A stretch of 64,000 nt of DNA from Mesorhizobium sp. M2D.F.Ca.ET.226.01.1.1 (GTDB taxonomy: Bacteria; Pseudomonadota; Alphaproteobacteria; Rhizobiales; Rhizobiaceae). Below, piece by piece: positions 1-64,000 of this stretch. A program made the translations under genes and the position numbers. The notes beneath the pieces are model-generated. The model was not told the DNA's origin and did not search any database. It was given only the letters and a program-made list of their open reading frames with translations. Each line of letters begins with the position of its first letter. Positions within the stretch are counted from its first letter, which is position 1. The stretch lies in the NCBI RefSeq assembly GCF_004022705.2, contig NZ_RZOY02000001.1:502956-566955 (forward strand), written 5' to 3'.

Positions 1-62
1 TGCCAGCTTTGGAAACATAAAGTGATCGGCGCGAGAGGCCTTTCGGCCAATCCGACAATCGC

Positions 63-986
63 TTACGCGATCTCGTGCCGCCAGGGCGGGTTGGCGCCGG
101 CCCGCGAAACGGTCACCGCGGCCGCCCTGGCGCCGAGCTCCAGCGCCTTGCGGATCGCATCTTCCGGCAGGTAGCCGATCGCCGCTTTGGTGAGCAGGCC
201 CTGCTCATGCAGCGAGGCGAGGATCCCGGCGTTGAACGTGTCGCCGGCGCCGACAGTGTCAACTACCTTCACCTTCTGCGGCATGACGGTGACCTTGTGC
301 GCCTTGCTGTATCCGACGGCGCCTTCGCTGCCATGGGTGACGACGATCAGCTTCGGCCCGCGATCCAGCCAGTTGCGCACCACATCCTCATGCGAGCCGG
401 CCTCGTCGAACCACTTGAGGTCCTCGTCCGAGAGCTTGACAATGTCGGCCATCGCCATCATCTCGCGGATGCGTCTCAGATGCTTGGCCTTGTCCGGAAT
501 GAAGTTCGGCCGGATGTTGGGGTCGAGCATCATCACGCGGCTTTCGTGCTCCCGCCGCATGAATTCCTCATAGGCCGAGCCAGCCGGCTCCGAGATCAGG
601 CTGATCGCGCCGAACAGCATCGCCTCGATCTCGGCGCCGAGCTTCGGCAGGTCCTCAATGGTGAGCATGCGCCCGGCGGTGTTCTCGTCATAGAAGGTAT
701 AGGTCGCCTGTCCGTTGGTAAGCCGCACGAAAGCGAGCGTCGTCGGGCGTGGCGAGGTGTGCGCATAGGTGGAGCTCACCTTGCTGGCGCCGAGCGCGTC
801 GCGGAACTGGCCGCCGAACAGGTCGGAGGAGAGGCCCGAGAAGAATCCCGCCGGGGCGCCGAGCCGGCCGAGCGCGATCGCCGAGTTGAACACCGCGCCG
901 CCGACATAGGGCGCGAAGGCGGCTTCGCCTTCCGTCGTGATGCGAGGCAGCATGTCGATCAGGGCTTCGCCACAGCAAAGGATCAT
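63..986 (-). CDS. frcK: Fructokinase, PfkB/ribokinase family
   Basis: Predicted cytosolic sugar kinase (307 aa, normal family length) that phosphorylates the sugar brought in by the neighbouring frcBCA transporter, most likely fructose. The N-terminus has a PfkB-type Gly-rich segment (GGAVFNSAIALGRLG, about residues 29-43). The C-terminal signature DTVGAGDTFNAG (about residues 242-253) carries the catalytic Asp and the anion hole. Its ATG overlaps the TGA of the upstream mutarotase gene in an ATGA junction, so the ROK regulator, mutarotase and kinase probably form one transcript. In Sinorhizobium the kinase frcK belongs to the frc locus (established); the symbol is given by analogy. Exact substrate is inferred. 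Confidence 0.88.
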   Translation of the reverse strand: MILCCGEALIDMLPRITTEGEAAFAPYVGGAVFNSAIALGRLGAPAGFFSGLSSDLFGGQFRDALGASKVSSTYAHTSPRPTTLAFVRLTNGQATYTFYDENTAGRMLTIEDLPKLGAEIEAMLFGAISLISEPAGSAYEEFMRREHESRVMMLDPNIRPNFIPDKAKHLRRIREMMAMADIVKLSDEDLKWFDEAGSHEDVVRNWLDRGPKLIVVTHGSEGAVGYSKAHKVTVMPQKVKVVDTVGAGDTFNAGILASLHEQGLLTKAAIGYLPEDAIRKALELGARAAAVTVSRAGANPPWRHEIA

Positions 987-1429
987 GTCGTCTTGGTCTC
1001 CGGCGGATAGATCACGCCCTTGCGGATAATGATGTTGGCAAAGAGCCTGGGTTCGCTGGTCGCGACGATCGCGTGCGCGGCCTTGACGCGTGCATAGAAG
1101 TCGGGCCCGGCCAGCGCAACCACCTTATGACCCGGCGCGCGTCTGGCGCAAACCGCTTCCATCTCGCGATGCACAGGGTCGGTAAGCGCCGGGTCGCCGT
1201 TGACCGAGGCACGGAACAGCGCTTCCGGCACCGCCTCGTCCACCGGCAGCACGCTGAGCACGGCATCAAGCACCGGGATGATATGATGGCCATCCGCGCG
1301 GATCAGCCGGCGCGCCTGTTCCTCGGCCGGATAATTGCCGTCGACGATCGCGATCTCGTCGCCATGGCCCATTGCCCTGAGCGTCGCCAGGAACTGCGGC
1401 CCGAGCAGCGAGGGGATGCCGATCAGCAT
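983..1429 (-). CDS. RbsD/FucU family sugar mutarotase
   Basis: 148-aa protein of the RbsD/FucU fold, enzymes that interconvert sugar anomers (ribose pyranase, fucose mutarotase). Family features are the N-terminal block around LRAMGHGDEIAIVDGNYPAE, with the catalytic His and the D-N-P region, and the C-terminal block FANIIIRKGVIYPPE. The start is the ATG two bases after the ROK gene stop; the longer open frame upstream is antisense and out-of-frame noise. The 3' end overlaps the kinase start by four bases. In this operon it would speed anomer conversion of the imported sugar before phosphorylation. The substrate is not determinable from sequence. Confidence 0.88.
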   Translation of the reverse strand: MLIGIPSLLGPQFLATLRAMGHGDEIAIVDGNYPAEEQARRLIRADGHHIIPVLDAVLSVLPVDEAVPEALFRASVNGDPALTDPVHREMEAVCARRAPGHKVVALAGPDFYARVKAAHAIVATSEPRLFANIIIRKGVIYPPETKTT

Positions 1430-1431
1430 GG

Positions 1432-2655
1432 TCAGGCGCCTCCGGTCGCGTTCGGTCCGATCAGGAAGCGCTCGGAAAGCGGCAGGCTGGCGCCGCCCAA
1501 CGCCCGCGCATGGATGCCGACGGTCCCCTCGCGCACGAAGGGCAGCTTCAGTCCCTCGGCGTCGATGCCGGAAATGGCTTGCCGGATTGCCTCGACAAGA
1601 CGGCGCCGCACCTCGAGCGGCATCCAGCCATCGATCACTGCCGCTTCGAAATCGATGACGGACGAGGCCGCGACGATGGCATAGGCAAGCGCGCGCGAGG
1701 CGCTGGCGATCCACTCGTCGAGCTCGGCGCCGATGTCGCCCCATTCCTGCGGCGAGGTCCACAGATAGGAGCCGTCGATGCCCTTGGCGGAAAGCGCCTT
1801 CTCCAGCATTGCGATCGAGGCTACGTCGATGAGCTGCGTCGGCTTGCCGTCCGGCCCCGGCACCGGCATCGATCCGAGCGCGCCGGCGTTCCCCTTCGGC
1901 CCGCTGTAGAGCCGGCCGTTGAGCACGATGCCGCCGCCGGCAAAGGCGCCGATGTAGAAATAGACGAAGTCGCGCGCCGCGCCCGCCTGGCCGAAGACAA
2001 GCTCGGCGCCGCAGGCCGAAGTCGCATCGTTCTGCAGGTAGACGGGGAACTCGCACTGCGCCTGGATGTCGGCGCGTATGTCGCGATGGCGCCATTCCTC
2101 CATCACGTCGCGCGGCGCGCCGGCCGTGTCGGCCCAGTTCCACAGTTCGAACGGCATGGCGACGCCGAGCCCGGCAATGCGCTTGTCCTGCGCCGGTGTC
2201 AGTTCGCCGCGCATCGTCTTGATGCCCTGGGTGACGAACTCGACCGTCTCGCGCGGTGCGGGATAGCGATAGGAGTGCTGCAGCATGGCGCGCACATTGC
2301 CGAGAAAATCGATCAGCACGAGCTCGGCTGAGCGTCTGCCGATCTTGAGGCCGATGAAAAAAGCGCCGTCCGGATTGAGCGCCATCGGGATCGACGGCTG
2401 GCCGATCTTGCCGCGTAGCGGCGCCTGGCGCACCAGCAGCTTATCTTCCTCGAGCTCGCGCATGATCACCGACACGGTCTGGGCCGACAGCCCGGTCATG
2501 CGCGCAATGTCGGATTTGGCCAGGCTGCCATGCTGGCGCACCAATGACAGCACGAGCCGCTCATTGTGGTCGCGCATGCCGCTCTGGTTGGTGCCGCGAT
2601 GCAGCCGGCTCTCCAAAACCTCGGGCGAACCGTGCCTCGCAATGCCGGTCTCCAC
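1432..2655 (-). CDS. frcR: ROK family transcriptional regulator of the frc locus
   Basis: 407-aa repressor-type ROK protein. An N-terminal winged helix-turn-helix (LAKSDIARMTGLSAQTVSVI, about residues 45-65) is followed by the sugar-kinase-like ROK domain (for example YLQNDATSACGAELVFG and YFYIGAFAGGGIVLNG). I chose the GTG start at 2655 because GGGAGGA lies five bases upstream; the longer frame to 2724 lacks such a site and would run into the inverted repeat of the promoter region. It is divergent from frcB and heads the leftward mutarotase-kinase operon, the usual position for a local sugar-responsive repressor. The symbol is used by analogy with the Sinorhizobium frc locus; binding of sugar and DNA is inferred. 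Confidence 0.82.
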   Translation of the reverse strand: METGIARHGSPEVLESRLHRGTNQSGMRDHNERLVLSLVRQHGSLAKSDIARMTGLSAQTVSVIMRELEEDKLLVRQAPLRGKIGQPSIPMALNPDGAFFIGLKIGRRSAELVLIDFLGNVRAMLQHSYRYPAPRETVEFVTQGIKTMRGELTPAQDKRIAGLGVAMPFELWNWADTAGAPRDVMEEWRHRDIRADIQAQCEFPVYLQNDATSACGAELVFGQAGAARDFVYFYIGAFAGGGIVLNGRLYSGPKGNAGALGSMPVPGPDGKPTQLIDVASIAMLEKALSAKGIDGSYLWTSPQEWGDIGAELDEWIASASRALAYAIVAASSVIDFEAAVIDGWMPLEVRRRLVEAIRQAISGIDAEGLKLPFVREGTVGIHARALGGASLPLSERFLIGPNATGGA

Positions 2656-2718
2656 CCTGTTCCTCCCGTCTGTTTCCCCGCGATGCTTTTTGTTCAGAAT
2701 GAGTGAACGGCGCAAGAG

Positions 2719-2754
2719 TGTCAATAATAAATAAGAGTGATTTAATTATTGACA
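2719..2754. promoter_or_regulatory. Divergent promoter region with inverted repeat between frcR and frcB
   Basis: A perfect 10-base inverted repeat, TGTCAATAAT at 2719-2728 and ATTATTGACA at 2745-2754, sits in an AT-rich stretch between the divergent genes. Each arm contains TTGACA reading outward (2724-2719 leftward, 2749-2754 rightward), so the arms coincide with candidate -35 boxes for both operons. No good -10 match follows at standard spacing on either side, so promoter assignment is tentative. A repressor covering this palindrome would block both directions; the ROK protein is the obvious candidate. Confidence 0.5.
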
Positions 2755-2863
2755 GCCGTTCTGGACTGGTGTTTTTTGAGGTGTGTCCACGCTGGGAGAA
2801 AGGTGGATGCGCTTGAGACGCCGGGTGGCCGGCGTTCGGAACAGTTCCATTGGGAGGAAAATC

Positions 2864-3898
2864 GTGACCAAGAAATCACTGCTGAAGTCTACCGTGTTTG
2901 CGGCCGCCGGCTTGGGCCTGATGGCGTTCGCTTCGTCGGCATCAGCCGCCGGCGTCGGCGCCTGCCTGATCACCAAGACCGACACCAACCCCTTCTTCGT
3001 CAAGATGAAGGAGGGCGCGACCGCCAAGGCCAAGGAGCTTGGCGTCGACCTCAAGACCTATGCCGGCAAGATCGACGGCGACAGCGAAAGCCAGGTCGCG
3101 GCGATCGAAAGCTGCATCGCTGACGGCGCCAAGGGTATCCTGATCACCGCCTCCGACACCAAGGGCATCGTGCCGACGGTGAAGAAGGCGCGCGACGCCG
3201 GCCTGCTGGTAATCGCGCTCGACACGCCGCTCGATCCGATCGACGCCGCCGACGCCACCTTCGCCACCGACAATCTCGAAGCCGGCAAGCTGATCGGCGC
3301 CTGGGCCGCCGCCACGCTCGGCGACAAGGCCAAGGACGCCAAGATCGGCTTCCTCGACCTCACCCCTTCGCAGCCGACCGTCGACGTTCTGCGCGACCAG
3401 GGCTTCATGATGGGCTACGGCATCGACGTGAAAGACCCCAACAAGATTGGCGACGAGGTCGATCCGCGCATCGTCGGCCACGACGTGACCAACGGCAACG
3501 AGGAAGGCGGCCGCAAGGCGATGGAGAACCTTCTGCAGAAGGACAACACCATCAACGTCATCCACACCATCAATGAGCCTGCCGCCGTCGGCGCCTACCA
3601 GGCGCTCAAGGCCGTCGGCCTCGAAAAGCAGGTGCTGATCGTCTCGGTCGATGGCGGCTGCCCGGGCGTGAAGTCGGTTGCCGAAGGCGTGATCGGCGCC
3701 ACCTCGCAGCAATATCCGCTGCAGATGGCGGCGCTCGGCATCGAAGCCATCGCCAAATACGCCAAGGACGGCACGAAGCCGAAGCCGACCGAGGGCAAGA
3801 ACTTCTTCGACACCGGTGTCAACCTCGTTACCGACAAGCCGGCCAATGGCGTGAAGTCCATCGACACCAAGGAAGGCCTCGCCAAGTGCTGGGGCTGA
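2864..3898 (+). CDS. frcB: Fructose/ribose-type ABC transporter substrate-binding protein
   Basis: 344-aa periplasmic binding protein (Peripla_BP_4 type). Start is GTG at 2864, preceded by GGGAGGAAA at 2852-2860. It gives a clean signal peptide (VTKKSLLKS, hydrophobic core, ASA cleavage region). The longer frame from 2783 would place extra charged residues before the signal. The mature start ([19 protein letters not shown]), the segment [18 protein letters not shown], and [10 protein letters not shown] match what I remember of Sinorhizobium FrcB closely. First gene of frcB-frcC-frcA; a GC hairpin follows it at 3923-3949. Family knowledge: the Sinorhizobium system takes up fructose, with ribose and mannose as competitors. 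Confidence 0.92.
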
Positions 3899-3922
3899 TG
3901 CCCGCCTGAGCGCATAAACCTC

Positions 3923-3949
3923 GCGGCTGGGGGCTTGATCCCCGGCCGC
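3923..3949 (+). other. Intercistronic hairpin between frcB and frcC
   Basis: GCGGCTGGGG at 3923-3932 pairs with CCCCGGCCGC at 3940-3949 (ten pairs, one G-U wobble) around a seven-base loop. No T-run follows, so it is not a standard terminator. Placed after a binding-protein gene, it could stabilise frcB mRNA or partially terminate. Confidence 0.5.
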
Positions 3950-4056
3950 ATCGGGTGGACGATGCATTTTCGTAAGCGCTGATAAGCCCGGCGACAGACC
4001 GGAATGCGTAAACGCGGCACGGAGCCATGACGAAGCTTCGTGAGACGGGAGGAAAT

Positions 4057-5121
4057 ATGTCTCAAATCCAGGAATTCGAGAAGGTTCTCTCGGGCAGCGA
4101 CACCAGTGTCGCCGCCTTCGACGAGCACGGCAAATCGTTCGTCAAGCGCGCCCAGCACTTTCTGCATTCGACGCCGGCCGCGGTGCCGCTGATTGTGCTG
4201 GTGCTGTCGATCATCATCTTCGGCATCGCGATCGGCGGGCGCTTCTTTTCGTCCTACACGTTGACGCTGATCCTTCAACAGATCGCCATCGTCGGTATGC
4301 TGGGCGCCGCCCAGACGCTGGTCATCCTGACCGCCGGCATCGACCTTTCGATCGGCGTGATCATGGTGATCTCAGCCGTGATCATGGGGAACTGCGCCAT
4401 CACCTACGGCATGCCGACCATTCTTGCGGTGATCCTGGGGCTGGCTGCGGGCGCTGCCTGCGGCCTGCTCAACGGCCTCTTGGTCGCTTACATGAAGCTT
4501 CCGCCCTTCATCGTCACGCTTGGCACCTGGAACATCGTCATGGCGACGAATTTCATCTATTCCGCCAATGAGACGATCCGCGACGCCGATGTCGATACCC
4601 AAGCGCCGCTGCTGCACTTCTTCGCGTTGAGTTTCAGGGTCGGCTCAGCGGTCCTGACGGCCGGCGTCATCGCCATGGTCCTGCTGGTCCTGCTGCTTTG
4701 GTATGTGCTGAACCACACCGCATGGGGCCGCCACGTCTATGCCGTCGGCGACGATCAGGAGGCCGCGAAACTGTCGGGCATCCAGACCAAGAGGGTATTG
4801 GTGACGGTCTATGTCCTCGCTGGGCTGATCGCCGCTTTCGCCGCTTGGGTCTCCATCGGCCGCAACGGCTCTATCTCCCCGTCCGCCGCGGTCACCGACT
4901 ACAATCTGCAGGCCATCACAGCGACGGTGATCGGCGGCATCTCGCTCTTTGGCGGCCGCGGCTCGATACTCGGCACGCTGTTCGGCGCCATGATCGTCGG
5001 CGTCGTCTCGATGGGCCTCAACATGCTGGGCGCTGACCCGCAATGGAAGGTGCTGCTCACCGGCGTGCTGATCATTGGCGCCGTGGCTGTCGATCAATGG
5101 ATCAGAAAGGTTTCGGCATAA
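4057..5121 (+). CDS. frcC: Sugar ABC transporter permease
   Basis: 354-aa inner-membrane permease of the BPD_transp_2 (RbsC-like) family with about eight to ten hydrophobic segments, beginning at AAVPLIVLVLSIIIFGIAI. Family motifs include LTAGIDLSIG (about residues 90-99) and the ATPase-contacting segment around AVTDYNLQAITATVIGGISLF. I start at ATG 4057 because GGGAGG at 4047-4052 precedes it. The longer frame from 4027 would add ten residues without a better site. Separated from frcA by only two bases after its TAA. It forms the channel for the sugar bound by FrcB. Confidence 0.9.
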   Translation: MSQIQEFEKVLSGSDTSVAAFDEHGKSFVKRAQHFLHSTPAAVPLIVLVLSIIIFGIAIGGRFFSSYTLTLILQQIAIVGMLGAAQTLVILTAGIDLSIGVIMVISAVIMGNCAITYGMPTILAVILGLAAGAACGLLNGLLVAYMKLPPFIVTLGTWNIVMATNFIYSANETIRDADVDTQAPLLHFFALSFRVGSAVLTAGVIAMVLLVLLLWYVLNHTAWGRHVYAVGDDQEAAKLSGIQTKRVLVTVYVLAGLIAAFAAWVSIGRNGSISPSAAVTDYNLQAITATVIGGISLFGGRGSILGTLFGAMIVGVVSMGLNMLGADPQWKVLLTGVLIIGAVAVDQWIRKVSA

Positions 5122-5123
5122 TC

Positions 5124-5906
5124 ATGACCCAGGAGCCCATCCTCACAGCGCGCGGCCTGATCAAGCGCTATGGCCGAGTCACGGCCCTCGACAATGCCGA
5201 TTTCGACCTCTATCCGGGCGAAATCCTGGCCGTCATCGGCGACAACGGCGCCGGAAAATCATCGCTCATCAAGGCGATTTCCGGCGCGGCCGTGCCCGAC
5301 GAAGGTGAAATCCAGCTTGAAGGCAAGCCCGTTGCCTTCAAGTCGCCGATGGAGGCTCGCGAGGCCGGCATCGAGACCGTTTACCAGAACCTCGCATTGT
5401 CGCCGGCGCTGTCGATCGCCGACAACATGTTTCTCGGTCGCGAAATCCGCAAGCCCGGCCCGCTCGGCAGCTGGTTCCGCATGCTCGACCGTCCGGCGAT
5501 GGAAAAGCGCGCCCGCGACAAGCTGACCGAGCTCGGGCTGATGACCATCCAGAACATCAGCCAGGCGGTGGAGACGCTGTCCGGCGGTCAGCGCCAAGGC
5601 GTCGCTGTCGCGCGCGCCGCCGCCTTCGGCTCGAAGGTGGTGATCATGGACGAGCCGACCGCGGCGCTCGGCGTCAAGGAAAGCCGCCGCGTGCTGGAGT
5701 TGATCCTCGACGTCAAGAAGCGTGGCCTGCCGATCGTGCTCATCTCGCACAACATGCCGCATGTCTTCGAGGTGGCCGATCGCATCCACATCCACCGCCT
5801 CGGCCGCCGCCTCTGTGTCGTCGATCCGAAGCAGATTTCCATGTCGGACGCCGTCGCTCTCATGACCGGCGCCAAGAAACCGCCGGAGGACGCGCTGGCG
5901 GCCTGA
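5124..5906 (+). CDS. frcA: Sugar ABC transporter ATP-binding protein
   Basis: 260-aa single-domain ATPase. Walker A GDNGAGKSS, signature LSGGQRQGVAVARA, Walker B VVIMDEPTAALG and the switch His region LISHNMPHVFEVADRI are all intact. Most RbsA-type ATPases of this transporter class have two tandem domains (about 500 aa). This one has a single domain, as in Sinorhizobium FrcA, so the functional unit should be a homodimer. Start is ATG 5124, just after the frcC stop; the longer open frame from 5043 overlaps frcC and is rejected. Confidence 0.9.
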   Translation: MTQEPILTARGLIKRYGRVTALDNADFDLYPGEILAVIGDNGAGKSSLIKAISGAAVPDEGEIQLEGKPVAFKSPMEAREAGIETVYQNLALSPALSIADNMFLGREIRKPGPLGSWFRMLDRPAMEKRARDKLTELGLMTIQNISQAVETLSGGQRQGVAVARAAAFGSKVVIMDEPTAALGVKESRRVLELILDVKKRGLPIVLISHNMPHVFEVADRIHIHRLGRRLCVVDPKQISMSDAVALMTGAKKPPEDALAA

Positions 5907-5929
5907 TCAGCTACTGGACCCGTAAGGCG

Positions 5930-5952
5930 GGCGGCGCCTCGATCGCGCCGCC
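5930..5952 (+). terminator. Candidate terminator-like hairpin after frcA
   Basis: GGCGGCGC at 5930-5937 pairs perfectly with GCGCCGCC at 5945-5952 around a seven-base loop. It lies 24 bases after the frcA stop. A U-tract is absent, so termination would be weak or factor-assisted. Confidence 0.4.
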
Positions 5953-6047
5953 GCCTAAATCGATTGAACATATGCTGCAATGCAGTAGGATGGGCTGGGA
6001 GAAATGGTGAAAGCCGGTATGATCGTGGCAACATCACGAGAGGCAGC

Positions 6048-8510
6048 ATGACGCGCGCTATGACGACCGAAGCCCCCATTCTCGACAATCCCGATCCCAA
6101 GACCCTCGCCGAAGAGGTGCTGCAGTCGCTCAAATACCGGGTCGGCAAGGACTCCACCGTCGCCACGCCCTATGACTGGCTGACGGCTTCGATCAAGGTG
6201 GTGCGCGACCGCGTCGTCGATCACTGGATGCAGGCGACCAAGGAAGCCTACGACCAGCAGGAAAAGCGGGTCTACTACCTCTCGCTCGAGTTCCTGATCG
6301 GGCGCCTGATGCGCGATGCCTTCTCCAATCTGGGCCTGATGGCGAATATGCGCGAGGCGCTGTCTTCGCTCGGTGTCGACCTCGACCTGATCGCGGGGCT
6401 CGAACCCGATGCCGCGCTCGGCAATGGCGGCCTCGGCCGTCTCGCCGCCTGCTTCATGGAGAGCATGGCGACCGTCGATATCCCCGCCCATGGCTACGGC
6501 ATCCGCTACGCAAACGGCATGTTCCGCCAGGAGATCCAGGGGGGCTGGCAGGTCGAGCTGCCGGAAACCTGGCTCGACCACGGCAATCCGTGGGAGTTCG
6601 AGCGGCGCGAGCGTTCCTTCGAGGTTGGCTTCGGCGGCTCGGTGGAATCGATCACGTCCAAGGACGGCCGGCTCGAACGCCATGTCTGGAAGCCGACGGA
6701 GCACGTGTTGGCGGTCGCCTACGACACGCCGGTGGCCGGCTGGCGCGCCAAGCGCGTCAACACGCTGCGACTGTGGTCCGGCATGCCGATCGACCCGATC
6801 CTGCTCGACAAGTTCAATGCCGGCGACCACATCGGCGCGCTGGCCGAAAGCAACAAGGCCGACGCGCTGTCGCGCGTGCTCTATCCGGCCGATTCCCACA
6901 TGGCCGGCCAGGAGCTGCGGCTCAGGCAAGAGTATTTCTTCTCGACCGCGTCGCTGCAGGACATCGTCCAGCGCCACCTCAGCCAGTATGGCGACCTGAA
7001 GTCGCTGCCCGACAAGGCGGCGATCCATCTCAACGACACCCATCCCGCGGTCGCCGTGCCGGAACTGATGCGGCTTCTGATGGATGTCCACGGCATGGAC
7101 TTCGACCTTGCCTGGGACATCACCAAGCGCACCTTCGGCTACACCAACCACACGCTGCTGCCAGAGGCCCTTGAAAGCTGGCCGGTGCCGCTGTTCGAGC
7201 GGCTTTTGCCGCGTCACATGCAGATCGTCTACGCCATCAATGCGCAGGTGCTGCTGGAGGCGCGGGCTACCGGAAAATTCTCCGGCGAGCAGATCGCCCG
7301 GATCTCGCTGATCCAGGAAAATGGCGACCGCCGTGTGCGCATGGGCAATCTGGCCTTTGTCGGCTCGCACTCGATCAACGGCGTCTCGGCCCTGCACACC
7401 GAGCTGATGAAGGAGACGGTGTTCGCCGACCTCCACAAGCTCTATCCCGACCGTATCAACAACAAGACCAACGGCATCACGCCCAGGCGCTGGCTGATCC
7501 AGTGCAATCCCGGCCTCACCGCGCTTGCCCGCGAGGCGATCGGCGACCGTTTCATGGACGACATCGAGAGGATCAAGGCGCTCGATCCGCTCGCCGAAGA
7601 CGCAACCTTCCGCGAAAAGTTCGCCGCCGTGAAGCGGCAGAACAAGGTAAGGCTCGCCAATCTCGTCGCCGACCGGCTGGGCATCAGGCTCGACCCGTCG
7701 GCGCTGTTCGACATCCAGGTCAAGCGCATCCACGAATACAAGCGCCAGCTTCTCAACATCCTCGAGGCGATCGCGCTCTACGATCAGATCCGCTCGCATC
7801 CCGAGCGGGATTGGATGCCGCGCGTGAAATTCTTCGGCGGCAAGGCGGCGCCCAGCTACCACAACGCCAAGCTGATCATCAAACTGGCAAACGACGTCGC
7901 CAAGGTCATCAACGGCGATCCGTCGGTGCGCGGCCTGCTGAAGGTCGTGTTCGTGCCGAACTACAATGTCAGCCTGGCCGAGGTGCTGATGCCGGCCGCC
8001 GACCTGTCGGAGCAGATTTCGACTGCCGGCATGGAGGCCTCGGGCACCGGCAACATGAAATTCGCGCTGAATGGCGCGCTAACCATCGGCACGCTCGACG
8101 GCGCCAATGTCGAGATGAAGGAACATGTCGGCGCCGACAACATCTTCATCTTCGGCCTTACCACCGGCGAGGTCGCCGACCGCCGCAACAATGGCTACAA
8201 TCCACGTGCCGTTATCGAGGGATCCCCTGAACTCGCGCAGGCTGTCTCGGCGATTTCGTCAGGCGTCTTCTCGCCCGACGATCCGAACCGCTATCGCGAC
8301 CTGATGAACGGCCTCTACCAGAGCGACTGGTTCATGGTCGCGGCCGACTTCGATTCCTACGCCGCCTGCCAGCGCGAGGTCGACAATGTCTGGCGCGACA
8401 GCCCCGATTGGAACGCGCGCGCCATCCGAAACGTTGCCCGTATGGGATGGTTCTCGTCCGATCGCACCATCCGCCAATATGCGAAAGAAATCTGGAACGT
8501 ACCTGTCTGA
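6048..8510 (+). CDS. glgP: Glycogen phosphorylase
   Basis: 820-aa PLP-dependent glycosyltransferase (GT35) that releases glucose-1-phosphate from glycogen. The pyridoxal-lysine motif EASGTGNMKFALNGALTIG is intact near residues 660-680, with the family block YYLSLEFLIGR near the N-terminus and ALGNGGLGRLAACFMES in the first third. Length fits bacterial phosphorylases. ATG 6048 has GAGAGG a few bases upstream; the longer frame from 5964 lacks support. First gene of the rightward glg cluster. The 141-base gap after frcA holds a small palindrome CTGCAATGCAG at 5975-5985 but no convincing promoter match. Confidence 0.96.
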   Translation: MTRAMTTEAPILDNPDPKTLAEEVLQSLKYRVGKDSTVATPYDWLTASIKVVRDRVVDHWMQATKEAYDQQEKRVYYLSLEFLIGRLMRDAFSNLGLMANMREALSSLGVDLDLIAGLEPDAALGNGGLGRLAACFMESMATVDIPAHGYGIRYANGMFRQEIQGGWQVELPETWLDHGNPWEFERRERSFEVGFGGSVESITSKDGRLERHVWKPTEHVLAVAYDTPVAGWRAKRVNTLRLWSGMPIDPILLDKFNAGDHIGALAESNKADALSRVLYPADSHMAGQELRLRQEYFFSTASLQDIVQRHLSQYGDLKSLPDKAAIHLNDTHPAVAVPELMRLLMDVHGMDFDLAWDITKRTFGYTNHTLLPEALESWPVPLFERLLPRHMQIVYAINAQVLLEARATGKFSGEQIARISLIQENGDRRVRMGNLAFVGSHSINGVSALHTELMKETVFADLHKLYPDRINNKTNGITPRRWLIQCNPGLTALAREAIGDRFMDDIERIKALDPLAEDATFREKFAAVKRQNKVRLANLVADRLGIRLDPSALFDIQVKRIHEYKRQLLNILEAIALYDQIRSHPERDWMPRVKFFGGKAAPSYHNAKLIIKLANDVAKVINGDPSVRGLLKVVFVPNYNVSLAEVLMPAADLSEQISTAGMEASGTGNMKFALNGALTIGTLDGANVEMKEHVGADNIFIFGLTTGEVADRRNNGYNPRAVIEGSPELAQAVSAISSGVFSPDDPNRYRDLMNGLYQSDWFMVAADFDSYAACQREVDNVWRDSPDWNARAIRNVARMGWFSSDRTIRQYAKEIWNVPV

Positions 8511-8623
8511 TGTGATTGCATGAGGTCACGAACAATGTGGCCCAGCGCAAGTCGCCCCAAGATGTCCAACGGATTTGGGACGGCCGGCGCGGAACAAAGG
8601 TGCCCAGGGAGGGCGACCGCCTG

Positions 8624-10837
8624 ATGAGGAAGCCGCGCGTGACCGCTGCGACAAGCGGGCCGGACGGGCTGGCGCCAGCCGGCGATGTCGCGGCGATTGT
8701 CGCCGGAACGCATGGCAATCCCTTCGCGGTCTTGGGCGTGCAGGAAGCCGGCAAGGGTTTCGTCGCGCGCTGCTTCGTGCCCAATGCCGAATTCGTCACC
8801 GCCTACACGCTGGCGGGCAAGGATGTCGGTGAGCTTTCCCGCCGCGACGATGCGGGCTTCTTCGAGGGCAAGGTCTCGATCCGCAAGCGTCAGCCGCTGC
8901 GCTATCACGCCAAAAATGCCGGCGGCGACTGGTGGCTGACCGATCCCTATTCCTTCGGCCCGGTGCTGGGACCGATGGACGATTACTACATGGCCGAGGG
9001 CTCGCATCTCAGGCTCTTCGACAAGCTCGGCGCCCACATCATCGACCATGAAGGTGCGACCGGTGTGCATTTCGCCGTCTGGGCGCCCAACGCCCGGCGC
9101 GTCTCGGTGGTCGGCGCCTTCAACGACTGGGACGGCCGCCGGCATACGATGCGTGACCGCAAGGACACCGGCATCTGGGAGTTGTTCATTCCCGATCTGG
9201 TCGCCGGCCAGCCCTACAAGTTCGAGATCATCGGTCCCGATGGCGTGCGGCTGCCGCTCAAGGCCGATCCGTTCGCCTTCGAGTCGGAACTGCGTCCGGC
9301 GACGGCATCGGTGACGGCGCCGCCGATGGCGCATCAATGGGGCGACGAGGCGCATCGCAGCTACTGGCGCAAGGCCGATCCGCGGCGCGAGGCGATGTCG
9401 ATCTACGAGGTCCATGCCGGCTCGTGGCAGCGCCGCGACGACGGCACGTTCCTGCCCTGGGACGAGCTCGCGGCGCGGCTGATCCCTTACGTCGCCGACA
9501 CCGGCTTCACCCATATCGAGTTCCTGCCGATCTCGGAGCACCCCTACGATCCGTCCTGGGGTTATCAGACAACCGGCCTCTATGCGCCGACGGCCCGCTT
9601 CGGCGATCCGGACGGCTTCGCCCGCTTCGTCGATGGCGCGCACCGCGCCGGCATCGGCGTCATCCTGGATTGGGTGCCGGCGCATTTCCCGGTCGACGAG
9701 CACGGCCTTGTCCATTTCGACGGCACGGCGCTCTACGAGCACGCCGATCCGCGCCAGGGCTTTCACCCCGACTGGAACACCGCGATCTATAATTTCGGCC
9801 GCCGCGAGGTGGTGTCGTTCCTCGTCAACAACGCGCTGTTCTGGGCCGAGAAATACCATGTCGACGGCCTGCGCGTCGACGCGGTCGCGTCCATGCTCTA
9901 CCTCGATTATTCGCGCAAGGCGGGCGAGTGGATTCCCAACGAGAAGGGCGGGCGCGAGAACCTGCAGGCCGTCAGCTTCCTGCAGAAGATGAACAAGGAG
10001 CTTTATGGTCATCACCCCGGCGTCGTCACGATCGCCGAGGAATCGACCTCTTGGCCGAAAGTCTCGTGGCCCGTGCACGAAGGCGGGCTCGGCTTCGGCT
10101 TCAAGTGGAACATGGGCTTCATGCACGACACGCTGGAGTATCTCTCCAAGGAGCCGATCTTCCGCAAGCACCACCACAACGACATCACCTTCGGCCTGAC
10201 CTACGCCTTCTCGGAAAATTTCGTGTTGCCGCTCTCGCATGACGAGGTCGTGCACGGCAAAGGCACGCTGCTTAACAAGATGGCCGGCGACGACTGGCAG
10301 AAGTTTGCGACTCTGCGTGCCTATTACGCCTTCATGTGGGGCTATCCCGGCAAGAAGCTTTTGTTCATGGGCCAGGAATTCGCCCAACGCCGCGAATGGA
10401 GCGAGGAACGCGCGCTCGACTGGAACCTGCTCGAATTCGCGCCGCATCGTGGCGTCTGGCAGACGGTGCGCGACCTGAACTACCTCTACCGCTCGCGCCC
10501 GGCGCTGCATGCCCGCGACTGCGAGCCGGAAGGCTTCTCCTGGCTGATCGTCGACGACCGCGACAATTCGGTTTTCGCCTGGGTGCGCAACGCGCCTGAC
10601 GGCGACCCGATCGCCGTCATTTCCAATTTCACGCCGGTGCCGCGCGAGAACTATCGCGTGCCGCTGCCGAAGGCGGGAAAGTGGCGCGAAATCATCAATA
10701 CGGACGCTGCCGACTATGGCGGCTCCGGCATGGGCAATGGCGGCACGGTCGAGGCAAGCGGGGAAGGAGGCGGCGTATCGGCGACGATGCTGTTGCCGCC
10801 GCTGTCGACGATCATGCTGGAATTCGTCGCGGACTGA
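8624..10837 (+). CDS. glgB: 1,4-alpha-glucan branching enzyme
   Basis: 737-aa GH13 enzyme that introduces alpha-1,6 branches into glycogen. The N-terminal CBM48/E-set region (GNPFAVLG, VWAPNARRVSVVGAFNDWDGR) is followed by the catalytic barrel. Visible catalytic segments are the nucleophile region VDGLRVDAVASMLY, the acid/base region VTIAEESTSWP, and PLSHDEVVHGKG. A start at ATG 8624 gives a normal family length and follows CAGGGAGGG at 8605-8613, with somewhat long spacing. The frame extends to 8516 with no family-like sequence. Lies 113 bases after glgP. Confidence 0.95.
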   Translation: MRKPRVTAATSGPDGLAPAGDVAAIVAGTHGNPFAVLGVQEAGKGFVARCFVPNAEFVTAYTLAGKDVGELSRRDDAGFFEGKVSIRKRQPLRYHAKNAGGDWWLTDPYSFGPVLGPMDDYYMAEGSHLRLFDKLGAHIIDHEGATGVHFAVWAPNARRVSVVGAFNDWDGRRHTMRDRKDTGIWELFIPDLVAGQPYKFEIIGPDGVRLPLKADPFAFESELRPATASVTAPPMAHQWGDEAHRSYWRKADPRREAMSIYEVHAGSWQRRDDGTFLPWDELAARLIPYVADTGFTHIEFLPISEHPYDPSWGYQTTGLYAPTARFGDPDGFARFVDGAHRAGIGVILDWVPAHFPVDEHGLVHFDGTALYEHADPRQGFHPDWNTAIYNFGRREVVSFLVNNALFWAEKYHVDGLRVDAVASMLYLDYSRKAGEWIPNEKGGRENLQAVSFLQKMNKELYGHHPGVVTIAEESTSWPKVSWPVHEGGLGFGFKWNMGFMHDTLEYLSKEPIFRKHHHNDITFGLTYAFSENFVLPLSHDEVVHGKGTLLNKMAGDDWQKFATLRAYYAFMWGYPGKKLLFMGQEFAQRREWSEERALDWNLLEFAPHRGVWQTVRDLNYLYRSRPALHARDCEPEGFSWLIVDDRDNSVFAWVRNAPDGDPIAVISNFTPVPRENYRVPLPKAGKWREIINTDAADYGGSGMGNGGTVEASGEGGGVSATMLLPPLSTIMLEFVAD

Positions 10838-10899
10838 AGCAGATGATATTTCACCTTGCTGAAGTTTCGGTCCGGACAGCTTACTTGGGAGGGTAACAA

Positions 10900-12165
10900 A
10901 TGGCAGAACTCAAAAGAACCCAGCCGCTGGCGCGCGACGCCATGGCCTATGTGTTGGCCGGTGGCCGTGGCAGTCGCCTCAAGGAGCTGACCGACCGGCG
11001 CGCCAAGCCCGCCGTCTATTTCGGCGGCAAGACTCGCATCATCGATTTCGCGCTCTCCAATGCGCTGAACTCCGGCATCCGCCGTCTCGGTGTCGCCACC
11101 CAGTACAAGGCGCATTCGCTGATCCGCCATCTGCAGCGCGGCTGGAACTTCCTGCGCCCCGAGCGAAACGAGAGCTTCGACATCCTGCCCGCATCGCAGC
11201 GCGTGTCGGAGACGCAGTGGTATGAAGGTACGGCGGACGCCGTCTACCAGAACATCGACATCATCGAGGCCTACGGGCCCGAATATATGGTCATCCTCGC
11301 CGGCGACCACATCTACAAGATGGACTACGAACTGATGCTGCGCCAGCACGTCGACGCCGGCGCCGACGTCACCGTCGGCTGCCTCGAAGTGCCGCGCATG
11401 GAGGCGACCGGTTTCGGCGTCATGCATGTCGATGCCAAGGACAACATCATCGCCTTCGTCGAAAAGCCAGCCGATCCGCCCGGCATCCCCGACAAGCCGG
11501 AATTCGCGCTTGCCTCGATGGGCATCTACGTCTTCAAGACCAAGTTCCTGATGGAGCAGCTGCGCCGCGACGCCGCCGAGCCCGGCTCCAGCCGCGACTT
11601 CGGCAAGGACATCATCCCCTATATCGTCCAGAACGGTAAGGCGATCGCGCATCGCTTCGCCAAATCCTGCGTGCGCTCCTCGCATGAGGCCGAGCCATAC
11701 TGGCGCGACGTCGGAACCGTCGACGCCTATTGGGAGGCCAATATCGATCTCACCGACGTCACGCCCGAGCTTGACCTCTACGATCGCGACTGGCCGATCT
11801 GGACCTATGCCGAATTGAAGCCGCCGGCAAAGTTCGTGCATGACGAGGACGGCCGTCGCGGCGAGGCGATCTCCTCGCTGGTCTCCGGCGACTGCATCGT
11901 CTCAGGCGCCTCGCTGCGCCGCAGCCTGATCTTCACCGGCGCGCGCATCAATTCCTACTCCAAGCTAGAGGAGGTGGTGATGCTGCCCGACGTGACTGTC
12001 GGCCGCAACGCGCGCCTCAATCGCGTCGTCATCGACCACGGCGTTCAGATCCCGGAAGGACTGGTCGTCGGCGAGGATGCGGCGCTCGACGCCAAGCGTT
12101 TTCGCGTATCGGAAAAGGGCATCTGCCTGATCACGCAGGACATGATCAATAAGTTGTCGACCTGA
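10900..12165 (+). CDS. glgC: Glucose-1-phosphate adenylyltransferase (ADP-glucose pyrophosphorylase)
   Basis: 421-aa committed-step enzyme of glycogen synthesis, making ADP-glucose from ATP and glucose-1-phosphate. The N-terminal nucleotidyltransferase domain shows the [19 protein letters not shown] loop. [13 protein letters not shown] and [10 protein letters not shown] mark the metal and sugar-phosphate sites. The C-terminal left-handed beta-helix ([20 protein letters not shown]) is typical. GGAGGG precedes the ATG. Its last codons form the left arm of the first hairpin of the array at 12154-12282. Enzymes of this alphaproteobacterial class are usually activated by fructose-6-phosphate; that property is inferred here. 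Confidence 0.96.
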
Positions 12166-12282
12166 TAAGGTCGATCAACTAGTTGTCGACCTGATAGGGT
12201 TGATCAAGCCGTCAACCCGCTAGGGTTGATCGGCAAGCTGTCGACCTCGTCGGGTCGATCAGCAAGCTGGCGGCTTGATCAA
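12154..12282 (+). repeat. Tandem array of short hairpins between glgC and glgA
   Basis: Four clear palindromic units repeat every 26-29 bases: 12154-12178, 12183-12207, 12211-12231 and 12240-12260. A degenerate fifth lies at about 12264-12282. Each has the form GTCGACC, short loop, GGGTTGATC or a variant. Stem pairs are kept by compensatory changes: TCGACCT with AGGTCGA in unit 1, TCGACCT with GGGTTGA (wobbles) in unit 2, TCAACCC with GGGTTGA in unit 3, and TCGACCT with GGGTCGA in unit 4. The first unit overlaps the glgC stop codon. The array fills most of the 164-base glgC-glgA gap. Confidence 0.75.
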
Positions 12283-12329
12283 CAGATTGTCACTTTGACC
12301 TGTCACGTTAAGATCGGAATGTGGAACGC

Positions 12330-13775
12330 ATGCAGGTTCTGTCGGTCACGCCCGAGATCTTCCCGCTGGTCAAGACCGGCGGCCTTGCCGACGTGACCGG
12401 CGCGTTGCCGATCGCACTGACCGGGAAGGGCGTGGCGATGCGCACGCTCATCCCCGGCTATCCTGTGGTCATGTCGGCCTTCATCAAGAAGAAACCGGTC
12501 TACCAGTATCCGCTGCTGCAGGGCGGCAAGGCTTCCGTCCATGCCGTCAAGATCGGTGATCTCGATCTCTTCGTGCTCGACGCGCCGCATCTCTTCGATC
12601 GCCAGGGCGGCCCCTACGGCACCGCCTCGGGCGCCGACTGGCCGGACAATTGGCGCCGTTTCGCGGCGCTCAGCCAGGTCGGCGGCGACATCGCCGGCGG
12701 CGCCATCTCCGGCTACCAGCCGGACATCGTGCACGCCCATGACTGGCAGTCGGCGATGACGCTGGCCTATATGCGCTTCGGCAAGGCGGTCGGCGTGCCG
12801 TCGCTGATCACCGTGCACAACCTTGCTTTCCAGGGCCAGTTCGGCGCCGGCATCTTCGGCGAGCTCGGCCTGCCGGCCGTCGCCATGCAGCTCGACGGCG
12901 TCGAATATTACGGCGGCGTCGGCTATCTCAAGGCCGGGCTTCAGGCCGCCTGGGCCATCACCACGGTGAGCCCGACCTATGCGCAAGAAATCCGCTCGCC
13001 GGAATTCGGCATGGGCCTCGACGGGCTGATCAACATGCGCGCCACCGATCTCTACGGCATCGTCAACGGCATCGATGTCGACATCTGGAACCCCGAGACC
13101 GACAAGCATCTGGTCGCCAAATACTCAGCGACGACTCTCGAAGCCCGCGCCAAGAACCGCAAGGCGGTCGAGGATCGGTTCGGCCTGGAGGCGGACGGCA
13201 GCCCGATCGTCTGCGTCATCAGCCGGCTGACCTGGCAGAAGGGCATGGACATTCTGGCCGCGGTGGTCGACGGCATCGTCGCCGCCGGCGCGCGCCTCGC
13301 TATCCTCGGCTCGGGCGACGCCGGCCTCGAAGGCACGCTGCTTGCCGCCGCGGCCCGTCATCGCGGCCGTATCGGCGTCGTCGTCGGCTACGACGAGGGG
13401 CTTTCGCACACGATGCAGGGCGGCTGCGACGCCATCGTCATCCCCTCGCGCTTCGAACCCTGCGGCCTGACCCAGCTCTATGGCCTGCGCTATGGCTGCG
13501 TGCCGATCGTCGCCAGGACAGGAGGCTTGGCCGACACGATCATCGACGCCAATGAAGCGGCGTTGTCGGCCGGTGTCGCCACGGGCTTCCAGTTCGCGCC
13601 CAACAATGGCGGCGCGATGATCCATGCCATCCAGCGTCTGGTCGAGGTTCACGCCAGGCCGGCGGTCTGGGCCTCGATCCAGCGCCAGGGCATGAAGGCC
13701 GATGTCTCCTGGGACAAGAGCGCCGAAAAATACGTCGAACTCTATCGCTTGCTGCTTTCGAAAAGGGCTGCCTGA
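12330..13775 (+). CDS. glgA: Glycogen synthase (ADP-glucose-specific)
   Basis: 481-aa GT5 enzyme that elongates glycogen from ADP-glucose. The N-terminal ADP-glucose-binding motif [13 protein letters not shown] begins at about residue 15 when translation starts at ATG 12330, as in other GlgA proteins. An in-frame GTG at 12321 would add three residues. The C-terminal block [28 protein letters not shown] is intact. Lies downstream of the hairpin array and four bases before pgm. Confidence 0.95.
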
Positions 13776-15407
<1,632 letters not shown>

Positions 15408-15418
15408 GGATGCGCGGA

Positions 15419-15613
15419 CTTCCCCTTCTCCCCTTGTGGGAGAAGGTGGCCTCGCGAAGCGAAGGTCGGATGAGGGGTGTTGGAGGGATCGCTACGATGA
15501 AGAAATGGGCGCTTGAAGCATCCGGTTCTTCATCGCCTCATTCCTTCCAGCAACCCTCATCCGTCTCGGCGCTGCGCGCCGATCCACCTTCTCCCACAAG
15601 GGGAGAAGGGGAG
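15419..15613. repeat. Dispersed palindromic intergenic repeat (RIME-like)
   Basis: A perfect 29-base inverted repeat forms the two ends (15421-15449 and 15584-15612; core TCTCCCCTTGTGGGAGAAGG). A second, weaker inverted pair lies inside (CGGATGAGGGGTGTTGG near 15467 against CCAGCAACCCTCATCCG near 15556). The whole about 195-base unit could fold into one long cruciform or RNA hairpin. Elements with such ends are common between genes in rhizobia; I recognise the type but cannot confirm copy number here. The open frame across it (15404-15625) is not a gene. The right arm provides the ribosome-binding site of glgX. Confidence 0.8.
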
Positions 15614-15621
15614 GCGCGCGT

Positions 15622-17619
15622 ATGACCCTCGGCGCCACCATTACCGCTGAAGGCATCCGCTTCGCCGTCTGGTCCTCATCGGCGAGACGCCTCTGGATCT
15701 CGATCTTCGACGACAGCGGCGCGCGTGAACTCGACCGACTCGAGCTGAAGCAAGAAGGCGAGGGCGTGCACGCGCTCCTTGTCCCCGGCCTTGGCGGAGG
15801 CGCCCGTTACGGCTTTCGCGCCGACGGCGATTATGCGCCGGAGCGTGGCCTGTGGTTCGATCCGAACAAGCTTCTCACCGATCCCTATGCCGTCGAGGTC
15901 GATCGTCCATACCAATATCATTGGCGGCTTGCCGCCAAACGCAACGAAGGCGCCGACACCGCCTGGCTGATGCCGAAGGCGATTGCGCGGTCTCTGCCCT
16001 TGGCGGTGCCGGCCAAGCCACCGCTGTTCCAGCCCGGCGGGCTAATCTACGAGCTCAATGTCCGCTCCTTCACCAAGCTCCATCCCGACATTCCGGAAGC
16101 GCAGCGCGGCACCATCGCGGCGCTCGCGCATCCCGCCGTCATCGAGCACCTGAAACGCCTCAGCGTCTCGGCCGTCGAATTGATGCCGATCACCGCGTCG
16201 ATTGACGAGCGGCATCTGCCGCCGCTCAGCCTGAGCAACGCCTGGGGCTACAACCCCGTCACCTTCATGGCGCTCGACCCGCGCCTGGCGCCTGGCGGCC
16301 TAAGCGAGTTGCGGAACACCGTCGCCACGCTTCGCAAGGCGGGCATCGGCACGATCCTTGATCTCGTGTTCAACCACACCGGCGAGAGCGACCGGCTCGG
16401 GCCGACACTGTCGCTGCGCGGGCTGGATGCGCAGGCTTATTTTCGGCATCAGCCGGATGGCCGGTTGGTCAACGACACCGGCACCGGCAACACCGTCGCC
16501 TGCGACCATCCGGTCGTGCGCGAGATGGTGCTCGACTCGCTGCGCCATTTCGTCCGCTTCGCCGGCGTCGACGGCTTCCGCTTCGACCTGGCGCCGGTGC
16601 TCGGACGTGTCGATGGCGCCTTCGATCCGGAGGCGCCGCTGCTCGGGGACATCGCGGGCGACCCCGTGCTCGCGGACCGCGTGCTGATCGCCGAGCCGTG
16701 GGACATCGGCCCGAACGGCTACCAGCTCGGCAATTTCCGGCCGCCCTATCTGGAATGGAACGACCGATACCGCGACGATATCAGGCGCTTCTGGCGCGGC
16801 GATGCCGGTGCGCTCGGCTCGCTCGCCACCCGGCTTGCGGGGTCCTCCGATGTGTTCGGCAGGGACGGCCAACCAGCAAGCCGCACGGTCAATTTCATCG
16901 CCGCGCATGACGGCATGGCGCTGGCCGACATCGTTGCCTATGAGCGCAAGCACAACGAAGCCAATGGCGAGCAGAACCGCGACGGCCATAACGACAATCT
17001 GTCCTGGAACAACGGCGCCGAAGGCGAAACGGACGAAACCGCGATCGGAGAGGCGCGTTTCAATGACCAGTGCGCGTTGCTGGCGACGCTTTTCGCCTCG
17101 CGCGGCACGATCATGCTGACCGCCGGCGACGAGTTCGGCCGTACGCAGAAAGGCAACAACAACGCCTACGCGCAGGACAATGCCCTCACCTGGCTTGACT
17201 GGGCTGGCCGCGATCAGGCGCTGGAGCAATATACCGCGTCACTGGCCGCGCTGCGCAGCGCTTTCCCGGCGCTGGCCGATCCGCATTTCCTGACCGGCGA
17301 GCCCGCCAGCGAGCCCGAAATCCCCGACGTCGTCTGGCTGAGCGAGACCGGCACGCCGCTCGCTGAGTCCGACTGGAACGATCCCGGCCGGCATCGCCTC
17401 GTCATGCTGCTCGGCGATAGCGGAGGCGGCCGCCTTGCCGTGATAATCAATGGCGATCGCCGGCAGTGCGTCTTCACCTTGCCGGCGCGGGAAGGCTTCG
17501 AGTGGCGCCCGGCGGTCGAGACGCAACCGGTCGATGTGGCGAGGCCGTTACCCGGTCGAAGCGTCGGCTTCATGATCGAGCGGCGTGCCGCTGGATCGCG
17601 CAACAGGAAAGACTCATGA
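15622..17619 (+). CDS. glgX: Glycogen debranching enzyme
   Basis: 665-aa GH13 isoamylase-type enzyme that removes alpha-1,6 branches left by phosphorylase. The N-terminal CBM48 domain (IRFAVWSSSARRLWISIFD) is followed by the barrel with LDLVFNHTGES, the nucleophile region VDGFRFDLAPVLG, the acid VLIAEPWDIGPNG, and NFIAAHDGMALADIV. The ribosome-binding site GGGGAGG at 15608-15614, seven bases before the ATG, belongs to the palindromic repeat. The stop overlaps the next gene's ATG (ATGA). Completes the glg set. Confidence 0.94.
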   Translation: MTLGATITAEGIRFAVWSSSARRLWISIFDDSGARELDRLELKQEGEGVHALLVPGLGGGARYGFRADGDYAPERGLWFDPNKLLTDPYAVEVDRPYQYHWRLAAKRNEGADTAWLMPKAIARSLPLAVPAKPPLFQPGGLIYELNVRSFTKLHPDIPEAQRGTIAALAHPAVIEHLKRLSVSAVELMPITASIDERHLPPLSLSNAWGYNPVTFMALDPRLAPGGLSELRNTVATLRKAGIGTILDLVFNHTGESDRLGPTLSLRGLDAQAYFRHQPDGRLVNDTGTGNTVACDHPVVREMVLDSLRHFVRFAGVDGFRFDLAPVLGRVDGAFDPEAPLLGDIAGDPVLADRVLIAEPWDIGPNGYQLGNFRPPYLEWNDRYRDDIRRFWRGDAGALGSLATRLAGSSDVFGRDGQPASRTVNFIAAHDGMALADIVAYERKHNEANGEQNRDGHNDNLSWNNGAEGETDETAIGEARFNDQCALLATLFASRGTIMLTAGDEFGRTQKGNNNAYAQDNALTWLDWAGRDQALEQYTASLAALRSAFPALADPHFLTGEPASEPEIPDVVWLSETGTPLAESDWNDPGRHRLVMLLGDSGGGRLAVIINGDRRQCVFTLPAREGFEWRPAVETQPVDVARPLPGRSVGFMIERRAAGSRNRKDS

Positions 17620-19274
17620 TGGCTCGCGACAATTCCGGGCAAGGGAGCGAATGGTGGCGCGGCTGCGTCATCTACCAGGTCTATCCGCGCTCCTTCCAGG
17701 ACACGACCGGCGACGGCAGTGGCGATCTCAAGGGCATCACCGCGCGGCTCGGCCATATAGCCTCGCTCGGCGTCGACGCGGTCTGGCTGTCGCCCTTCTT
17801 CAAGTCGCCGATGGCCGACATGGGCTATGACGTGTCGGACTATCGCGACGTCGATCCGATGTTCGGGACGTTGGAGGATTTCGACGCGCTCATCGCCGAG
17901 GCGCACCGGCTCGGCCTGAAGCTCATCATCGACCAGGTGATCTCGCACTCATCCGACAAGCATGAATGGTTCGTCGAAAGCCGCGCCAGCCGCAACAACG
18001 CCAAGGCCGATTGGTACGTCTGGGCCGACGCCAAGCCGGATGGCAGCGCGCCCAACAATTGGCAATCGCTGTTCGGCGGCCCCGCCTGGGAGTGGGACGC
18101 CACCCGCCGGCAATATTACATGCACAATTTCCTGGCCGCGCAGCCGGATTTGAACTTCCACAACCCGGAGGTCCAGGACGCGCTGCTCGACACCGTGCGC
18201 TTCTGGCTGGACCGCGGCGTCGACGGTTTTCGGCTGGATACCGTCAACTACTATGTCCACGACCGCTGGCTGCGCGACAACCCGCCCTTGGCGTCAAGCG
18301 TCGCCGGCACCAACGGCTCGACCAGCACTTACGGGTTCCAGGAGCATCTTTTCGACAAGACGCGTCCGGAGAATCTCGACTTCCTGAAACGCTTCCGCGC
18401 GCTGCTCGACGAATATCCAGACCGCGCCGCGGTCGGCGAGGTGGGGGATGAGGAGCGTTCGCTGCAGACGCTCGCCGCTTATGTTTCGGGCGGCGACAAA
18501 TTGCAGATGTGCTACACATTCGACCTGCTCAGCCCGCAATTTTCCGCCGCCCATGTGCGCGGCTGCGTCGAGGCCTTCGAGACGACCGCCCCGGACGGCT
18601 GGGTCTGCTGGGCCTTCTCCAACCATGACGTCGTGCGCCACGTCAGCCGCTGGATACGCCCCGGCGAGAGTCCGGACGTGATGGCCAAATTCTCGATCGC
18701 GCTGCTGTCATGCCTGCGCGGCTCGGTCTGCCTCTACCAGGGCGAGGAACTGGGGCTGGAGGAAGCCGAACTCGCCTATGAGGATCTGCGCGATCCCGTC
18801 GGCATCCGCTTCTGGCCGGGCGTAAAGGGCAGGGACGGCTGCCGCACGCCGATGGTCTGGCAGGCAGAGGCGGAAAATGCCGGTTTCTCGACGGCCAAGC
18901 CCTGGCTGCCGGTGCCGCAGGCGCATCGCGCCCGTGCGGTCGACGTTCAGGATAGCGAGGAGCGATCGGTGCTTGCCGCCTATCGCTCGATCCTTGCCCT
19001 GCGCAAGCGCCATCCGGCGCTGATCCAAGGTTCGATCCGCTTTCTCGATGCCGAGGGCGATGTGCTCGCCTTCCTGCGCGAGCGTGACGGCGAGAGGCTG
19101 CTTTGCGTCTTCAATTTCTCAGCCGAGCCAACGGGCTGGGCGCTGCCCACGGAACTCGGCGACGCCGAGATAACGGCATTTGACGTCGATGCCGCCGGCA
19201 TTCTTGGCGGCGTTGTCGAGGAGAGCGCGCTGGCGTTGCCGCCCCTGGGCAGTTTCGTCGGAAGGATTGGCTGA
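17616..19274 (+). CDS. Alpha-glucosidase, GH13
   Basis: 552-aa alpha-glucosidase/oligo-1,6-glucosidase-type enzyme, probably acting on short maltodextrins released from glycogen or on imported alpha-glucosides. Key segments are VYPRSFQDTTGDGSGDLKGI, DQVISHSSDKHEWF, the nucleophile region VDGFRLDTVNYYVHD, the acid/base region AVGEVGDEE, and FSNHDVVRH. Closest in my memory to the AglA type of Sinorhizobium. The start at 17616 (ATGATG) overlaps the glgX TGA; the frame extension to 17466 lies inside glgX. Exact linkage specificity cannot be read from sequence. Confidence 0.9.
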   Translation: MMARDNSGQGSEWWRGCVIYQVYPRSFQDTTGDGSGDLKGITARLGHIASLGVDAVWLSPFFKSPMADMGYDVSDYRDVDPMFGTLEDFDALIAEAHRLGLKLIIDQVISHSSDKHEWFVESRASRNNAKADWYVWADAKPDGSAPNNWQSLFGGPAWEWDATRRQYYMHNFLAAQPDLNFHNPEVQDALLDTVRFWLDRGVDGFRLDTVNYYVHDRWLRDNPPLASSVAGTNGSTSTYGFQEHLFDKTRPENLDFLKRFRALLDEYPDRAAVGEVGDEERSLQTLAAYVSGGDKLQMCYTFDLLSPQFSAAHVRGCVEAFETTAPDGWVCWAFSNHDVVRHVSRWIRPGESPDVMAKFSIALLSCLRGSVCLYQGEELGLEEAELAYEDLRDPVGIRFWPGVKGRDGCRTPMVWQAEAENAGFSTAKPWLPVPQAHRARAVDVQDSEERSVLAAYRSILALRKRHPALIQGSIRFLDAEGDVLAFLRERDGERLLCVFNFSAEPTGWALPTELGDAEITAFDVDAAGILGGVVEESALALPPLGSFVGRIG

Positions 19275-19281
19275 TAGCGGC

Positions 19282-21150
19282 CTACTGGACGAGCACCGAG
19301 CGTCCGCAGCTCGCGCCGGTCACGCGCACATCCGCCTCGCCGACATGGACGCCAAGTGCCCCAAGCACGTTGTAGACCAGGTCGTCGACCGGCGCCGTCA
19401 CGCCGTTGAGCAGCGTCGTCACCGCCGGCTTCACCGCGCCGAGCAGGGCGGTCACGTCGATGCCAAGCCCCAGCGCGTTGACCGACAGCGACAGATTGTT
19501 GACCAGCGATGTCGTCAGCGACTGCGTCAGGTTCTTCGTCGACGCCGTCTTGATCGTCTTGTTGGCGATGTCGGCGGCGTTGTAGGTCAGGGTGGTCGGC
19601 GCCATGTTGGTGGCGGCGAAGGCCGACTGTCCGTTGATCTGCAATAGGTTGAGGTTGATCAGGAGCAGCTTGAGGCTGACATCCGCGATCTCAGCGTCCG
19701 AGAAGGACTGCGGCTTGGTGAAGTCGGCGAACCCGCTGGCGCTGCTGTTGGCGAGATGGGCCGCGACCACACCAGGTTGCGCCGCGATCGAGACCTTGAT
19801 GCTGGAGGGACCGGTCGGGCAGCTGATATCGGTCAGCTTGGCCTCCGCATAGGCGACTTCGACATTGAGCGGCAGGTTGACGGCAAGCAGATTGATGCCG
19901 CTGCCGAGATTGGAATTGCCAAGCGTGACGCTGGCGTTGAGCTTGATGCGGGTCTGCGCCGTGCGCACCACGGTGCCGGCTTCTCCCACCGCCAGCCAGG
20001 CCGAGTTCTGCATCGGCTCGCCGATGGCGACGGCAAGCGTCGTCGATGCCAGCCCCGGTATGGTGGCGCCGAGATTGACAGCTACCTGGTTCGTGCCGTT
20101 GGCCAGAGCGGCCGCCGCGGTGAGCATGCTGAGCGCGCTGGCCGTCACGTTGAGGCCGGCCGGCTTTTGTCCGATGCCGAGATCGCCGACGGAGCCGAGA
20201 TCGATGAGGGTGGTGAGCGGAATCTTGACGGTGTTGGTGGCGCTGGAAGCCATGGTCTGCAGGGCGATCTTGGCCGTGTGGTCCAGTCCCGGGACGTTGG
20301 CCATGGCGGTGGCGATCTGGCCGACCGTTGCCTTGGAGGCAAGCACGTCGGAATAGCTCACACCGGTCAGGTGCAATTGCGTCGCCAGCGCATCGCTGAA
20401 CGAGAGAACGTCGACATCGGCCGACACCAGCGAATTGTAATCCATCACGCTGAGCGAGATGTTGCCGCCGAGAAGGCCGCCGAGAAGCGCGTTGAGAATG
20501 CCGCCATTGAGGCTGGCAAGCCGCGAGCCGACCGAAAAGGCCGCTTGCGGCTGCGCGCTGGCGATCGCTGTCGTGCCGAGGGTGGGCGGCGCCATGATCG
20601 AGCCGGCGAAATAGAGCGTACCCTGCTTCTTCAGCGACACCTGCACGGCATTGTAGGGCAGCTTGCCCGCCTCGAACCGGCTGCCGGCGGCAATGGTGCT
20701 GACGCCCGTGTAGCGCCCCGGCACGATCTGGACGACCGCCTTGCTGGCGGTTGGCGCGACGGTGGTACCTTGTTGCTGCACGGCGACCGAGGTGATGCCA
20801 TTGTCGGCGAGCGTCGTCAGCACCGCCTGCTGGGCATTGGTGATGTTCGAAGCGGCGGTGATGGCGGCAAGGTCGACAATCGACTGCGCGGCGCGGCGCT
20901 CGTTGTAAAGTGAACCTTCGTCGATCGCGAAGGCGGTCAGCGCCAGCGCAACCGGCGTGCATAGCGCCGTCATCACGGCAAAATTCGCGCTACGGTCGGC
21001 GAGCAACCTCCGCGTCTCCGACACGAAAGCAATTCCAGGAAAAGTGCGAAGCGGTTTTCCGTCCGGAATTGCGTCACCGAAAACCGATGGAGCGGTTTGG
21101 CGTTTCCGGGAAACGATGAACCGCTCTAGCCCCCCCTTGATGGGCATCAT
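19282..21150 (-). CDS. TadG-like Flp pilus-associated protein with repeat-encoded N-terminus
   Basis: Up to 622 aa. The recognisable TadG-type start is RRLLADRSANFAVMTAL, which leads into one N-terminal membrane segment (residues about 58-75 of the long form). A large, mostly Ala/Thr/Val-rich exported domain follows. Two starts are possible. ATG 21150 overlaps the TGA of tadE (ATGA) with GGAGG just upstream, favouring coupling; the first 42 residues would then be encoded by a dispersed repeat. GTG 21024 gives a conventional TadG N-terminus but has a poor ribosome-binding site. I list the coupled start. No other tad genes are in the window. Role in pilus assembly is inferred from the family. 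Confidence 0.72.
   Translation of the reverse strand: MMPIKGGLERFIVSRKRQTAPSVFGDAIPDGKPLRTFPGIAFVSETRRLLADRSANFAVMTALCTPVALALTAFAIDEGSLYNERRAAQSIVDLAAITAASNITNAQQAVLTTLADNGITSVAVQQQGTTVAPTASKAVVQIVPGRYTGVSTIAAGSRFEAGKLPYNAVQVSLKKQGTLYFAGSIMAPPTLGTTAIASAQPQAAFSVGSRLASLNGGILNALLGGLLGGNISLSVMDYNSLVSADVDVLSFSDALATQLHLTGVSYSDVLASKATVGQIATAMANVPGLDHTAKIALQTMASSATNTVKIPLTTLIDLGSVGDLGIGQKPAGLNVTASALSMLTAAAALANGTNQVAVNLGATIPGLASTTLAVAIGEPMQNSAWLAVGEAGTVVRTAQTRIKLNASVTLGNSNLGSGINLLAVNLPLNVEVAYAEAKLTDISCPTGPSSIKVSIAAQPGVVAAHLANSSASGFADFTKPQSFSDAEIADVSLKLLLINLNLLQINGQSAFAATNMAPTTLTYNAADIANKTIKTASTKNLTQSLTTSLVNNLSLSVNALGLGIDVTALLGAVKPAVTTLLNGVTAPVDDLVYNVLGALGVHVGEADVRVTGASCGRSVLVQ
21034..21126. repeat. 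Dispersed palindromic repeat inside the tadE-tadG junction
   Basis: About 93 bases with the AGCGGTTTTCCGTCCGGAAT core that I recognise as a frequent intergenic repeat of Mesorhizobium-type genomes. One half forms a hairpin: AGCGGTT at 21091-21097 with AACCGCT at 21119-21125, plus inner CGTTTC/GAAACG. It lies within the open frame of the TadG-like gene without introducing a stop. Copy number cannot be checked here. Confidence 0.65.
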
Positions 21151-21593
21151 ATGCCTCCGACACGGATCGTCGACTGGCGCTGGATCGTCGTGCCCGGCAG
21201 CGGCAGCGTCTTGAACAGATTCCAGATCGGCAGGTTGCGCGCATCGTAGCTGACCGAGACGACGAACTGGCTGCCGTCGGCGGCGCTGTCCTGCGCGTTG
21301 ACGGTCAGCTTGTTCGCATCGACGAAGGGATAGCCCGAGACGTCGTGCGCGATGAAATCGGTGACCAGCGCCTGCCGCTCGGTCTGGTTGAGGCCGGCGA
21401 TCGCCGTGCGCGCCGCGTCGGCGGCGATCTGCTGCACCGAATGGCTGGCGCCGAAATAAATACCGTATGCAACCATTCCGAGCAGAAGCAGGATGAAGAT
21501 CGGCGCCAGCATGGCGAATTCGATCGCTGACGTGCCCGCGGCGTCAGCCCGGAAACGAGACCAAAAAACGGGGAGTTTTCGGTTCTTCAGCAT
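21147..21593 (-). CDS. TadE-like pilus assembly protein
   Basis: 148-aa single-pass membrane protein with the TadE signature near the N-terminus (GTSAIEFAMLAPIFILLLLGMV, about residues 16-37; the conserved Glu is present). It has an exported C-terminal part. Start taken at ATG 21593, since the extra 41 residues of the longer frame are not family-like. The stop overlaps the following TadG-type start. Pseudopilin-like role in Flp-type pili is family knowledge; here the pair stands alone. Confidence 0.85.
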   Translation of the reverse strand: MLKNRKLPVFWSRFRADAAGTSAIEFAMLAPIFILLLLGMVAYGIYFGASHSVQQIAADAARTAIAGLNQTERQALVTDFIAHDVSGYPFVDANKLTVNAQDSAADGSQFVVSVSYDARNLPIWNLFKTLPLPGTTIQRQSTIRVGGI

Positions 21594-21737
21594 GGTTCGG
21601 AGAATGCCAAAACCTGCCTGCAAAAACAGAAAACGCCTCGAACAACCGGCAGGTGTGCCAAGTTGAAAGTCAACTATAAACATTAGCGACTGCTGATTTA
21701 GCGTGATGACGCTCACTTTGCGTCAAGCAGGCAATGG

Positions 21738-21766
21738 TTGAAATAAGATTTCGCTCTGTCTAGTCT
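21738..21766 (+). promoter_or_regulatory. Predicted promoter of the peptide ABC transporter operon
   Basis: TTGAAA at 21738-21743, a 17-base spacer and TAGTCT at 21761-21766, about 120 bases before the oppA start in the region divergent from tadE. The match to a sigma-70 type promoter is fair; no operator is visible. Confidence 0.45.
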
Positions 21767-21887
21767 CCTGCCACCAGTCGTCGGAAGGAACCGGCGGCAC
21801 GCCTGAAACGGGGCTGTTTCAACGGTTCCGCGGCGTCAACACTTAAGAAGGCGCGGCTGAGGGGCTGCGCCGACCGGGAGAGACTTC

Positions 21888-23480
21888 ATGCTGAAAAACA
21901 TGCTGAAGGCGACGGCGTTCGCCACCACCTTGGCACTGTCCACGGGTGCCTTTTACACGCATGCGCTTGCCGAGACCGTTTACAACCGCGGCGCCGCGGC
22001 CGAGGCGGAGACGGTCGATCCGCACAAGACGTCGACGACCTACGAAGCCGATATCATACGCGACCTGTTCCAGGGCCTGGTCATGCATGACCAGAAGACG
22101 AACCTCATTCCGGGCGCCGCCGAAAGCTGGACAGTGTCCGACGACGGCACCGTCTACACCTTCAAGCTGCGCAAGGACGGCCTCTGGTCGGACGGCAGCC
22201 CGGTGACGGCGGACGACTTCGTCTATTCGTTCCATCGTCTGGAAGATCCGGCAACCGCTGCGGAATATGCCTCGATGCTCTATCCGGTGAAGGGCGCCGA
22301 GGATTTCAACACCAAGAAAGGCAAGGCAGAGGACATGGGCGTGAAGGCGATCGACGCCAACACGCTTGAAGTCACGCTGAAGGCTCCGACGCCCTACTTC
22401 CTGGAGATGCTGACCCACCAGGCGACCTATCCGGTCAACAAGGCTTCCATGGACAAACTCGGCGCCGACTGGATCAAGCCGGGCAAGCTGGTTTCGAACG
22501 GCGCCTACACGCTGGCGGAGTGGGTTCCCAACGACCATATGAAATTGGTCAAGAACCCGAAGTTCTGGGACGCCGCGAGCGTCAAGCTCGACGTGGTCAA
22601 CTACATCCCGACCGAGGATCGTTCGTCGGCGATGAAGCGCTTCGAGGCTGGCGAACTCGACAGCTATGGTGACCTGCCGACCGAACAGCTCGCCGATCTC
22701 AAAACCAAATTCGGTGATCAGGTCCGCGTCGGGCCATATCTCGGCACCTATTATTTTGCGATCAAGACCGACAAGGCGCCTTGGGATAATGTCGAGCTGC
22801 GCAACGCCATCTCGATGGCGATCGATCGCGACTTCCTCGCCGAGAAGGTCTGGCAGAACTCCATGCTGCCCGGCTATTCGATGGTGCCTCCGGGCATCGA
22901 AGGCTACACGCCGGCACTGGCCAAATACGCCGACATGCCGCAGATCGACCGCGAGGACGCGGCCAAGAAGATCCTGGAGAAGCTTGGCTACACGCCCGAG
23001 CATCCGCTGAAGATGGAGATCCGCTACAACACCTCGGAAAACCATAAGAACACGGCGGTCGCCATCCAGGAACAGCTGAAGCCGCTCGGCGTCGAGGTGA
23101 CGCTGCTCAACACCGACACCAAGACCCACTATGCCTTCCTCGAGCAGAAGGGCAACTACGACGTGGCTCGCGCCGCCTGGATCGCCGACTACAAGGATCC
23201 CGAGACCTTCCTCGGCATCTCGCGCAAGGCGAGCGGCAACAACTACTCGAACTACAACAGCCCGGCCTACGAAGCCGCGATGGACAAGGCTGCCGCCGCC
23301 GGCGGCAAGCCGGAAGAGCGCATGAAGGACCTCGCCGCAGCCGAGCGCATCCTGGTCGACGACGTCGGCGAGATCCCGCTTCTCTACTACAGCTACCACG
23401 ACATCGTTTCCTCGAAGCTGCATGGCTTCGACGACAATGTGATGGACATTCATCCGTCCCGCTTCATCTCCAAGGACTGA
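21888..23480 (+). CDS. oppA: Oligopeptide ABC transporter substrate-binding protein
   Basis: 530-aa periplasmic binding protein of the SBP_bac_5 family. Signal peptide at residues 1-29, ending ALA. It is followed by the family's early motif GAAAEAETVDPHKTSTTYEA and the ligand-site region EAGELDSYGDLPTEQL. GGGAGAG lies upstream of the ATG. A strong GC hairpin follows before oppB. Closest in type to OppA/MppA; peptides are the likely ligands, though members of this family also carry other solutes. Confidence 0.9.
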   Translation: MLKNMLKATAFATTLALSTGAFYTHALAETVYNRGAAAEAETVDPHKTSTTYEADIIRDLFQGLVMHDQKTNLIPGAAESWTVSDDGTVYTFKLRKDGLWSDGSPVTADDFVYSFHRLEDPATAAEYASMLYPVKGAEDFNTKKGKAEDMGVKAIDANTLEVTLKAPTPYFLEMLTHQATYPVNKASMDKLGADWIKPGKLVSNGAYTLAEWVPNDHMKLVKNPKFWDAASVKLDVVNYIPTEDRSSAMKRFEAGELDSYGDLPTEQLADLKTKFGDQVRVGPYLGTYYFAIKTDKAPWDNVELRNAISMAIDRDFLAEKVWQNSMLPGYSMVPPGIEGYTPALAKYADMPQIDREDAAKKILEKLGYTPEHPLKMEIRYNTSENHKNTAVAIQEQLKPLGVEVTLLNTDTKTHYAFLEQKGNYDVARAAWIADYKDPETFLGISRKASGNNYSNYNSPAYEAAMDKAAAAGGKPEERMKDLAAAERILVDDVGEIPLLYYSYHDIVSSKLHGFDDNVMDIHPSRFISKD

Positions 23481-23493
23481 CAAGCAACCTTGG

Positions 23494-23533
23494 CCGTGCC
23501 GCCGCTCCCCCTTTTTGGGAGCGGCGGTCACGG
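23494..23533 (+). other. Long intercistronic hairpin between oppA and oppB
   Basis: CCGCCGCTCCC at 23499-23509 pairs perfectly with GGGAGCGGCGG at 23517-23527. The stem extends by CCGTG/CACGG past a one-base bulge. The T-run lies in the loop, not after the stem, so this is not a classical terminator. Likely to protect oppA mRNA or reduce read-through into oppB. Confidence 0.65.
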
Positions 23534-23656
23534 TCTGTCGTCGTGCCGGGCCGAAAGTCGGGTTGGATTTTCGAGTGCCCCGGTGCGAAGATCAGAGATG
23601 CCAGCGCGCCACGATCCCGTCTGGAGAGTTGCCGCCCTGGCTGAAGCGGGGCGCCG

Positions 23657-24580
23657 ATGCTGCGTTATGTCTTCCGGCGGCTGTTGACCGCCATCCCGAC
23701 GCTATTCGTCATCGTGACGGTGGCGTTCTTCCTGATTCGAGTCGCGCCGGGCGGTCCGTTCAACCAGGAGCGGGGCCTGAGCCCCGAGATCAGGGCCAAT
23801 CTCGAAGCCCAGTTCGGCCTCAACGATCCGCTCTGGCTGCAATATGTCCACTATCTCGGCAATCTTTTGCGCGGCAGTTTCGGCCCGAGCTACAACCTGC
23901 CCGACTTCACCGTCACGGAACTGTTCGCCAAGGGCCTGCCGATCTCGGTGCAGATCGGCACGTCGGCGCTGGTTCTGGCGCTGCTGTTGGGCTCCGTCCT
24001 CGGCACTATCGCGGCGCTCAACCAGAACAGAATAGCCGACTATTCGGTGATCGCCTTGGCCACCGCCGGCAGCACCATCCCGACCTTCGTCATCGCGCCG
24101 GTGATCCAGCTTGTCTTCGGGCTGTCCTGGAAGCTGTTGCCGATCGGCGGCTGGGGTGACGGCGCCTTGATCAACAAGGTCGGCCCGGTGCTGACGCTCG
24201 CCTTGCCGCAGATCGCCATCGTCGCCCGCCTGATGCGCGGCTCGATGATCGAGAGCCTGCGCTCGCACCACATCCGCACTGCCCGCGCGCTCGGCCTCTC
24301 CGATTGGTCGGTGGTGGTCAAGCACGCGCTGCGCGGCGCCGTCCTGCCGATCGTCTCCTTCACCGGTCCGGCGGCGGCGGCGCTGCTCACCGGCTCGATC
24401 ATCGTCGAGACCATCTTCTCCATCCCCGGGGTCGGCCGCTATTTCGTCGATGCCGCGCTCAACCGCGACTACACGCTGGTCATGGGAACCGTGGTGGTGA
24501 TCGCGCTCTTCACCATCGTCTTCAACCTGATCGTCGATCTTCTCTATGCGGTCGTTGATCCGAGGGTGCGCTATGACTGA
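23657..24580 (+). CDS. oppB: Peptide ABC transporter permease
   Basis: 307-aa inner-membrane permease with six hydrophobic segments. It has the characteristic N-terminus LRYVFRRLLTAIPTLFVIVT and the ATPase-contact loop IRTARALGLSDWSVVVKHAL, with the conserved E-A-A-like pattern. Lies 176 bases after oppA, beyond the hairpin. Its final codons overlap the oppC start (TATGACTGA). Confidence 0.94.
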   Translation: MLRYVFRRLLTAIPTLFVIVTVAFFLIRVAPGGPFNQERGLSPEIRANLEAQFGLNDPLWLQYVHYLGNLLRGSFGPSYNLPDFTVTELFAKGLPISVQIGTSALVLALLLGSVLGTIAALNQNRIADYSVIALATAGSTIPTFVIAPVIQLVFGLSWKLLPIGGWGDGALINKVGPVLTLALPQIAIVARLMRGSMIESLRSHHIRTARALGLSDWSVVVKHALRGAVLPIVSFTGPAAAALLTGSIIVETIFSIPGVGRYFVDAALNRDYTLVMGTVVVIALFTIVFNLIVDLLYAVVDPRVRYD

Positions 24581-25697
24581 TCTCGCCGTTGCCGTGCCCG
24601 AGCCTATCGCCGGCCGTTCGCTCTGGGGCAATGCCTGGGCGCGGCTGAAGCGCAACCGCGCCGCCATGTTCAGCCTCTATTACCTGGCTTTCATCTCCGC
24701 CATCAGCGTGTTCGGCCCAATGGTCGTGCCGCATGAATACACCGCCATCTACGGCGACTATGTGCGTATGCCGCCGAGCCTGTCGGCCTATCCGAAGCCC
24801 GACATGATCCAGGGCGCGCTCACCGATGCCATCAAGCGCATGCGCGCCGATATCAAGGAATGGCACCAGGACGGCAACCGCGTCATCGTCACCGTTACTT
24901 CGACCAAGCCGATCGACGACCGCAACATCCGCTATCTCGACCGTTCAGACGCTTTCGATGACACCAGGATCGAGAACAAGTCGGCCGACGGGCTCGAAGT
25001 GACGATGAGCTCGGCCATCAAGCAGCAATATTTCTACTTCGGCACCGACAACACCGGACGCGACCTGCTTTCGCGAACACTGATGGCCGGGCGTATATCC
25101 CTGGCTATCGGCCTGCTTGCCGGCGTCGTCGCCGGCGTCATCGGCGTCATCTACGGCGCGACCGCTGGGTTTGCCGGCGGCCGGGTCGACGAGGTGATGA
25201 TGCGTATCGTCGACGTGCTCTATTCGCTGCCCTTCATCTTCTTCGTCATCATGCTGGTGGTGTTCTTCGGCCGCAACTTCGTGCTGATGTTTCTGGCGGT
25301 GGGTGCGGTGCTGTGGCTCGACATGGCCCGCATCGTGCGCGGCCAGGCCTTGTCGATCCGCAGGCAGGAATATGTCCAGGCCGCCGAAGCCATGGGCGTC
25401 GGCCAGCGCGGCATTCTGCTGCGCCATGTCATCCCCAACCTGCTTGGCCCAGTCGTGATCTACATGACGCTCTTGGTGCCGCAGGTGATCATCCTGGAGA
25501 GCTTCCTCTCATTCCTCGGTCTCGGCGTGCAGGAGCCGATGACCAGCTGGGGCGTGCTGATCTCGGTCGGCGCCAAGAACATCGGCTACGCCAACTGGCT
25601 GCTTTTGTTCCCGGCTTTCTTCCTCGTCTCGACGCTGTTCGCCCTGAATTTCGTCGGCGACGGCCTGCGCGACGCGCTTGATCCGAAGGACCGCTGA
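24573..25697 (+). CDS. oppC: Peptide ABC transporter permease with long periplasmic insertion
   Basis: 374-aa permease. The first membrane segment (AAMFSLYYLAFISAISVFGP) is followed by an extra hydrophilic region of about 110 residues (roughly 55-160) and then the core with GTDNTGRDLLSRTLMAGRIS and YVQAAEAMGVGQRGILLRHVIPN. Ordinary OppC is about 300 aa; the insertion resembles the longer OppC-type proteins of alphaproteobacteria. Start at ATG 24573 overlaps the end of oppB. Confidence 0.93.
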   Translation: MTDLAVAVPEPIAGRSLWGNAWARLKRNRAAMFSLYYLAFISAISVFGPMVVPHEYTAIYGDYVRMPPSLSAYPKPDMIQGALTDAIKRMRADIKEWHQDGNRVIVTVTSTKPIDDRNIRYLDRSDAFDDTRIENKSADGLEVTMSSAIKQQYFYFGTDNTGRDLLSRTLMAGRISLAIGLLAGVVAGVIGVIYGATAGFAGGRVDEVMMRIVDVLYSLPFIFFVIMLVVFFGRNFVLMFLAVGAVLWLDMARIVRGQALSIRRQEYVQAAEAMGVGQRGILLRHVIPNLLGPVVIYMTLLVPQVIILESFLSFLGLGVQEPMTSWGVLISVGAKNIGYANWLLLFPAFFLVSTLFALNFVGDGLRDALDPKDR

Positions 25698-25698
25698 C

Positions 25699-27315
<1,617 letters not shown>

Positions 27316-27343
27316 AGTCGGGCGAGCCCAAACCGGGATCGGC

Positions 27344-27673
27344 TCACTGCGCGGAGGCGCACCTCTGCTTCCGCGCCGCGACGATCGCCTGCTGCTGTTG
27401 CTGCAGCCGTTCGATCTTCGCCGTTTCGCGGTTGGCTACCGCCGTCTTCACCCGCTCCCCGCCGAGCAGCCATGTCGGCAGGCTGGTCTTGGCGACCTTG
27501 CCGCGGGCGATCGCGGTGCGCGAAATGTCGGTGGCGGTGTCGCCGAGCTCGCTGTTGAGCTCGGCGCAGCTCATCTTGTCGTATTTCGCCGCGCTGATCG
27601 ACGCAGTGGTCGATGAACAGCCTGCCGTCAGAAGCAGCGTCACGATCGAAATGAGGGTGAGCGTGAACTTCAT
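27344..27673 (-). CDS. Small lipoprotein of unknown function
   Basis: 109-aa predicted lipoprotein. A short signal sequence (MKFTLTLISIVTLLLTAGC) ends in the lipobox LTAGC with the acylated Cys at residue 19. The mature part is helical, contains SCAELNSELGDTATDI and a Gln-rich stretch (LQQQQQAIVAARKQRC), and has two further Cys residues. Similar SCAEL-type small lipoproteins are widespread in rhizobia, without known function. Convergent with the ABC operon and divergent from the sensor kinase gene. The start at 27673 is chosen for the signal peptide; the frame stays open far upstream but that part is not signal-like. Confidence 0.72.
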   Translation of the reverse strand: MKFTLTLISIVTLLLTAGCSSTTASISAAKYDKMSCAELNSELGDTATDISRTAIARGKVAKTSLPTWLLGGERVKTAVANRETAKIERLQQQQQAIVAARKQRCASAQ

Positions 27674-28073
27674 TCTCTTGTGCAGAGCTCCGCTGATCAT
27701 GTGCTGCGTTGAACAGAACGCCATTAGGTCAAAGTAAGGGCCGGCTGTCGAGCACAATGGGCGGCCGCGGCCGTTCCAGCGACCCTGAAAGGTTAATGCG
27801 GGAAGGTGGGCGAAGCCATCAGTAACCGTCGGCCCGATGCTCGAGATGCGCGTTGCAACCAGCGCAATTCTGCGAAGAATATGTAACGGAATTCCGCAAG
27901 AAGTTACGTAAAAGCAAAGACTTAGATCGGATTGATGATTCTGCAAAACCTTAACCGTCTTGGGCCGCCCATCACCTTGCGCCATCCGCCCGCTGCCGAT
28001 GGCTGGTGCGCAGGCTCTTTAGACCTCGGATAGGTTTTGCCGATATTTTTCTGAGAAAGGGAGCAGGAACGTC
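27674..28073. other. 400-base intergenic region between lipoprotein and sensor kinase
   Basis: Divergent intergenic region that must hold both promoters. It is more AT-rich than its surroundings at 27860-27960. I see a 10-base perfect palindrome CGGAATTCCG at 27887-27896, flanked by GTAAC at 27883-27887 and GTTAC at 27902-27906. I see no convincing -35/-10 pair and no gene. Confidence 0.4.
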
Positions 28074-30515
28074 ATGACCGAAATCTGGCACTCACTCCTC
28101 GCCAATCTTGCCCTGGTCTCCATCCTGGTCGTCGCCTGGGACCTTGTGGCGGATTTTACCGGACGCCTCCCGCGGCTGATACAGTCGCTGCTTCTCGGTG
28201 TGGTGATGTGCGCGGGTTCGGTCATTTCCATGGCCACTGCGCTCAACGTCTCCGGCTTCGTCGTCGACCTGCGCGCCGCCTTCATCGCCGCCGCCGCGTT
28301 CTTTGGCGGATGGCCGGCAATGTTCGTAGCCACCATCGGCTCCGTCGCCTATCGCATCTATCTGGGCGGGCAGGGCGCTAACATCGGTGTCATGGGCATC
28401 CTGATCACCGCCATCGTCGGCATGGCCTGGTACCACATCGTCGCGGTCCGCTCGCGCACCATGTTCGACATACTCGGCCTCGGCGTGTCGGTGGCGCTCG
28501 CCGGGCTGATCACGCTTCTGGTCATCCCCCAGCAGTTCCTTACCGGTCTCGTTCAGCAGAGCACGTGGCCGTCCCTCGTCTTCCGCTTCATCAGCACCTT
28601 CATCATCAGCGTGCTGCTCGACCGGCAGCAGCGGCGGCGCGATCTCGCAATGTCCAACATGATCTACCGGGCCATGGTCCGCGAACTGCCGGATTGCCTC
28701 AACGTCAAGGATGCCGAGGGCCGCTTCGTCGTTGCAAACCCGGCCACCGCCGAAATGGTGGGCGCTGCATCGGTCGAGGACCTGATCGGCAAGACCGACT
28801 TCGATTTTTATCCGAAGGAGGTGGCGGAGCGCTTCAGGCAGGATGAGGCCGGCGCGCTGGAGGCCGGACAGACGTCGCGCATCGATCAGCCGGCGCAGTT
28901 CCCGGACGGCAGGCAAGGCTGGCTCTACACGTTGAAGGCGCCGTTCCGCGACGAGGCCGGCAAGACAGTCGGCGTCATCACCTACAATCGCGACATCACC
29001 GAGCAGAAGCGCAACGCGCAACTCAAGAACGACTTCATCTCCACGGTCAGCCACGAACTGCGCACGCCGCTGACCTCCATCCGTGGCTCGCTCGGCCTCA
29101 TTGCGGCCGGCGTCGCCGGCGAATTGTCGCCTAAGGCCGCCAACCTCGTCAACATCGCCCACAGCAACAGCGAAAGGCTGGTTCTCCTTATCAACGATAT
29201 TCTCGACATGGAGAAGATCGAATCGGGCGTGATCACCTTCAAGATCAAGCAGATGGCTGTCCGTTCGGTGCTGGAGCAGGCCATTGCCGCAAGTTCCAAT
29301 TACATGGCCGAGAACAAGATCCGCATGGTGCTGGTCGATGATGCTCCGCGCGCCGAGGCCAATATCGACCCGGACCGCATGCATCAGGTGATGGCGAATC
29401 TGCTGTCGAATGCAATCAAGTTCTCCGATCCGGGCGGCACCGTGATGGTGAAGCTCCAGCGTCGCGACCACGACATGCTGCGCATCTCGGTGATCGATCA
29501 GGGCGCCGGCATTCCGGAAGCGTTCCGCGGCCGCATATTCGGAAAGTTCGAGCAGGCGGATTCGTCCAGCACCCGCAAAAAGGGCGGCACCGGTCTGGGC
29601 TTGAGTATCGTCAAGGCCATCGTCGAAAAGCTGGGCGGCGCCGTTTCCTTCGAAACCGAGGAAGGCAAGGGGACTTCTTTCCACGTGGACCTTGCTGAAG
29701 CGCAAAGGCAAGCCGAGAAGCCGGTTCTTGTCGAGCGCCGGGCGCGCAAGCGCGATGGCCGCCTGCGTGTCCTTATTTGCGAGGATGAGGCCGATATCGC
29801 TGTGGTGATCGCGGCACTTCTCGACGCGGACGGTTTTTCCAGCGACGTCGCCCCCGATATCGACACCGCCAAGGCGCTTCTGAGCTCTCGCGACTATGTG
29901 GCGCTGACGCTGGATATCAAGCTCGCCGGCGAATCCGGGATCAAGCTCTTCCATGACATCAGGGCATCACAGGCGAATTCCGATATTGCGGTCATCGTCA
30001 TCTCCGCCGTCGCCGACGAGGCCAGGCGTTCGCTGAACGGCACCGCCGTCGGCATCGTCGACTGGCTGGAGAAGCCGGTGGATTCGCAGCGGCTTCACGC
30101 CGCGCTCACCAAGATCGTCGCCGGCAAGGTCGAGCCGACGCCGAGGATCCTGCACGTCGAGGACGACGAGGGTGTGCTGGCCGTGATGTCGGCGGGGCTG
30201 GGTCCGGGCGTATCGATCACCTCGGCGAAAACGCTGCAGGACGCCCGGCGGGCGGTCGCGAGGCGTCGCTTCGATCTGGTCATCCTGGACATCGCGCTTC
30301 CCGACGGATCGGGGCTGGATCTGCTCATCGACCTGCCGCAGGAGACAGGAGTGATCGTGTTCTCGGCGGCGGAGCTGGACGAGAAGCTCGGCGACCGGGT
30401 GCAGGCGATGATGACCAAGACCAGGGCATCGGAGATCGATGTCGCAAGGATGGTCAGAAGGATGCTGGCTTCGTCCCGCGGCGGCGCGGGAGCGGCCACG
30501 CAAGCAGGGGAGTGA
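28074..30515 (+). CDS. Membrane hybrid histidine kinase with two receiver domains
   Basis: 813-aa sensor. Residues about 1-190 form five or six membrane segments resembling the LytS-type 5TM domain. A PAS domain follows (residues about 200-320, ending YNRDITEQKRNA). The HisKA phosphoacceptor block is FISTVSHELRTPLTSIRGSLG. The HATPase N-box is MANLLSNAIKFSDPGG, with DQGAGI and GGTGLGLSIVKAI. Two C-terminal receivers follow: LRVLICEDEAD with Asp in LTLDIKLAGESG and Lys in LEKPVD; and ILHVEDDEG with Asp in VILDIALPDGSG. GGAGCAGGA precedes the ATG. The next gene is another receiver whose start overlaps this stop. Probably signals through the Hpt protein at 35784-36092. Confidence 0.92.
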   Translation: MTEIWHSLLANLALVSILVVAWDLVADFTGRLPRLIQSLLLGVVMCAGSVISMATALNVSGFVVDLRAAFIAAAAFFGGWPAMFVATIGSVAYRIYLGGQGANIGVMGILITAIVGMAWYHIVAVRSRTMFDILGLGVSVALAGLITLLVIPQQFLTGLVQQSTWPSLVFRFISTFIISVLLDRQQRRRDLAMSNMIYRAMVRELPDCLNVKDAEGRFVVANPATAEMVGAASVEDLIGKTDFDFYPKEVAERFRQDEAGALEAGQTSRIDQPAQFPDGRQGWLYTLKAPFRDEAGKTVGVITYNRDITEQKRNAQLKNDFISTVSHELRTPLTSIRGSLGLIAAGVAGELSPKAANLVNIAHSNSERLVLLINDILDMEKIESGVITFKIKQMAVRSVLEQAIAASSNYMAENKIRMVLVDDAPRAEANIDPDRMHQVMANLLSNAIKFSDPGGTVMVKLQRRDHDMLRISVIDQGAGIPEAFRGRIFGKFEQADSSSTRKKGGTGLGLSIVKAIVEKLGGAVSFETEEGKGTSFHVDLAEAQRQAEKPVLVERRARKRDGRLRVLICEDEADIAVVIAALLDADGFSSDVAPDIDTAKALLSSRDYVALTLDIKLAGESGIKLFHDIRASQANSDIAVIVISAVADEARRSLNGTAVGIVDWLEKPVDSQRLHAALTKIVAGKVEPTPRILHVEDDEGVLAVMSAGLGPGVSITSAKTLQDARRAVARRRFDLVILDIALPDGSGLDLLIDLPQETGVIVFSAAELDEKLGDRVQAMMTKTRASEIDVARMVRRMLASSRGGAGAATQAGE

Positions 30516-30895
30516 TGTTGATGCCGGCGAGGATCCTCTATGTGGATGACGAGGACGACATCCGCGAAATCGCCCAGATGTCGCTGGAGCTCGACCCGGA
30601 ATTCGAGGTGCGGTCCAGCGCTTCGGGCATCGAGGCGCTGACCGATGCCGCCGATTGGCGGCCTGATCTCATCCTGCTCGATGTGATGATGCCGGATATG
30701 GATGGGCCGGAAACGTTGAAGCGCCTGGCCGATTCGCCGCTCACGGCATCGATACCGGTCGTGTTCATCACGGCGCGCACCCAGACGCATGAGGTAGAGC
30801 GCTACCTCGCCATGGGAGCCGTCGGCGTCATCGCGAAGCCCTTCGACCCGTTGGCGCTTGCCGGCGAAGTCAGGAAGCTGCTGTTGGCGGCCTGA
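30515..30895 (+). CDS. Stand-alone response regulator receiver (first)
   Basis: 126-aa CheY-like receiver without output domain. Acidic pair DDEDD near residues 10-14, phosphoacceptor Asp in LILLDVMMPDMDGPE, Thr in VVFITARTQ, Lys in VIAKPFDPL: all key residues are present. Start ATG 30515 overlaps the kinase TGA by one base; in-frame GTG 30512 and ATG 30521 are alternatives. It probably exchanges phosphate with the kinase next door or the Hpt protein. Confidence 0.88.
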   Translation: MLMPARILYVDDEDDIREIAQMSLELDPEFEVRSSASGIEALTDAADWRPDLILLDVMMPDMDGPETLKRLADSPLTASIPVVFITARTQTHEVERYLAMGAVGVIAKPFDPLALAGEVRKLLLAA

Positions 30896-31070
30896 CGCGC
30901 CGTAGCGTTGGTGGGAAGCCTGCCGGCAAGGTGAATATGGCGTTTACGCCTCCTATACCACGCCCCGATATTCATCTACTGATTGTACCGTAATGCGGCT
31001 GCCGCGAATCGCTTTTATCTGTACTTGCGCGGCATTGGCCGGCGCGCATGTTCGCGCGGGTCTTGTCTGA

Positions 31071-31099
31071 ATGAACCGCTTTGGCGGATGTCGGTTCAT
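31071..31099. promoter_or_regulatory. Inverted repeat upstream of second receiver gene
   Basis: ATGAACCG at 31071-31078 and CGGTTCAT at 31092-31099 form a perfect 8-base inverted repeat with a 13-base spacer, about 48 bases before the next gene's start. Its position in the only sizeable gap of the cluster (30896-31146) suggests an operator. No clear promoter boxes could be assigned. Confidence 0.4.
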
Positions 31100-31146
31100 A
31101 GGTTGATTTCTCCGGGGGGCAACGAGGCATAACCGGAGCAGGATTG

Positions 31147-31536
31147 GTGGACGGAGCGAAGGCAAGAGTTCTGATCTGCGATGACGATCCCTTGTTGCTC
31201 GAGCTGATGGAATTCAGGCTGAGGGCGAAAGGGTATGAGGTCGACAAGGCCATGGACGGGGCCGAGGCGCTCTCGAAGGCACAGGATCGGCCCGACATCA
31301 TCGTGCTCGACGCGATGATGCCCAAGGTGGACGGCATCGAGGTGCTGGCTCGCGTCAAGGGCGACCCGGCGCTCTCGGAAACCCCCGTCGTCATGCTGAC
31401 TGCGCGCAAGGCCGAGAAGGATATCGTCTCGGCCCTGGAAAAGGGGGCCGACGACTATCTGGTCAAGCCGTTCATCCCCGAGGAGCTTTTGGCCCGCCTC
31501 GCGCGTCTGATTGCCCGCAAGAGTGGGAAGCGCTGA
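31147..31536 (+). CDS. Stand-alone response regulator receiver (second)
   Basis: 129-aa CheY-like receiver with all signature residues: DDDP near the N-terminus, phosphoacceptor Asp in IIVLDAMMPKVDGIE, Thr in VVMLTARKAEKD, and Lys in YLVKPFIPEELL. I choose GTG 31147, eight bases after GGAG at 31135-31138; a TTG at 31144 is the alternative. The stop TGA shares a base with the ATG of the outer-membrane barrel gene (TGATG), so it is translated as part of the biosynthetic run. No DNA-binding domain, so output must be by protein contact. Confidence 0.88.
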   Translation: MDGAKARVLICDDDPLLLELMEFRLRAKGYEVDKAMDGAEALSKAQDRPDIIVLDAMMPKVDGIEVLARVKGDPALSETPVVMLTARKAEKDIVSALEKGADDYLVKPFIPEELLARLARLIARKSGKR

Positions 31537-33311
31537 TGCGGCGCGGCCAGCGCGCAGCCCTTGCCGCATGCATGTTCCTCGCGATCGCCGCAGCCCCAGC
31601 TGCTGCGTTGGCGCAGACCGTTGACGAGCTCTACGCATCCGCCGTCAAGGCCAGGCAAGCCCAGCGCTTCGACGAGGCGGCCGACCTTCTCAAGCGCGCG
31701 CTGGCGCTCAAGCCCGACAATGCCGACGCCCTGGTTCAGCTTGGCTTTGCCGAGCTCGGCCGCAACGATCTGACGGCAGCGCGCGATGCCTTTTCCAGGG
31801 CGCTTGCGATTGCCCCGACCTATCGCGATGCCAGTTTCGGCATGGCCGAGGTCGAGTTCCGCTCCGGCAATCTGGACGCGGCACTCCCGCTCGCCGAAAC
31901 GATTGCGCAAGCCGATCCCGGCAATACCGACGCCGCATCGCTTGTCAGGAACATCCGCAAGGCTAAGCAGGCCAACGGCGTCAAAGCCAAACAGGCCGCC
32001 AGCAGCAAGGCGACGCAGTCTGGTTCGGCTCGTGCGCCGGTGAAGAAGCTGCAACGCCGGCCCGATCCCGTCGCTGGCCTGTTGGAGCAGGGCAGGCGCC
32101 TGCGCATCGCGGGGAACCTGCCTGAAGCCGAGACCGTCTATCGCCGCGCCCTGCAGCTTTCGCCAAAAGATACCGACATCCTGGTCGCGCTCGGCCTTGT
32201 CGTGGGCTCCAGCCAGCGCTTCGATGAGGCCGGGCAGTTGTTCGACCGGGCGCTTGCCATAAAGCCTGGGCTGCTCGATGCGCGGCTCGGCAAGGTCCGG
32301 CTGGCGGTCTGGCAGGGCGACGCGCCGCGCGCCCGTTTGGCTGTCGACGACGTGCTGGTGACGGCGCCGGACAATGCCGAAGCGCTCGACCTCGACGGAC
32401 GGATCGCGCTTCTCGAAGGCGATCAGACGCGGGCCGGGCAATCATTCCAGCGCGTGCTTGCGTCCGATCCGCGCAATGCCGAGGCGCTGGTGGGAATCGG
32501 CGATGTGCGCCGCGCTCAGGGCGACGACGAGGCCGCGCGGCAGGCTTACAACCAGGCGCTTGCCATCGAACCCGGCTCTCCCGACATCGAGCAGAGGTTG
32601 GCCGTGCCGCCGCCGCGCAAATGGCGGCTCGACCTCGGTACCGAGGTGAGCGATCTCACCAACGGGCTCGGCGACTGGACCGACAGTTCGGCCGGCCTTG
32701 CCTATCGGCTGTCGCCCGACACGACCGTTTCGGGGCGCACGCGGGTGGCGACCCGCTTCGGCCACACCGACGTTCAGATCGAGGGCCGGGTCGATCAAGC
32801 CTTCACGCCGGCCTTTTCGGCTTACGCCCTGGCAGCGGTGACGCCTGATGCCGACTTCCTGGCGCGCTATTCGATCGGCGCCGGCGCTGCCTGGCAGGTG
32901 GTGGCGCCGTCACGGGAGTTCGGCCCGCTCTCGCTCAACATCGATGCTCGCTACGACAATTTCGCGGATGCCGGCATCACCAGCATCTCGCCCTGGATAC
33001 AGGGCTATGTATTCGATGGCCGCCTGGGGCTTTCCGCCCGCTGGGTGCATGCCCAGGACAATAGCGGCACGCGCGCGGATGGCTACGTGCTGCGCGCCGA
33101 CCTCGCGGTCACGCCGCACTTCACCGTGTTCGGCGGCTATGCCGACGCCCCCGAGATCGATGACGGCGCGCTGGTGCCGACGCGCACCGTCTTTGGCGGT
33201 GTTTCCTGGGACGTCAGCGATCCGCTGACCTTGCGCGCCAGCATCGCGCATGAGCAACGCCCCACATTCGACCGAAGCATATTCGGGCTCGGCCTGACGG
33301 CACGGTTCTGA
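31536..33311 (+). CDS. TPR protein with C-terminal outer-membrane barrel (YaiO-like)
   Basis: 591 aa. Signal peptide at residues 1-27 (ends ALAQ). TPR repeats cover about 28-350 (for example FDEAADLLKRALALKPDNAD and FDEAGQLFDRALAIKPG), split by a Lys/Ala-rich linker at about 145-180. From about 360 to the end there are alternating beta strands ending in Phe (IFGLGLTARF), as in YaiO-type outer-membrane barrels. TPR plus barrel is the plan of polysaccharide exporters such as PgaA and of E. coli YaiO, which lies beside a GT2 gene (yaiP). Coupled to the receiver gene upstream and two bases before the HEAT gene. Proposed role: polysaccharide exit channel. Confidence 0.85.
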   Translation: MRRGQRAALAACMFLAIAAAPAAALAQTVDELYASAVKARQAQRFDEAADLLKRALALKPDNADALVQLGFAELGRNDLTAARDAFSRALAIAPTYRDASFGMAEVEFRSGNLDAALPLAETIAQADPGNTDAASLVRNIRKAKQANGVKAKQAASSKATQSGSARAPVKKLQRRPDPVAGLLEQGRRLRIAGNLPEAETVYRRALQLSPKDTDILVALGLVVGSSQRFDEAGQLFDRALAIKPGLLDARLGKVRLAVWQGDAPRARLAVDDVLVTAPDNAEALDLDGRIALLEGDQTRAGQSFQRVLASDPRNAEALVGIGDVRRAQGDDEAARQAYNQALAIEPGSPDIEQRLAVPPPRKWRLDLGTEVSDLTNGLGDWTDSSAGLAYRLSPDTTVSGRTRVATRFGHTDVQIEGRVDQAFTPAFSAYALAAVTPDADFLARYSIGAGAAWQVVAPSREFGPLSLNIDARYDNFADAGITSISPWIQGYVFDGRLGLSARWVHAQDNSGTRADGYVLRADLAVTPHFTVFGGYADAPEIDDGALVPTRTVFGGVSWDVSDPLTLRASIAHEQRPTFDRSIFGLGLTARF

Positions 33312-33313
33312 CC

Positions 33314-34351
33314 ATGTGGATGATCTGGAATCTCTCCATACTGCTCAGTGCTCTCTCCCTGCTGATCATGCTGTTCCTTATAGCCCGGCGGGTTTTGCAG
33401 GAGCGCCGCGACAAGGTGGAGGCCGACCAGCGGCGTCAGCTTCTGACCGCGCTGATCGCCTTCACGGAAAACCGTGACCGGGAAGCCTTGAAGGCGGTGA
33501 TGCTTGGTGTGCCGGCGAGCGTCGCGATCAATGCCGGCTTCGAGTTCGTTTCGCTGCTGCGCGGCGAGGAGCGTAACGAGGTGCTTGTCGCCTTCCATGA
33601 ATGCGGCTTGCCGGCTCTCGTCGGCAGGCTGCTGGAACGGGGCAATGTGGCCGAACGCATCCATGCGGCCGAGATGCTGGCAGCGCTTGGTTCGGAGGAT
33701 GCAACGGCAAGCCTGCTTTCAGCGCTTGACCACGATCACTCGCGCGATGTCAGGATCGCAGCGGCAATCGCGCTCTGCGATCTCGGCAGCTTGCCGCTGC
33801 TCGGCACCGCGCTGGACAAGATCGGCGTGGCGGGGCAACGCTCGCGGCGCCTGATCGATTTGTTCAGGCGCTTTCCGCGGTCGCGCTTCAACGAGCTTGC
33901 GGTCCATGCATCGCGTGCGGACGCCGTGCCCTTCGTCAGAGCGGCCGCGATCGACGCGCTGGCGCGCACTGGCGGCTTCGGCTTTGCCGATTTCTTCGCC
34001 GGCCTGGCTCGCAACGATTCGCCGGAGGTTGCCGCCGCGGCACTGCGTGCGCTCGGCCTCACGGGGCACGGCGCGGCACCGGCCATCCTCGCTGTCGCGA
34101 TGACGAACGCCGACTGGGATGTGCGCACCGCTGCCGCCGATGCCGCGGGTCGCCTCGGCCTGTCCGAGCTCGCCGCACCTCTGTCCCTGCTGATGGACGA
34201 TGAGTTCTGGACCGTGCGCTATGCCGCCGCCAACGCGCTTCGCGCGCTGGGCCAGCCGGGCGAGCGGCTGCTGCGTGAGATGGCTGGTAGCGAGGTTTCG
34301 CGCAGCCAGCGGACTGCCTCGCTTGTTCTTGCCGAGGGGCCAGCCGCATGA
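33314..34351 (+). CDS. Membrane-anchored HEAT-repeat protein
   Basis: 345 aa. One N-terminal membrane segment (ILLSALSLLIMLFLIARRV, about residues 8-26) is followed by a basic/acidic linker (LQERRDKVEADQRRQ). Repeated 30-residue HEAT units with the pattern VRIAAAIALCDLG, VRAAAIDALAR, VRTAAADAAGRLG and VRYAAANALRALG cover about 110-330. The repeat domain is probably cytoplasmic given the positive residues just after the membrane segment. No enzyme motif. Its stop overlaps the glycosyltransferase start (ATGA), so it is likely a scaffold or regulator of the synthase. A receiver-binding role is speculation. Confidence 0.85.
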   Translation: MWMIWNLSILLSALSLLIMLFLIARRVLQERRDKVEADQRRQLLTALIAFTENRDREALKAVMLGVPASVAINAGFEFVSLLRGEERNEVLVAFHECGLPALVGRLLERGNVAERIHAAEMLAALGSEDATASLLSALDHDHSRDVRIAAAIALCDLGSLPLLGTALDKIGVAGQRSRRLIDLFRRFPRSRFNELAVHASRADAVPFVRAAAIDALARTGGFGFADFFAGLARNDSPEVAAAALRALGLTGHGAAPAILAVAMTNADWDVRTAAADAAGRLGLSELAAPLSLLMDDEFWTVRYAAANALRALGQPGERLLREMAGSEVSRSQRTASLVLAEGPAA

Positions 34352-35775
34352 TCGCCGATTGGAGCCACGAGATCGTCCTCGCCGCCACCATCCTGTCCTG
34401 GTTCATCATCGGGGCGGGGCTGGCGCAGACGACGATCTATCTGCTGCAGCTGGTCTTCGCTGGCTATGCGCTTTCCAAGCGCCCGCCGGTCGCGCGCTCG
34501 GCGCTGCTGTGGCATCGCTATGGCGACGTCGCGCCGCCGATCGCGCTCTTGGTTCCAGCCTATAACGAGGCATTGAATGTGGTCGAGAGCGTGCATTCGA
34601 TGCTGGCGCTCGAATATCCGAACTTCGAGGTGGTCGTCATCAATGACGGTTCGAAGGACGATACCCTGCAACGGCTCATCGAGGCTTTCAGGCTGACGAA
34701 GTTCCACCGGCCCTATGAGGAGGCGCTGGTGCATATGCCGATCCGCGGCCTCTATTCATCGCCGATGACCGAACGGCTGTTCGTGGTCGACAAGGAAAAT
34801 GGCGGCAAGGCCGATGCCCAGAACGCCGGCATCAATGTCTGCCGCGCGCCGCTCTTCTGCGTCATCGACGGCGACTCGATCCTCGAGCCCGATGCGCTGA
34901 TGCGCGCCGCCCAGCCCTTCATTGACGACCCCGAGCGCACCATCGCCGTCGGTGGCACGATCCGCATCGCCAACGGCTCGAAGATCGAAGCGGGCAGGGT
35001 GCGCGAGATCCATCTGCCGCGCCGGCTGCTGCCGCTGTTCCAGGTGGTCGAATATCTCAGGGCCTTCCTCATGGCCCGGCTTGCCTGGAGCAGCATCAAC
35101 ACGCTGATGCTGGTGTCCGGCGCCTTCGGCATGTTCCGCCGCGCGGAAGTGGTGGCCGTAGGCGGTTTCACCAAGGGTTCGATGGGCGAGGACCTCGACC
35201 TCGTCATCAAGCTGCACCGCCACATGCGCGATACCAGGCGCAAATACCGCATCCAGTTCATTCCCGAACCGGTGTGCTGGACCGAGGCGCCGGAAACGCT
35301 GAGCGTGCTTGCAAGGCAGCGCTCGCGCTGGCAGCGCGGCGCGCTCGAGTGTTTCTTCCGCTATCGTTCCATGCTGTTCAACCCGCGCTATGGCCGCGTC
35401 GGCTTCCTCGGCTTCGGCCACATCCTGATCGTCGACGTGCTTGGGCCGGTGGCGGAGGTGCTGGGTTATATCCTGATCCCAGCCTTCTGGCTGCTCGGCA
35501 TCCTGTCGGCCGAATATCTCCTGGCCTTCACCTCGCTGATCTTCACCTATGGCGTCTGCGTCAGCGTCTGCTCGCTGATTCTGGAAGAGGCCGAGCTGCA
35601 GCGTTTTCCTCGCGCCAGGGATCTGGCCGTGCTGACGGCGGCGGCCGTTGTCGAGAATTTCGGCTACCGCCAGCTCAACAATTTCTGGCGCGTCAAAGGC
35701 TGGTGGCAATTCCTGCGCGGCAACCAGGGCTGGGGCGAGATGACGAGGACCGGCCTCGGCGGCGCCAAGAAGTGA
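34348..35775 (+). CDS. Processive-type family 2 glycosyltransferase
   Basis: 475-aa inner-membrane GT2. N-terminal membrane segments lie at about residues 10-40. The catalytic domain shows LLVPAYNEALNVVESVHSM, VVINDGSKDD, the DxD-type CVIDGDSIL, the base region GSMGEDLDLVIKLHR and the QRSRWQRGALE motif (QxxRW) of processive synthases. C-terminal membrane segments span about residues 355-430. Organisation resembles PgaC, HasA and YaiP. Probably makes a beta-linked polymer and threads it through the membrane. The sugar is unknown. Last gene of the coupled run. Confidence 0.9.
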   Translation: MIADWSHEIVLAATILSWFIIGAGLAQTTIYLLQLVFAGYALSKRPPVARSALLWHRYGDVAPPIALLVPAYNEALNVVESVHSMLALEYPNFEVVVINDGSKDDTLQRLIEAFRLTKFHRPYEEALVHMPIRGLYSSPMTERLFVVDKENGGKADAQNAGINVCRAPLFCVIDGDSILEPDALMRAAQPFIDDPERTIAVGGTIRIANGSKIEAGRVREIHLPRRLLPLFQVVEYLRAFLMARLAWSSINTLMLVSGAFGMFRRAEVVAVGGFTKGSMGEDLDLVIKLHRHMRDTRRKYRIQFIPEPVCWTEAPETLSVLARQRSRWQRGALECFFRYRSMLFNPRYGRVGFLGFGHILIVDVLGPVAEVLGYILIPAFWLLGILSAEYLLAFTSLIFTYGVCVSVCSLILEEAELQRFPRARDLAVLTAAAVVENFGYRQLNNFWRVKGWWQFLRGNQGWGEMTRTGLGGAKK

Positions 35776-35783
35776 GCCCCGCG

Positions 35784-36092
35784 TCACGTCAGCGTGCGCT
35801 CGATCTCCGTGATAAGCGCATCGAGCGCCGCGCGGACTGTTCCTCCATCCGCCTGCTCGACCAGCAGCGTCTCCAGCGCCGACGCCCGCGCGCTGATATC
35901 CCCAAATCCGAACGTTCCAGCTGCACCGGCGAGAGAGTGGGCGATCCGAATCAACGGCTCGCTGGAACTGCCGGCCAGGGAATCCCGACCGCCAGCGATG
36001 GTCTTCAGCTGTGCGAGCTGATCGGCGCACCGGGCGAGGAAGCGTAGGCGCAGCGGGGCGAAGGGATCGTTTGAAATGAGGCCACACTCCAT
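35784..36092 (-). CDS. Hpt (histidine phosphotransfer) domain protein
   Basis: 102-aa stand-alone Hpt protein. The phosphorylatable His lies in LIRIAHSLAGAAGTFGF (about residues 47-63), the standard HxLKG/AGAA pattern. The rest is helical with ALETLL following. It points toward the glycosyltransferase gene and is only nine bases from its stop. A hybrid kinase with receivers at one end of the cluster and an Hpt at the other make a complete phosphorelay. The ribosome-binding site is weak. Some such proteins serve distant kinases, so pairing is inferred. Confidence 0.83.
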   Translation of the reverse strand: MECGLISNDPFAPLRLRFLARCADQLAQLKTIAGGRDSLAGSSSEPLIRIAHSLAGAAGTFGFGDISARASALETLLVEQADGGTVRAALDALITEIERTLT

Positions 36093-36204
36093 TTCCGGAT
36101 ATGTGTGAGCCAGTCGCGCCGAGCGGTCCAGATGTTCTTTGATTTTTCTGTGGGGGCGTCTTCAGGGTAGCGAAAATGCCAAGTCGCTAACCCTTTGTTT
36201 TTTC

Positions 36205-36281
36205 TGGTCGGAGTGGCAGGATTTGAACCTGCGACCCCCTCGTCCCGAACGAGGTGCGCTACCAGACTGCGCTACACTCCG
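36205..36281 (-). tRNA. tRNA-Pro (anticodon CGG)
   Basis: 77-base cloverleaf read from the minus strand. The acceptor stem CGGAGTG pairs with CACTCCG. D-arm GTAGCGCAGTCTGGTAGCGC. Anticodon stem CCTCG/CGAGG with loop TTCGGGA, giving anticodon CGG. T-arm GCAGGTTCAAATCCTGC. Discriminator A and an encoded CCA at 36207-36205. Intact; no integrase or repeated 3' end is seen nearby. Confidence 0.95.
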
Positions 36282-36500
36282 CGACCAGACCGCGGGCTTA
36301 TAGCCGCCACTTTCCGATACTGCAAGCGGCAATGGTTGCACTTCTGTCGCATTTGTTCGCTTTTGCGAGAAGGCCTCTCAGTTCGCCGCGAAAATGCCGC
36401 CCTTGGTCCAACGGCTTTGCTCGGATCGGTTTCCGAATCGGGTAAATACCACCTGGAGGCGGGTGTGCTATTGATCGACCAACTCCAGAGCGAGACCTGA

Positions 36501-38741
36501 ATGAGCCAGCGCATCGTCAGTTTCGTCATGAGCGGCGGTGTCGGCTCGCGGCTGTGGCCGCTGTCGCGCGAGGACAATCCCAAGCAGTTCCACGATTTCT
36601 CCGGCGACGGCTCGATGCTGGCGAAAACCTTGCGCCGGCTGGCGGCACGGCCCGAAGGCGAAACACCGATCTTCCTGATCGCCTCGGAGCGTCACGCCGA
36701 GCGCGTCCATGCCGATCTTGCCGGTCTCGATCTCGGTGGCGGCGGTCCGTTGTTCGAGCCGACGGGGCGCAACACGGCGGCCGCCGTGGCGCTGGCCAGC
36801 CTGCGCACGCTTTCCGAGTTCGGCGACGAACTGGTGCTGGTGGTGCCGTCCGATCATGAGATATCGACGCCGCGCCAGTTCTGGCAAAGCATCGAGACGG
36901 GCGCGGCCGCGGCAAATGCCGGCCGGCTCGTGGTGTTCGGCTTGAAGCCGACACAGCCCGAGACCGGCTATGGCTATATCGAGGTCGGGGCCGACAAGGA
37001 CGGGGTGTTCGATGTCTCGCGCTTCGTCGAGAAGCCAGATATCGCCACCGCGCAGACCTATCTCGATGCCGGCAGTTTCTACTGGAACACCGGTATCTTC
37101 CTGTTTCGCGCCGGCGCCATGCGCGATGCCTTCGCAGCTTTCCAGCCCGACATCTGGCAGGCGACCGAAGCCGCCTACAAGGCGGCGACCAGCGATCTCT
37201 CCGGCCTCTATATGCCGCTGGAGCTTTACGCGGCGATACCCTCGACCTCGATCGATTACGCCATCATGGAACGCGCGAAAGACATCGCCATGGTGCCCGC
37301 CGGCTTCCGCTGGAACGATCTCGGCTCCTGGCAGTCGCTGCTCGATGTCGGCCCCTCCGACGGGCAGGGCAATGTCATCGTCGGGGACGTCGTCGCCATC
37401 GATTGCGAGAACTCCTATATCCGCAGCGAAGGTCGCCTGCTGTCGGCGATCGGCATGAAGGACGTGGCCATCGTCTCCACCGCCGACGCCACTTTCGTCG
37501 CGCCGGTCAGCCATAGCCAGCACGTCAAGAAGATCGTCGAGCAGCTGGAGAAATCCGGCCGGCTGGAGACGAGGTTCACGCCGGCGCATGACCGCGTCAT
37601 CGAGAGCGGCGCCTGGCGGCGGCGCGTGCGCCACTGGCTGTTCGAGGAGACGCTGCCGCTATGGTCGACGGTCGGCGTCGATGAGCGCCATGGCGGCTTC
37701 CACGAGGCGCTCGGCTTCGACGCCACGCCGCTGATGAAACCCAAGCGCATGCGCACGCAGGCGCGCCAGGTCTATGCCTTCGCCGTCGCCAAGGAGCGCG
37801 GCTGGGATGGCCCGGCCGACCGGCTGATCGCGCACGGCATCGACTTCATGGCAGGCAAAGGCCGCACCGAACGCGGCGGTTGGGTGCGCACGCTCAACAT
37901 AGATGGCTCGGTCGCCGATCCGGTCGAGGATGCTTACGACCATTCCTGCGTGCTTCTGGCCCTGGCGCATGCTCATATCTCAGGTCACCCCGACGCGTTG
38001 CGGTTGGGCGAGGAGACGTTCGCCTTCCTTGACGCGCATCTGGAAGACAGCCGCATGACCGGCTTTCTGGAAACCTCCGACGGTGCGGACGAGCGGCGCT
38101 CCAATCCGCACATGCATTTTCTGGAGGCTTTTCTGGCCTGGCATCAGGCAACCGGCGAGCGCGCCTATCTGCGCCGCGCGGCCCGCATCATCGACCTTTT
38201 TCGCAGCCATTTCTTCGATGCCGAAAGCTGGACGCTTGGCGAATATTTCGACCAAGGCTGGAAGCCGGCGGCGAACGGGAAGGGCAGCTGGACCGAGCCC
38301 GGTCATCATTTCGAATGGGCCGCGCTGCTTGTCGATTTCGCGGCCCGCAGCGGCCAGAATGAGCTCACGGCCTTTGCCCGCAAGCTCTATGCCTCGGCCA
38401 TCGCCAACGGCCTCAACCGCGCCACCGGGCTCGCCTACGGCGCCGTCTCGCGCCAAGGCCTGCCGCTCGAAACCGTCTCACGCAGTTGGCCGCAGGCCGA
38501 GGCAGTGAAGGCGGCGATCGCGCTCGACGGCTCGGGCGGGCCGGACCTCAAGCCCGAGATCGAAGCGCGCGTCGGTCGGCTGTTCCGCTGGCATATCGAC
38601 CCGGCGCCGCTCGGCCTATGGATCGACCGCATCGACGAGCGCGGCCGTTCACTGGCGACCGAGGTGCCGGCCAGCATCTTCTATCATCTGGTTTGTGGGC
38701 TGACGCAGTATCTGGACGGGACGGGGGGGAACTCTCAGTAA
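36501..38741 (+). CDS. Fusion of mannose-1-phosphate guanylyltransferase and AGE-family isomerase
   Basis: 746 aa. Residues 1 to about 350 are a GDP-mannose pyrophosphorylase domain: [47 protein letters not shown] and [13 protein letters not shown]. Residues about 370-740 are an acylglucosamine-2-epimerase/mannose-6-phosphate isomerase (AGE) barrel: [35 protein letters not shown] and [12 protein letters not shown]. It could carry out fructose-6-P to mannose-6-P and mannose-1-P to GDP-mannose, lacking only the phosphomannomutase step. The usual bacterial fusion pairs the first domain with a cupin-type isomerase instead. The last seven bases overlap the convergent betB. Confidence 0.88.
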
Positions 38742-40198
38742 GGTGCTGCCACGTCCCCAGTCTCGACATAAACCGCCTTCAATTGCGAATAATGCGCCAG
38801 CGCGGCAAGCGAATTCTCGCGGCCGATGCCGGACTGCTTGACGCCACCGAAGGGCATTTCCACAGGCGTCAAATTGTAGGCGTTGATCCAGCAGGTCCCG
38901 GCCTGCAGCTCGGCGATGACGCGGTGCGCGCGCGGCAGGTCGCGCGTGAACACGCCCGCCGCCAGGCCGAATTCGGTGTCGTTGGCGCGCTCGATCACCT
39001 CGTCCTCGCTGTCGAATTTCAAGATGCTCATCACCGGCCCGAAAATCTCCTCGCGCGCGATGCGCATCGTATCGGTGACATTGGTGAACACCGTCGGCTC
39101 GACGAAGAAGCCGCCGTCGAAACCCTGCAGCGATGGCACGTTGCCGCCCCAGGCGAGGTTCGCGCCGTCCTGCTTGCCGGCGGCGATATAGGAGACGACC
39201 TTGTCCTGCTGCGCCCTGTTGACCAGCGGTCCCATCTGCGTTTCGGGATCGAGCGGATCGCCGATGCGGATCTTCTTGGTGCGTTCGACCAGCCGCTCGA
39301 CGAAGCGGTCATGCAGTCCTTTCTGCACGAAGACGCGCGTGCCGTTGGAGCAGATTTGTCCGGTGGAGTAAAAATTGCCGAGCATCGCGCCGCCGATGGC
39401 GTTCTCGAGATCGGCGTCGTCGAAGACGATCAGCGGCGACTTGCCGCCGAGCTCCATCGTCGCGTGCTTCATCTTCGAGCCGGCAAGCGACAGCACCTTG
39501 CGGCCGGTCGGCACCGAGCCGGTGACCGAGACCTTGGCCACGACATCATGACCGACGAGGCCGGCCCCGACATCGCCATAGCCCTGCACGACGTTGAACA
39601 GCCCGTCGGGCAGGCCGGCCTCTGAGTAGATCTCGGCCAGGGCCAGCGCCGAGAGCGGCGTGTTTTCCGACGGCTTGAACACCATGGCATTGCCCATGGC
39701 CAAAGCCGGCGCCGACTTCCAGCCGGCGATCTGGATTGGATAGTTCCAGGCGCCGATGCCGACGCACACGCCGAGCGGCTCGCGCCTTGTGTAGGCAAAC
39801 GGTCCGCCGAGATCGATCATCTCGCCATTGAAGGCGGCGACCGCGCCGGCAAAATATTCCAGGCAATCCGCTGCCGAGGGCGCGTCCGCCACCAGCGTCT
39901 CCTGGATCGCCTTGCCGGTATCGAGCGTCTCGATTCGCGCCAGGTCGGCATTGCGTGCTCGCAAGATATCGGCGGCGCGGCGCAGGATGCGACCGCGCTC
40001 GACCGGCTTCATGCGCGCCCAGGCTGGCTGCGCCGCCCGCGCGGCCTCGATCGCCAGCTCCAGCACGTTAAGCGTCGCCGAATGCAGCGTGGCGATGGTC
40101 TCGCCCGTCGCCGGATAGATCACCGGCAAAGGCGCGCCGCCTTCGTCCTCGATGTAGCGGCCATTGACATAATGCGATGCCGTCGGCTGGGCGCGCAT
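38735..40198 (-). CDS. betB: Betaine aldehyde dehydrogenase
   Basis: 487-aa NAD(P)-dependent dehydrogenase making glycine betaine. The motif [20 protein letters not shown] holds the catalytic Glu, [14 protein letters not shown] the catalytic Cys, and [14 protein letters not shown] the C-terminal block. ATG 40198 has GGAG upstream. The longer frame to 40498 lies antisense to betA. Last gene of the bet operon, 56 bases after betA. The order betA-betB differs from the Sinorhizobium betICBA order. Confidence 0.95.
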
Positions 40199-40254
40199 GG
40201 CTTTTCTCCGTTCATTTGTCGCTGGGCGGGGAGGGCGCCCGCCTCGACAATGCC

Positions 40255-41907
40255 CTATCGGTCCGCCACCTGCCAGCGCGGATTGATCCACGGTTCCTGG
40301 TTGGATGGCGCCAGCGGCGTGCGGCCGAGAATGTGGTCGGAGGCCTTCTCGCCGGTCATGATCGACGGCGCATTGAGGTTGCCGTTTGTCACCCGCGGGA
40401 AGATCGAGGAGTCGGCGACGCGCAGTCCCTCGACGCCGATCACCCGGCATTCGGGATCGACGACGGCTGTCAAATCGTCGGCGCGGCCCATCCTGCAAGT
40501 GCCGCAGGGGTGATAGGCGCTCTCGGCATGGTCTCGGATGAAGGCGTCGAGCTCGTCGTCGGTCTGCACATGGCTGCCTGGCGAAATCTCCTTGCCCCGA
40601 AAACCGTCGAACGCCTTCTGGCCAAAGATCTCGCGCGTCAGCCGGATGCAGTGGCGGAACTCGCTCCAGTCGTCCGGATGCGACATGTAGTTGAAGCGGA
40701 TCACCGGCTTGGCGCGGGCGTCGGGCGAGCGCAGCGTCACGGAGCCGCGCGACTTCGAGCGCATCGGCCCGACATGCGCCTGGAAGCCATGCGACTTCGC
40801 CGCCGCCTTGCCGTCATAGCGCACCGCAGCCGGGATGAAGTGGTACTGGATATCGGGATAGTCGACGCCGGCAGCAGAGCGCACAAAGGCGGCCGCCTCG
40901 AAATGGTTGGTGGCGCCGAGACCGGTCTTGAAGAACAGCCATTGCGCCCCGATCATCGCCTTGGAGAACGGGTTGAGCACCGAATTCAGCGTGATCGGCT
41001 TGGTCGCTTCCTGCTGGATATAAAGCTCCAGATGGTCCTGCAGGTTGGCGCCGACGCCTGGACGGTCGGCGACCACCGGGATGCCGTTTTCCTGGAGATG
41101 CGCGCCCGGGCCGATGCCGGACAGCATCAGGATCTTCGGCGAATTGATCGATGACGCCGCGACGATCACCTCACGCCGCGCCTTAACGACCTGAATCTTT
41201 TTGTTAGCTTCGATCTCGACACCGACGGCGCGTTGATTCTCAATCACCACGCGCCGGGCGAAACCCTTGAGCAGGTTGACATTCTTTCGTCTGAGAGCCG
41301 GCTTCAGATACGCATTCGCGGCCGACCAGCGGCGGCCGCCCAGAATGGTCTGCTCCATCGGCCCGAAACCTTCCTGCTTCGAGCCGTTATAGTCGTCGGT
41401 GAGCTCGAAGCCGGCTTGGCGGCCGGCCTCCATGAAGGCGCTGTAGAGCGGATTTTTCCGCGTGCCGCGCTGGACATGCAATGGTCCGCCATGACCCCGC
41501 CAGCCATCCTCGCCGCCGTCGGAGTCCTCCATGCGCTTGAAATAGGGGAGCACGTCGGCGAAACCCCAGCCGGCCGCGCCCTGTTCGGCCCAGTGGTCGA
41601 AGTCATGGGCGTGTCCGCGCACATAGACCATGCCGTTGATCGAGGACGAGCCGCCGATCACCTTGCCGCGCGGCGTGGCGAGCACGCGGCCGCCCAGATG
41701 CGGTTCCGGCTCGCTGGCAAAACCCCAGTCGTAGAGGCTCATATTGAGCGGGATAGACAGCGCCGAAGGCATCTGGATCAGCGGGCCCATATCGGTGCCG
41801 CCGAACTCGATGACGATCACCGAATGCTTGCCCTCCTCCGACAGCCGGTAGGCCATGGCCGAGCCGGCGGAGCCGGAGCCGATGATGACGAAATCCGCTT
41901 CAAGCAT
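40255..41907 (-). CDS. betA: Choline dehydrogenase
   Basis: 550-aa GMC-family flavoprotein that oxidises choline to betaine aldehyde. The FAD-binding motif [20 protein letters not shown] starts at residue 5, with [14 protein letters not shown] and the C-terminal catalytic region around [13 protein letters not shown] and [17 protein letters not shown]. Its ATG lies eight bases inside the end of the dehydratase gene. Membrane-associated in characterised relatives. Confidence 0.95.
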
Positions 41908-42904
41908 TGTTCATATGCGCCATAAAATCGGCGAGCGAGACATTGCCGCCGGTAGCCACAACTAGGACGGTCTTGTCCTTTACATCCACCTTGCCGCCGA
42001 GCAGTGCCGCCAGCGACGCCGCGCCAGAAGGCTCCAGCACCAGCTTCATCCGCTCGAAGGCGATCTTCATCGCGCGCCGCACCGAGGCGTCGTCGACGGT
42101 GACGCCGCGCACGCCGGCGGTGCTCACCGCCGCGAAGGGCGCGTCGCCGGGCTTGCGCGCCATCAGCCCGTCGCAGATCGATTTCGGCCCGATCGGCATC
42201 GTCTCGATCGCGCCATGCGCGAGCGACGAGCCCATGCCGTTGAAACCTTCCGGCTCGACGGCGATGATCTCGGTCTCCGGCGACAGATAGTGGAAGGCGA
42301 GCGAGACACCGCCGACCAGCCCGCCGCCGCCGACCGAACAGAACACCAGGTCGGCGTGCGCCTTCTTCGCTGCCAACTGCTCGAGCGCCTCCAATCCCGC
42401 ACCCGCCTGGCCGGCGACGATCTCGGGATCGTCGAAGGGATGGAGAAGCGTGAGGTGCTCGGTTTCGGCGATCTCGCGCGCCCTGGCCGCGGCAACCTCC
42501 TCGCGGGCGCGGTCGCCATGATCGGTCAGCACCACCCGCGCGCCGTAACCGGCCGTCGCGTCGCGCTTGGCGGCGGGCGCATCGACCGGCATAACGATGG
42601 TGACGGGGATGCCCAGCGCCTGGCCGGCCGCCGCCAGCCCCTGCGCGAAATTTCCGGAGGAATAGGCGACGACACCCCTTCTCGCTTCATCCGGCGAAAG
42701 CCGGCTCAGCCGCCAATAGGCACCGCGCACCTTGAAGGAGCCCGCCCATTGCAGCGACTCCGGCTTGACGAAGATGCGCGCAGCACCCGTCTCCCGGGCA
42801 AGCGCGGCCGACTCCAGCAGCGGCGTCACCTGCGTGGCCGTCGCGGTGACGGCATAGGCGTGCTTCAGATGATCGAGCGTCGGGACGAGAATGTCTGCCA
42901 TCAT
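41900..42904 (-). CDS. Threonine/serine dehydratase-like PLP enzyme in the bet operon
   Basis: 334-aa fold-type II PLP enzyme. The cofactor Lys is in [14 protein letters not shown] (about residue 56). The substrate loop [10 protein letters not shown] and the phosphate-binding [11 protein letters not shown] are intact. No C-terminal ACT domain, so it is the catabolic or biodegradative type. ATG 42904 (an ATGATG pair) overlaps the betC TGA, and its own end overlaps betA, so it is firmly within the operon. Related enzymes include EutB of ectoine utilisation. In choline/betaine metabolism it could handle serine formed when betaine is demethylated to glycine; this is inference. Confidence 0.85.
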
Positions 42905-44430
42905 TCGCCTCTCGGATACCGTTTGCTCTCTTCGAGATTGTCGAGATTCATGTGATTGCGCATGTAGCGCTCCGACGCCTTCTGCAGCGGCTGGAAATCC
43001 CAGGGATAGTAGGCGCCGTTGCGCAGCGCCGGGTAGACGACCCAGCGGCGCGCTTGGCTTTCGCGCACGGCGGCGTCGAAACCGGCCATGTCCCAGCGGG
43101 CGCGGACCTTTTCCATGAACGCCGCCACCAGGGCAGCGTTCGCCGGATCCGCGGCCAGGTTGTCGCGCTCGAGCGGATCGGCTCCGAGATCGAACAGTTG
43201 CGGCGCGTCGAGTTCGCAATGGATGAATTTGTACTTGCCGTCGCGGATAGCGACCAGCGGTGCGTATGACCCTTCGGCCGCATACTCGATCAACACCGGC
43301 GCCGTGCGCGCCTTGCCGTCGAGCAGCGGCAGCAGCGACTGGCCGTCCGTCCACGGCGCTATTTGTGCGATGTCGATGCCGGCGAGATCGCAGAGCGTCG
43401 GCGTGACGTCGAGGTTGGAGACCGGCGCCTCGACGACGCCGGCGGGCACGCCCTTGCCGGCGATCATCAGCGGCACGCGCGCCGAGCTTTCGAAGAAGCT
43501 CATCTTGAACCACAGGCCACGCTCGCCCAGCATATCGCCGTGATCCGAGCAGAACAGGATGATGGTATCGTCGAGCATGCGGGTGCGCTTGAGAACATCC
43601 AGGAGCTCGCCGAACTTGTCGTCGACATAGGAGATGTTGGCGAAATAGCCGCGCCGCGAACGGCGCACCTGCTCGGGCGTGATCTCAAAGGATTGATAAT
43701 CGCTGGCATGGTAGAGCCGCTGTGAATGCGTGTCCTGCTCGTCATGCGCAATGAACGGCGTTTCGGGATCGAGCGCCTGGCAGTTCTCGTAGAGATCCCA
43801 GTACTGCTTGCGCGCGACATAGGGGTCGTGCGGATGCGACAGCGAAACGGTCAGGCACCAGGGCCGGCGGGCCGGATCGTCCTGTTCGCGCGAAAGCTGG
43901 TAGAGTTTCTGTGAGGCGAGGAAGGTGACCTCGTCGTCATATTCCATCTGATTGGTGGTCTCGGCGACGCCGGCGCCGGTCACCGAACCCAGATTGTGGT
44001 ACCACCAGTCGATGCGATCGCCCGGCTTGCGGTAGTCCGGCGTCCAGCCGAAATCGGCCGGGTAGATGTCGGTGGTCAGCCGTTCCTCGAAGCCGTGCAG
44101 CTGGTCCGGTCCGACAAAATGCATCTTGCCCGACAGGCAGGTGTAGTAGCCGGCGGACCGCAGGTGATGAGCAAAAGTCGGGATCGAGGACGTGAACTCG
44201 GCGGCGTTGTCGTAGACACCCGTTCGCGAGGGCAACTGGCCGCTCATGAACGAGGCACGGCCAGGCGCGCAGAGCGGCGAGGCGGTATAGTTGTTGGCGA
44301 AGCGCGCCGAGCGGGCGGCCAGCGCCTTCAGATGCGGCACGTGCAGAAAGTCGGCCGGGCCGTCGGCGAAGAACGTGCCGTTGAGCTGATCGACCATGAC
44401 GATCAGGAAATTGGGTCGCCGGGAGGTCAA
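42901..44430 (-). CDS. betC: Choline-sulfatase
   Basis: 509-aa sulfatase releasing choline from choline-O-sulfate. The formylglycine-forming motif CAPGR is in [15 protein letters not shown] (about residue 54). The N-terminal metal site is [11 protein letters not shown] and the later metal site [15 protein letters not shown]. Start is TTG 44430, which overlaps the betI TGA and has CGGAG seven bases upstream. Its length then equals known BetC (about 510 aa). The longer frame to 45039 is antisense noise over betI. The C-terminal segment after [18 protein letters not shown] is BetC-specific. Confidence 0.93.
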
Positions 44431-45017
44431 GGCAGGCTCCGTCCGTTGAGCTTGGTTTCGAGATAGTCCTCGACGAGCGCGATCGCTGTCTGTGCGTCCG
44501 GCACGCCGTCCTTCAGCGCGCGGCGGATGTAGAGCCCGTCGATCAGCGCCGCGGTCGCTTCCGCCACACGGTCGGCCTCTGTCCGCGGCAGAATGCCGGT
44601 CAGCCCGCTCATCAGATTCGAATGCAGCCGTCGCGCATAGATGCGCAGCAGCCGCCGCAGCTCGGTCGATTTCTGCGCCTCGACATAGAAGGCGAGCCAG
44701 GCGGCGATGATCTGAGCCTGGAACTGGTCGTCGGAGAAACTGACGGCGACAACGGCTGAGACGCGTTGGCGCGCTGTGCCGGCGGTATGAAGCGCGCGCC
44801 TGGTGTCGATGTTGAGCTCCGTCAGGATGTGCCGCATCGTCGCGAACAAAAGCTCGTCCTTGGCGCCGAAATAGTGATGCGCCAGCGCTGACGACACGCC
44901 GGCGCGTCCGGCGATCTCCGACATCGTCACGTCCAGCGATCCGCGCTCGCCGATCGCGGAGATCGTCGCATCGATCAGCGCCTTGCGGCGCACTGGCTCC
45001 ATTCCGATTTTGGGCAT
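44427..45017 (-). CDS. betI: TetR-family repressor of the bet operon
   Basis: 196-aa regulator. The N-terminal HTH is [26 protein letters not shown], preceded by [17 protein letters not shown], typical of BetI. The C-terminal ligand domain follows ([22 protein letters not shown]). First gene of the leftward operon. A palindrome overlapping its promoter (45039-45074) is the likely autoregulatory operator. In characterised species choline relieves BetI repression. Confidence 0.94.
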
Positions 45018-45038
45018 GTTGGGATCCGGTTCGAGCCA

Positions 45039-45074
45039 AGATTATTTTTTATTGACGGATCAATCAATAAAAAA
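45039..45074 (-). promoter_or_regulatory. betI promoter with overlapping operator palindrome
   Basis: Reading leftward: -35 TTGATT at 45067-45062, a 17-base spacer, -10 TAATCT at 45044-45039, and the betI ATG 22 bases further. A perfect 11-base inverted repeat, TTTTTTATTGA at 45045-45055 and TCAATAAAAAA at 45064-45074, with an eight-base spacer, covers the spacer and -35. This fits repression by BetI blocking polymerase. Confidence 0.7.
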
Positions 45075-45203
45075 CGACGTCCGGATCAAGCGATCGTGTG
45101 GCCCTGGCCCATCGCGAAAGACTGGAAAACGGTTCATTGTTGAACAATATTAGTCACATGCCGCGCAGGGATCGTGCTAGCCTGGCGGAAAACGGAGGCT
45201 GTC

Positions 45204-46370
45204 ATGACCGCATGCATCGTAGGCTGGGCGCATTCGCGTTTCGGCAAGCTTGAAGGCGAGACGCTCGAGGGCCTGATCACCAAGGTTGCCGTCGAAGCGC
45301 TGGACCATGCCGGCATCGGCCCGGACGATGTCGACGAGATCGTGCTTGGCCATTTCAACGCCGGCTTCTCGCCGCAGGATTTCACCGCGAGCCTTGTGCT
45401 GCAGGCCGACGACCGGCTGCGCTTCAAGCCGGCGACGCGCGTCGAGAACGCCTGCGCCACCGGTTCTGCCGCGGTTCGCCAAGGCATCCGCGCCATCGAC
45501 GCAAACGCGGCCCGCATCGTGCTGGTTGTCGGCGCCGAGCAGATGACGACCACGCCCGGCCCCGAGATCGGCAAGAACCTGCTCAAGGCGTCCTACCTGC
45601 CGGAAGATGGCGATACGCCGGCGGGCTTTGCCGGTGTCTTCGGCAAGATCGCGCAGGCCTATTTCCAGCGCTATGGCGATCAGTCGGACGCGCTGGCCAT
45701 GATCGCCGCCAAGAACCACAAAAACGGCGTCGACAATCCCTACGCCCAGATGCGCAAGGATTTCGGCTATGAATTCTGCCGCCAGGAAAGCGAGAAGAAC
45801 CCCTTCGTCGCCGGTCCACTGAAGCGCACCGATTGCTCGCTGGTCTCGGATGGCGCGGCCGCTCTTGTGCTTACCGACACTGCGACAGCGCTGAGGATGC
45901 GCCGTGCCGTTACCTTCCGCGCCAATGAGCATGTCCAGGATTTCCTGCCGATGTCGAAGCGCGACATCCTTGCGTTCGAAGGCTGCGAGCGCGCCTGGGA
46001 GCAGGCGCTGAAGAAGGCAGGCGTGACGCTTGACGACCTTTCCTTCGTCGAGACGCATGACTGCTTCACCATCGCCGAGCTGATCGAATACGAGGCCATG
46101 GGTCTGGCCAAGCCCGGCGAGGGCGCCAAGCTAGCGCTGGATGGCACGACGGCGAAGGACGGCCGCCTTCCGGTCAATCCGTCGGGCGGCCTGAAGGCCA
46201 AGGGCCATCCGATCGGTGCCACCGGGGTCTCCATGCATGTGCTCACGGCCATGCAGTTGACCGGCGAGGCGGGCGGCATCCAGGTGCCGGGCGCGAAGCT
46301 CGGCGGCATCTTCAACATGGGTGGTGCTGCCGTCGCCAATTACGTTTCCATTCTCGACCGCATCAGGTAG
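45204..46370 (+). CDS. Thiolase (acetyl-CoA acetyltransferase, SCP-x type)
   Basis: 388-aa thiolase-fold enzyme. Nucleophilic Cys is in VENACATGSAAVRQG (about residue 89); the C-terminal catalytic His is in NPSGGLKAKGHPIGATG. HDCFTIAELIEYEAMG and FNMGGAAVANYVSIL are typical of the SCP2/lipid-transfer-related thiolases. ATG 45204 follows CGGAGG at 45193-45198; the upstream extension to 45174 is not supported. Substrate is not determinable; probably acyl-CoA breakdown. 48 bases before the asparaginase gene, so possibly co-transcribed. Confidence 0.88.
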   Translation: MTACIVGWAHSRFGKLEGETLEGLITKVAVEALDHAGIGPDDVDEIVLGHFNAGFSPQDFTASLVLQADDRLRFKPATRVENACATGSAAVRQGIRAIDANAARIVLVVGAEQMTTTPGPEIGKNLLKASYLPEDGDTPAGFAGVFGKIAQAYFQRYGDQSDALAMIAAKNHKNGVDNPYAQMRKDFGYEFCRQESEKNPFVAGPLKRTDCSLVSDGAAALVLTDTATALRMRRAVTFRANEHVQDFLPMSKRDILAFEGCERAWEQALKKAGVTLDDLSFVETHDCFTIAELIEYEAMGLAKPGEGAKLALDGTTAKDGRLPVNPSGGLKAKGHPIGATGVSMHVLTAMQLTGEAGGIQVPGAKLGGIFNMGGAAVANYVSILDRIR

Positions 46371-46418
46371 AAGCGGCCCGCATTAAAAGCGCCGCAGGGC
46401 GCGCATGCGGGAGGCAAC

Positions 46419-47420
46419 ATGGCAAATCCGGTTCTGGTCGAAGTCACCCGCGGTTCCGTGGTCGAAAGCACGCATCGCGGCGCGGTTTCGGTCTTCGACG
46501 CCGACGGCAAGGCCGTCTGGGAGATCGGCGACACGGACCGTCCGGTTTTCCCGCGCTCCGCGGTGAAGGCGATCCAGGCGCTGCCGCTGGTCGAATCCGG
46601 GGCTGCCGACGCCTATGGCTTCGGCGACCGCGAACTGGCGCTGGCCTGCGCCTCGCATTCTGGCGAACCCGCCCATGTCGAGCTGGCGCGGGCGATGCTC
46701 GCCAAGGCCGGTCTCGACAAGACGGCGCTCGAATGCGGCGCCCATTGGCCCAACCATGAAGCGACCATTGCGCTCGCCCGCGCCGGCGAAGTGCCGAGCG
46801 CGTTACACAACAACTGCTCCGGCAAGCATGCCGGCTTCCTCTGCACATGCGTGCACTCCGGCATCGCCCATCAGGGCTACGTCAAGGAGGGACATGCGCA
46901 GCAGGAGATGGTGCGCGACGCCATGCAATCCGTCACCGGCGCTGCCCATAACACCGACAACAGCGCCATCGACGGCTGCTCGATCCCGACCTATGCCGTG
47001 CCGCTGAAAGGTCTTGCACAGGGCTTTGCCCGCATGGCGACGGGTAGGGGCTTTTCACCCGAGCGCGCCAAGGCGGCGAAGCGGCTGCTTTCGGCCTGCA
47101 TGGCCGAGCCATTCCTGGTCGCCGGTACCGGCAAGGCCGATGTCGCGCTGATGCAGGCGGCACCCGGCCGCATCTTCGTCAAGACCGGCGCCGAAGGCGT
47201 CTATTGCGCGGCATTGCCGGAACTCGGCCTTGGCATCGCCTTGAAATGCGACGACGGCGCCGCCAGAGGGGCCGAGGTGATGATCGCCGCCGTACTGGCA
47301 AAGCTGCTGCGCAGCGATGAGGTGGTAGCGACAAGGCTCACCGAACTCGCCCATCCCGCAGTCGAAAGCCGCATCGGCGCCAAGGTCGGCTTGCTGCGGC
47401 CGACGCCGGCGCTCAACTAG
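46419..47420 (+). CDS. L-asparaginase, Rhizobium etli-type (class 3)
   Basis: 333-aa asparaginase of the Asparaginase_II (PF06089) family, hydrolysing Asn to Asp and ammonia in the cytosol. Residues corresponding to the described R. etli enzyme are present with an offset of one to two: Ser47 and Lys50 (FPRSAVKA), Ser79 (CASHSGE), and the metal-site Cys133 and Lys136 (NNCSGKHAGF) with Cys187 (IDGCSIP). Distinct from the E. coli AnsA/AnsB fold. GGAGG upstream supports the start. Confidence 0.9.
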   Translation: MANPVLVEVTRGSVVESTHRGAVSVFDADGKAVWEIGDTDRPVFPRSAVKAIQALPLVESGAADAYGFGDRELALACASHSGEPAHVELARAMLAKAGLDKTALECGAHWPNHEATIALARAGEVPSALHNNCSGKHAGFLCTCVHSGIAHQGYVKEGHAQQEMVRDAMQSVTGAAHNTDNSAIDGCSIPTYAVPLKGLAQGFARMATGRGFSPERAKAAKRLLSACMAEPFLVAGTGKADVALMQAAPGRIFVKTGAEGVYCAALPELGLGIALKCDDGAARGAEVMIAAVLAKLLRSDEVVATRLTELAHPAVESRIGAKVGLLRPTPALN

Positions 47421-47509
47421 CGCGCGGACTTTCCGACGCGCATCTGCCGCGCGGGTGAACCCAATACAAAAAATTTTGTGCTAGCTTCCTCCCATCAAAG
47501 GGACCGTGG

Positions 47510-48331
47510 GTGCTGACCATGCTGGAAGCGGACAAGGTTTTCGCCGGGTCGATCCCGAAGAATTACGATCGCCTCATGGTGCCGCTGATTTTCGAGGCCT
47601 ATGCCGCGGAGACCGCGCGGCGGGCAGCGTCATTCTCACCTCTCGCGGTTTTGGAAACCGCCGCGGGCACCGGGGCCGTTACCCGCGCCCTTGCGCCGAA
47701 ACTTTCTCGCGATGCCACCTACACCGTAACCGACCTCAACCAGCCGATGCTCGACTACGCGGCATCGCGCCAAGGCCCGGACAGCCGTATCACATGGCGC
47801 CAGGCAGATGCGCTGAAGCTGCCGTTCGACAATGCGGCCTTCGACCTCGTCTGCTGTCAGTTCGGCGCCATGTTCTTTCCCGATCGCGTCGCTGCCTACC
47901 GAGAGGCAAAGCGCGTCCTGAAGCCCGGCGGACATTTCCTGTTCAGCGTTTGGGATCGCATCGAGGAGAACATATTCGCTGATGACGTGACGAACGCTCT
48001 CGCCCAGATTTTTCCGCACGATCCGCCGCGTTTCCTGGCGCGCACGCCGCATGGCTATCACGACAAGGACCTGATCCGCGGCGACCTGCGCGCCGCGGGA
48101 TTTTCCGACGTCTCGATCGATACCATAGCCGAGCAGAGCCGCGCATCCTCGCCGCGCGTTCCGGCGGTCGCCTATTGTCAGGGGACGCTGCTTCGCAACG
48201 AGATAGAGGCCAGGGAGGCCGGCAGCTTGGCATCCGCGACCGACTACGCCGAATCCGCGATCGCCGACAGACATGGCGGTGGCGCGGTCGCCGCCAAGAT
48301 CCAGGCGCATATTATCGTGGCTTCGGCCTAG
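47510..48331 (+). CDS. SAM-dependent methyltransferase, class I
   Basis: 273 aa. SAM-binding motif I is VLETAAGTGAVTRALAP, motif II region YTVTDLNQPMLDYA, and motif IV FDLVCCQFGAMFFPDR, as in Methyltransf_11 proteins. GTG 47510 has AAGGGA six bases upstream; ATG 47519 is an alternative. Substrate unknown. Its TAG stop shares the sequence CTAG with the convergent Tat-protein gene's TAG, a four-base overlap. Confidence 0.85.
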   Translation: MLTMLEADKVFAGSIPKNYDRLMVPLIFEAYAAETARRAASFSPLAVLETAAGTGAVTRALAPKLSRDATYTVTDLNQPMLDYAASRQGPDSRITWRQADALKLPFDNAAFDLVCCQFGAMFFPDRVAAYREAKRVLKPGGHFLFSVWDRIEENIFADDVTNALAQIFPHDPPRFLARTPHGYHDKDLIRGDLRAAGFSDVSIDTIAEQSRASSPRVPAVAYCQGTLLRNEIEAREAGSLASATDYAESAIADRHGGGAVAAKIQAHIIVASA

Positions 48332-49704
48332 CTCACCTTGTTGCGCTCGACGGTGAGGTGCGCGTAGCCGGTGTCCGTCGACTGAGACAGATCCCCGGTC
48401 ACGGGATCGGCCCAGCGCTGACCGACGATGGCGCCGTTGCGAGCGCCGTCGATGACATTATCCGAGATGACGGCGGTGCCGGACCCTTCGACGACCGAAA
48501 CGACGATGCCGGTGCCCGCCTTACGGATGATATTGCCGCTCGCTACGACATTGCGCAGATACGGCCCCCAGCCGAGCTGCATACCGTAGAGCGGGGCATT
48601 CTCGACCACACTGCCTGAAACCGTGGTGTCGGCCTCGGCGCTGATGCCGACGCCGAAGCCGGGCGGGTCGGCGGTGTAGGGGCCAACCGTCGTGAGATTG
48701 CGCACGATGTTGTTCGAGCAGACCGCCATGCGGCCGCCCTCGTTGAAGTTGACGATCGAGATGCCGTTGGCGGCGCCGTCGACCAGATTGTTGCTGAGGA
48801 TCGCGCCTTCGAAAGAGAACTCCGAATAGATCCCGGTCTCGCCCGAGCGCGAGCAGCTGTTGCCGGTGATCTGCAGATTGCTCGCGCTGTTGGCGCGGAT
48901 CGCGGTGAAGGCGCAGTCGGAAACGACATTGCCCGAGATGATAACGTTGCCGGCGCGGAAGGCGTTGATGCCGTTGCCGTTCTGGCCGGTACCGCCGCTG
49001 CGTGCGCCGATCCGCTGGACCCGGTTGCCGCTGACGATGGTGCCGTCCTCCGCTGCCTGCCAGCGATGCACGAGGATGCCGCCATTGGCGCAATCGGAAA
49101 CGGTATTGCCGGAAATCTCCAGCCCGCCGGCCTCGACCGAATAGATACCGGCATCCGCCGCACCGGAAATGTCGGAGCGGCCGACGCGGCCGACGGCATG
49201 TTCGAGCGCCAGCCCGTTCTTACCGCTGCCGGTCACCTGGCAATTGTCGACGACGAGATGGGCGACGCGGCGCAGGTCGAGCAGGCCTTGTGTGTAGTCG
49301 GCCAGCCACCGATTGCTGCCGTCGAAGACGAGGCCGGTGAGCTCGATATGCTCTGCCTGTTCGGCCATCATCAGATGGCCGTTGCCGCCATAGACGATGC
49401 GCGTCGCGCCCGGCACGCCCGACAGGCGCACGCGGGCCGGCAGCTTGAGGTTTGAGACGAGATAGGTCCCGGGCGGTAGGAACACCGGCTGGTCGCGGTC
49501 GCTGGCCTCGGCCAGCATCTTGGCGAAAACCTTGCTCTGGTCGTCGATCGCACCCGGCTGCACGCCGATCTCGGTGGCATTGATCGAGCCGCGCATGGCG
49601 GCCATCTCGATACCCGGCAGCGATTTCGCCGCTGCCTTGCCGGCGAAGAGGCCGGCGACGGCGAAGCCGGCGGTCCGGGCAAGCAGCGTTCGTCTGTTCA
49701 ACAT
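48328..49704 (-). CDS. Tat-exported right-handed beta-helix repeat protein (TIGR03808-like)
   Basis: 458 aa. The twin-arginine signal is NRRTLLARTAGFAVAGLFAG at the N-terminus with AAAKS after it. Then come parallel beta-helix repeats (pectate-lyase-like NosD pattern): many GN-V/I-ISGN units, for example ISGNTVSDCANGGILVH and ISGNVVSDCAFTAIRAN. I recall a rhizobial family defined as a Tat-translocated repeat protein of unknown function. The front part has the VFLPPGTYLVSNLKLPA start of a pectin-lyase fold. Start at 49704 keeps the Tat motif at the N-terminus; the frame to 49770 would bury it. Likely binds or cleaves a polysaccharide, but no catalytic set is evident. Confidence 0.82.
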   Translation of the reverse strand: MLNRRTLLARTAGFAVAGLFAGKAAAKSLPGIEMAAMRGSINATEIGVQPGAIDDQSKVFAKMLAEASDRDQPVFLPPGTYLVSNLKLPARVRLSGVPGATRIVYGGNGHLMMAEQAEHIELTGLVFDGSNRWLADYTQGLLDLRRVAHLVVDNCQVTGSGKNGLALEHAVGRVGRSDISGAADAGIYSVEAGGLEISGNTVSDCANGGILVHRWQAAEDGTIVSGNRVQRIGARSGGTGQNGNGINAFRAGNVIISGNVVSDCAFTAIRANSASNLQITGNSCSRSGETGIYSEFSFEGAILSNNLVDGAANGISIVNFNEGGRMAVCSNNIVRNLTTVGPYTADPPGFGVGISAEADTTVSGSVVENAPLYGMQLGWGPYLRNVVASGNIIRKAGTGIVVSVVEGSGTAVISDNVIDGARNGAIVGQRWADPVTGDLSQSTDTGYAHLTVERNKVS

Positions 49705-49811
49705 CGGCACAGGTCCTGGCGTTTCGCCTTGTCCTTCGCAGGAATCGTGCCAGGGTGAACTCATCGGCAAACCGCTTGTGCAGTCGCCTCGCCAAGCCTA
49801 AGTTCATTCGC

Positions 49812-50294
49812 ATGAGCAGAGCTTTTACCCGAGAAGAAGACAGCGAAAACGCCATTGCCGGCGTCGGCGAACGTCCAGTGAGCTCCCATCGCAATTTGGT
49901 GACGGAGCGCGGCCTGGCCATGATCGAGGACAATCTCGCCGACCTGCGCGACGTCCTGGCCAAGGCGGAACGTAAGGGCGACCGCGAGCGCATCGCCGTG
50001 GTTTCACGCGACCTGCGCTACTGGACCGCGCGGCGCGAGAGCGCCGAGCTTTCGGTGCCGGAGCCGGGCAGCGACGTGGTCCGCTTCGGCATGGGCGTCA
50101 CGCTGGAAGGCGACGACGGCAAGAAGGTGCATTGGCGCATCGTCGGCGAGGACGAGGCCGATCCCTCGAAGGGCAGCATTTCCCATGTTTCGCCGATGGC
50201 TGTCGCGCTGTTCGGCAAGAAGGTCGGCGATGTGGCTGCCGTAAACGGCAAGGAATGGGAAATCGTCAAGCTCTCCGACAAGGCTGAGAATTAG
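49812..50294 (+). CDS. GreA/GreB-family transcription elongation factor
   Basis: 160-aa protein. The central coiled-coil region is TERGLAMIEDNLADLRDVLAKAERKGDRERIAVVSRDLRYWTARR in two helices. A GreA/GreB C-terminal domain follows (VTLEGDDGKKVHWRIVGEDE, SHVSPMAVALFGKKVGD). The N-terminal finger looks shorter than canonical GreA, so this may be one of the GreA paralogues that bind polymerase without strong cleavage stimulation. Start ATG 49812 has only modest support; the frame extends to 49755. Confidence 0.82.
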   Translation: MSRAFTREEDSENAIAGVGERPVSSHRNLVTERGLAMIEDNLADLRDVLAKAERKGDRERIAVVSRDLRYWTARRESAELSVPEPGSDVVRFGMGVTLEGDDGKKVHWRIVGEDEADPSKGSISHVSPMAVALFGKKVGDVAAVNGKEWEIVKLSDKAEN

Positions 50295-50303
50295 CGGTCG
50301 GCC

Positions 50304-50580
50304 TACTTTGCAAGCCTTCGCAGTTCAGCCTCGTATTTGTCCATGACAACCCGAGCGGCGTTCATTTGCCGCTCATGATTGTCGTGGCGGACCGGCCTTG
50401 GAATGAGGCCGTCGTCGGTTTCGGTGATCTGGAACTCATCCCCAACCGAAGGTCCAAGCTGTCAAGCAATTCGCGTGGCAGCAGCAAGGCCCCAGATCCG
50501 TCCTTAAGCCCGTGGATGATTGTCGTGAATATTATCGCGCCATGGTTGTATCTATTTCCATAGAACAACCTTTCAGCCAA
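50304..50580 (-). pseudogene. Frameshifted AbrB/MazE-like antitoxin remnant
   Basis: On the minus strand, the frame HGLKDGSGALLLPRELLDSL DLRLG (about 50513 down to 50447) looks like a MazE/SpoVT-AbrB N-terminal domain. Immediately after LRLG the frame must shift by one base to continue as DEFQITETDDGLIPRP and run to a TAG at 50306-50304 (ending ELRRLAK). Restoring one G in the GGGG run at about 50439-50443 would join the two parts. The 5' start is also unclear: the nearest ATG reading MAR hits a stop. No toxin gene is adjacent. Either a decayed gene or a sequencing error in a homopolymer. Confidence 0.6.
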
Positions 50581-50592
50581 ATCAGCAAGCCC

Positions 50593-52716
50593 TCACTGAG
50601 CCGCCAGCAACCGATCCATCAGCCGGTTCGCCGCTTCGGGTATGACGGTCCCCGGCGGAAAAATCTCCGCCGCGCCCGCCGCCAGCACCGCGTCATAATC
50701 CTGCGGTGGGATGACGCCGCCTGCGACGATCAGCATGTCGCCGTGGCCAAGCTTTTTCAGCGCTGCCTTGAGTTCGGGGATCAGCGTCAGGTGCCCGGCG
50801 GCCAAAGAGGACGCGCCGATGATGTCGACGTCGTGCTGAACGGCGAGCTTCGCGATCTCGTCCGGCGTCTGGAACATCGGCCCGACGGTGACGTCGAAGC
50901 CCAGATCGGCAAAGGCGCTGGCGATCACCTTCTGACCGCGGTCGTGGCCGTCCTGGCCCATCTTGGCGACCAGGATGCGCGGCTTGCCGCCGGATTTCTT
51001 CTCGAACGCTTTGATCTTCTCCTGCAGCGGGTCGAGCGCAGGGTTGTCGCCGAGCGCGTCCCGGTAGACGCCGGAGATCGTCTGCACCGCAGCCGTGTGG
51101 CGGCCGAAGACTTTTTCCAGCGCGAGAGAAATCTCGCCGACCGTGGCGTTGGCGCGCGCAGCGCGGATCGCGAATTCGAGCAGGTTCTCGTCGCCCTCGG
51201 CGGCACGGGTCAGTGCCGCCAGCGCGTCCTCAAGTGCTTTGACATCGCGCGTGCCTTTGAGCCGCTGCAGCTTCGCCAATTGCCGGGCTTTCACCTCGGC
51301 ATTGTCGATCTTCAGCACGTCGACTTCGATGTCCATCTGCGGCCGATGCGCGTTGACGCCGACCAGAATTTGCTCGCCGGAATCGATGCGCGCCTGCGTG
51401 CGTGCGGCGGCTCCCTCAATGCGCAGCTTCGGGATGCCTTTCTCGATCGCCGCCGCCATGCCGCCGAGGCTTTCGACCTCCTCGATATGGGCAAGCGCGC
51501 GCGCCGCCAGGTCATGCGTGAGCCGTTCGACATAGGCCGAGCCACCCCACGGATCGATCATGCGCGTGGTGCCGGATTCCTTCTGCAGGATGAGCTGCGT
51601 GTTGCGCGCGATCCGCGCCGAATGGTCGGTCGGCAGCGCCATCGCCTCATCGAAGGAATTAGTGTGCAGCGACTGCGTGTGCCCCTGCGTCGCCGCCATC
51701 GCCTCAACCATCGTGCGGGTGATGTTGTTGTAGGGATCCTGCGCCGTCAGCGACCATCCGGACGTCTGGCAGTGGGTGCGCAGCGACAGCGAGCGCTCGT
51801 CCTTCGGCGCGAAATTCTTCTGCATCAGGCTCGACCACAGCAGGCGCGCTGCGCGCAGCTTGGCGACCTCCATGAAGAAGTTCATGCCGATCGCCCAGAA
51901 GAAGGACAGTCGTGGCCCGAAGCGGTCGATGTCGAGCCCGGCGGCGACACCGGCGCGCGCATACTCGATGCCGTCGGCAATGGTGTAGGCCAGCTCCAGG
52001 TCGGCCGTCGCGCCGGCCTCCTGCATGTGGTAGCCGGAGATCGAGATCGAGTTGAACTTCGGCATATGCTTGGAGGTGTAGGCAAAGATGTCCGACACGA
52101 TCCGCATCGAAGGCTTCGGCGGATAGATGTAGGTGTTGCGGACCATGAACTCCTTCAGAATGTCGTTCTGAATGGTCCCGGCCAGATCCTTCTGCGCGAC
52201 GCCCTGTTCCTCCGCCGCGACGATGAAGAGAGCCATGATCGGCAGCACCGCGCCGTTCATCGTCATCGACACCGTCATCTCGTTGAGCGGAATGCCGTCG
52301 AAAAGCTGGCGCATGTCGAGGATGGAATCGATCGCCACGCCGGCCATGCCGACATCGCCGGCGACGCGCGGATGGTCGCTGTCATAGCCGCGATGCGTGG
52401 CGAGGTCGAAAGCGACCGATAGCCCTTTCTGGCCGGCCGCGAGGTTGCGCCGGTAGAAGGCGTTGGACTCTTCCGCCGTGGAGAAGCCGGCATATTGCCG
52501 GATCGTCCAGGGCTGCTGGACATACATGGTGGGGTAGGGGCCGCGCACGAAGGGCGGCAGGCCCGGATAGGTGTCGAGATTGGCGAGCCCCCTGAGGTCG
52601 CCTTGCGTATAGAGATGTTTGACGGCGATGCCTTCCGCCGTCATCCGCTGGCCCTTGAGCTCGACCGGCGCGCGACGCGGCGCCGACCAGCCGATCTTGC
52701 TGAAATCCGGGATCAT
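50593..52716 (-). CDS. mutB: Methylmalonyl-CoA mutase, large subunit
   Basis: 707-aa adenosylcobalamin-dependent mutase converting methylmalonyl-CoA to succinyl-CoA. The N-terminal substrate barrel includes [36 protein letters not shown] and [20 protein letters not shown]. The C-terminal B12 domain has the cobalt-ligand motif GQDGHDRG and [13 protein letters not shown] 52716 overlaps the small-subunit stop (ATGA). The longer frame to 53322 is antisense to that gene. Completes propionyl-CoA degradation, and can act in the ethylmalonyl-CoA or PHB-related pathways of rhizobia. Confidence 0.95.
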
Positions 52717-54155
52717 AATCCGGCTCCGATCGACTGATCGATGCGCAGCGGAAACAGCGGCTCGCAGGTCGCCACCCCTTCCGTCAGCGCCGGCCGCCGC
52801 TCTTGCGGCAGCGTCTCGACAGGGCGCTCCGTGCCGACGCGGTAAAGCGTCGTGCCGACAATGCCGCGTTCGCCCGACCGATAAGCGGCGTTGCGCTTTG
52901 CGGCGGCCGTCTGCACGCGGTTCTGGATGTAGCCCTGCTGCAGGCTGGCGAGCACGCCGCCCTCGGCCTCGATGCGCTGGAATTCTTCCCAGGCAGCAGT
53001 GCAGAGATCGTTGGTCAGCGCCTCGACCGCGCCCGAGCCGCTGGCCGGATCGGCGACATGGCCGACATGGCTCTCCTCGGCCATGATCAACTGCGCGTTG
53101 CGGGCGACGCGGCGGGCAAAGCCGGCAGGCAGTCCATGCGCGATCGTGTGCGGCAGGACCGAGATCGAATCGGCGCCGCCGGTGGCCGCCGCGAAGGCTG
53201 CGATCGCGGTGCGCAAGATGTTGGTCTCCGGATCCGCCATCGTCATCATGCGATAGGAAGTCTCGGCATGGATGCTGGCTGTCGAGGCCGGGATCGAGCA
53301 GGCCTCCTGGATGCGTGCCCACAGCTTGCGCAATGCCCGCACCTTGGCCATCGACAGGAACTGGTCCTGATCGACGCTGAGCGCGAAACCGATATACGGC
53401 GCCGCATAGACCAGCGGCTGGCGCGCCTTCTCGAACATCCTGAGATAGGACACGGCCGAGGCCGTCATCGTGCCGAGTTCCTGCGCTTCGGTGGCGCCGG
53501 CATTGTGGAAGACGCGGCCGTCGGCCTCCAGCAGCACACCCGGCACGCCCATCGAGAAGAAATGCGCCAGCGACTGCGGCATCGATTCCTGCAGCGCCTC
53601 GATCGAGGTACGCAGCCGCCCGGTACCGGCGAAAATAGCCGCCGGGTCGATGCCGAAGGAAAGGTTGAGCTTGGTCGGATCGGAGCGGCGGCGGCTTAGG
53701 AAAGCGAGCAGCCAGTCGGCCACGGCACGGCTCCAGGGATGCGCGTCGATACGCACCTGCACGCGATTGAGCGGCACGCCGTCGAGCGCCCTTTCCAACG
53801 CTTCCGCGGTGCGCGGCAGGCCGTAGCCGAAGGCATTCGGCGCGCCCTCGAACACCAGCGACAGGCCGGTAGCCCCCTGGGCGATGTCTTCAAGGGCTTG
53901 CGCGCTTGCCCGGGCGATGTCCGGATCGTCGACGCGCTGGCTGACGATCCAGGGCGCAGTCGGATTTGTACGCGGCTGCGGCTCGGCGGTCGTCGAACGC
54001 TGGCTGAGTGGCGCGATGCAGATGCCGTCATCGGTGTGGGAGACGAGCTTTTCCTCGAAGGAACCGCCGGCAAGCGCCTTCTCCGCCAGCGCCCGCCAAC
54101 GCTTGGCGTCCGCGTTCGGAAGGTCGACATCCTGGGTCAAGGCGCCGGCGCCCAT
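52713..54155 (-). CDS. mutA: Methylmalonyl-CoA mutase, small subunit
   Basis: 480-aa catalytically inactive partner of the large subunit. The barrel domain is recognisable ([58 protein letters not shown]). It ends soon after the barrel ([15 protein letters not shown]) and has no cobalamin-binding domain, whereas the classical small subunit carries a degenerate one and is over 600 aa. Alphaproteobacterial homologues are often this short. Overlaps the large-subunit start by four bases. Confidence 0.9.
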
Positions 54156-54408
54156 CGCTCTCCTCCCTTCTCGGCCGCATCAGCCGGTACAACCAATCTA
54201 GGGTCGGGAACCCGAGATCACAATGCGTCATGCGGCCGGCTTCCCTGGCGGCCAGCTAACCGATTGCCAAACATGCGCAAAATCCGCAAGTGGGAAAGGC
54301 CAAACTCGGCGCCTGCTCCAAACGCGATGCTGGCCATTGCCGCCTGCGGCTTGCGTTACTATACCTCCGTGAGGCCTTTGAGCGGAACAGATTGCGGAGA
54401 TCGGACAT

Positions 54409-55932
54409 ATGGCTGACGAGACCAGCATCTTCATCGGCGCCAGCCGCAAGCCCGACGATTCCTATCAGCGCGCCGAAGAGCTGTTGCTGCGCTACGGCAA
54501 CCGCCACGGCCTTGTCACGGGGGCAACGGGCACTGGCAAGACAGTCAGCCTGCAGATACTGGCCGAGGGCTTCTCGAATGCCGGCGTGCCGGTCTTCTGC
54601 GCCGATATCAAGGGCGATCTTTCCGGCATATCCATGATGGGTGAGGCCAAGGATTTCCTGGTCAAGCGCGCCGGCGAGGTGAAGCTCGATCCCTACCAGT
54701 TCCAGGAATTCCCGGTGATCTTCTGGGACCTGTTCGGCGAGCAGGGCCACCCGATCCGCGCCACCATTTCCGAGATGGGGCCGCTGCTGCTCTCGCGGCT
54801 GATGAACCTCACCGAAGCGCAGGAAGGTATCATGAACATCGCCTTCCGTATCGCCGACGAGGAAGGCCTGCTGCTGCTTGATCTGAAGGACCTGCAGGCG
54901 CTGCTGGCCAACATCGCCGAGCGCGCCGACGAGCTCAGCGCCCGCTACGGCAACGTCACCAAACCCTCCGTCGGCGCCATCCAGCGCACGCTGCTGGTGC
55001 TTGAGCAGCAGGGTGCAGCGAACTTCTTCGGCGAGCCGGCGCTGCGCATCGCCGACGTCATGCGCACCACCCGCGACGGCCGCGGCGCGATCAGCGTTCT
55101 GGCCGCCGACAAGCTGATGATGAATCCCAGGCTTTACGCCACCTTCCTACTCTGGCTGATGTCGGAACTGTTCGAGGAACTGCCCGAGGTCGGCGATCTC
55201 GACAAGCCGAAGCTGGTCTTCTTCTTCGACGAGGCGCATCTTCTGTTCGAGGACGCGCCGAAGGTGCTGATCGACCGCGTCGAGCAGGTGGTGCGGCTGA
55301 TCCGTTCCAAGGGTGTCGGCGTCTATTTCGTCACCCAGAACCCGCTGGATATCCCGGAAAAGGTGCTCGCTCAGCTCGGCAACCGCGTCCAACACGCGCT
55401 GCGCGCCTATACGCCGCGCGAACAGCAGGCGGTGCGCACGGCTGCCGAGACCTTCCGGCCCAATCCCGATTTCGACTGCGCCACGGCGATCACCCAGCTC
55501 GCCACCGGCGAGGCGCTGGTCTCGATGCTGGAGGACAAGGGCGTGCCGGCCATGGTCCAACGCACGCTGATCCGGCCGCCATCGTCTAGGCTCGGGCCGA
55601 TCACGCCGGACGAGCGCCGCAAGATCATCGCCGAGAGCCCTGTCGCCGGTCAGTACGACCGGGTCGTCGATCGCGAATCGGCCTTCGAGATCCTGCAGAA
55701 GAAAGCCAAGGAAGCGCAGGACGCCGAGGCGCAGGCACAGCAGCAAAACAGTAGCGGCTCGCGCTGGACCATTCCGGGCTTCGACGATGTTCTGGGAACC
55801 GGCAACCGGCGGTCTTCCAACCGCCAGACCGTCGCTGAAGCCGCCATCAAATCGGTGGTGCGCTCGGTCGGCTCGTCCGTCGGCCGCGCCATCGTGCGCG
55901 GCATCCTGGGCAGCCTGGCGCGCGGGCGCTAG
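54409..55932 (+). CDS. HerA-like ATPase (DUF853/YjgR family)
   Basis: 507-aa P-loop protein related to HerA/FtsK-type motors. Walker A is GLVTGATGTGKTVSLQ (about residues 35-50), Walker B KLVFFFDEAHLLFED (about 266-280), with the sensor-like YFVTQNPLDIPEKVLAQLGN. An Ala/Gln-rich segment at about 430-450 and a basic Ser/Arg-rich tail (VVRSVGSSVGRAIVRGILG) follow. Function of YjgR-type proteins is not established. It stands alone; neighbouring genes run in other directions or are far away. ATG 54409 follows a short AT-richer stretch. Confidence 0.88.
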   Translation: MADETSIFIGASRKPDDSYQRAEELLLRYGNRHGLVTGATGTGKTVSLQILAEGFSNAGVPVFCADIKGDLSGISMMGEAKDFLVKRAGEVKLDPYQFQEFPVIFWDLFGEQGHPIRATISEMGPLLLSRLMNLTEAQEGIMNIAFRIADEEGLLLLDLKDLQALLANIAERADELSARYGNVTKPSVGAIQRTLLVLEQQGAANFFGEPALRIADVMRTTRDGRGAISVLAADKLMMNPRLYATFLLWLMSELFEELPEVGDLDKPKLVFFFDEAHLLFEDAPKVLIDRVEQVVRLIRSKGVGVYFVTQNPLDIPEKVLAQLGNRVQHALRAYTPREQQAVRTAAETFRPNPDFDCATAITQLATGEALVSMLEDKGVPAMVQRTLIRPPSSRLGPITPDERRKIIAESPVAGQYDRVVDRESAFEILQKKAKEAQDAEAQAQQQNSSGSRWTIPGFDDVLGTGNRRSSNRQTVAEAAIKSVVRSVGSSVGRAIVRGILGSLARGR

Positions 55933-56225
55933 GGCTGGGCGGGAACCGCATTCCGGCGCGTTGGTCTGACGCTCGCCGCCCTAAGCGAATTGCGCATGGC
56001 GCCCTGACCCGTGAGAGGCTGTCTTTTGTTACCTCACGACGAAAAAATCTTACTTGCGAACAAGCACATAGCATCAGCGGCATCTAAAATTTTCGCGAGG
56101 GAAGTTTTTCAACGCCGAACCGCAATTTCGTGAAATACCGGATGCCTCAAATCATGGCTCTTGCAAGGCTGCCGCCGGAAGATCCGATGGCGTTTTACCA
56201 ACCATGCGCTTGATCACGATTTGTT
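55933..56225. other. Intergenic region before AraC-type gene
   Basis: 293 bases without a supported gene. The right part (56030-56160) is AT-richer (GACGAAAAAATCTTACTTG and CATCTAAAATTTTCGCGAGG), which may hold a promoter. No repeat or hairpin of note was seen. Confidence 0.4.
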
Positions 56226-56720
56226 TTGCCTGGGGAACCGAAAACACGTGTTGAGGTTGGGCCAAGACGGGCTGGGGCTGAGCATCAGGAGGCCGTGTTG
56301 CGGCGCGACGATGATCTACCAGCCCTATTGTCGGAGATCGCTTCCGACAGGGCTCCGTTGCTGAACGCAAAAGGCGGATTGTCGGCAAGGCATACCCACC
56401 AGATCCAGCAATTCCTGAAGGAGAATTTCTCGCGCAAGCTGTCGCTGCCCGAGATGGCGGCGGTGTGCGACTTGTCCCCTTACCATTTCGCCCGTGCTTT
56501 TTCGAAGACGTTCGGCGTGTCGCCGTATCAATATGTTCTGGCTCTTCGCCTCGATCTTGCCGAGAAGCTGCTGGCCGACAGCCGCATGTCGATCACGGAC
56601 ATTGCCGATTTGAGCGGCTTCTCGAGCCAGAGCCACTTCACCACAATGATGAGGAAGTATCGCCATGCGACACCTCAGCAGGTGCGCACGGGGCAGCGCC
56701 GCTCGAAGTCCAAAAAATAA
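56226..56720 (+). CDS. Short AraC-family transcriptional regulator
   Basis: At most 164 aa. The last about 105 residues are a complete AraC DNA-binding domain with two helix-turn-helix motifs: LSLPEMAAVCDLSPYHFARAF and ITDIADLSGFSSQSHFTTMM. It ends in a basic tail. The first about 55 residues (TTG start; alternatives are in-frame GTGs near 56250 and 56296) do not look like an AraC sensor domain. The gene is about half the usual length, so it may have lost its N-terminal domain, or it may be a genuine short type. Target unknown; the adhesin locus downstream is one possibility. Confidence 0.68.
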   Translation: MPGEPKTRVEVGPRRAGAEHQEAVLRRDDDLPALLSEIASDRAPLLNAKGGLSARHTHQIQQFLKENFSRKLSLPEMAAVCDLSPYHFARAFSKTFGVSPYQYVLALRLDLAEKLLADSRMSITDIADLSGFSSQSHFTTMMRKYRHATPQQVRTGQRRSKSKK

Positions 56721-56905
56721 GACCATTCTAAATTAGCAATCAACAAGTTGAATGCCCGCTAATGCTTGAGTAACTTACTGTTAACTGCCGATTTCTCGCT
56801 GAATATTTTTGGATGTAACAGCAATTTATTGGAATACCTGAGTTCAAAAACATGACCTCTTGAGGCAGTTCCGGCTTTCCCGGATTCCGATTTGGCTGAG
56901 GGGAC

Positions 56906-57358
56906 ATGAGCGACGACACGGCGGTTCGCCGAAGCCTTTCCGAGGAGATCGGTTATTGGCTGGAGTCGGCTTCGAGGACGCTCGAAAAGCGCTATGGCAA
57001 TGGCGTTCCACAGGCCAAGCAAGATATCCTGCTTGCGCACTATCTCTACGGTCTCACCGCTGTCGTCCACGCCGGCGATGAGCCTGCCGTCCATCTGGCG
57101 GCGATGCAGTCCTATCTGGAGCGGCTGATTCCCAAGGAGCGCGTCGCGGCAGCGCTCCGGGCCGTTCCCGAAGAGGGCGATTCCTGGCTTGAGAACACGC
57201 TCGATCGCGTCGAGGCGATCGGTGAGAAGCAGGGCCACGCGCTGCTCGCGCGCGGCGCTGACGTCATTCCATTTTCGAGCAGACACGCTTCGGCGGCAGG
57301 GTCGGCGGAACCTGCCGTCATCGAGCGCCACGCGCCAAAGGAGGCCCTCTCGCAATGA
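56906..57358 (+). CDS. Hypothetical protein coupled to the adhesin gene
   Basis: 150-aa soluble, mostly helical protein without signal or membrane segment. I do not recognise the family. Visible traits are a helix-rich N-terminal two-thirds (LSEEIGYWLESASRTLEKRY, DEPAVHLAAMQSYLERLIP) and a flexible Ala/Ser-rich tail. GAGGGGAC precedes the ATG, and its TGA overlaps the ATG of the trimeric autotransporter (ATGA). Coupling suggests it acts on that adhesin, as a chaperone or regulator. The 185 bases upstream are unusually AT-rich and probably hold the operon promoter. Confidence 0.78.
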   Translation: MSDDTAVRRSLSEEIGYWLESASRTLEKRYGNGVPQAKQDILLAHYLYGLTAVVHAGDEPAVHLAAMQSYLERLIPKERVAAALRAVPEEGDSWLENTLDRVEAIGEKQGHALLARGADVIPFSSRHASAAGSAEPAVIERHAPKEALSQ

Positions 57359-60300
57359 ACTTCAGGCAAGGACGTACTATCGGGCGCGGGCGCTTCACTG
57401 GAAACTGGCCTTCCGGCGCCATCGAAAGCCGCTCGTTGCTCCGCCGCCTGATGGCCGCGCTGCGCAACGCGCATCGGGTGCTCGGCATGCGGCGGAGGGG
57501 GCTGGGGCTCGGCGCGCTGGGGTTTGGCGGTGCGAACCTGGCCTCCATCGGGGTGGCTGGCCTGACGCTTTTAGTCGCCACGCCGGCTGGTGCGGGATCT
57601 GTTGCCTTGGGTGGCGGTTCAGCAACCGGCACGGATAGCGTTGCGATCGATACGGGCAGCAGCGCGAGCGGACTGCGGGCAATAGCGATTGGATCTGGGT
57701 CATCCTCAAGCGGGCTGGATTCCGTCGCCCAGGGCACGAACACGGTAGCAAGCAACCAGAATGCCGTCGCGATCGGCTTCCAGTCGAAGGCGACCGCGAT
57801 AAACTCCGTCTATCTCGGCTCGCGCACCGTCGCGACATCGGGCGCTCTCGCGCAGAGCGCCATCGGCATCGGCACGGATGTGACGGCATCTCAGGCCGAC
57901 GCCATCGCGATGGGACGCCAAAGCGTGTCGTCGGCGCAATATGCGGTGGCGATCGGCCTGAATGCGAGTGCCACGGGCACAGGCGGCGCGATGGCGCTGG
58001 GCCAAGGCACGATCTCAAGCGGCATCAATTCCGTGGCGCTCGGCGTCCAGGCCAATGCCACCGGCGGCGGTGCCAACGCCTTGGGCACCTTCTCCGTTGC
58101 TTCGGGAGCGAATTCTACGGCCGTCGGCACAAGCTCCTTGGCCAGCGGCGACTTTTCATACGCCGGAGGCTGGGCATCTGTCGCCAACAAGGACAGTGCC
58201 GTTGCCCTAGGCAAATCGGCCAGCGCGACAGGGTTGAACACGACTGCGCTCGGCTCCAGCACCAGCGCCTCGGCCGATTTCGCATTGGCGTTGGGCAACC
58301 AGGCAGTGTCGAGCGGAGTGGGCTCGGTGGCAGCGGGCTCGGGAGCCCAGGCCACGGGCGTGTCCGCCACCGCGCTCGGCAACAACGCGTCGGCGACCGC
58401 CGCTAATGCCAGCGCGCTGGGCCTGGGCGCCACGGCGAGCGGGGTAGACGGCACGGCGGTCGGCAAGCAAGCCAATGCGAGCGCGCAAGACGCCATCGCC
58501 ATGGGCACGACCTCAAAGGCGAGTGGCACCGCCAGCACGGCGGTTGGTAACGTCGCCGTTGCCAGCGGCGCGAACGCCTCCTCGTTCGGGTCCGGAGCAA
58601 CCGCGGCAGGAGACAATTCTCTCGCTGCCGGCGTCAGCTCCAGCGCCGGCGGACTCGACAGTACCGCTCTCGGCATCGGCACCATTGCCAGTGCCGACAA
58701 TTCCACCGCCGTCGGACGTGAAGCCCGCGCCACCGGACTCAACAGCACCGCGCTCGGCCGCGGCGCCCAAAGCAGCGCCCTGAACTCCATCTCTCTCGGC
58801 GCAGGCACGAGGGCGACCGGGATAAACTCCGTCTATGTCGGCTCGAGCACCTTCGCAACGAGCGCCAGCGGAGACAACGCCATTGGCATCGGCACGGACG
58901 TGACGGCATCTGCGGACGACGCCCTTGCGATGGGACGCGAGAGCCAGGCGACCGCAACCAACGCCATCGCGGTCGGTCTGCAGTCCGCTGCGCTCTCCGC
59001 CGACTCCGTCGCGATGGGCACGGGCGCGGTCGCCGATGGCGGCAAGGCCGTCGCGATCGGCGCCGGCAACACAGCCTATGGTGACGGCGCGGTCGCCATT
59101 GGCGATCCGAGCTATGCCAGCGGCACCGGCGCCTTCACCGGCGGCGCCAACAACATCGCCAACAGCGACGGCACGGCGAGCGCCACCGCCGCCAATATGG
59201 CCAACGGCGCCGTCGCCATCGGCAACAGCAACAAGGCGATCGGGCAAGGCTCCGTGGCGCTCGGCAACGGCTCCACCGCAGGGGCCGCTGGCTTCGTCGG
59301 CAATGTGGCGTTGGGCAATGGCGCGACGGCGGCGGCAAGCTCCGGCGACGTGGCGCTGGGTTCCGGTTCGGTGACCACGGCGGCGGTCGGCACGGCCAGC
59401 GCCGTGATCAACGGCACGACCTATGCCTTCCAGGGCACCACGCCGACCTCGACTGTCAGCATCGGCGCGCCCGGTGCGGAACGCACGCTCACCAATCTCG
59501 CGGCGGGGCGCATCAGCGGGTCCTCGACCGATGCGGTCAATGGTTCCCAGCTCTTCGCGACCAATCAGGCCGTCGACAGTCTCGCCAGCACGGTCACCAA
59601 CATCAACACCGGCGGCGGCATCAAGTATTTCCACGCCAATTCGACGCTGTCGGATTCCCAGGCGCTGGGGACCGACTCGGTTGCGGTCGGTCCGAACGCC
59701 GTGGCCAACAATGCCGGCGACGTGGCGATCGGCCTGAATTCGGCATCCGGCACCACGACGGCGGTCGGCGGCACGACGATTGGCGGCGTCGCCTACACCT
59801 TCGCCGGAACCACGCCGGCCGGTGCCTTCTCGGTCGGCTCGGTCGGCGCCGAGCGCCAGATCCAGAACGTCGCGGCCGGACAGTTGAGCGGTTCGTCGAC
59901 AGACGCCGTCAATGGCTCGCAGCTCTTCGCAACCAACCAGCAGGTGACGCAGAACACCACCGACATCGCCGCAAACACCGCCGACATCACCACTCTTGGC
60001 AACGCGATCACCAACATCGCCGGCGACACTTCGACGGCCTATACCGACGCCAACGGTGACGGCATCCGCTACGTGCGCACTAACGACACGACGCTTCCCG
60101 TTACCGACGCCTTCGCGCAAGGCGTAGGTTCTTCCGCGCTCGGCTACCAGGCGACGGCGTCCGCCGCCAATTCGCTGGCGCTTGGCCGCGGCACCACGGT
60201 CTCCATCACCGACGGCGTAGCGCTCGGCTCCGGCTCGGTTTCCGACCGCGCGGTGGCGCCGGCTTCGGGATCGATCCTCGCCGGCACCGGCCTCGTCCCC

Positions 60301-61506
60301 TACAACACCACCGACCAGACCCTGCTCGGCGCCGTCTCGGTGGGTACATCCACCTCCTACCGCCAGATCATCAACGTGGCCGACGGCACGCAGGACCAGG
60401 ACGCCGTCACGCTACGCCAGCTGAAGGGCGCGCTGAGTTCCTTCGCCGTGACGCCGACCATGTACTTCCATGCCAATTCGACTGCTTCGGATTCGGCCGC
60501 GGTCGGCACCGATTCGGTGGCGATCGGTCCGCGCACGACCGTCAATGGCGACAACGGCATCGGCATGGGCAATGGCGCCATCGTCCAGCAGACTGCGCCG
60601 GGCGGCATCGCCATCGGCCAGACGGCGACCGTCAACCAAGCCGACAGCATTGCGCTTGGCACCAACTCGACCGCCAATGGCGCCCAGTCGACGGCGCTCG
60701 GCGCCGGCGCCACCGCCAACGAGCCGGGAAGTGTCGCGCTCGGCGCCGGCTCGAAGACGGCGGCCGCGGTCGCCACCACGGGCACCACGATCAACGGCGT
60801 CGCCTACGCTTTCGCCGGAACCGCTCCGACGAGCACGGTGAGCGTCGGCGACGTCGGCAAGGAGCGCACCGTCACCAATGTAGCGGCGGGCCGGATCAGC
60901 GGCGCATCGACCGACGCCATCAACGGCAGCCAGCTTTACGCGACCAATCAGGCTGTCGAAGCCGTGAAGGGAAGCGTCGGCAATCTGAACGAGTTCGCCG
61001 TCCAGTATGACAAGAATCCGGACAGCACCAAGTCCAACTCGCTGACGCTCGTCGGCGGCGACGTGAATGCGCCCGTTGTCATCCACAATGTCGGCGCCGG
61101 CGTCGCCAACACCGATGCGGTCAACGTCCAGCAGCTCAACACCGGGCTGGCGACGACGTTCGACAACTCCAAGACCTACACCAATCAGGTGGCAGCCACG
61201 ACGCTCCAGCAAGCCAATGCCTACACCGACGCCAAGCTCAGCCAGCTCAACATGGACATGGGCGAGGCCAAGGGCGAGGCGCGGCAAGCGGCCGCGATCG
61301 GCCTGGCGGCCGCGTCGCTGCGCTATGACGACCGTCCGGGCAAGCTGAGCGTGGCGGCCGGCGGCGGTTATTGGCGCGGCGAGGGGGCTGTCGCCTTCGG
61401 CGCCGGCTACACCAGCGAGGACGGAAGAGCCCGGGCAAATGTCTCCGGCACCACGGCTGGCGGGCACTGGGGTGTCGGCGCGGGCCTCAGCTTTACCTTG
61501 AACTGA
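57355..61506 (+). CDS. Trimeric autotransporter adhesin (YadA/BadA type)
   Basis: 1383-aa surface adhesin. Long basic N-terminus (about 80 residues) with a hydrophobic export segment at about 62-78 ending in PAGAGS. The head region, about 80-680, consists of 14-residue YadA-head (Hep/Hag) repeats of the type AxALGxxAxASGxxS. Neck/stalk modules follow: RISGSSTDAVNGSQLFATNQ near residue 715, a QLSGSSTDAVNGSQLFATNQ copy near 840, a divergent one near 1000, RISGASTDAINGSQLYATNQ near 1175, and NTDAVNVQQLN near 1250. YFHANS segments lie near 757 and 1037. The C-terminal YadA anchor (last about 75 residues; KLSVAAGGGYWRGEGAVAFG, final SFTLN) forms the outer-membrane barrel as a trimer. Mediates attachment by family inference. 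Confidence 0.94.
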   Translation: MNFRQGRTIGRGRFTGNWPSGAIESRSLLRRLMAALRNAHRVLGMRRRGLGLGALGFGGANLASIGVAGLTLLVATPAGAGSVALGGGSATGTDSVAIDTGSSASGLRAIAIGSGSSSSGLDSVAQGTNTVASNQNAVAIGFQSKATAINSVYLGSRTVATSGALAQSAIGIGTDVTASQADAIAMGRQSVSSAQYAVAIGLNASATGTGGAMALGQGTISSGINSVALGVQANATGGGANALGTFSVASGANSTAVGTSSLASGDFSYAGGWASVANKDSAVALGKSASATGLNTTALGSSTSASADFALALGNQAVSSGVGSVAAGSGAQATGVSATALGNNASATAANASALGLGATASGVDGTAVGKQANASAQDAIAMGTTSKASGTASTAVGNVAVASGANASSFGSGATAAGDNSLAAGVSSSAGGLDSTALGIGTIASADNSTAVGREARATGLNSTALGRGAQSSALNSISLGAGTRATGINSVYVGSSTFATSASGDNAIGIGTDVTASADDALAMGRESQATATNAIAVGLQSAALSADSVAMGTGAVADGGKAVAIGAGNTAYGDGAVAIGDPSYASGTGAFTGGANNIANSDGTASATAANMANGAVAIGNSNKAIGQGSVALGNGSTAGAAGFVGNVALGNGATAAASSGDVALGSGSVTTAAVGTASAVINGTTYAFQGTTPTSTVSIGAPGAERTLTNLAAGRISGSSTDAVNGSQLFATNQAVDSLASTVTNINTGGGIKYFHANSTLSDSQALGTDSVAVGPNAVANNAGDVAIGLNSASGTTTAVGGTTIGGVAYTFAGTTPAGAFSVGSVGAERQIQNVAAGQLSGSSTDAVNGSQLFATNQQVTQNTTDIAANTADITTLGNAITNIAGDTSTAYTDANGDGIRYVRTNDTTLPVTDAFAQGVGSSALGYQATASAANSLALGRGTTVSITDGVALGSGSVSDRAVAPASGSILAGTGLVPYNTTDQTLLGAVSVGTSTSYRQIINVADGTQDQDAVTLRQLKGALSSFAVTPTMYFHANSTASDSAAVGTDSVAIGPRTTVNGDNGIGMGNGAIVQQTAPGGIAIGQTATVNQADSIALGTNSTANGAQSTALGAGATANEPGSVALGAGSKTAAAVATTGTTINGVAYAFAGTAPTSTVSVGDVGKERTVTNVAAGRISGASTDAINGSQLYATNQAVEAVKGSVGNLNEFAVQYDKNPDSTKSNSLTLVGGDVNAPVVIHNVGAGVANTDAVNVQQLNTGLATTFDNSKTYTNQVAATTLQQANAYTDAKLSQLNMDMGEAKGEARQAAAIGLAAASLRYDDRPGKLSVAAGGGYWRGEGAVAFGAGYTSEDGRARANVSGTTAGGHWGVGAGLSFTLN

Positions 61507-61513
61507 GCCATAG

Positions 61514-62089
61514 ATGGCAAGGCAAGCGATCTCTGCTGTCGCATTGTGCATGGCTTGCCTGCTCCTGTCCGGCCCGCGCGCGGTCGGACAGGAGGCGGCC
61601 CCGCCTGCCTATCGGATAAAGCCTTCGGACGTCGCCGTGCCTGCGGGCGTAAAACTCGGCGACTACCAACGGACCACGCGCCCGTTCGAGAACTGGACGC
61701 TGATCTGCGACGAGAACCTGCAGGCCAGGAAGAAGGTCTGCAACATCAGCCAGTCCTTCGTCGACCGGAGCCAGGCCCTGGTCTTCAGCTGGTCGCTCGC
61801 GGCCGACGAGAAAGGCAAGCCCTTCATGATCTTGCGGACCCCCAGCCAGGCTGGTGCGGGGAGCAGGCTTTCGCTCAAGCTTGCCGGCCGCACGCAGTCC
61901 GTCGACGTTCAGCTGCAGGGCTGCGATGCGTCGGTCTGCGTTGGCTATGTGCCGGTAGGCCCGGTCCTTCGCGAGGAGATCGGCAAGGAGACCACCGTCC
62001 AGGTTTCCTATTCCCTGCCGTCGGGAGCGACCGTCAGCCTCGATGCTCCATTCAAGGGGCTCAAGACCGCGCTGTCGACCATCAAATAG
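61514..62089 (+). CDS. IalB-family (invasion-associated locus B) exported protein
   Basis: 191 aa. Signal peptide at residues 1-26 (CLLLSGPRAVGQEA). Then the IalB domain, with RPFENWTLICDENLQARKKVCNIS and a second Cys pair in GCDASVCVGYVPVG; the four Cys could form two disulfides. First described in Bartonella, where ialB affects erythrocyte entry; the family is common in Rhizobiales, with unclear molecular function. Starts eight bases after the adhesin stop, so it is co-transcribed. Confidence 0.88.
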   Translation: MARQAISAVALCMACLLLSGPRAVGQEAAPPAYRIKPSDVAVPAGVKLGDYQRTTRPFENWTLICDENLQARKKVCNISQSFVDRSQALVFSWSLAADEKGKPFMILRTPSQAGAGSRLSLKLAGRTQSVDVQLQGCDASVCVGYVPVGPVLREEIGKETTVQVSYSLPSGATVSLDAPFKGLKTALSTIK

Positions 62090-62102
62090 AGAGATCCGCG
62101 AA

Positions 62103-62828
62103 ATGACCCGCCAATCCATCGAGGACAGAATCCTGAACCGCCCTCAGCCTGTTCCGCTGCCGGAACAGCCGGCAAGCCCGCCGCCGGCGCGCTCATCGGC
62201 CTGGCGGCTGGTGCGAAACACCGCGCTGCTCGGCGCTTTCGCCGTCCTGGTCGCAGCGGCGGTCATATCGTCGCTCCGGTTCTTTCCGGCGCTGGGCGAA
62301 TTCGTCGCGGGCACCGCCTCGGCGCAATCGCAGGCGCCGGTCGCTGCCAAGCCGACCGATGTCAAGCCCGTCGCGGGAGATGCTTCGGCCGGCAGAACTC
62401 CGTTTCAGACGCATGCGAGCCAGGCTGGCGTCCACACCTGCGCCAACCTCTTCGTCGCGCTCGGGCAGGCGCTGACCGCGGGATCGACCTATGCGATCCA
62501 GACACAGTGGGACAGCACCTCGCCGGATGCCCATGCGGTGCAGGCCGTCGCCGGGATGAGTTACGATCTGCCGGACTACAAGACGCAAGCCGCCGGCGTC
62601 GTCATTGCTTCGCCTGTCGGCCAGAGCTGCGAGGGGAGCCTCGTGCGGGTGGCTCCTTTCCAAAAATCCTGCCAGGAGGTCGCGCAGACCCTGCCGAAAG
62701 GCAGCGTTCCGGCGGACAATCTGTCGAACACCAGCCTTTTCAACCTGGCCAACAATGGCGGCCAGGCGCTGCTGGTCCCCACCGGCAACACCTGCATCGT
62801 CGTCTCGGTCGCGCGCATGGGCGGATAG
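62103..62828 (+). CDS. Single-pass membrane protein of the adhesin locus
   Basis: 241 aa. Cytoplasmic Pro-rich N-terminus (QPVPLPEQPASPPPARS). One membrane segment at about residues 42-62 (LLGAFAVLVAAAVISSLRF). Periplasmic domain with four Cys residues (HTCANL, GQSCEG, QKSCQEV, NTCIVV). I do not recognise the family. ATG 62103 lies 13 bases after the IalB-type gene; the frame extension to 62043 overlaps that gene. Probably a periplasmic partner in adhesin or IalB handling, by position only. Confidence 0.8.
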   Translation: MTRQSIEDRILNRPQPVPLPEQPASPPPARSSAWRLVRNTALLGAFAVLVAAAVISSLRFFPALGEFVAGTASAQSQAPVAAKPTDVKPVAGDASAGRTPFQTHASQAGVHTCANLFVALGQALTAGSTYAIQTQWDSTSPDAHAVQAVAGMSYDLPDYKTQAAGVVIASPVGQSCEGSLVRVAPFQKSCQEVAQTLPKGSVPADNLSNTSLFNLANNGGQALLVPTGNTCIVVSVARMGG

Positions 62829-62878
62829 AGGCCGGCATCGCCAAGGGTTCAAGAATGGCCACAAGCTGGAGAACGAAA

Positions 62879-63355
62879 ATGCTGATCAACCGTCGCCTCT
62901 CACTCCCGCTGCTGGCGGCGGCACTGGCCGGGCTTACGATCGCCAGCCATGCCGCCGACCTGGTGGCGCCGCCGCCGGCCGAGACGGGCGAGGAAAAGGG
63001 CATCTGGGGCGCCATCGCCTATTCGCCGGATGACGGCCGGCACGGCTTCTTCTGGGGTGCCGACAAGCGCCAGGAGGCCGAAGACATCGCGCTCAAGTAT
63101 TGCGAGAACGCGGATGGCAAGGGCTGCAGGGTGGTCGAGGTGTTCCGCATCCAACGCCATTGGGACGATGACGACGGCACCGGCTTTCCCTATGAGCATT
63201 GTGCGGCGCTCTCGGTCGGCAAGAGCCGTGGCGCGGCCACCCCGTTCTGGGGCGCGGCATCGGCCACGACCCGCAAGGATGCGCAGGACAAGGCGACGGC
63301 GCGATGCGGCGGGGAGGGGAAGGAGTGCAAGATCCGCGAGTGGGTCTGCACCTGA
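62879..63355 (+). CDS. DUF4189-like secreted protein
   Basis: 158 aa with a signal peptide (LINRRLSLPLLAAALAGL, cleavage after SHAA). The mature domain resembles DUF4189: WGAIAYSPDDGRHGFFWG, DIALKYCENADGKGCRVVEVF, and a C-terminal repeat of the same pattern, DAQDKATARCGGEGKECKI. Paired Cys residues suggest disulfides. ATG 62879 follows GGAG by seven bases; ATG 62855 is an alternative. Last gene of the adhesin run. Function unknown. Confidence 0.8.
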   Translation: MLINRRLSLPLLAAALAGLTIASHAADLVAPPPAETGEEKGIWGAIAYSPDDGRHGFFWGADKRQEAEDIALKYCENADGKGCRVVEVFRIQRHWDDDDGTGFPYEHCAALSVGKSRGAATPFWGAASATTRKDAQDKATARCGGEGKECKIREWVCT

Positions 63356-63386
63356 CTTCGCGACGGAATTTGGGTGGCTGAGGAGA

Positions 63387-64000
63387 TCAGCCGACCTCGA
63401 TGTTCATCTCGGCGATCAGCCGCTCGCGTCCGGCCAGCGAGTTCAGCGCCTTGTCGCCCAGCTCGCGGGCGACGAGGTTGAGCAGCGCCTCGCAAAACAC
63501 GACATAGGCGCCCATGCTGTTCGAATAGAAGCTGCTGGCATGCGGGATGAAGAAGGCATGCTCGGCTGGCGGGACGAGCGGCGAGGACCGGGAGTCGGTA
63601 ATCGCGATCACGCTCTGGCCGTTCGCCGCAGCAATGCGGCCGACCTCGGCGACGCTGCGCGTATAGGGCGCGCAGCTGGCTACGATGACGACGTCACCCG
63701 GCTCGAGCTGCGACAGCGCTTCGGCGACGCCGAGGCGCGGCGCGTCCAGAAGTGCCACGTCCGAGCGCACCATGCCCAGGCAGTAGGTGAGGAAGCTCGC
63801 CAGCGAATGGAACTGGCGAACGCCATGCACGCGCACGCGCCGCGCGCTGGCCAGCAGCGCGGTCGCGCCCTTCAGCGAGGCGGCGTCCAACTGGCCGAGG
63901 AAGCCGTCGACATTCGCTGCCGTTTCGCGCGCCAGCTGCCCGAAGACCTCGACTTCGGCGCCGCCTGCCGACGGCGTCGTCATCAGCCTTCCGGCCTGGC
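63387..64000 (-). CDS. RpiR/MurR-type regulator, SIS domain (partial, 5' end outside window)
   Basis: The visible 198 residues plus an open extension to the window edge contain a SIS sugar-phosphate-binding domain: RRVRVHGVRQFHSLASFLTY, GDVVIVASCAPYTRSVAEVG and GQSVIAITDSRSSPLVPPAE. The segment before it (QLARETAANVDGFLGQLD) is the linker normally found after the HTH of RpiR proteins. The frame remains open upstream of the internal ATG at 63983, so the real start and HTH should lie beyond 64000. Convergent with the adhesin locus. Confidence 0.82.
   Translation of the reverse strand, partial: QAGRLMTTPSAGGAEVEVFGQLARETAANVDGFLGQLDAASLKGATALLASARRVRVHGVRQFHSLASFLTYCLGMVRSDVALLDAPRLGVAEALSQLEPGDVVIVASCAPYTRSVAEVGRIAAANGQSVIAITDSRSSPLVPPAEHAFFIPHASSFYSNSMGAYVVFCEALLNLVARELGDKALNSLAGRERLIAEMNIEVG

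Follow-up and report, generated by a model that had tools for sequence, protein, structure and literature searches.

A Mesorhizobium seven-gene block that likely joins a sensor relay and an outer-membrane barrel to a putative surface-sugar polymerising enzyme with a HEAT-repeat protein

The locus raises the question of what a phosphorelay may act upon when a domain search of the seven proteins of its gene block, in line with the first-pass annotation, returns no DNA-binding domain. The block lies in the window, i.e., the whole 64,000-nucleotide stretch of Mesorhizobium DNA analysed here, and comprises a sensor relay, an outer-membrane barrel, a putative surface-sugar polymerising glycosyltransferase (GT) and a HEAT-repeat protein (Table 1). 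The hybrid kinase, two lone receivers (RR1 and RR2), TPR-YaiO barrel, HEAT protein, GT2 and convergent Hpt were all found where that annotation had placed them, and the tight junctions it had described were confirmed: base 31536 is common to the RR2 end and the barrel start (TGATG), a 2-base gap separates the barrel end (33311) from the HEAT start (33314), and 34348-34351 are common to the HEAT stop and the GT start (ATGA). The kinase stop and the RR1 ATG likewise form a TGATG (30513-30517), with RR1 probably starting at ATG 30515. For RR2, the start is probably GTG 31147 rather than TTG 31144, since the GTG is conserved and the TTG is not in 29 aligned Mesorhizobium upstream regions, among which the row of locus L160 is misplaced owing to its truncated RR2. 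Judging from the aligned sequences, the intergenic stretch before RR2 is likely the promoter and leader of an RR2-barrel-HEAT-GT unit; a promoter scan of its forward strand returned no promoter-like site, and the tandem-repeat, Rfam and promoter scans yielded nothing of use except the tRNA.

Table 1. Features of the block and its right edge, in positions of the window.
Feature	Position	Strand	Remark
Block missing at the matching site of other Mesorhizobium genomes	27766..36194		Boundaries approximate
Hybrid sensor kinase, 813 aa: 5TM-5TMR_LYT, PAS, HisKA, HATPase_c, REC, REC	28074..30515	+	Domain search
RR1, stand-alone receiver	30515..30895	+	ATG start; GTG 30512 an alternative
Intergenic stretch with conserved blocks before RR2 in Mesorhizobium	30896..31146	+	Upstream-region alignment
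RR2, stand-alone receiver, PhoB-like, without DNA-binding domain	31147..31536	+	Likely output receiver
TPR + YaiO outer-membrane barrel, 591 aa	31536..33311	+	Domain search; likely export pore
HEAT-repeat protein (HEAT_2), 345 aa	33314..34351	+	Domain search, predicted structure
Membrane GT2, 475 aa: DxD / GED / QxxRW, C-terminal ENFGYRQ motif	34348..35775	+	Domain search, predicted structure; likely processive polysaccharide synthase
Hpt phosphotransfer protein, 102 aa, convergent to GT	35784..36092	-	Domain search
tRNA-Pro (cgg), 3' end at the block's right edge	36205..36281	-	Present also at block-free sites

The earlier description of a self-contained cluster was borne out by comparison within the genus. 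The GT was found in 30 of 119 Mesorhizobium genomes, and all seven genes occur in the same order in 27 of the 28 other Mesorhizobium loci fetched, with flanks that differ between loci, i.e., at different genome sites. The block is missing from all eight copies of the window's own site fetched from other genomes. At one of these (G004, L184), matches to window positions 26503-27765 and 36195-36368 are separated by 69 nt, and at two others, different sequence fills the space between the flank matches, about 250 nt in G023 and about 980 nt in G015. At the sites examined, the seven genes occur or are missing as a set, and a match to the kinase (E<=1e-150) occurs in 5/5 GT-bearing and 0/16 GT-lacking Mesorhizobium genomes. 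The neighbouring ManC-AGE gene (36501-38738) was rejected as a part of the system because it has a match in 19 of 21 genomes of the genus (5/5 with the GT, 14/16 without it). A sequence search for an integrase/att origin showed that the tRNA end is not repeated at the left edge, with only an 11-base chance match inside the block; telling repeats were not found either. In one Mesorhizobium copy (G001, L160) the HEAT and GT frames are still open although RR1, Hpt and half of RR2 are gone, which was counted against a switch reading. Its HK-REC-REC-REC protein was considered as a fusion of kinase and output receiver and rejected, as the fused part comprises just the second half of RR2; it was left out as evidence because the state of this locus is likely deletion decay.

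The GT has the features of the processive GT2 fold class, namely a GT-A core, DxD, an acidic base motif, QxxRW (Q324-W328) and membrane helices, and residues D174, D176, E281, D282, Q324, R327 and W328 are invariant in a 73-row alignment. Its predicted model (pLDDT 91.5) was compared with the PDB, in which the nearest structures are hyaluronan synthases, followed by cellulose and chitin synthases, in agreement with the synthase-like character proposed for it earlier. The barrel exceeds the cut-offs of both TIGR04390 (171.4 bits vs. 32) and PF19413 (33.8 vs. 23.9). A barrel match accompanies the GT in 50 of 65 loci from two-membrane cells vs. 0 of 16 from one-membrane cells, as would suit the pairing of barrel and GT that had been put forward.

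Among 81 loci (80 GT relatives from many phyla and the window), a HEAT gene stands immediately upstream of the GT in 78, with a gap of -14 to 148 nt; two of the three misses are contig edges. Thinning to less than 70% GT identity left 48 of 50 loci with the HEAT gene. An even sample of the window's phylum gave 14 GT matches in 398 genomes (the window, L159 and L165-L176), with HEAT upstream in all 14, the match in L175 covering a short stretch only, and a same-strand receiver before the barrel or HEAT in 12. The pairing is not peculiar to Rhizobiales, being spread across phyla and found in an isolate archaeon, Haloarcula halophila, where the order is sensor kinase, small opposite gene, response regulator, HEAT, GT and sensor kinase. 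The gene order of the block is repeated across phyla far beyond chance. As a control, 40 wide stretches were taken from 83 alphaproteobacterial places matching the PgaC model (28 of the initial 30, omitting L103 and L105, and 12 hand-picked, mostly with longer matches). The 39 outside the subfamily, whose GTs are much less similar to the GT profile (48-229 bits) than subfamily members and 38 of which have at least 1 kb upstream visible, gave a HEAT or YaiO match in 0/39 and a receiver in 6/39. The single control place inside the subfamily (L231) carries HEAT, receiver and barrel.

The HEAT protein is predicted with high confidence (pLDDT 96.1) as a long N-terminal helix (2-53) followed by an alpha solenoid, and the modelled helix may be read as a membrane anchor and stalk; conservation is highest in the C-terminal repeats (about residues 264-320). 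By a crude hydropathy cut, and with uncertain starts, 57 of 76 HEAT proteins have an N-terminal membrane stretch; L026 and L030 were excluded from this count and, together with L059 and L079, all cut by contig ends, from the alignments. Three seeming HEAT-GT fusions (L011, L025 and L082) were rejected, their extra N-terminal parts being the HEAT gene in another frame, and no genuine fusion of HEAT with GT or of REC with HEAT was found among the mapped loci. Five representatives of other recurrent neighbours were also scanned, and two had Pfam matches, one being a polysaccharide deacetylase that a group of four loci has near the cluster and the other a short-chain dehydrogenase. Nine flanking proteins at loci short of receiver or HEAT gave two with matches, none shared.

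Neighbourhood comparison, which the first-pass annotation had named as a check on its reading, does not show the barrel, HEAT and GT genes to be rarely adjacent to receivers. A partner receiver adjoins one of these genes in 64 of 81 loci, either beside HEAT, beside a barrel that precedes HEAT, or immediately behind the GT, also in barrel-free cells, and some receiver lies within 8 kb in 72. The 17 loci failing the strict partner rule include several contig edges, three opposite-strand receivers and one case (L085) decided on spacing. In a receiver tree, which like the partner counts leaves out domains shorter than 90 residues, the partner label changes 11 times vs. a mean of 54 and a minimum of 42 in 1000 shuffles (10 vs. 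31, minimum 23, once thinned), and one clade of 65 tips holds 53 of the 64 partners. The partners are not strictly one clade, with 11 of them outside it and 12 non-partners inside. In this tree, the last receiver before barrel, HEAT or GT mostly forms a lineage of its own, upholding the assignment of RR2 to the barrel-HEAT-GT unit. The phospho-site is Asp in 60 of the 64 partners and Glu in four, which was counted against a switch reading. In the block itself, HisKA, Hpt and receivers with intact sites are all present, the acidic, Asp, Thr/Ser and Lys positions being intact in all four receivers of the window. Nine of the 64 partners occur as a single Hpt-REC-REC chain, which sustains the view that the Hpt belongs to the system.

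It appears rather probable that the HEAT protein and the GT2 constitute a polysaccharide synthase switched by the phosphorelay through protein contact, with the TPR-YaiO barrel predicted to export the chain. In this scheme, the kinase would sense a signal and phosphate would pass from its His via its own receivers (or RR1) to the Hpt, which would hand it to RR2. Phosphorylated RR2 may then dock on the cytoplasmic HEAT solenoid, and HEAT, anchored beside the GT, would alter the activity of the synthase, whose product would leave through the predicted barrel. HEAT and a receiver would therefore take the place of PilZ and c-di-GMP in cellulose-type systems. The earlier proposal of HEAT as the receiver-responsive adaptor stood in part: the HEAT-GT pair is the core, and a receiver is the usual input, but not a universal one. 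HEAT lies beside the GT in L056, L072, L073 and L078 where no receiver was found nearby, and HEAT-GT pairs without an annotated receiver occur in Deinococcus, Bacteroides and Planococcus plasmid stretches, whose gene tables are possibly incomplete. The HEAT protein is therefore more aptly seen as a co-subunit of the synthase, usually but not always under the receiver's order.

These same receiver-less pairs point to a receiver-independent task of HEAT, and thus favour an account in which it is only a structural co-subunit or scaffold for the synthase or its tie to export, with the receiver acting elsewhere, e.g., as a phosphate store, and no receiver-HEAT switch. This account is unlikely, however, in view of the largely separate receiver lineage adjoining HEAT, barrel or GT in so many loci; as barrel-free cells are included, it is HEAT and the GT that the receiver constantly accompanies. 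Less likely still is an action of RR2 on gene expression, by which the signal would be passed to a separate transcription factor controlling the cluster. Lone receivers can work within relays, and conserved non-coding blocks precede RR2, both of which would suit such a role; however, the seven proteins lack a DNA-binding domain and the content of the block is kept despite different surroundings.

That the GT transfers a single sugar onto a lipid or protein, rather than polymerising, seems improbable to a slightly greater degree. A mannosyltransferase, PcManGT, is hit 14 of the structural comparison, and no sugar or polymer is known for the GT; however, matches 1-13 are hyaluronan and cellulose synthases, QxxRW is invariant in all 73 rows, and the barrel goes with the GT in two-membrane and not in one-membrane loci. 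Finally, c-di-GMP might be the true trigger and the receiver a side input, since Hpt-REC-GGDEF-REC proteins lie beside the cluster in L053, L054, L058, L060 and L062. The seven genes of the window, however, have neither PilZ nor GGDEF, and GGDEF-type matches (by a profile from one seed) are confined to 11 of the 81 domain maps; this is the most doubtful of the alternatives.

The well-known synthase-dependent exopolysaccharide machines of bacteria are switched by c-di-GMP. Like PgaABCD, the block has a GT2 with a PgaC-like core and a TPR and outer-membrane barrel; however, its GT (E 1e-42, 146.6 bits) falls far below the 422.3 cut-off of the PgaC model TIGR03937, its barrel is of the YaiO type, and HEAT and a receiver are present instead of a deacetylase domain. 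Bcs cellulose synthase shares the GT2 fold (hits 13 and 16-18), whereas the seven proteins of the block lack a PilZ domain and a hydrolase; the domain search returned no PilZ, deacetylase, hydrolase or GGDEF match among them, the first three as had been noted before. The hyaluronan synthases of Chlorella virus and Xenopus are the nearest solved folds (first 12 hits, TM-score 0.48-0.60), but share only 14-17% identity with the GT and are not known to need a HEAT partner or a receiver. In E. coli yaiO/yaiP, a YaiO barrel is encoded near a GT2, as in the block, and no HEAT or receiver partner is known there. A further likeness is offered by genes CP4_0464-CP4_0468 of a C. perfringens necrotic-enteritis locus, probably NELoc-2. 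In the table of the source, a HEAT protein adjoins a putative GT2 at this locus, among VTC-domain and CotH genes and, in that passage, with no receiver (PMC2879425), the likeness being one of description. A search of the open-licence PMC literature found no description of a receiver-HEAT-GT system.

Whether these loci represent a class of synthases in Bacteria and Archaea gated allosterically by response regulators via a HEAT co-subunit, replacing c-di-GMP/PilZ post-translationally, with sensor, relay, gate, synthase and exporter carried in Mesorhizobium as one travelling 8-kb plug-in cassette, is judged an evenly balanced proposition. If true, the receiver-HEAT gate would be a second general switch for membrane polysaccharide synthases, one conserved in many bacterial phyla and an archaeon. 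With the two-gene HEAT-GT core as a simple marker, a large set of so far unassigned surface polymers could be located, named and tested, and at 8 kb the cassette could be removed in one deletion from ordinary Mesorhizobium strains.

Gene and domain calls on the window bear out the seven genes and the junctions described in the first-pass annotation. The top-scoring models of the two lone receivers, PhoB for RR2 (TIGR02154, 123.6 bits) and PleD for RR1, both lie far under the respective model's cut-off. The leader before RR2 (31040-31146), partly conserved within Mesorhizobium, contains in the window an inverted repeat, TGAACCG...CGGTTCA. A fused mannose-1-phosphate guanylyltransferase and GlcNAc-2-epimerase-type protein (36501-38738) adjoins the block; it is present with and without the block, with two matches in some genomes.

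Genes of the block, with window coordinates
Gene	Position	Features
Hybrid sensor kinase	28074-30515	5TM-5TMR_LYT membrane sensor, PAS, HisKA, HATPase_c, two receivers
RR1, lone receiver	30515-30895	Asp, Thr, Lys sites intact
RR2, lone receiver	31147-31536	Asp, Thr, Lys sites intact
TPR-YaiO	31536-33311	between RR2 and HEAT
HEAT	33314-34351	between TPR-YaiO and GT2
GT2	34348-35775	after HEAT
Hpt	35784-36092	convergent to GT2

The neighbourhood test was anchored on an alignment of the GT2 (hereafter GT), and a profile search of genome contigs confirmed at least 586 relatives. The best 80 of these, a sample favouring closer relatives, were analysed with the window (81 loci), using profiles from the window's proteins extended over the 80 loci. 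By record title, these 80 of at least 586 belong to Alpha- and Gammaproteobacteria, Bacteroidota, Bacillota, several actinobacterial groups, Acidobacteria, Gemmatimonadota, Neomarinimicrobiota, Bdellovibrio, Myxococcota, an archaeal MAG and others, many loci being MAGs with possibly wrong names (L056 is labelled Klebsiella pneumoniae). HEAT lies directly upstream of GT in 78 of these 81 loci, counting the window and two loci in which HEAT is cut by the contig end (L026, L030); the misses are L059 and L079, where the contig starts at or inside GT, and L086. After thinning to GTs less than 70% identical, the count is 48/50. Among 398 genomes sampled evenly across the phylum, GT occurs in 14 (the window's own genome counted), all 14 with HEAT upstream (the L175 match is short) and 12 with a same-strand receiver before the barrel or HEAT. 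The control comprised 40 of the 83 matches to the PgaC model found among 190 Alphaproteobacteria, each taken with roughly 4-6 kb of sequence to both sides. Around the 39 places without the ENFGYRQ-type motif of the window's GT, neither HEAT nor YaiO was found (0/39 each) and a receiver was found at six, vs HEAT, receivers and barrel all present at the lone place with the motif. The HEAT-rich proteins of L007 and L008 (two Mesorhizobium genomes), with GT absent within 1.5 kb, are probably unrelated HEAT proteins.

The first-pass annotation raised the question whether homologues of the barrel, HEAT and GT genes adjoin receivers; in most loci they do. A partner receiver, defined as one on the same strand that adjoins HEAT, adjoins a barrel that itself adjoins HEAT, or directly follows GT, is found in 64 of the 81 loci (40/50 after the same thinning), and any receiver within 8 kb in 72, both for the best 80 of at least 586 relatives plus the window. 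Five of the other nine have less than 2.2 kb of upstream sequence (L034, L055, L059, L074, L079); in L056, L072, L073 and L078 no receiver was detected within 8 kb. Deposited annotation agrees with the profile-based HEAT–GT neighbourhoods: a Haloarcula halophila plasmid carries sensor kinase, small opposite-strand gene, response regulator, HEAT, GT and sensor kinase; Devosia carries response regulators, TPR, HEAT, GT (two annotated pieces) and Hpt; and Deinococcus, Bacteroides and Planococcus plasmids carry HEAT–GT, with no receiver annotated in the stretch. A Paenibacillus stretch is without deposited annotation. In L182 (1-6386, Planococcus), HEAT–GT stands beside DUF4956 and CotH genes, with no receiver seen. 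A published Clostridium perfringens table places HEAT and GT side by side, near VTC-domain and CotH genes (PMC2879425); going by the table's descriptions, we read these as the same core, which would give a second context of HEAT–GT, with no receiver seen in L182 or in the table entries consulted. Five loci (L053, L054, L058, L060, L062) encode an Hpt-REC-GGDEF-REC protein additional to the lone receiver, and because the two adjoin, c-di-GMP may be an added layer there. A polysaccharide-deacetylase-like protein lies near the L021 cluster (5401-7188, minus strand), with relatives in L036, L038 and L086 and none in the window's block.

When 199 receiver domains of the 81 loci are placed on a tree, with the last receiver of each partner protein labelled, the partner label changes 11 times, vs a mean of 54 and a minimum of 42 in 1000 shuffles (10 vs 31, minimum 23, on the thinned tree). 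Of the 64 partners, 53 fall into a single clade (65 tips, support 0.956), together with 12 non-partners; the partner receiver is mostly dedicated. In the partner consensus, the C-terminal half resembles PhoB (GAdDYlvKPF.P.EL.AR). By the profiles used, the 64 partners comprise REC alone (50), Hpt-REC-REC (9), REC-REC (4) and REC-GGDEF-REC (1); the single-chain Hpt-REC-REC partners connect RR2 with the Hpt that is a protein of its own in the window. Of the 64, 60 retain the phospho-Asp. The four Glu-bearing partner receivers (L051, L084, L088, L089) are possibly locked on.

Within Mesorhizobium, GT occurs in 30 of 119 genomes, and 28 of the 29 other loci were retrieved (G002 was left out, its contig stopping 86 bases beyond GT). 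The same seven genes stand in the same order in 27 of the 28, L158 having about 1.7 kb extra between GT and Hpt. L160 (genome G001) has lost RR1, Hpt and the half of RR2 that bears the phospho-site, and keeps open reading frames for barrel, HEAT and GT, probably reflecting decay by deletion; the kinase's second receiver continues in frame into the second half of RR2 (6710-9292, minus strand). Left flanks fall into 14 groups among 29 and right flanks into 17 among 27, numbers that divergence can inflate. The window's site was retrieved from eight other genomes, and all eight copies lack the block; it lies elsewhere in G004 (where the site's flanks are 69 nt apart), G015, G018 and, decayed, G001, and GT is absent from G003, G008, G009 and G023. 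A kinase match at E<=1e-150 occurs in 5/5 GT-bearing vs 0/16 GT-lacking genomes (47 best candidates scored per genome). At the sites examined, the block is present or absent as a whole. No terminal repeat was found at the block edges. A second, partial tRNA-Pro copy of 60 nt at the window's site in G018 (L189, 3319-3378) hints at an integration hotspot at this end of the tRNA-Pro gene.

The GT model (73 sequences, pLDDT 91.5, pTM 0.91) matches, in order, hyaluronan synthases (hits 1-12), cellulose synthase, mannosyltransferase and chitin synthases, at 12-20% identity among the 50 matches listed. The HEAT model (85 sequences, pLDDT 96.1, pTM 0.88) has a 52-residue N-terminal helix, which can be read as a membrane anchor and stalk, followed by a solenoid. 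In the PDB the model matches solenoids such as designed alphaRep binders, importin-alpha and PP2A subunits, which points to a binding scaffold and nothing more specific. As predicted by an export role, YaiO occurs in 50/65 two-membrane loci vs 0/16 one-membrane loci (Fisher p 9e-9), envelope type being set from the organism name by general knowledge and some two-membrane loci being incomplete.

The analysis shows which parts are there, that they are associated, and that the unit occurs or is missing as one. Beyond this, we infer a relay from sensor kinase through Hpt to RR2. RR2 would then contact HEAT and HEAT would contact GT, and the putative polymer would be exported by YaiO. The first-pass annotation had proposed HEAT as a receiver-responsive adaptor. 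The usual receiver neighbour favours this role, but HEAT–GT pairs without a receiver exist, so we would call HEAT first of all a synthase co-subunit; inputs other than the receiver may act in its place. No published description of a receiver–HEAT–GT system was found in the open-licence literature. Synthase-dependent secretion is already known; what is new is the proposed receiver–HEAT control and the cassette.
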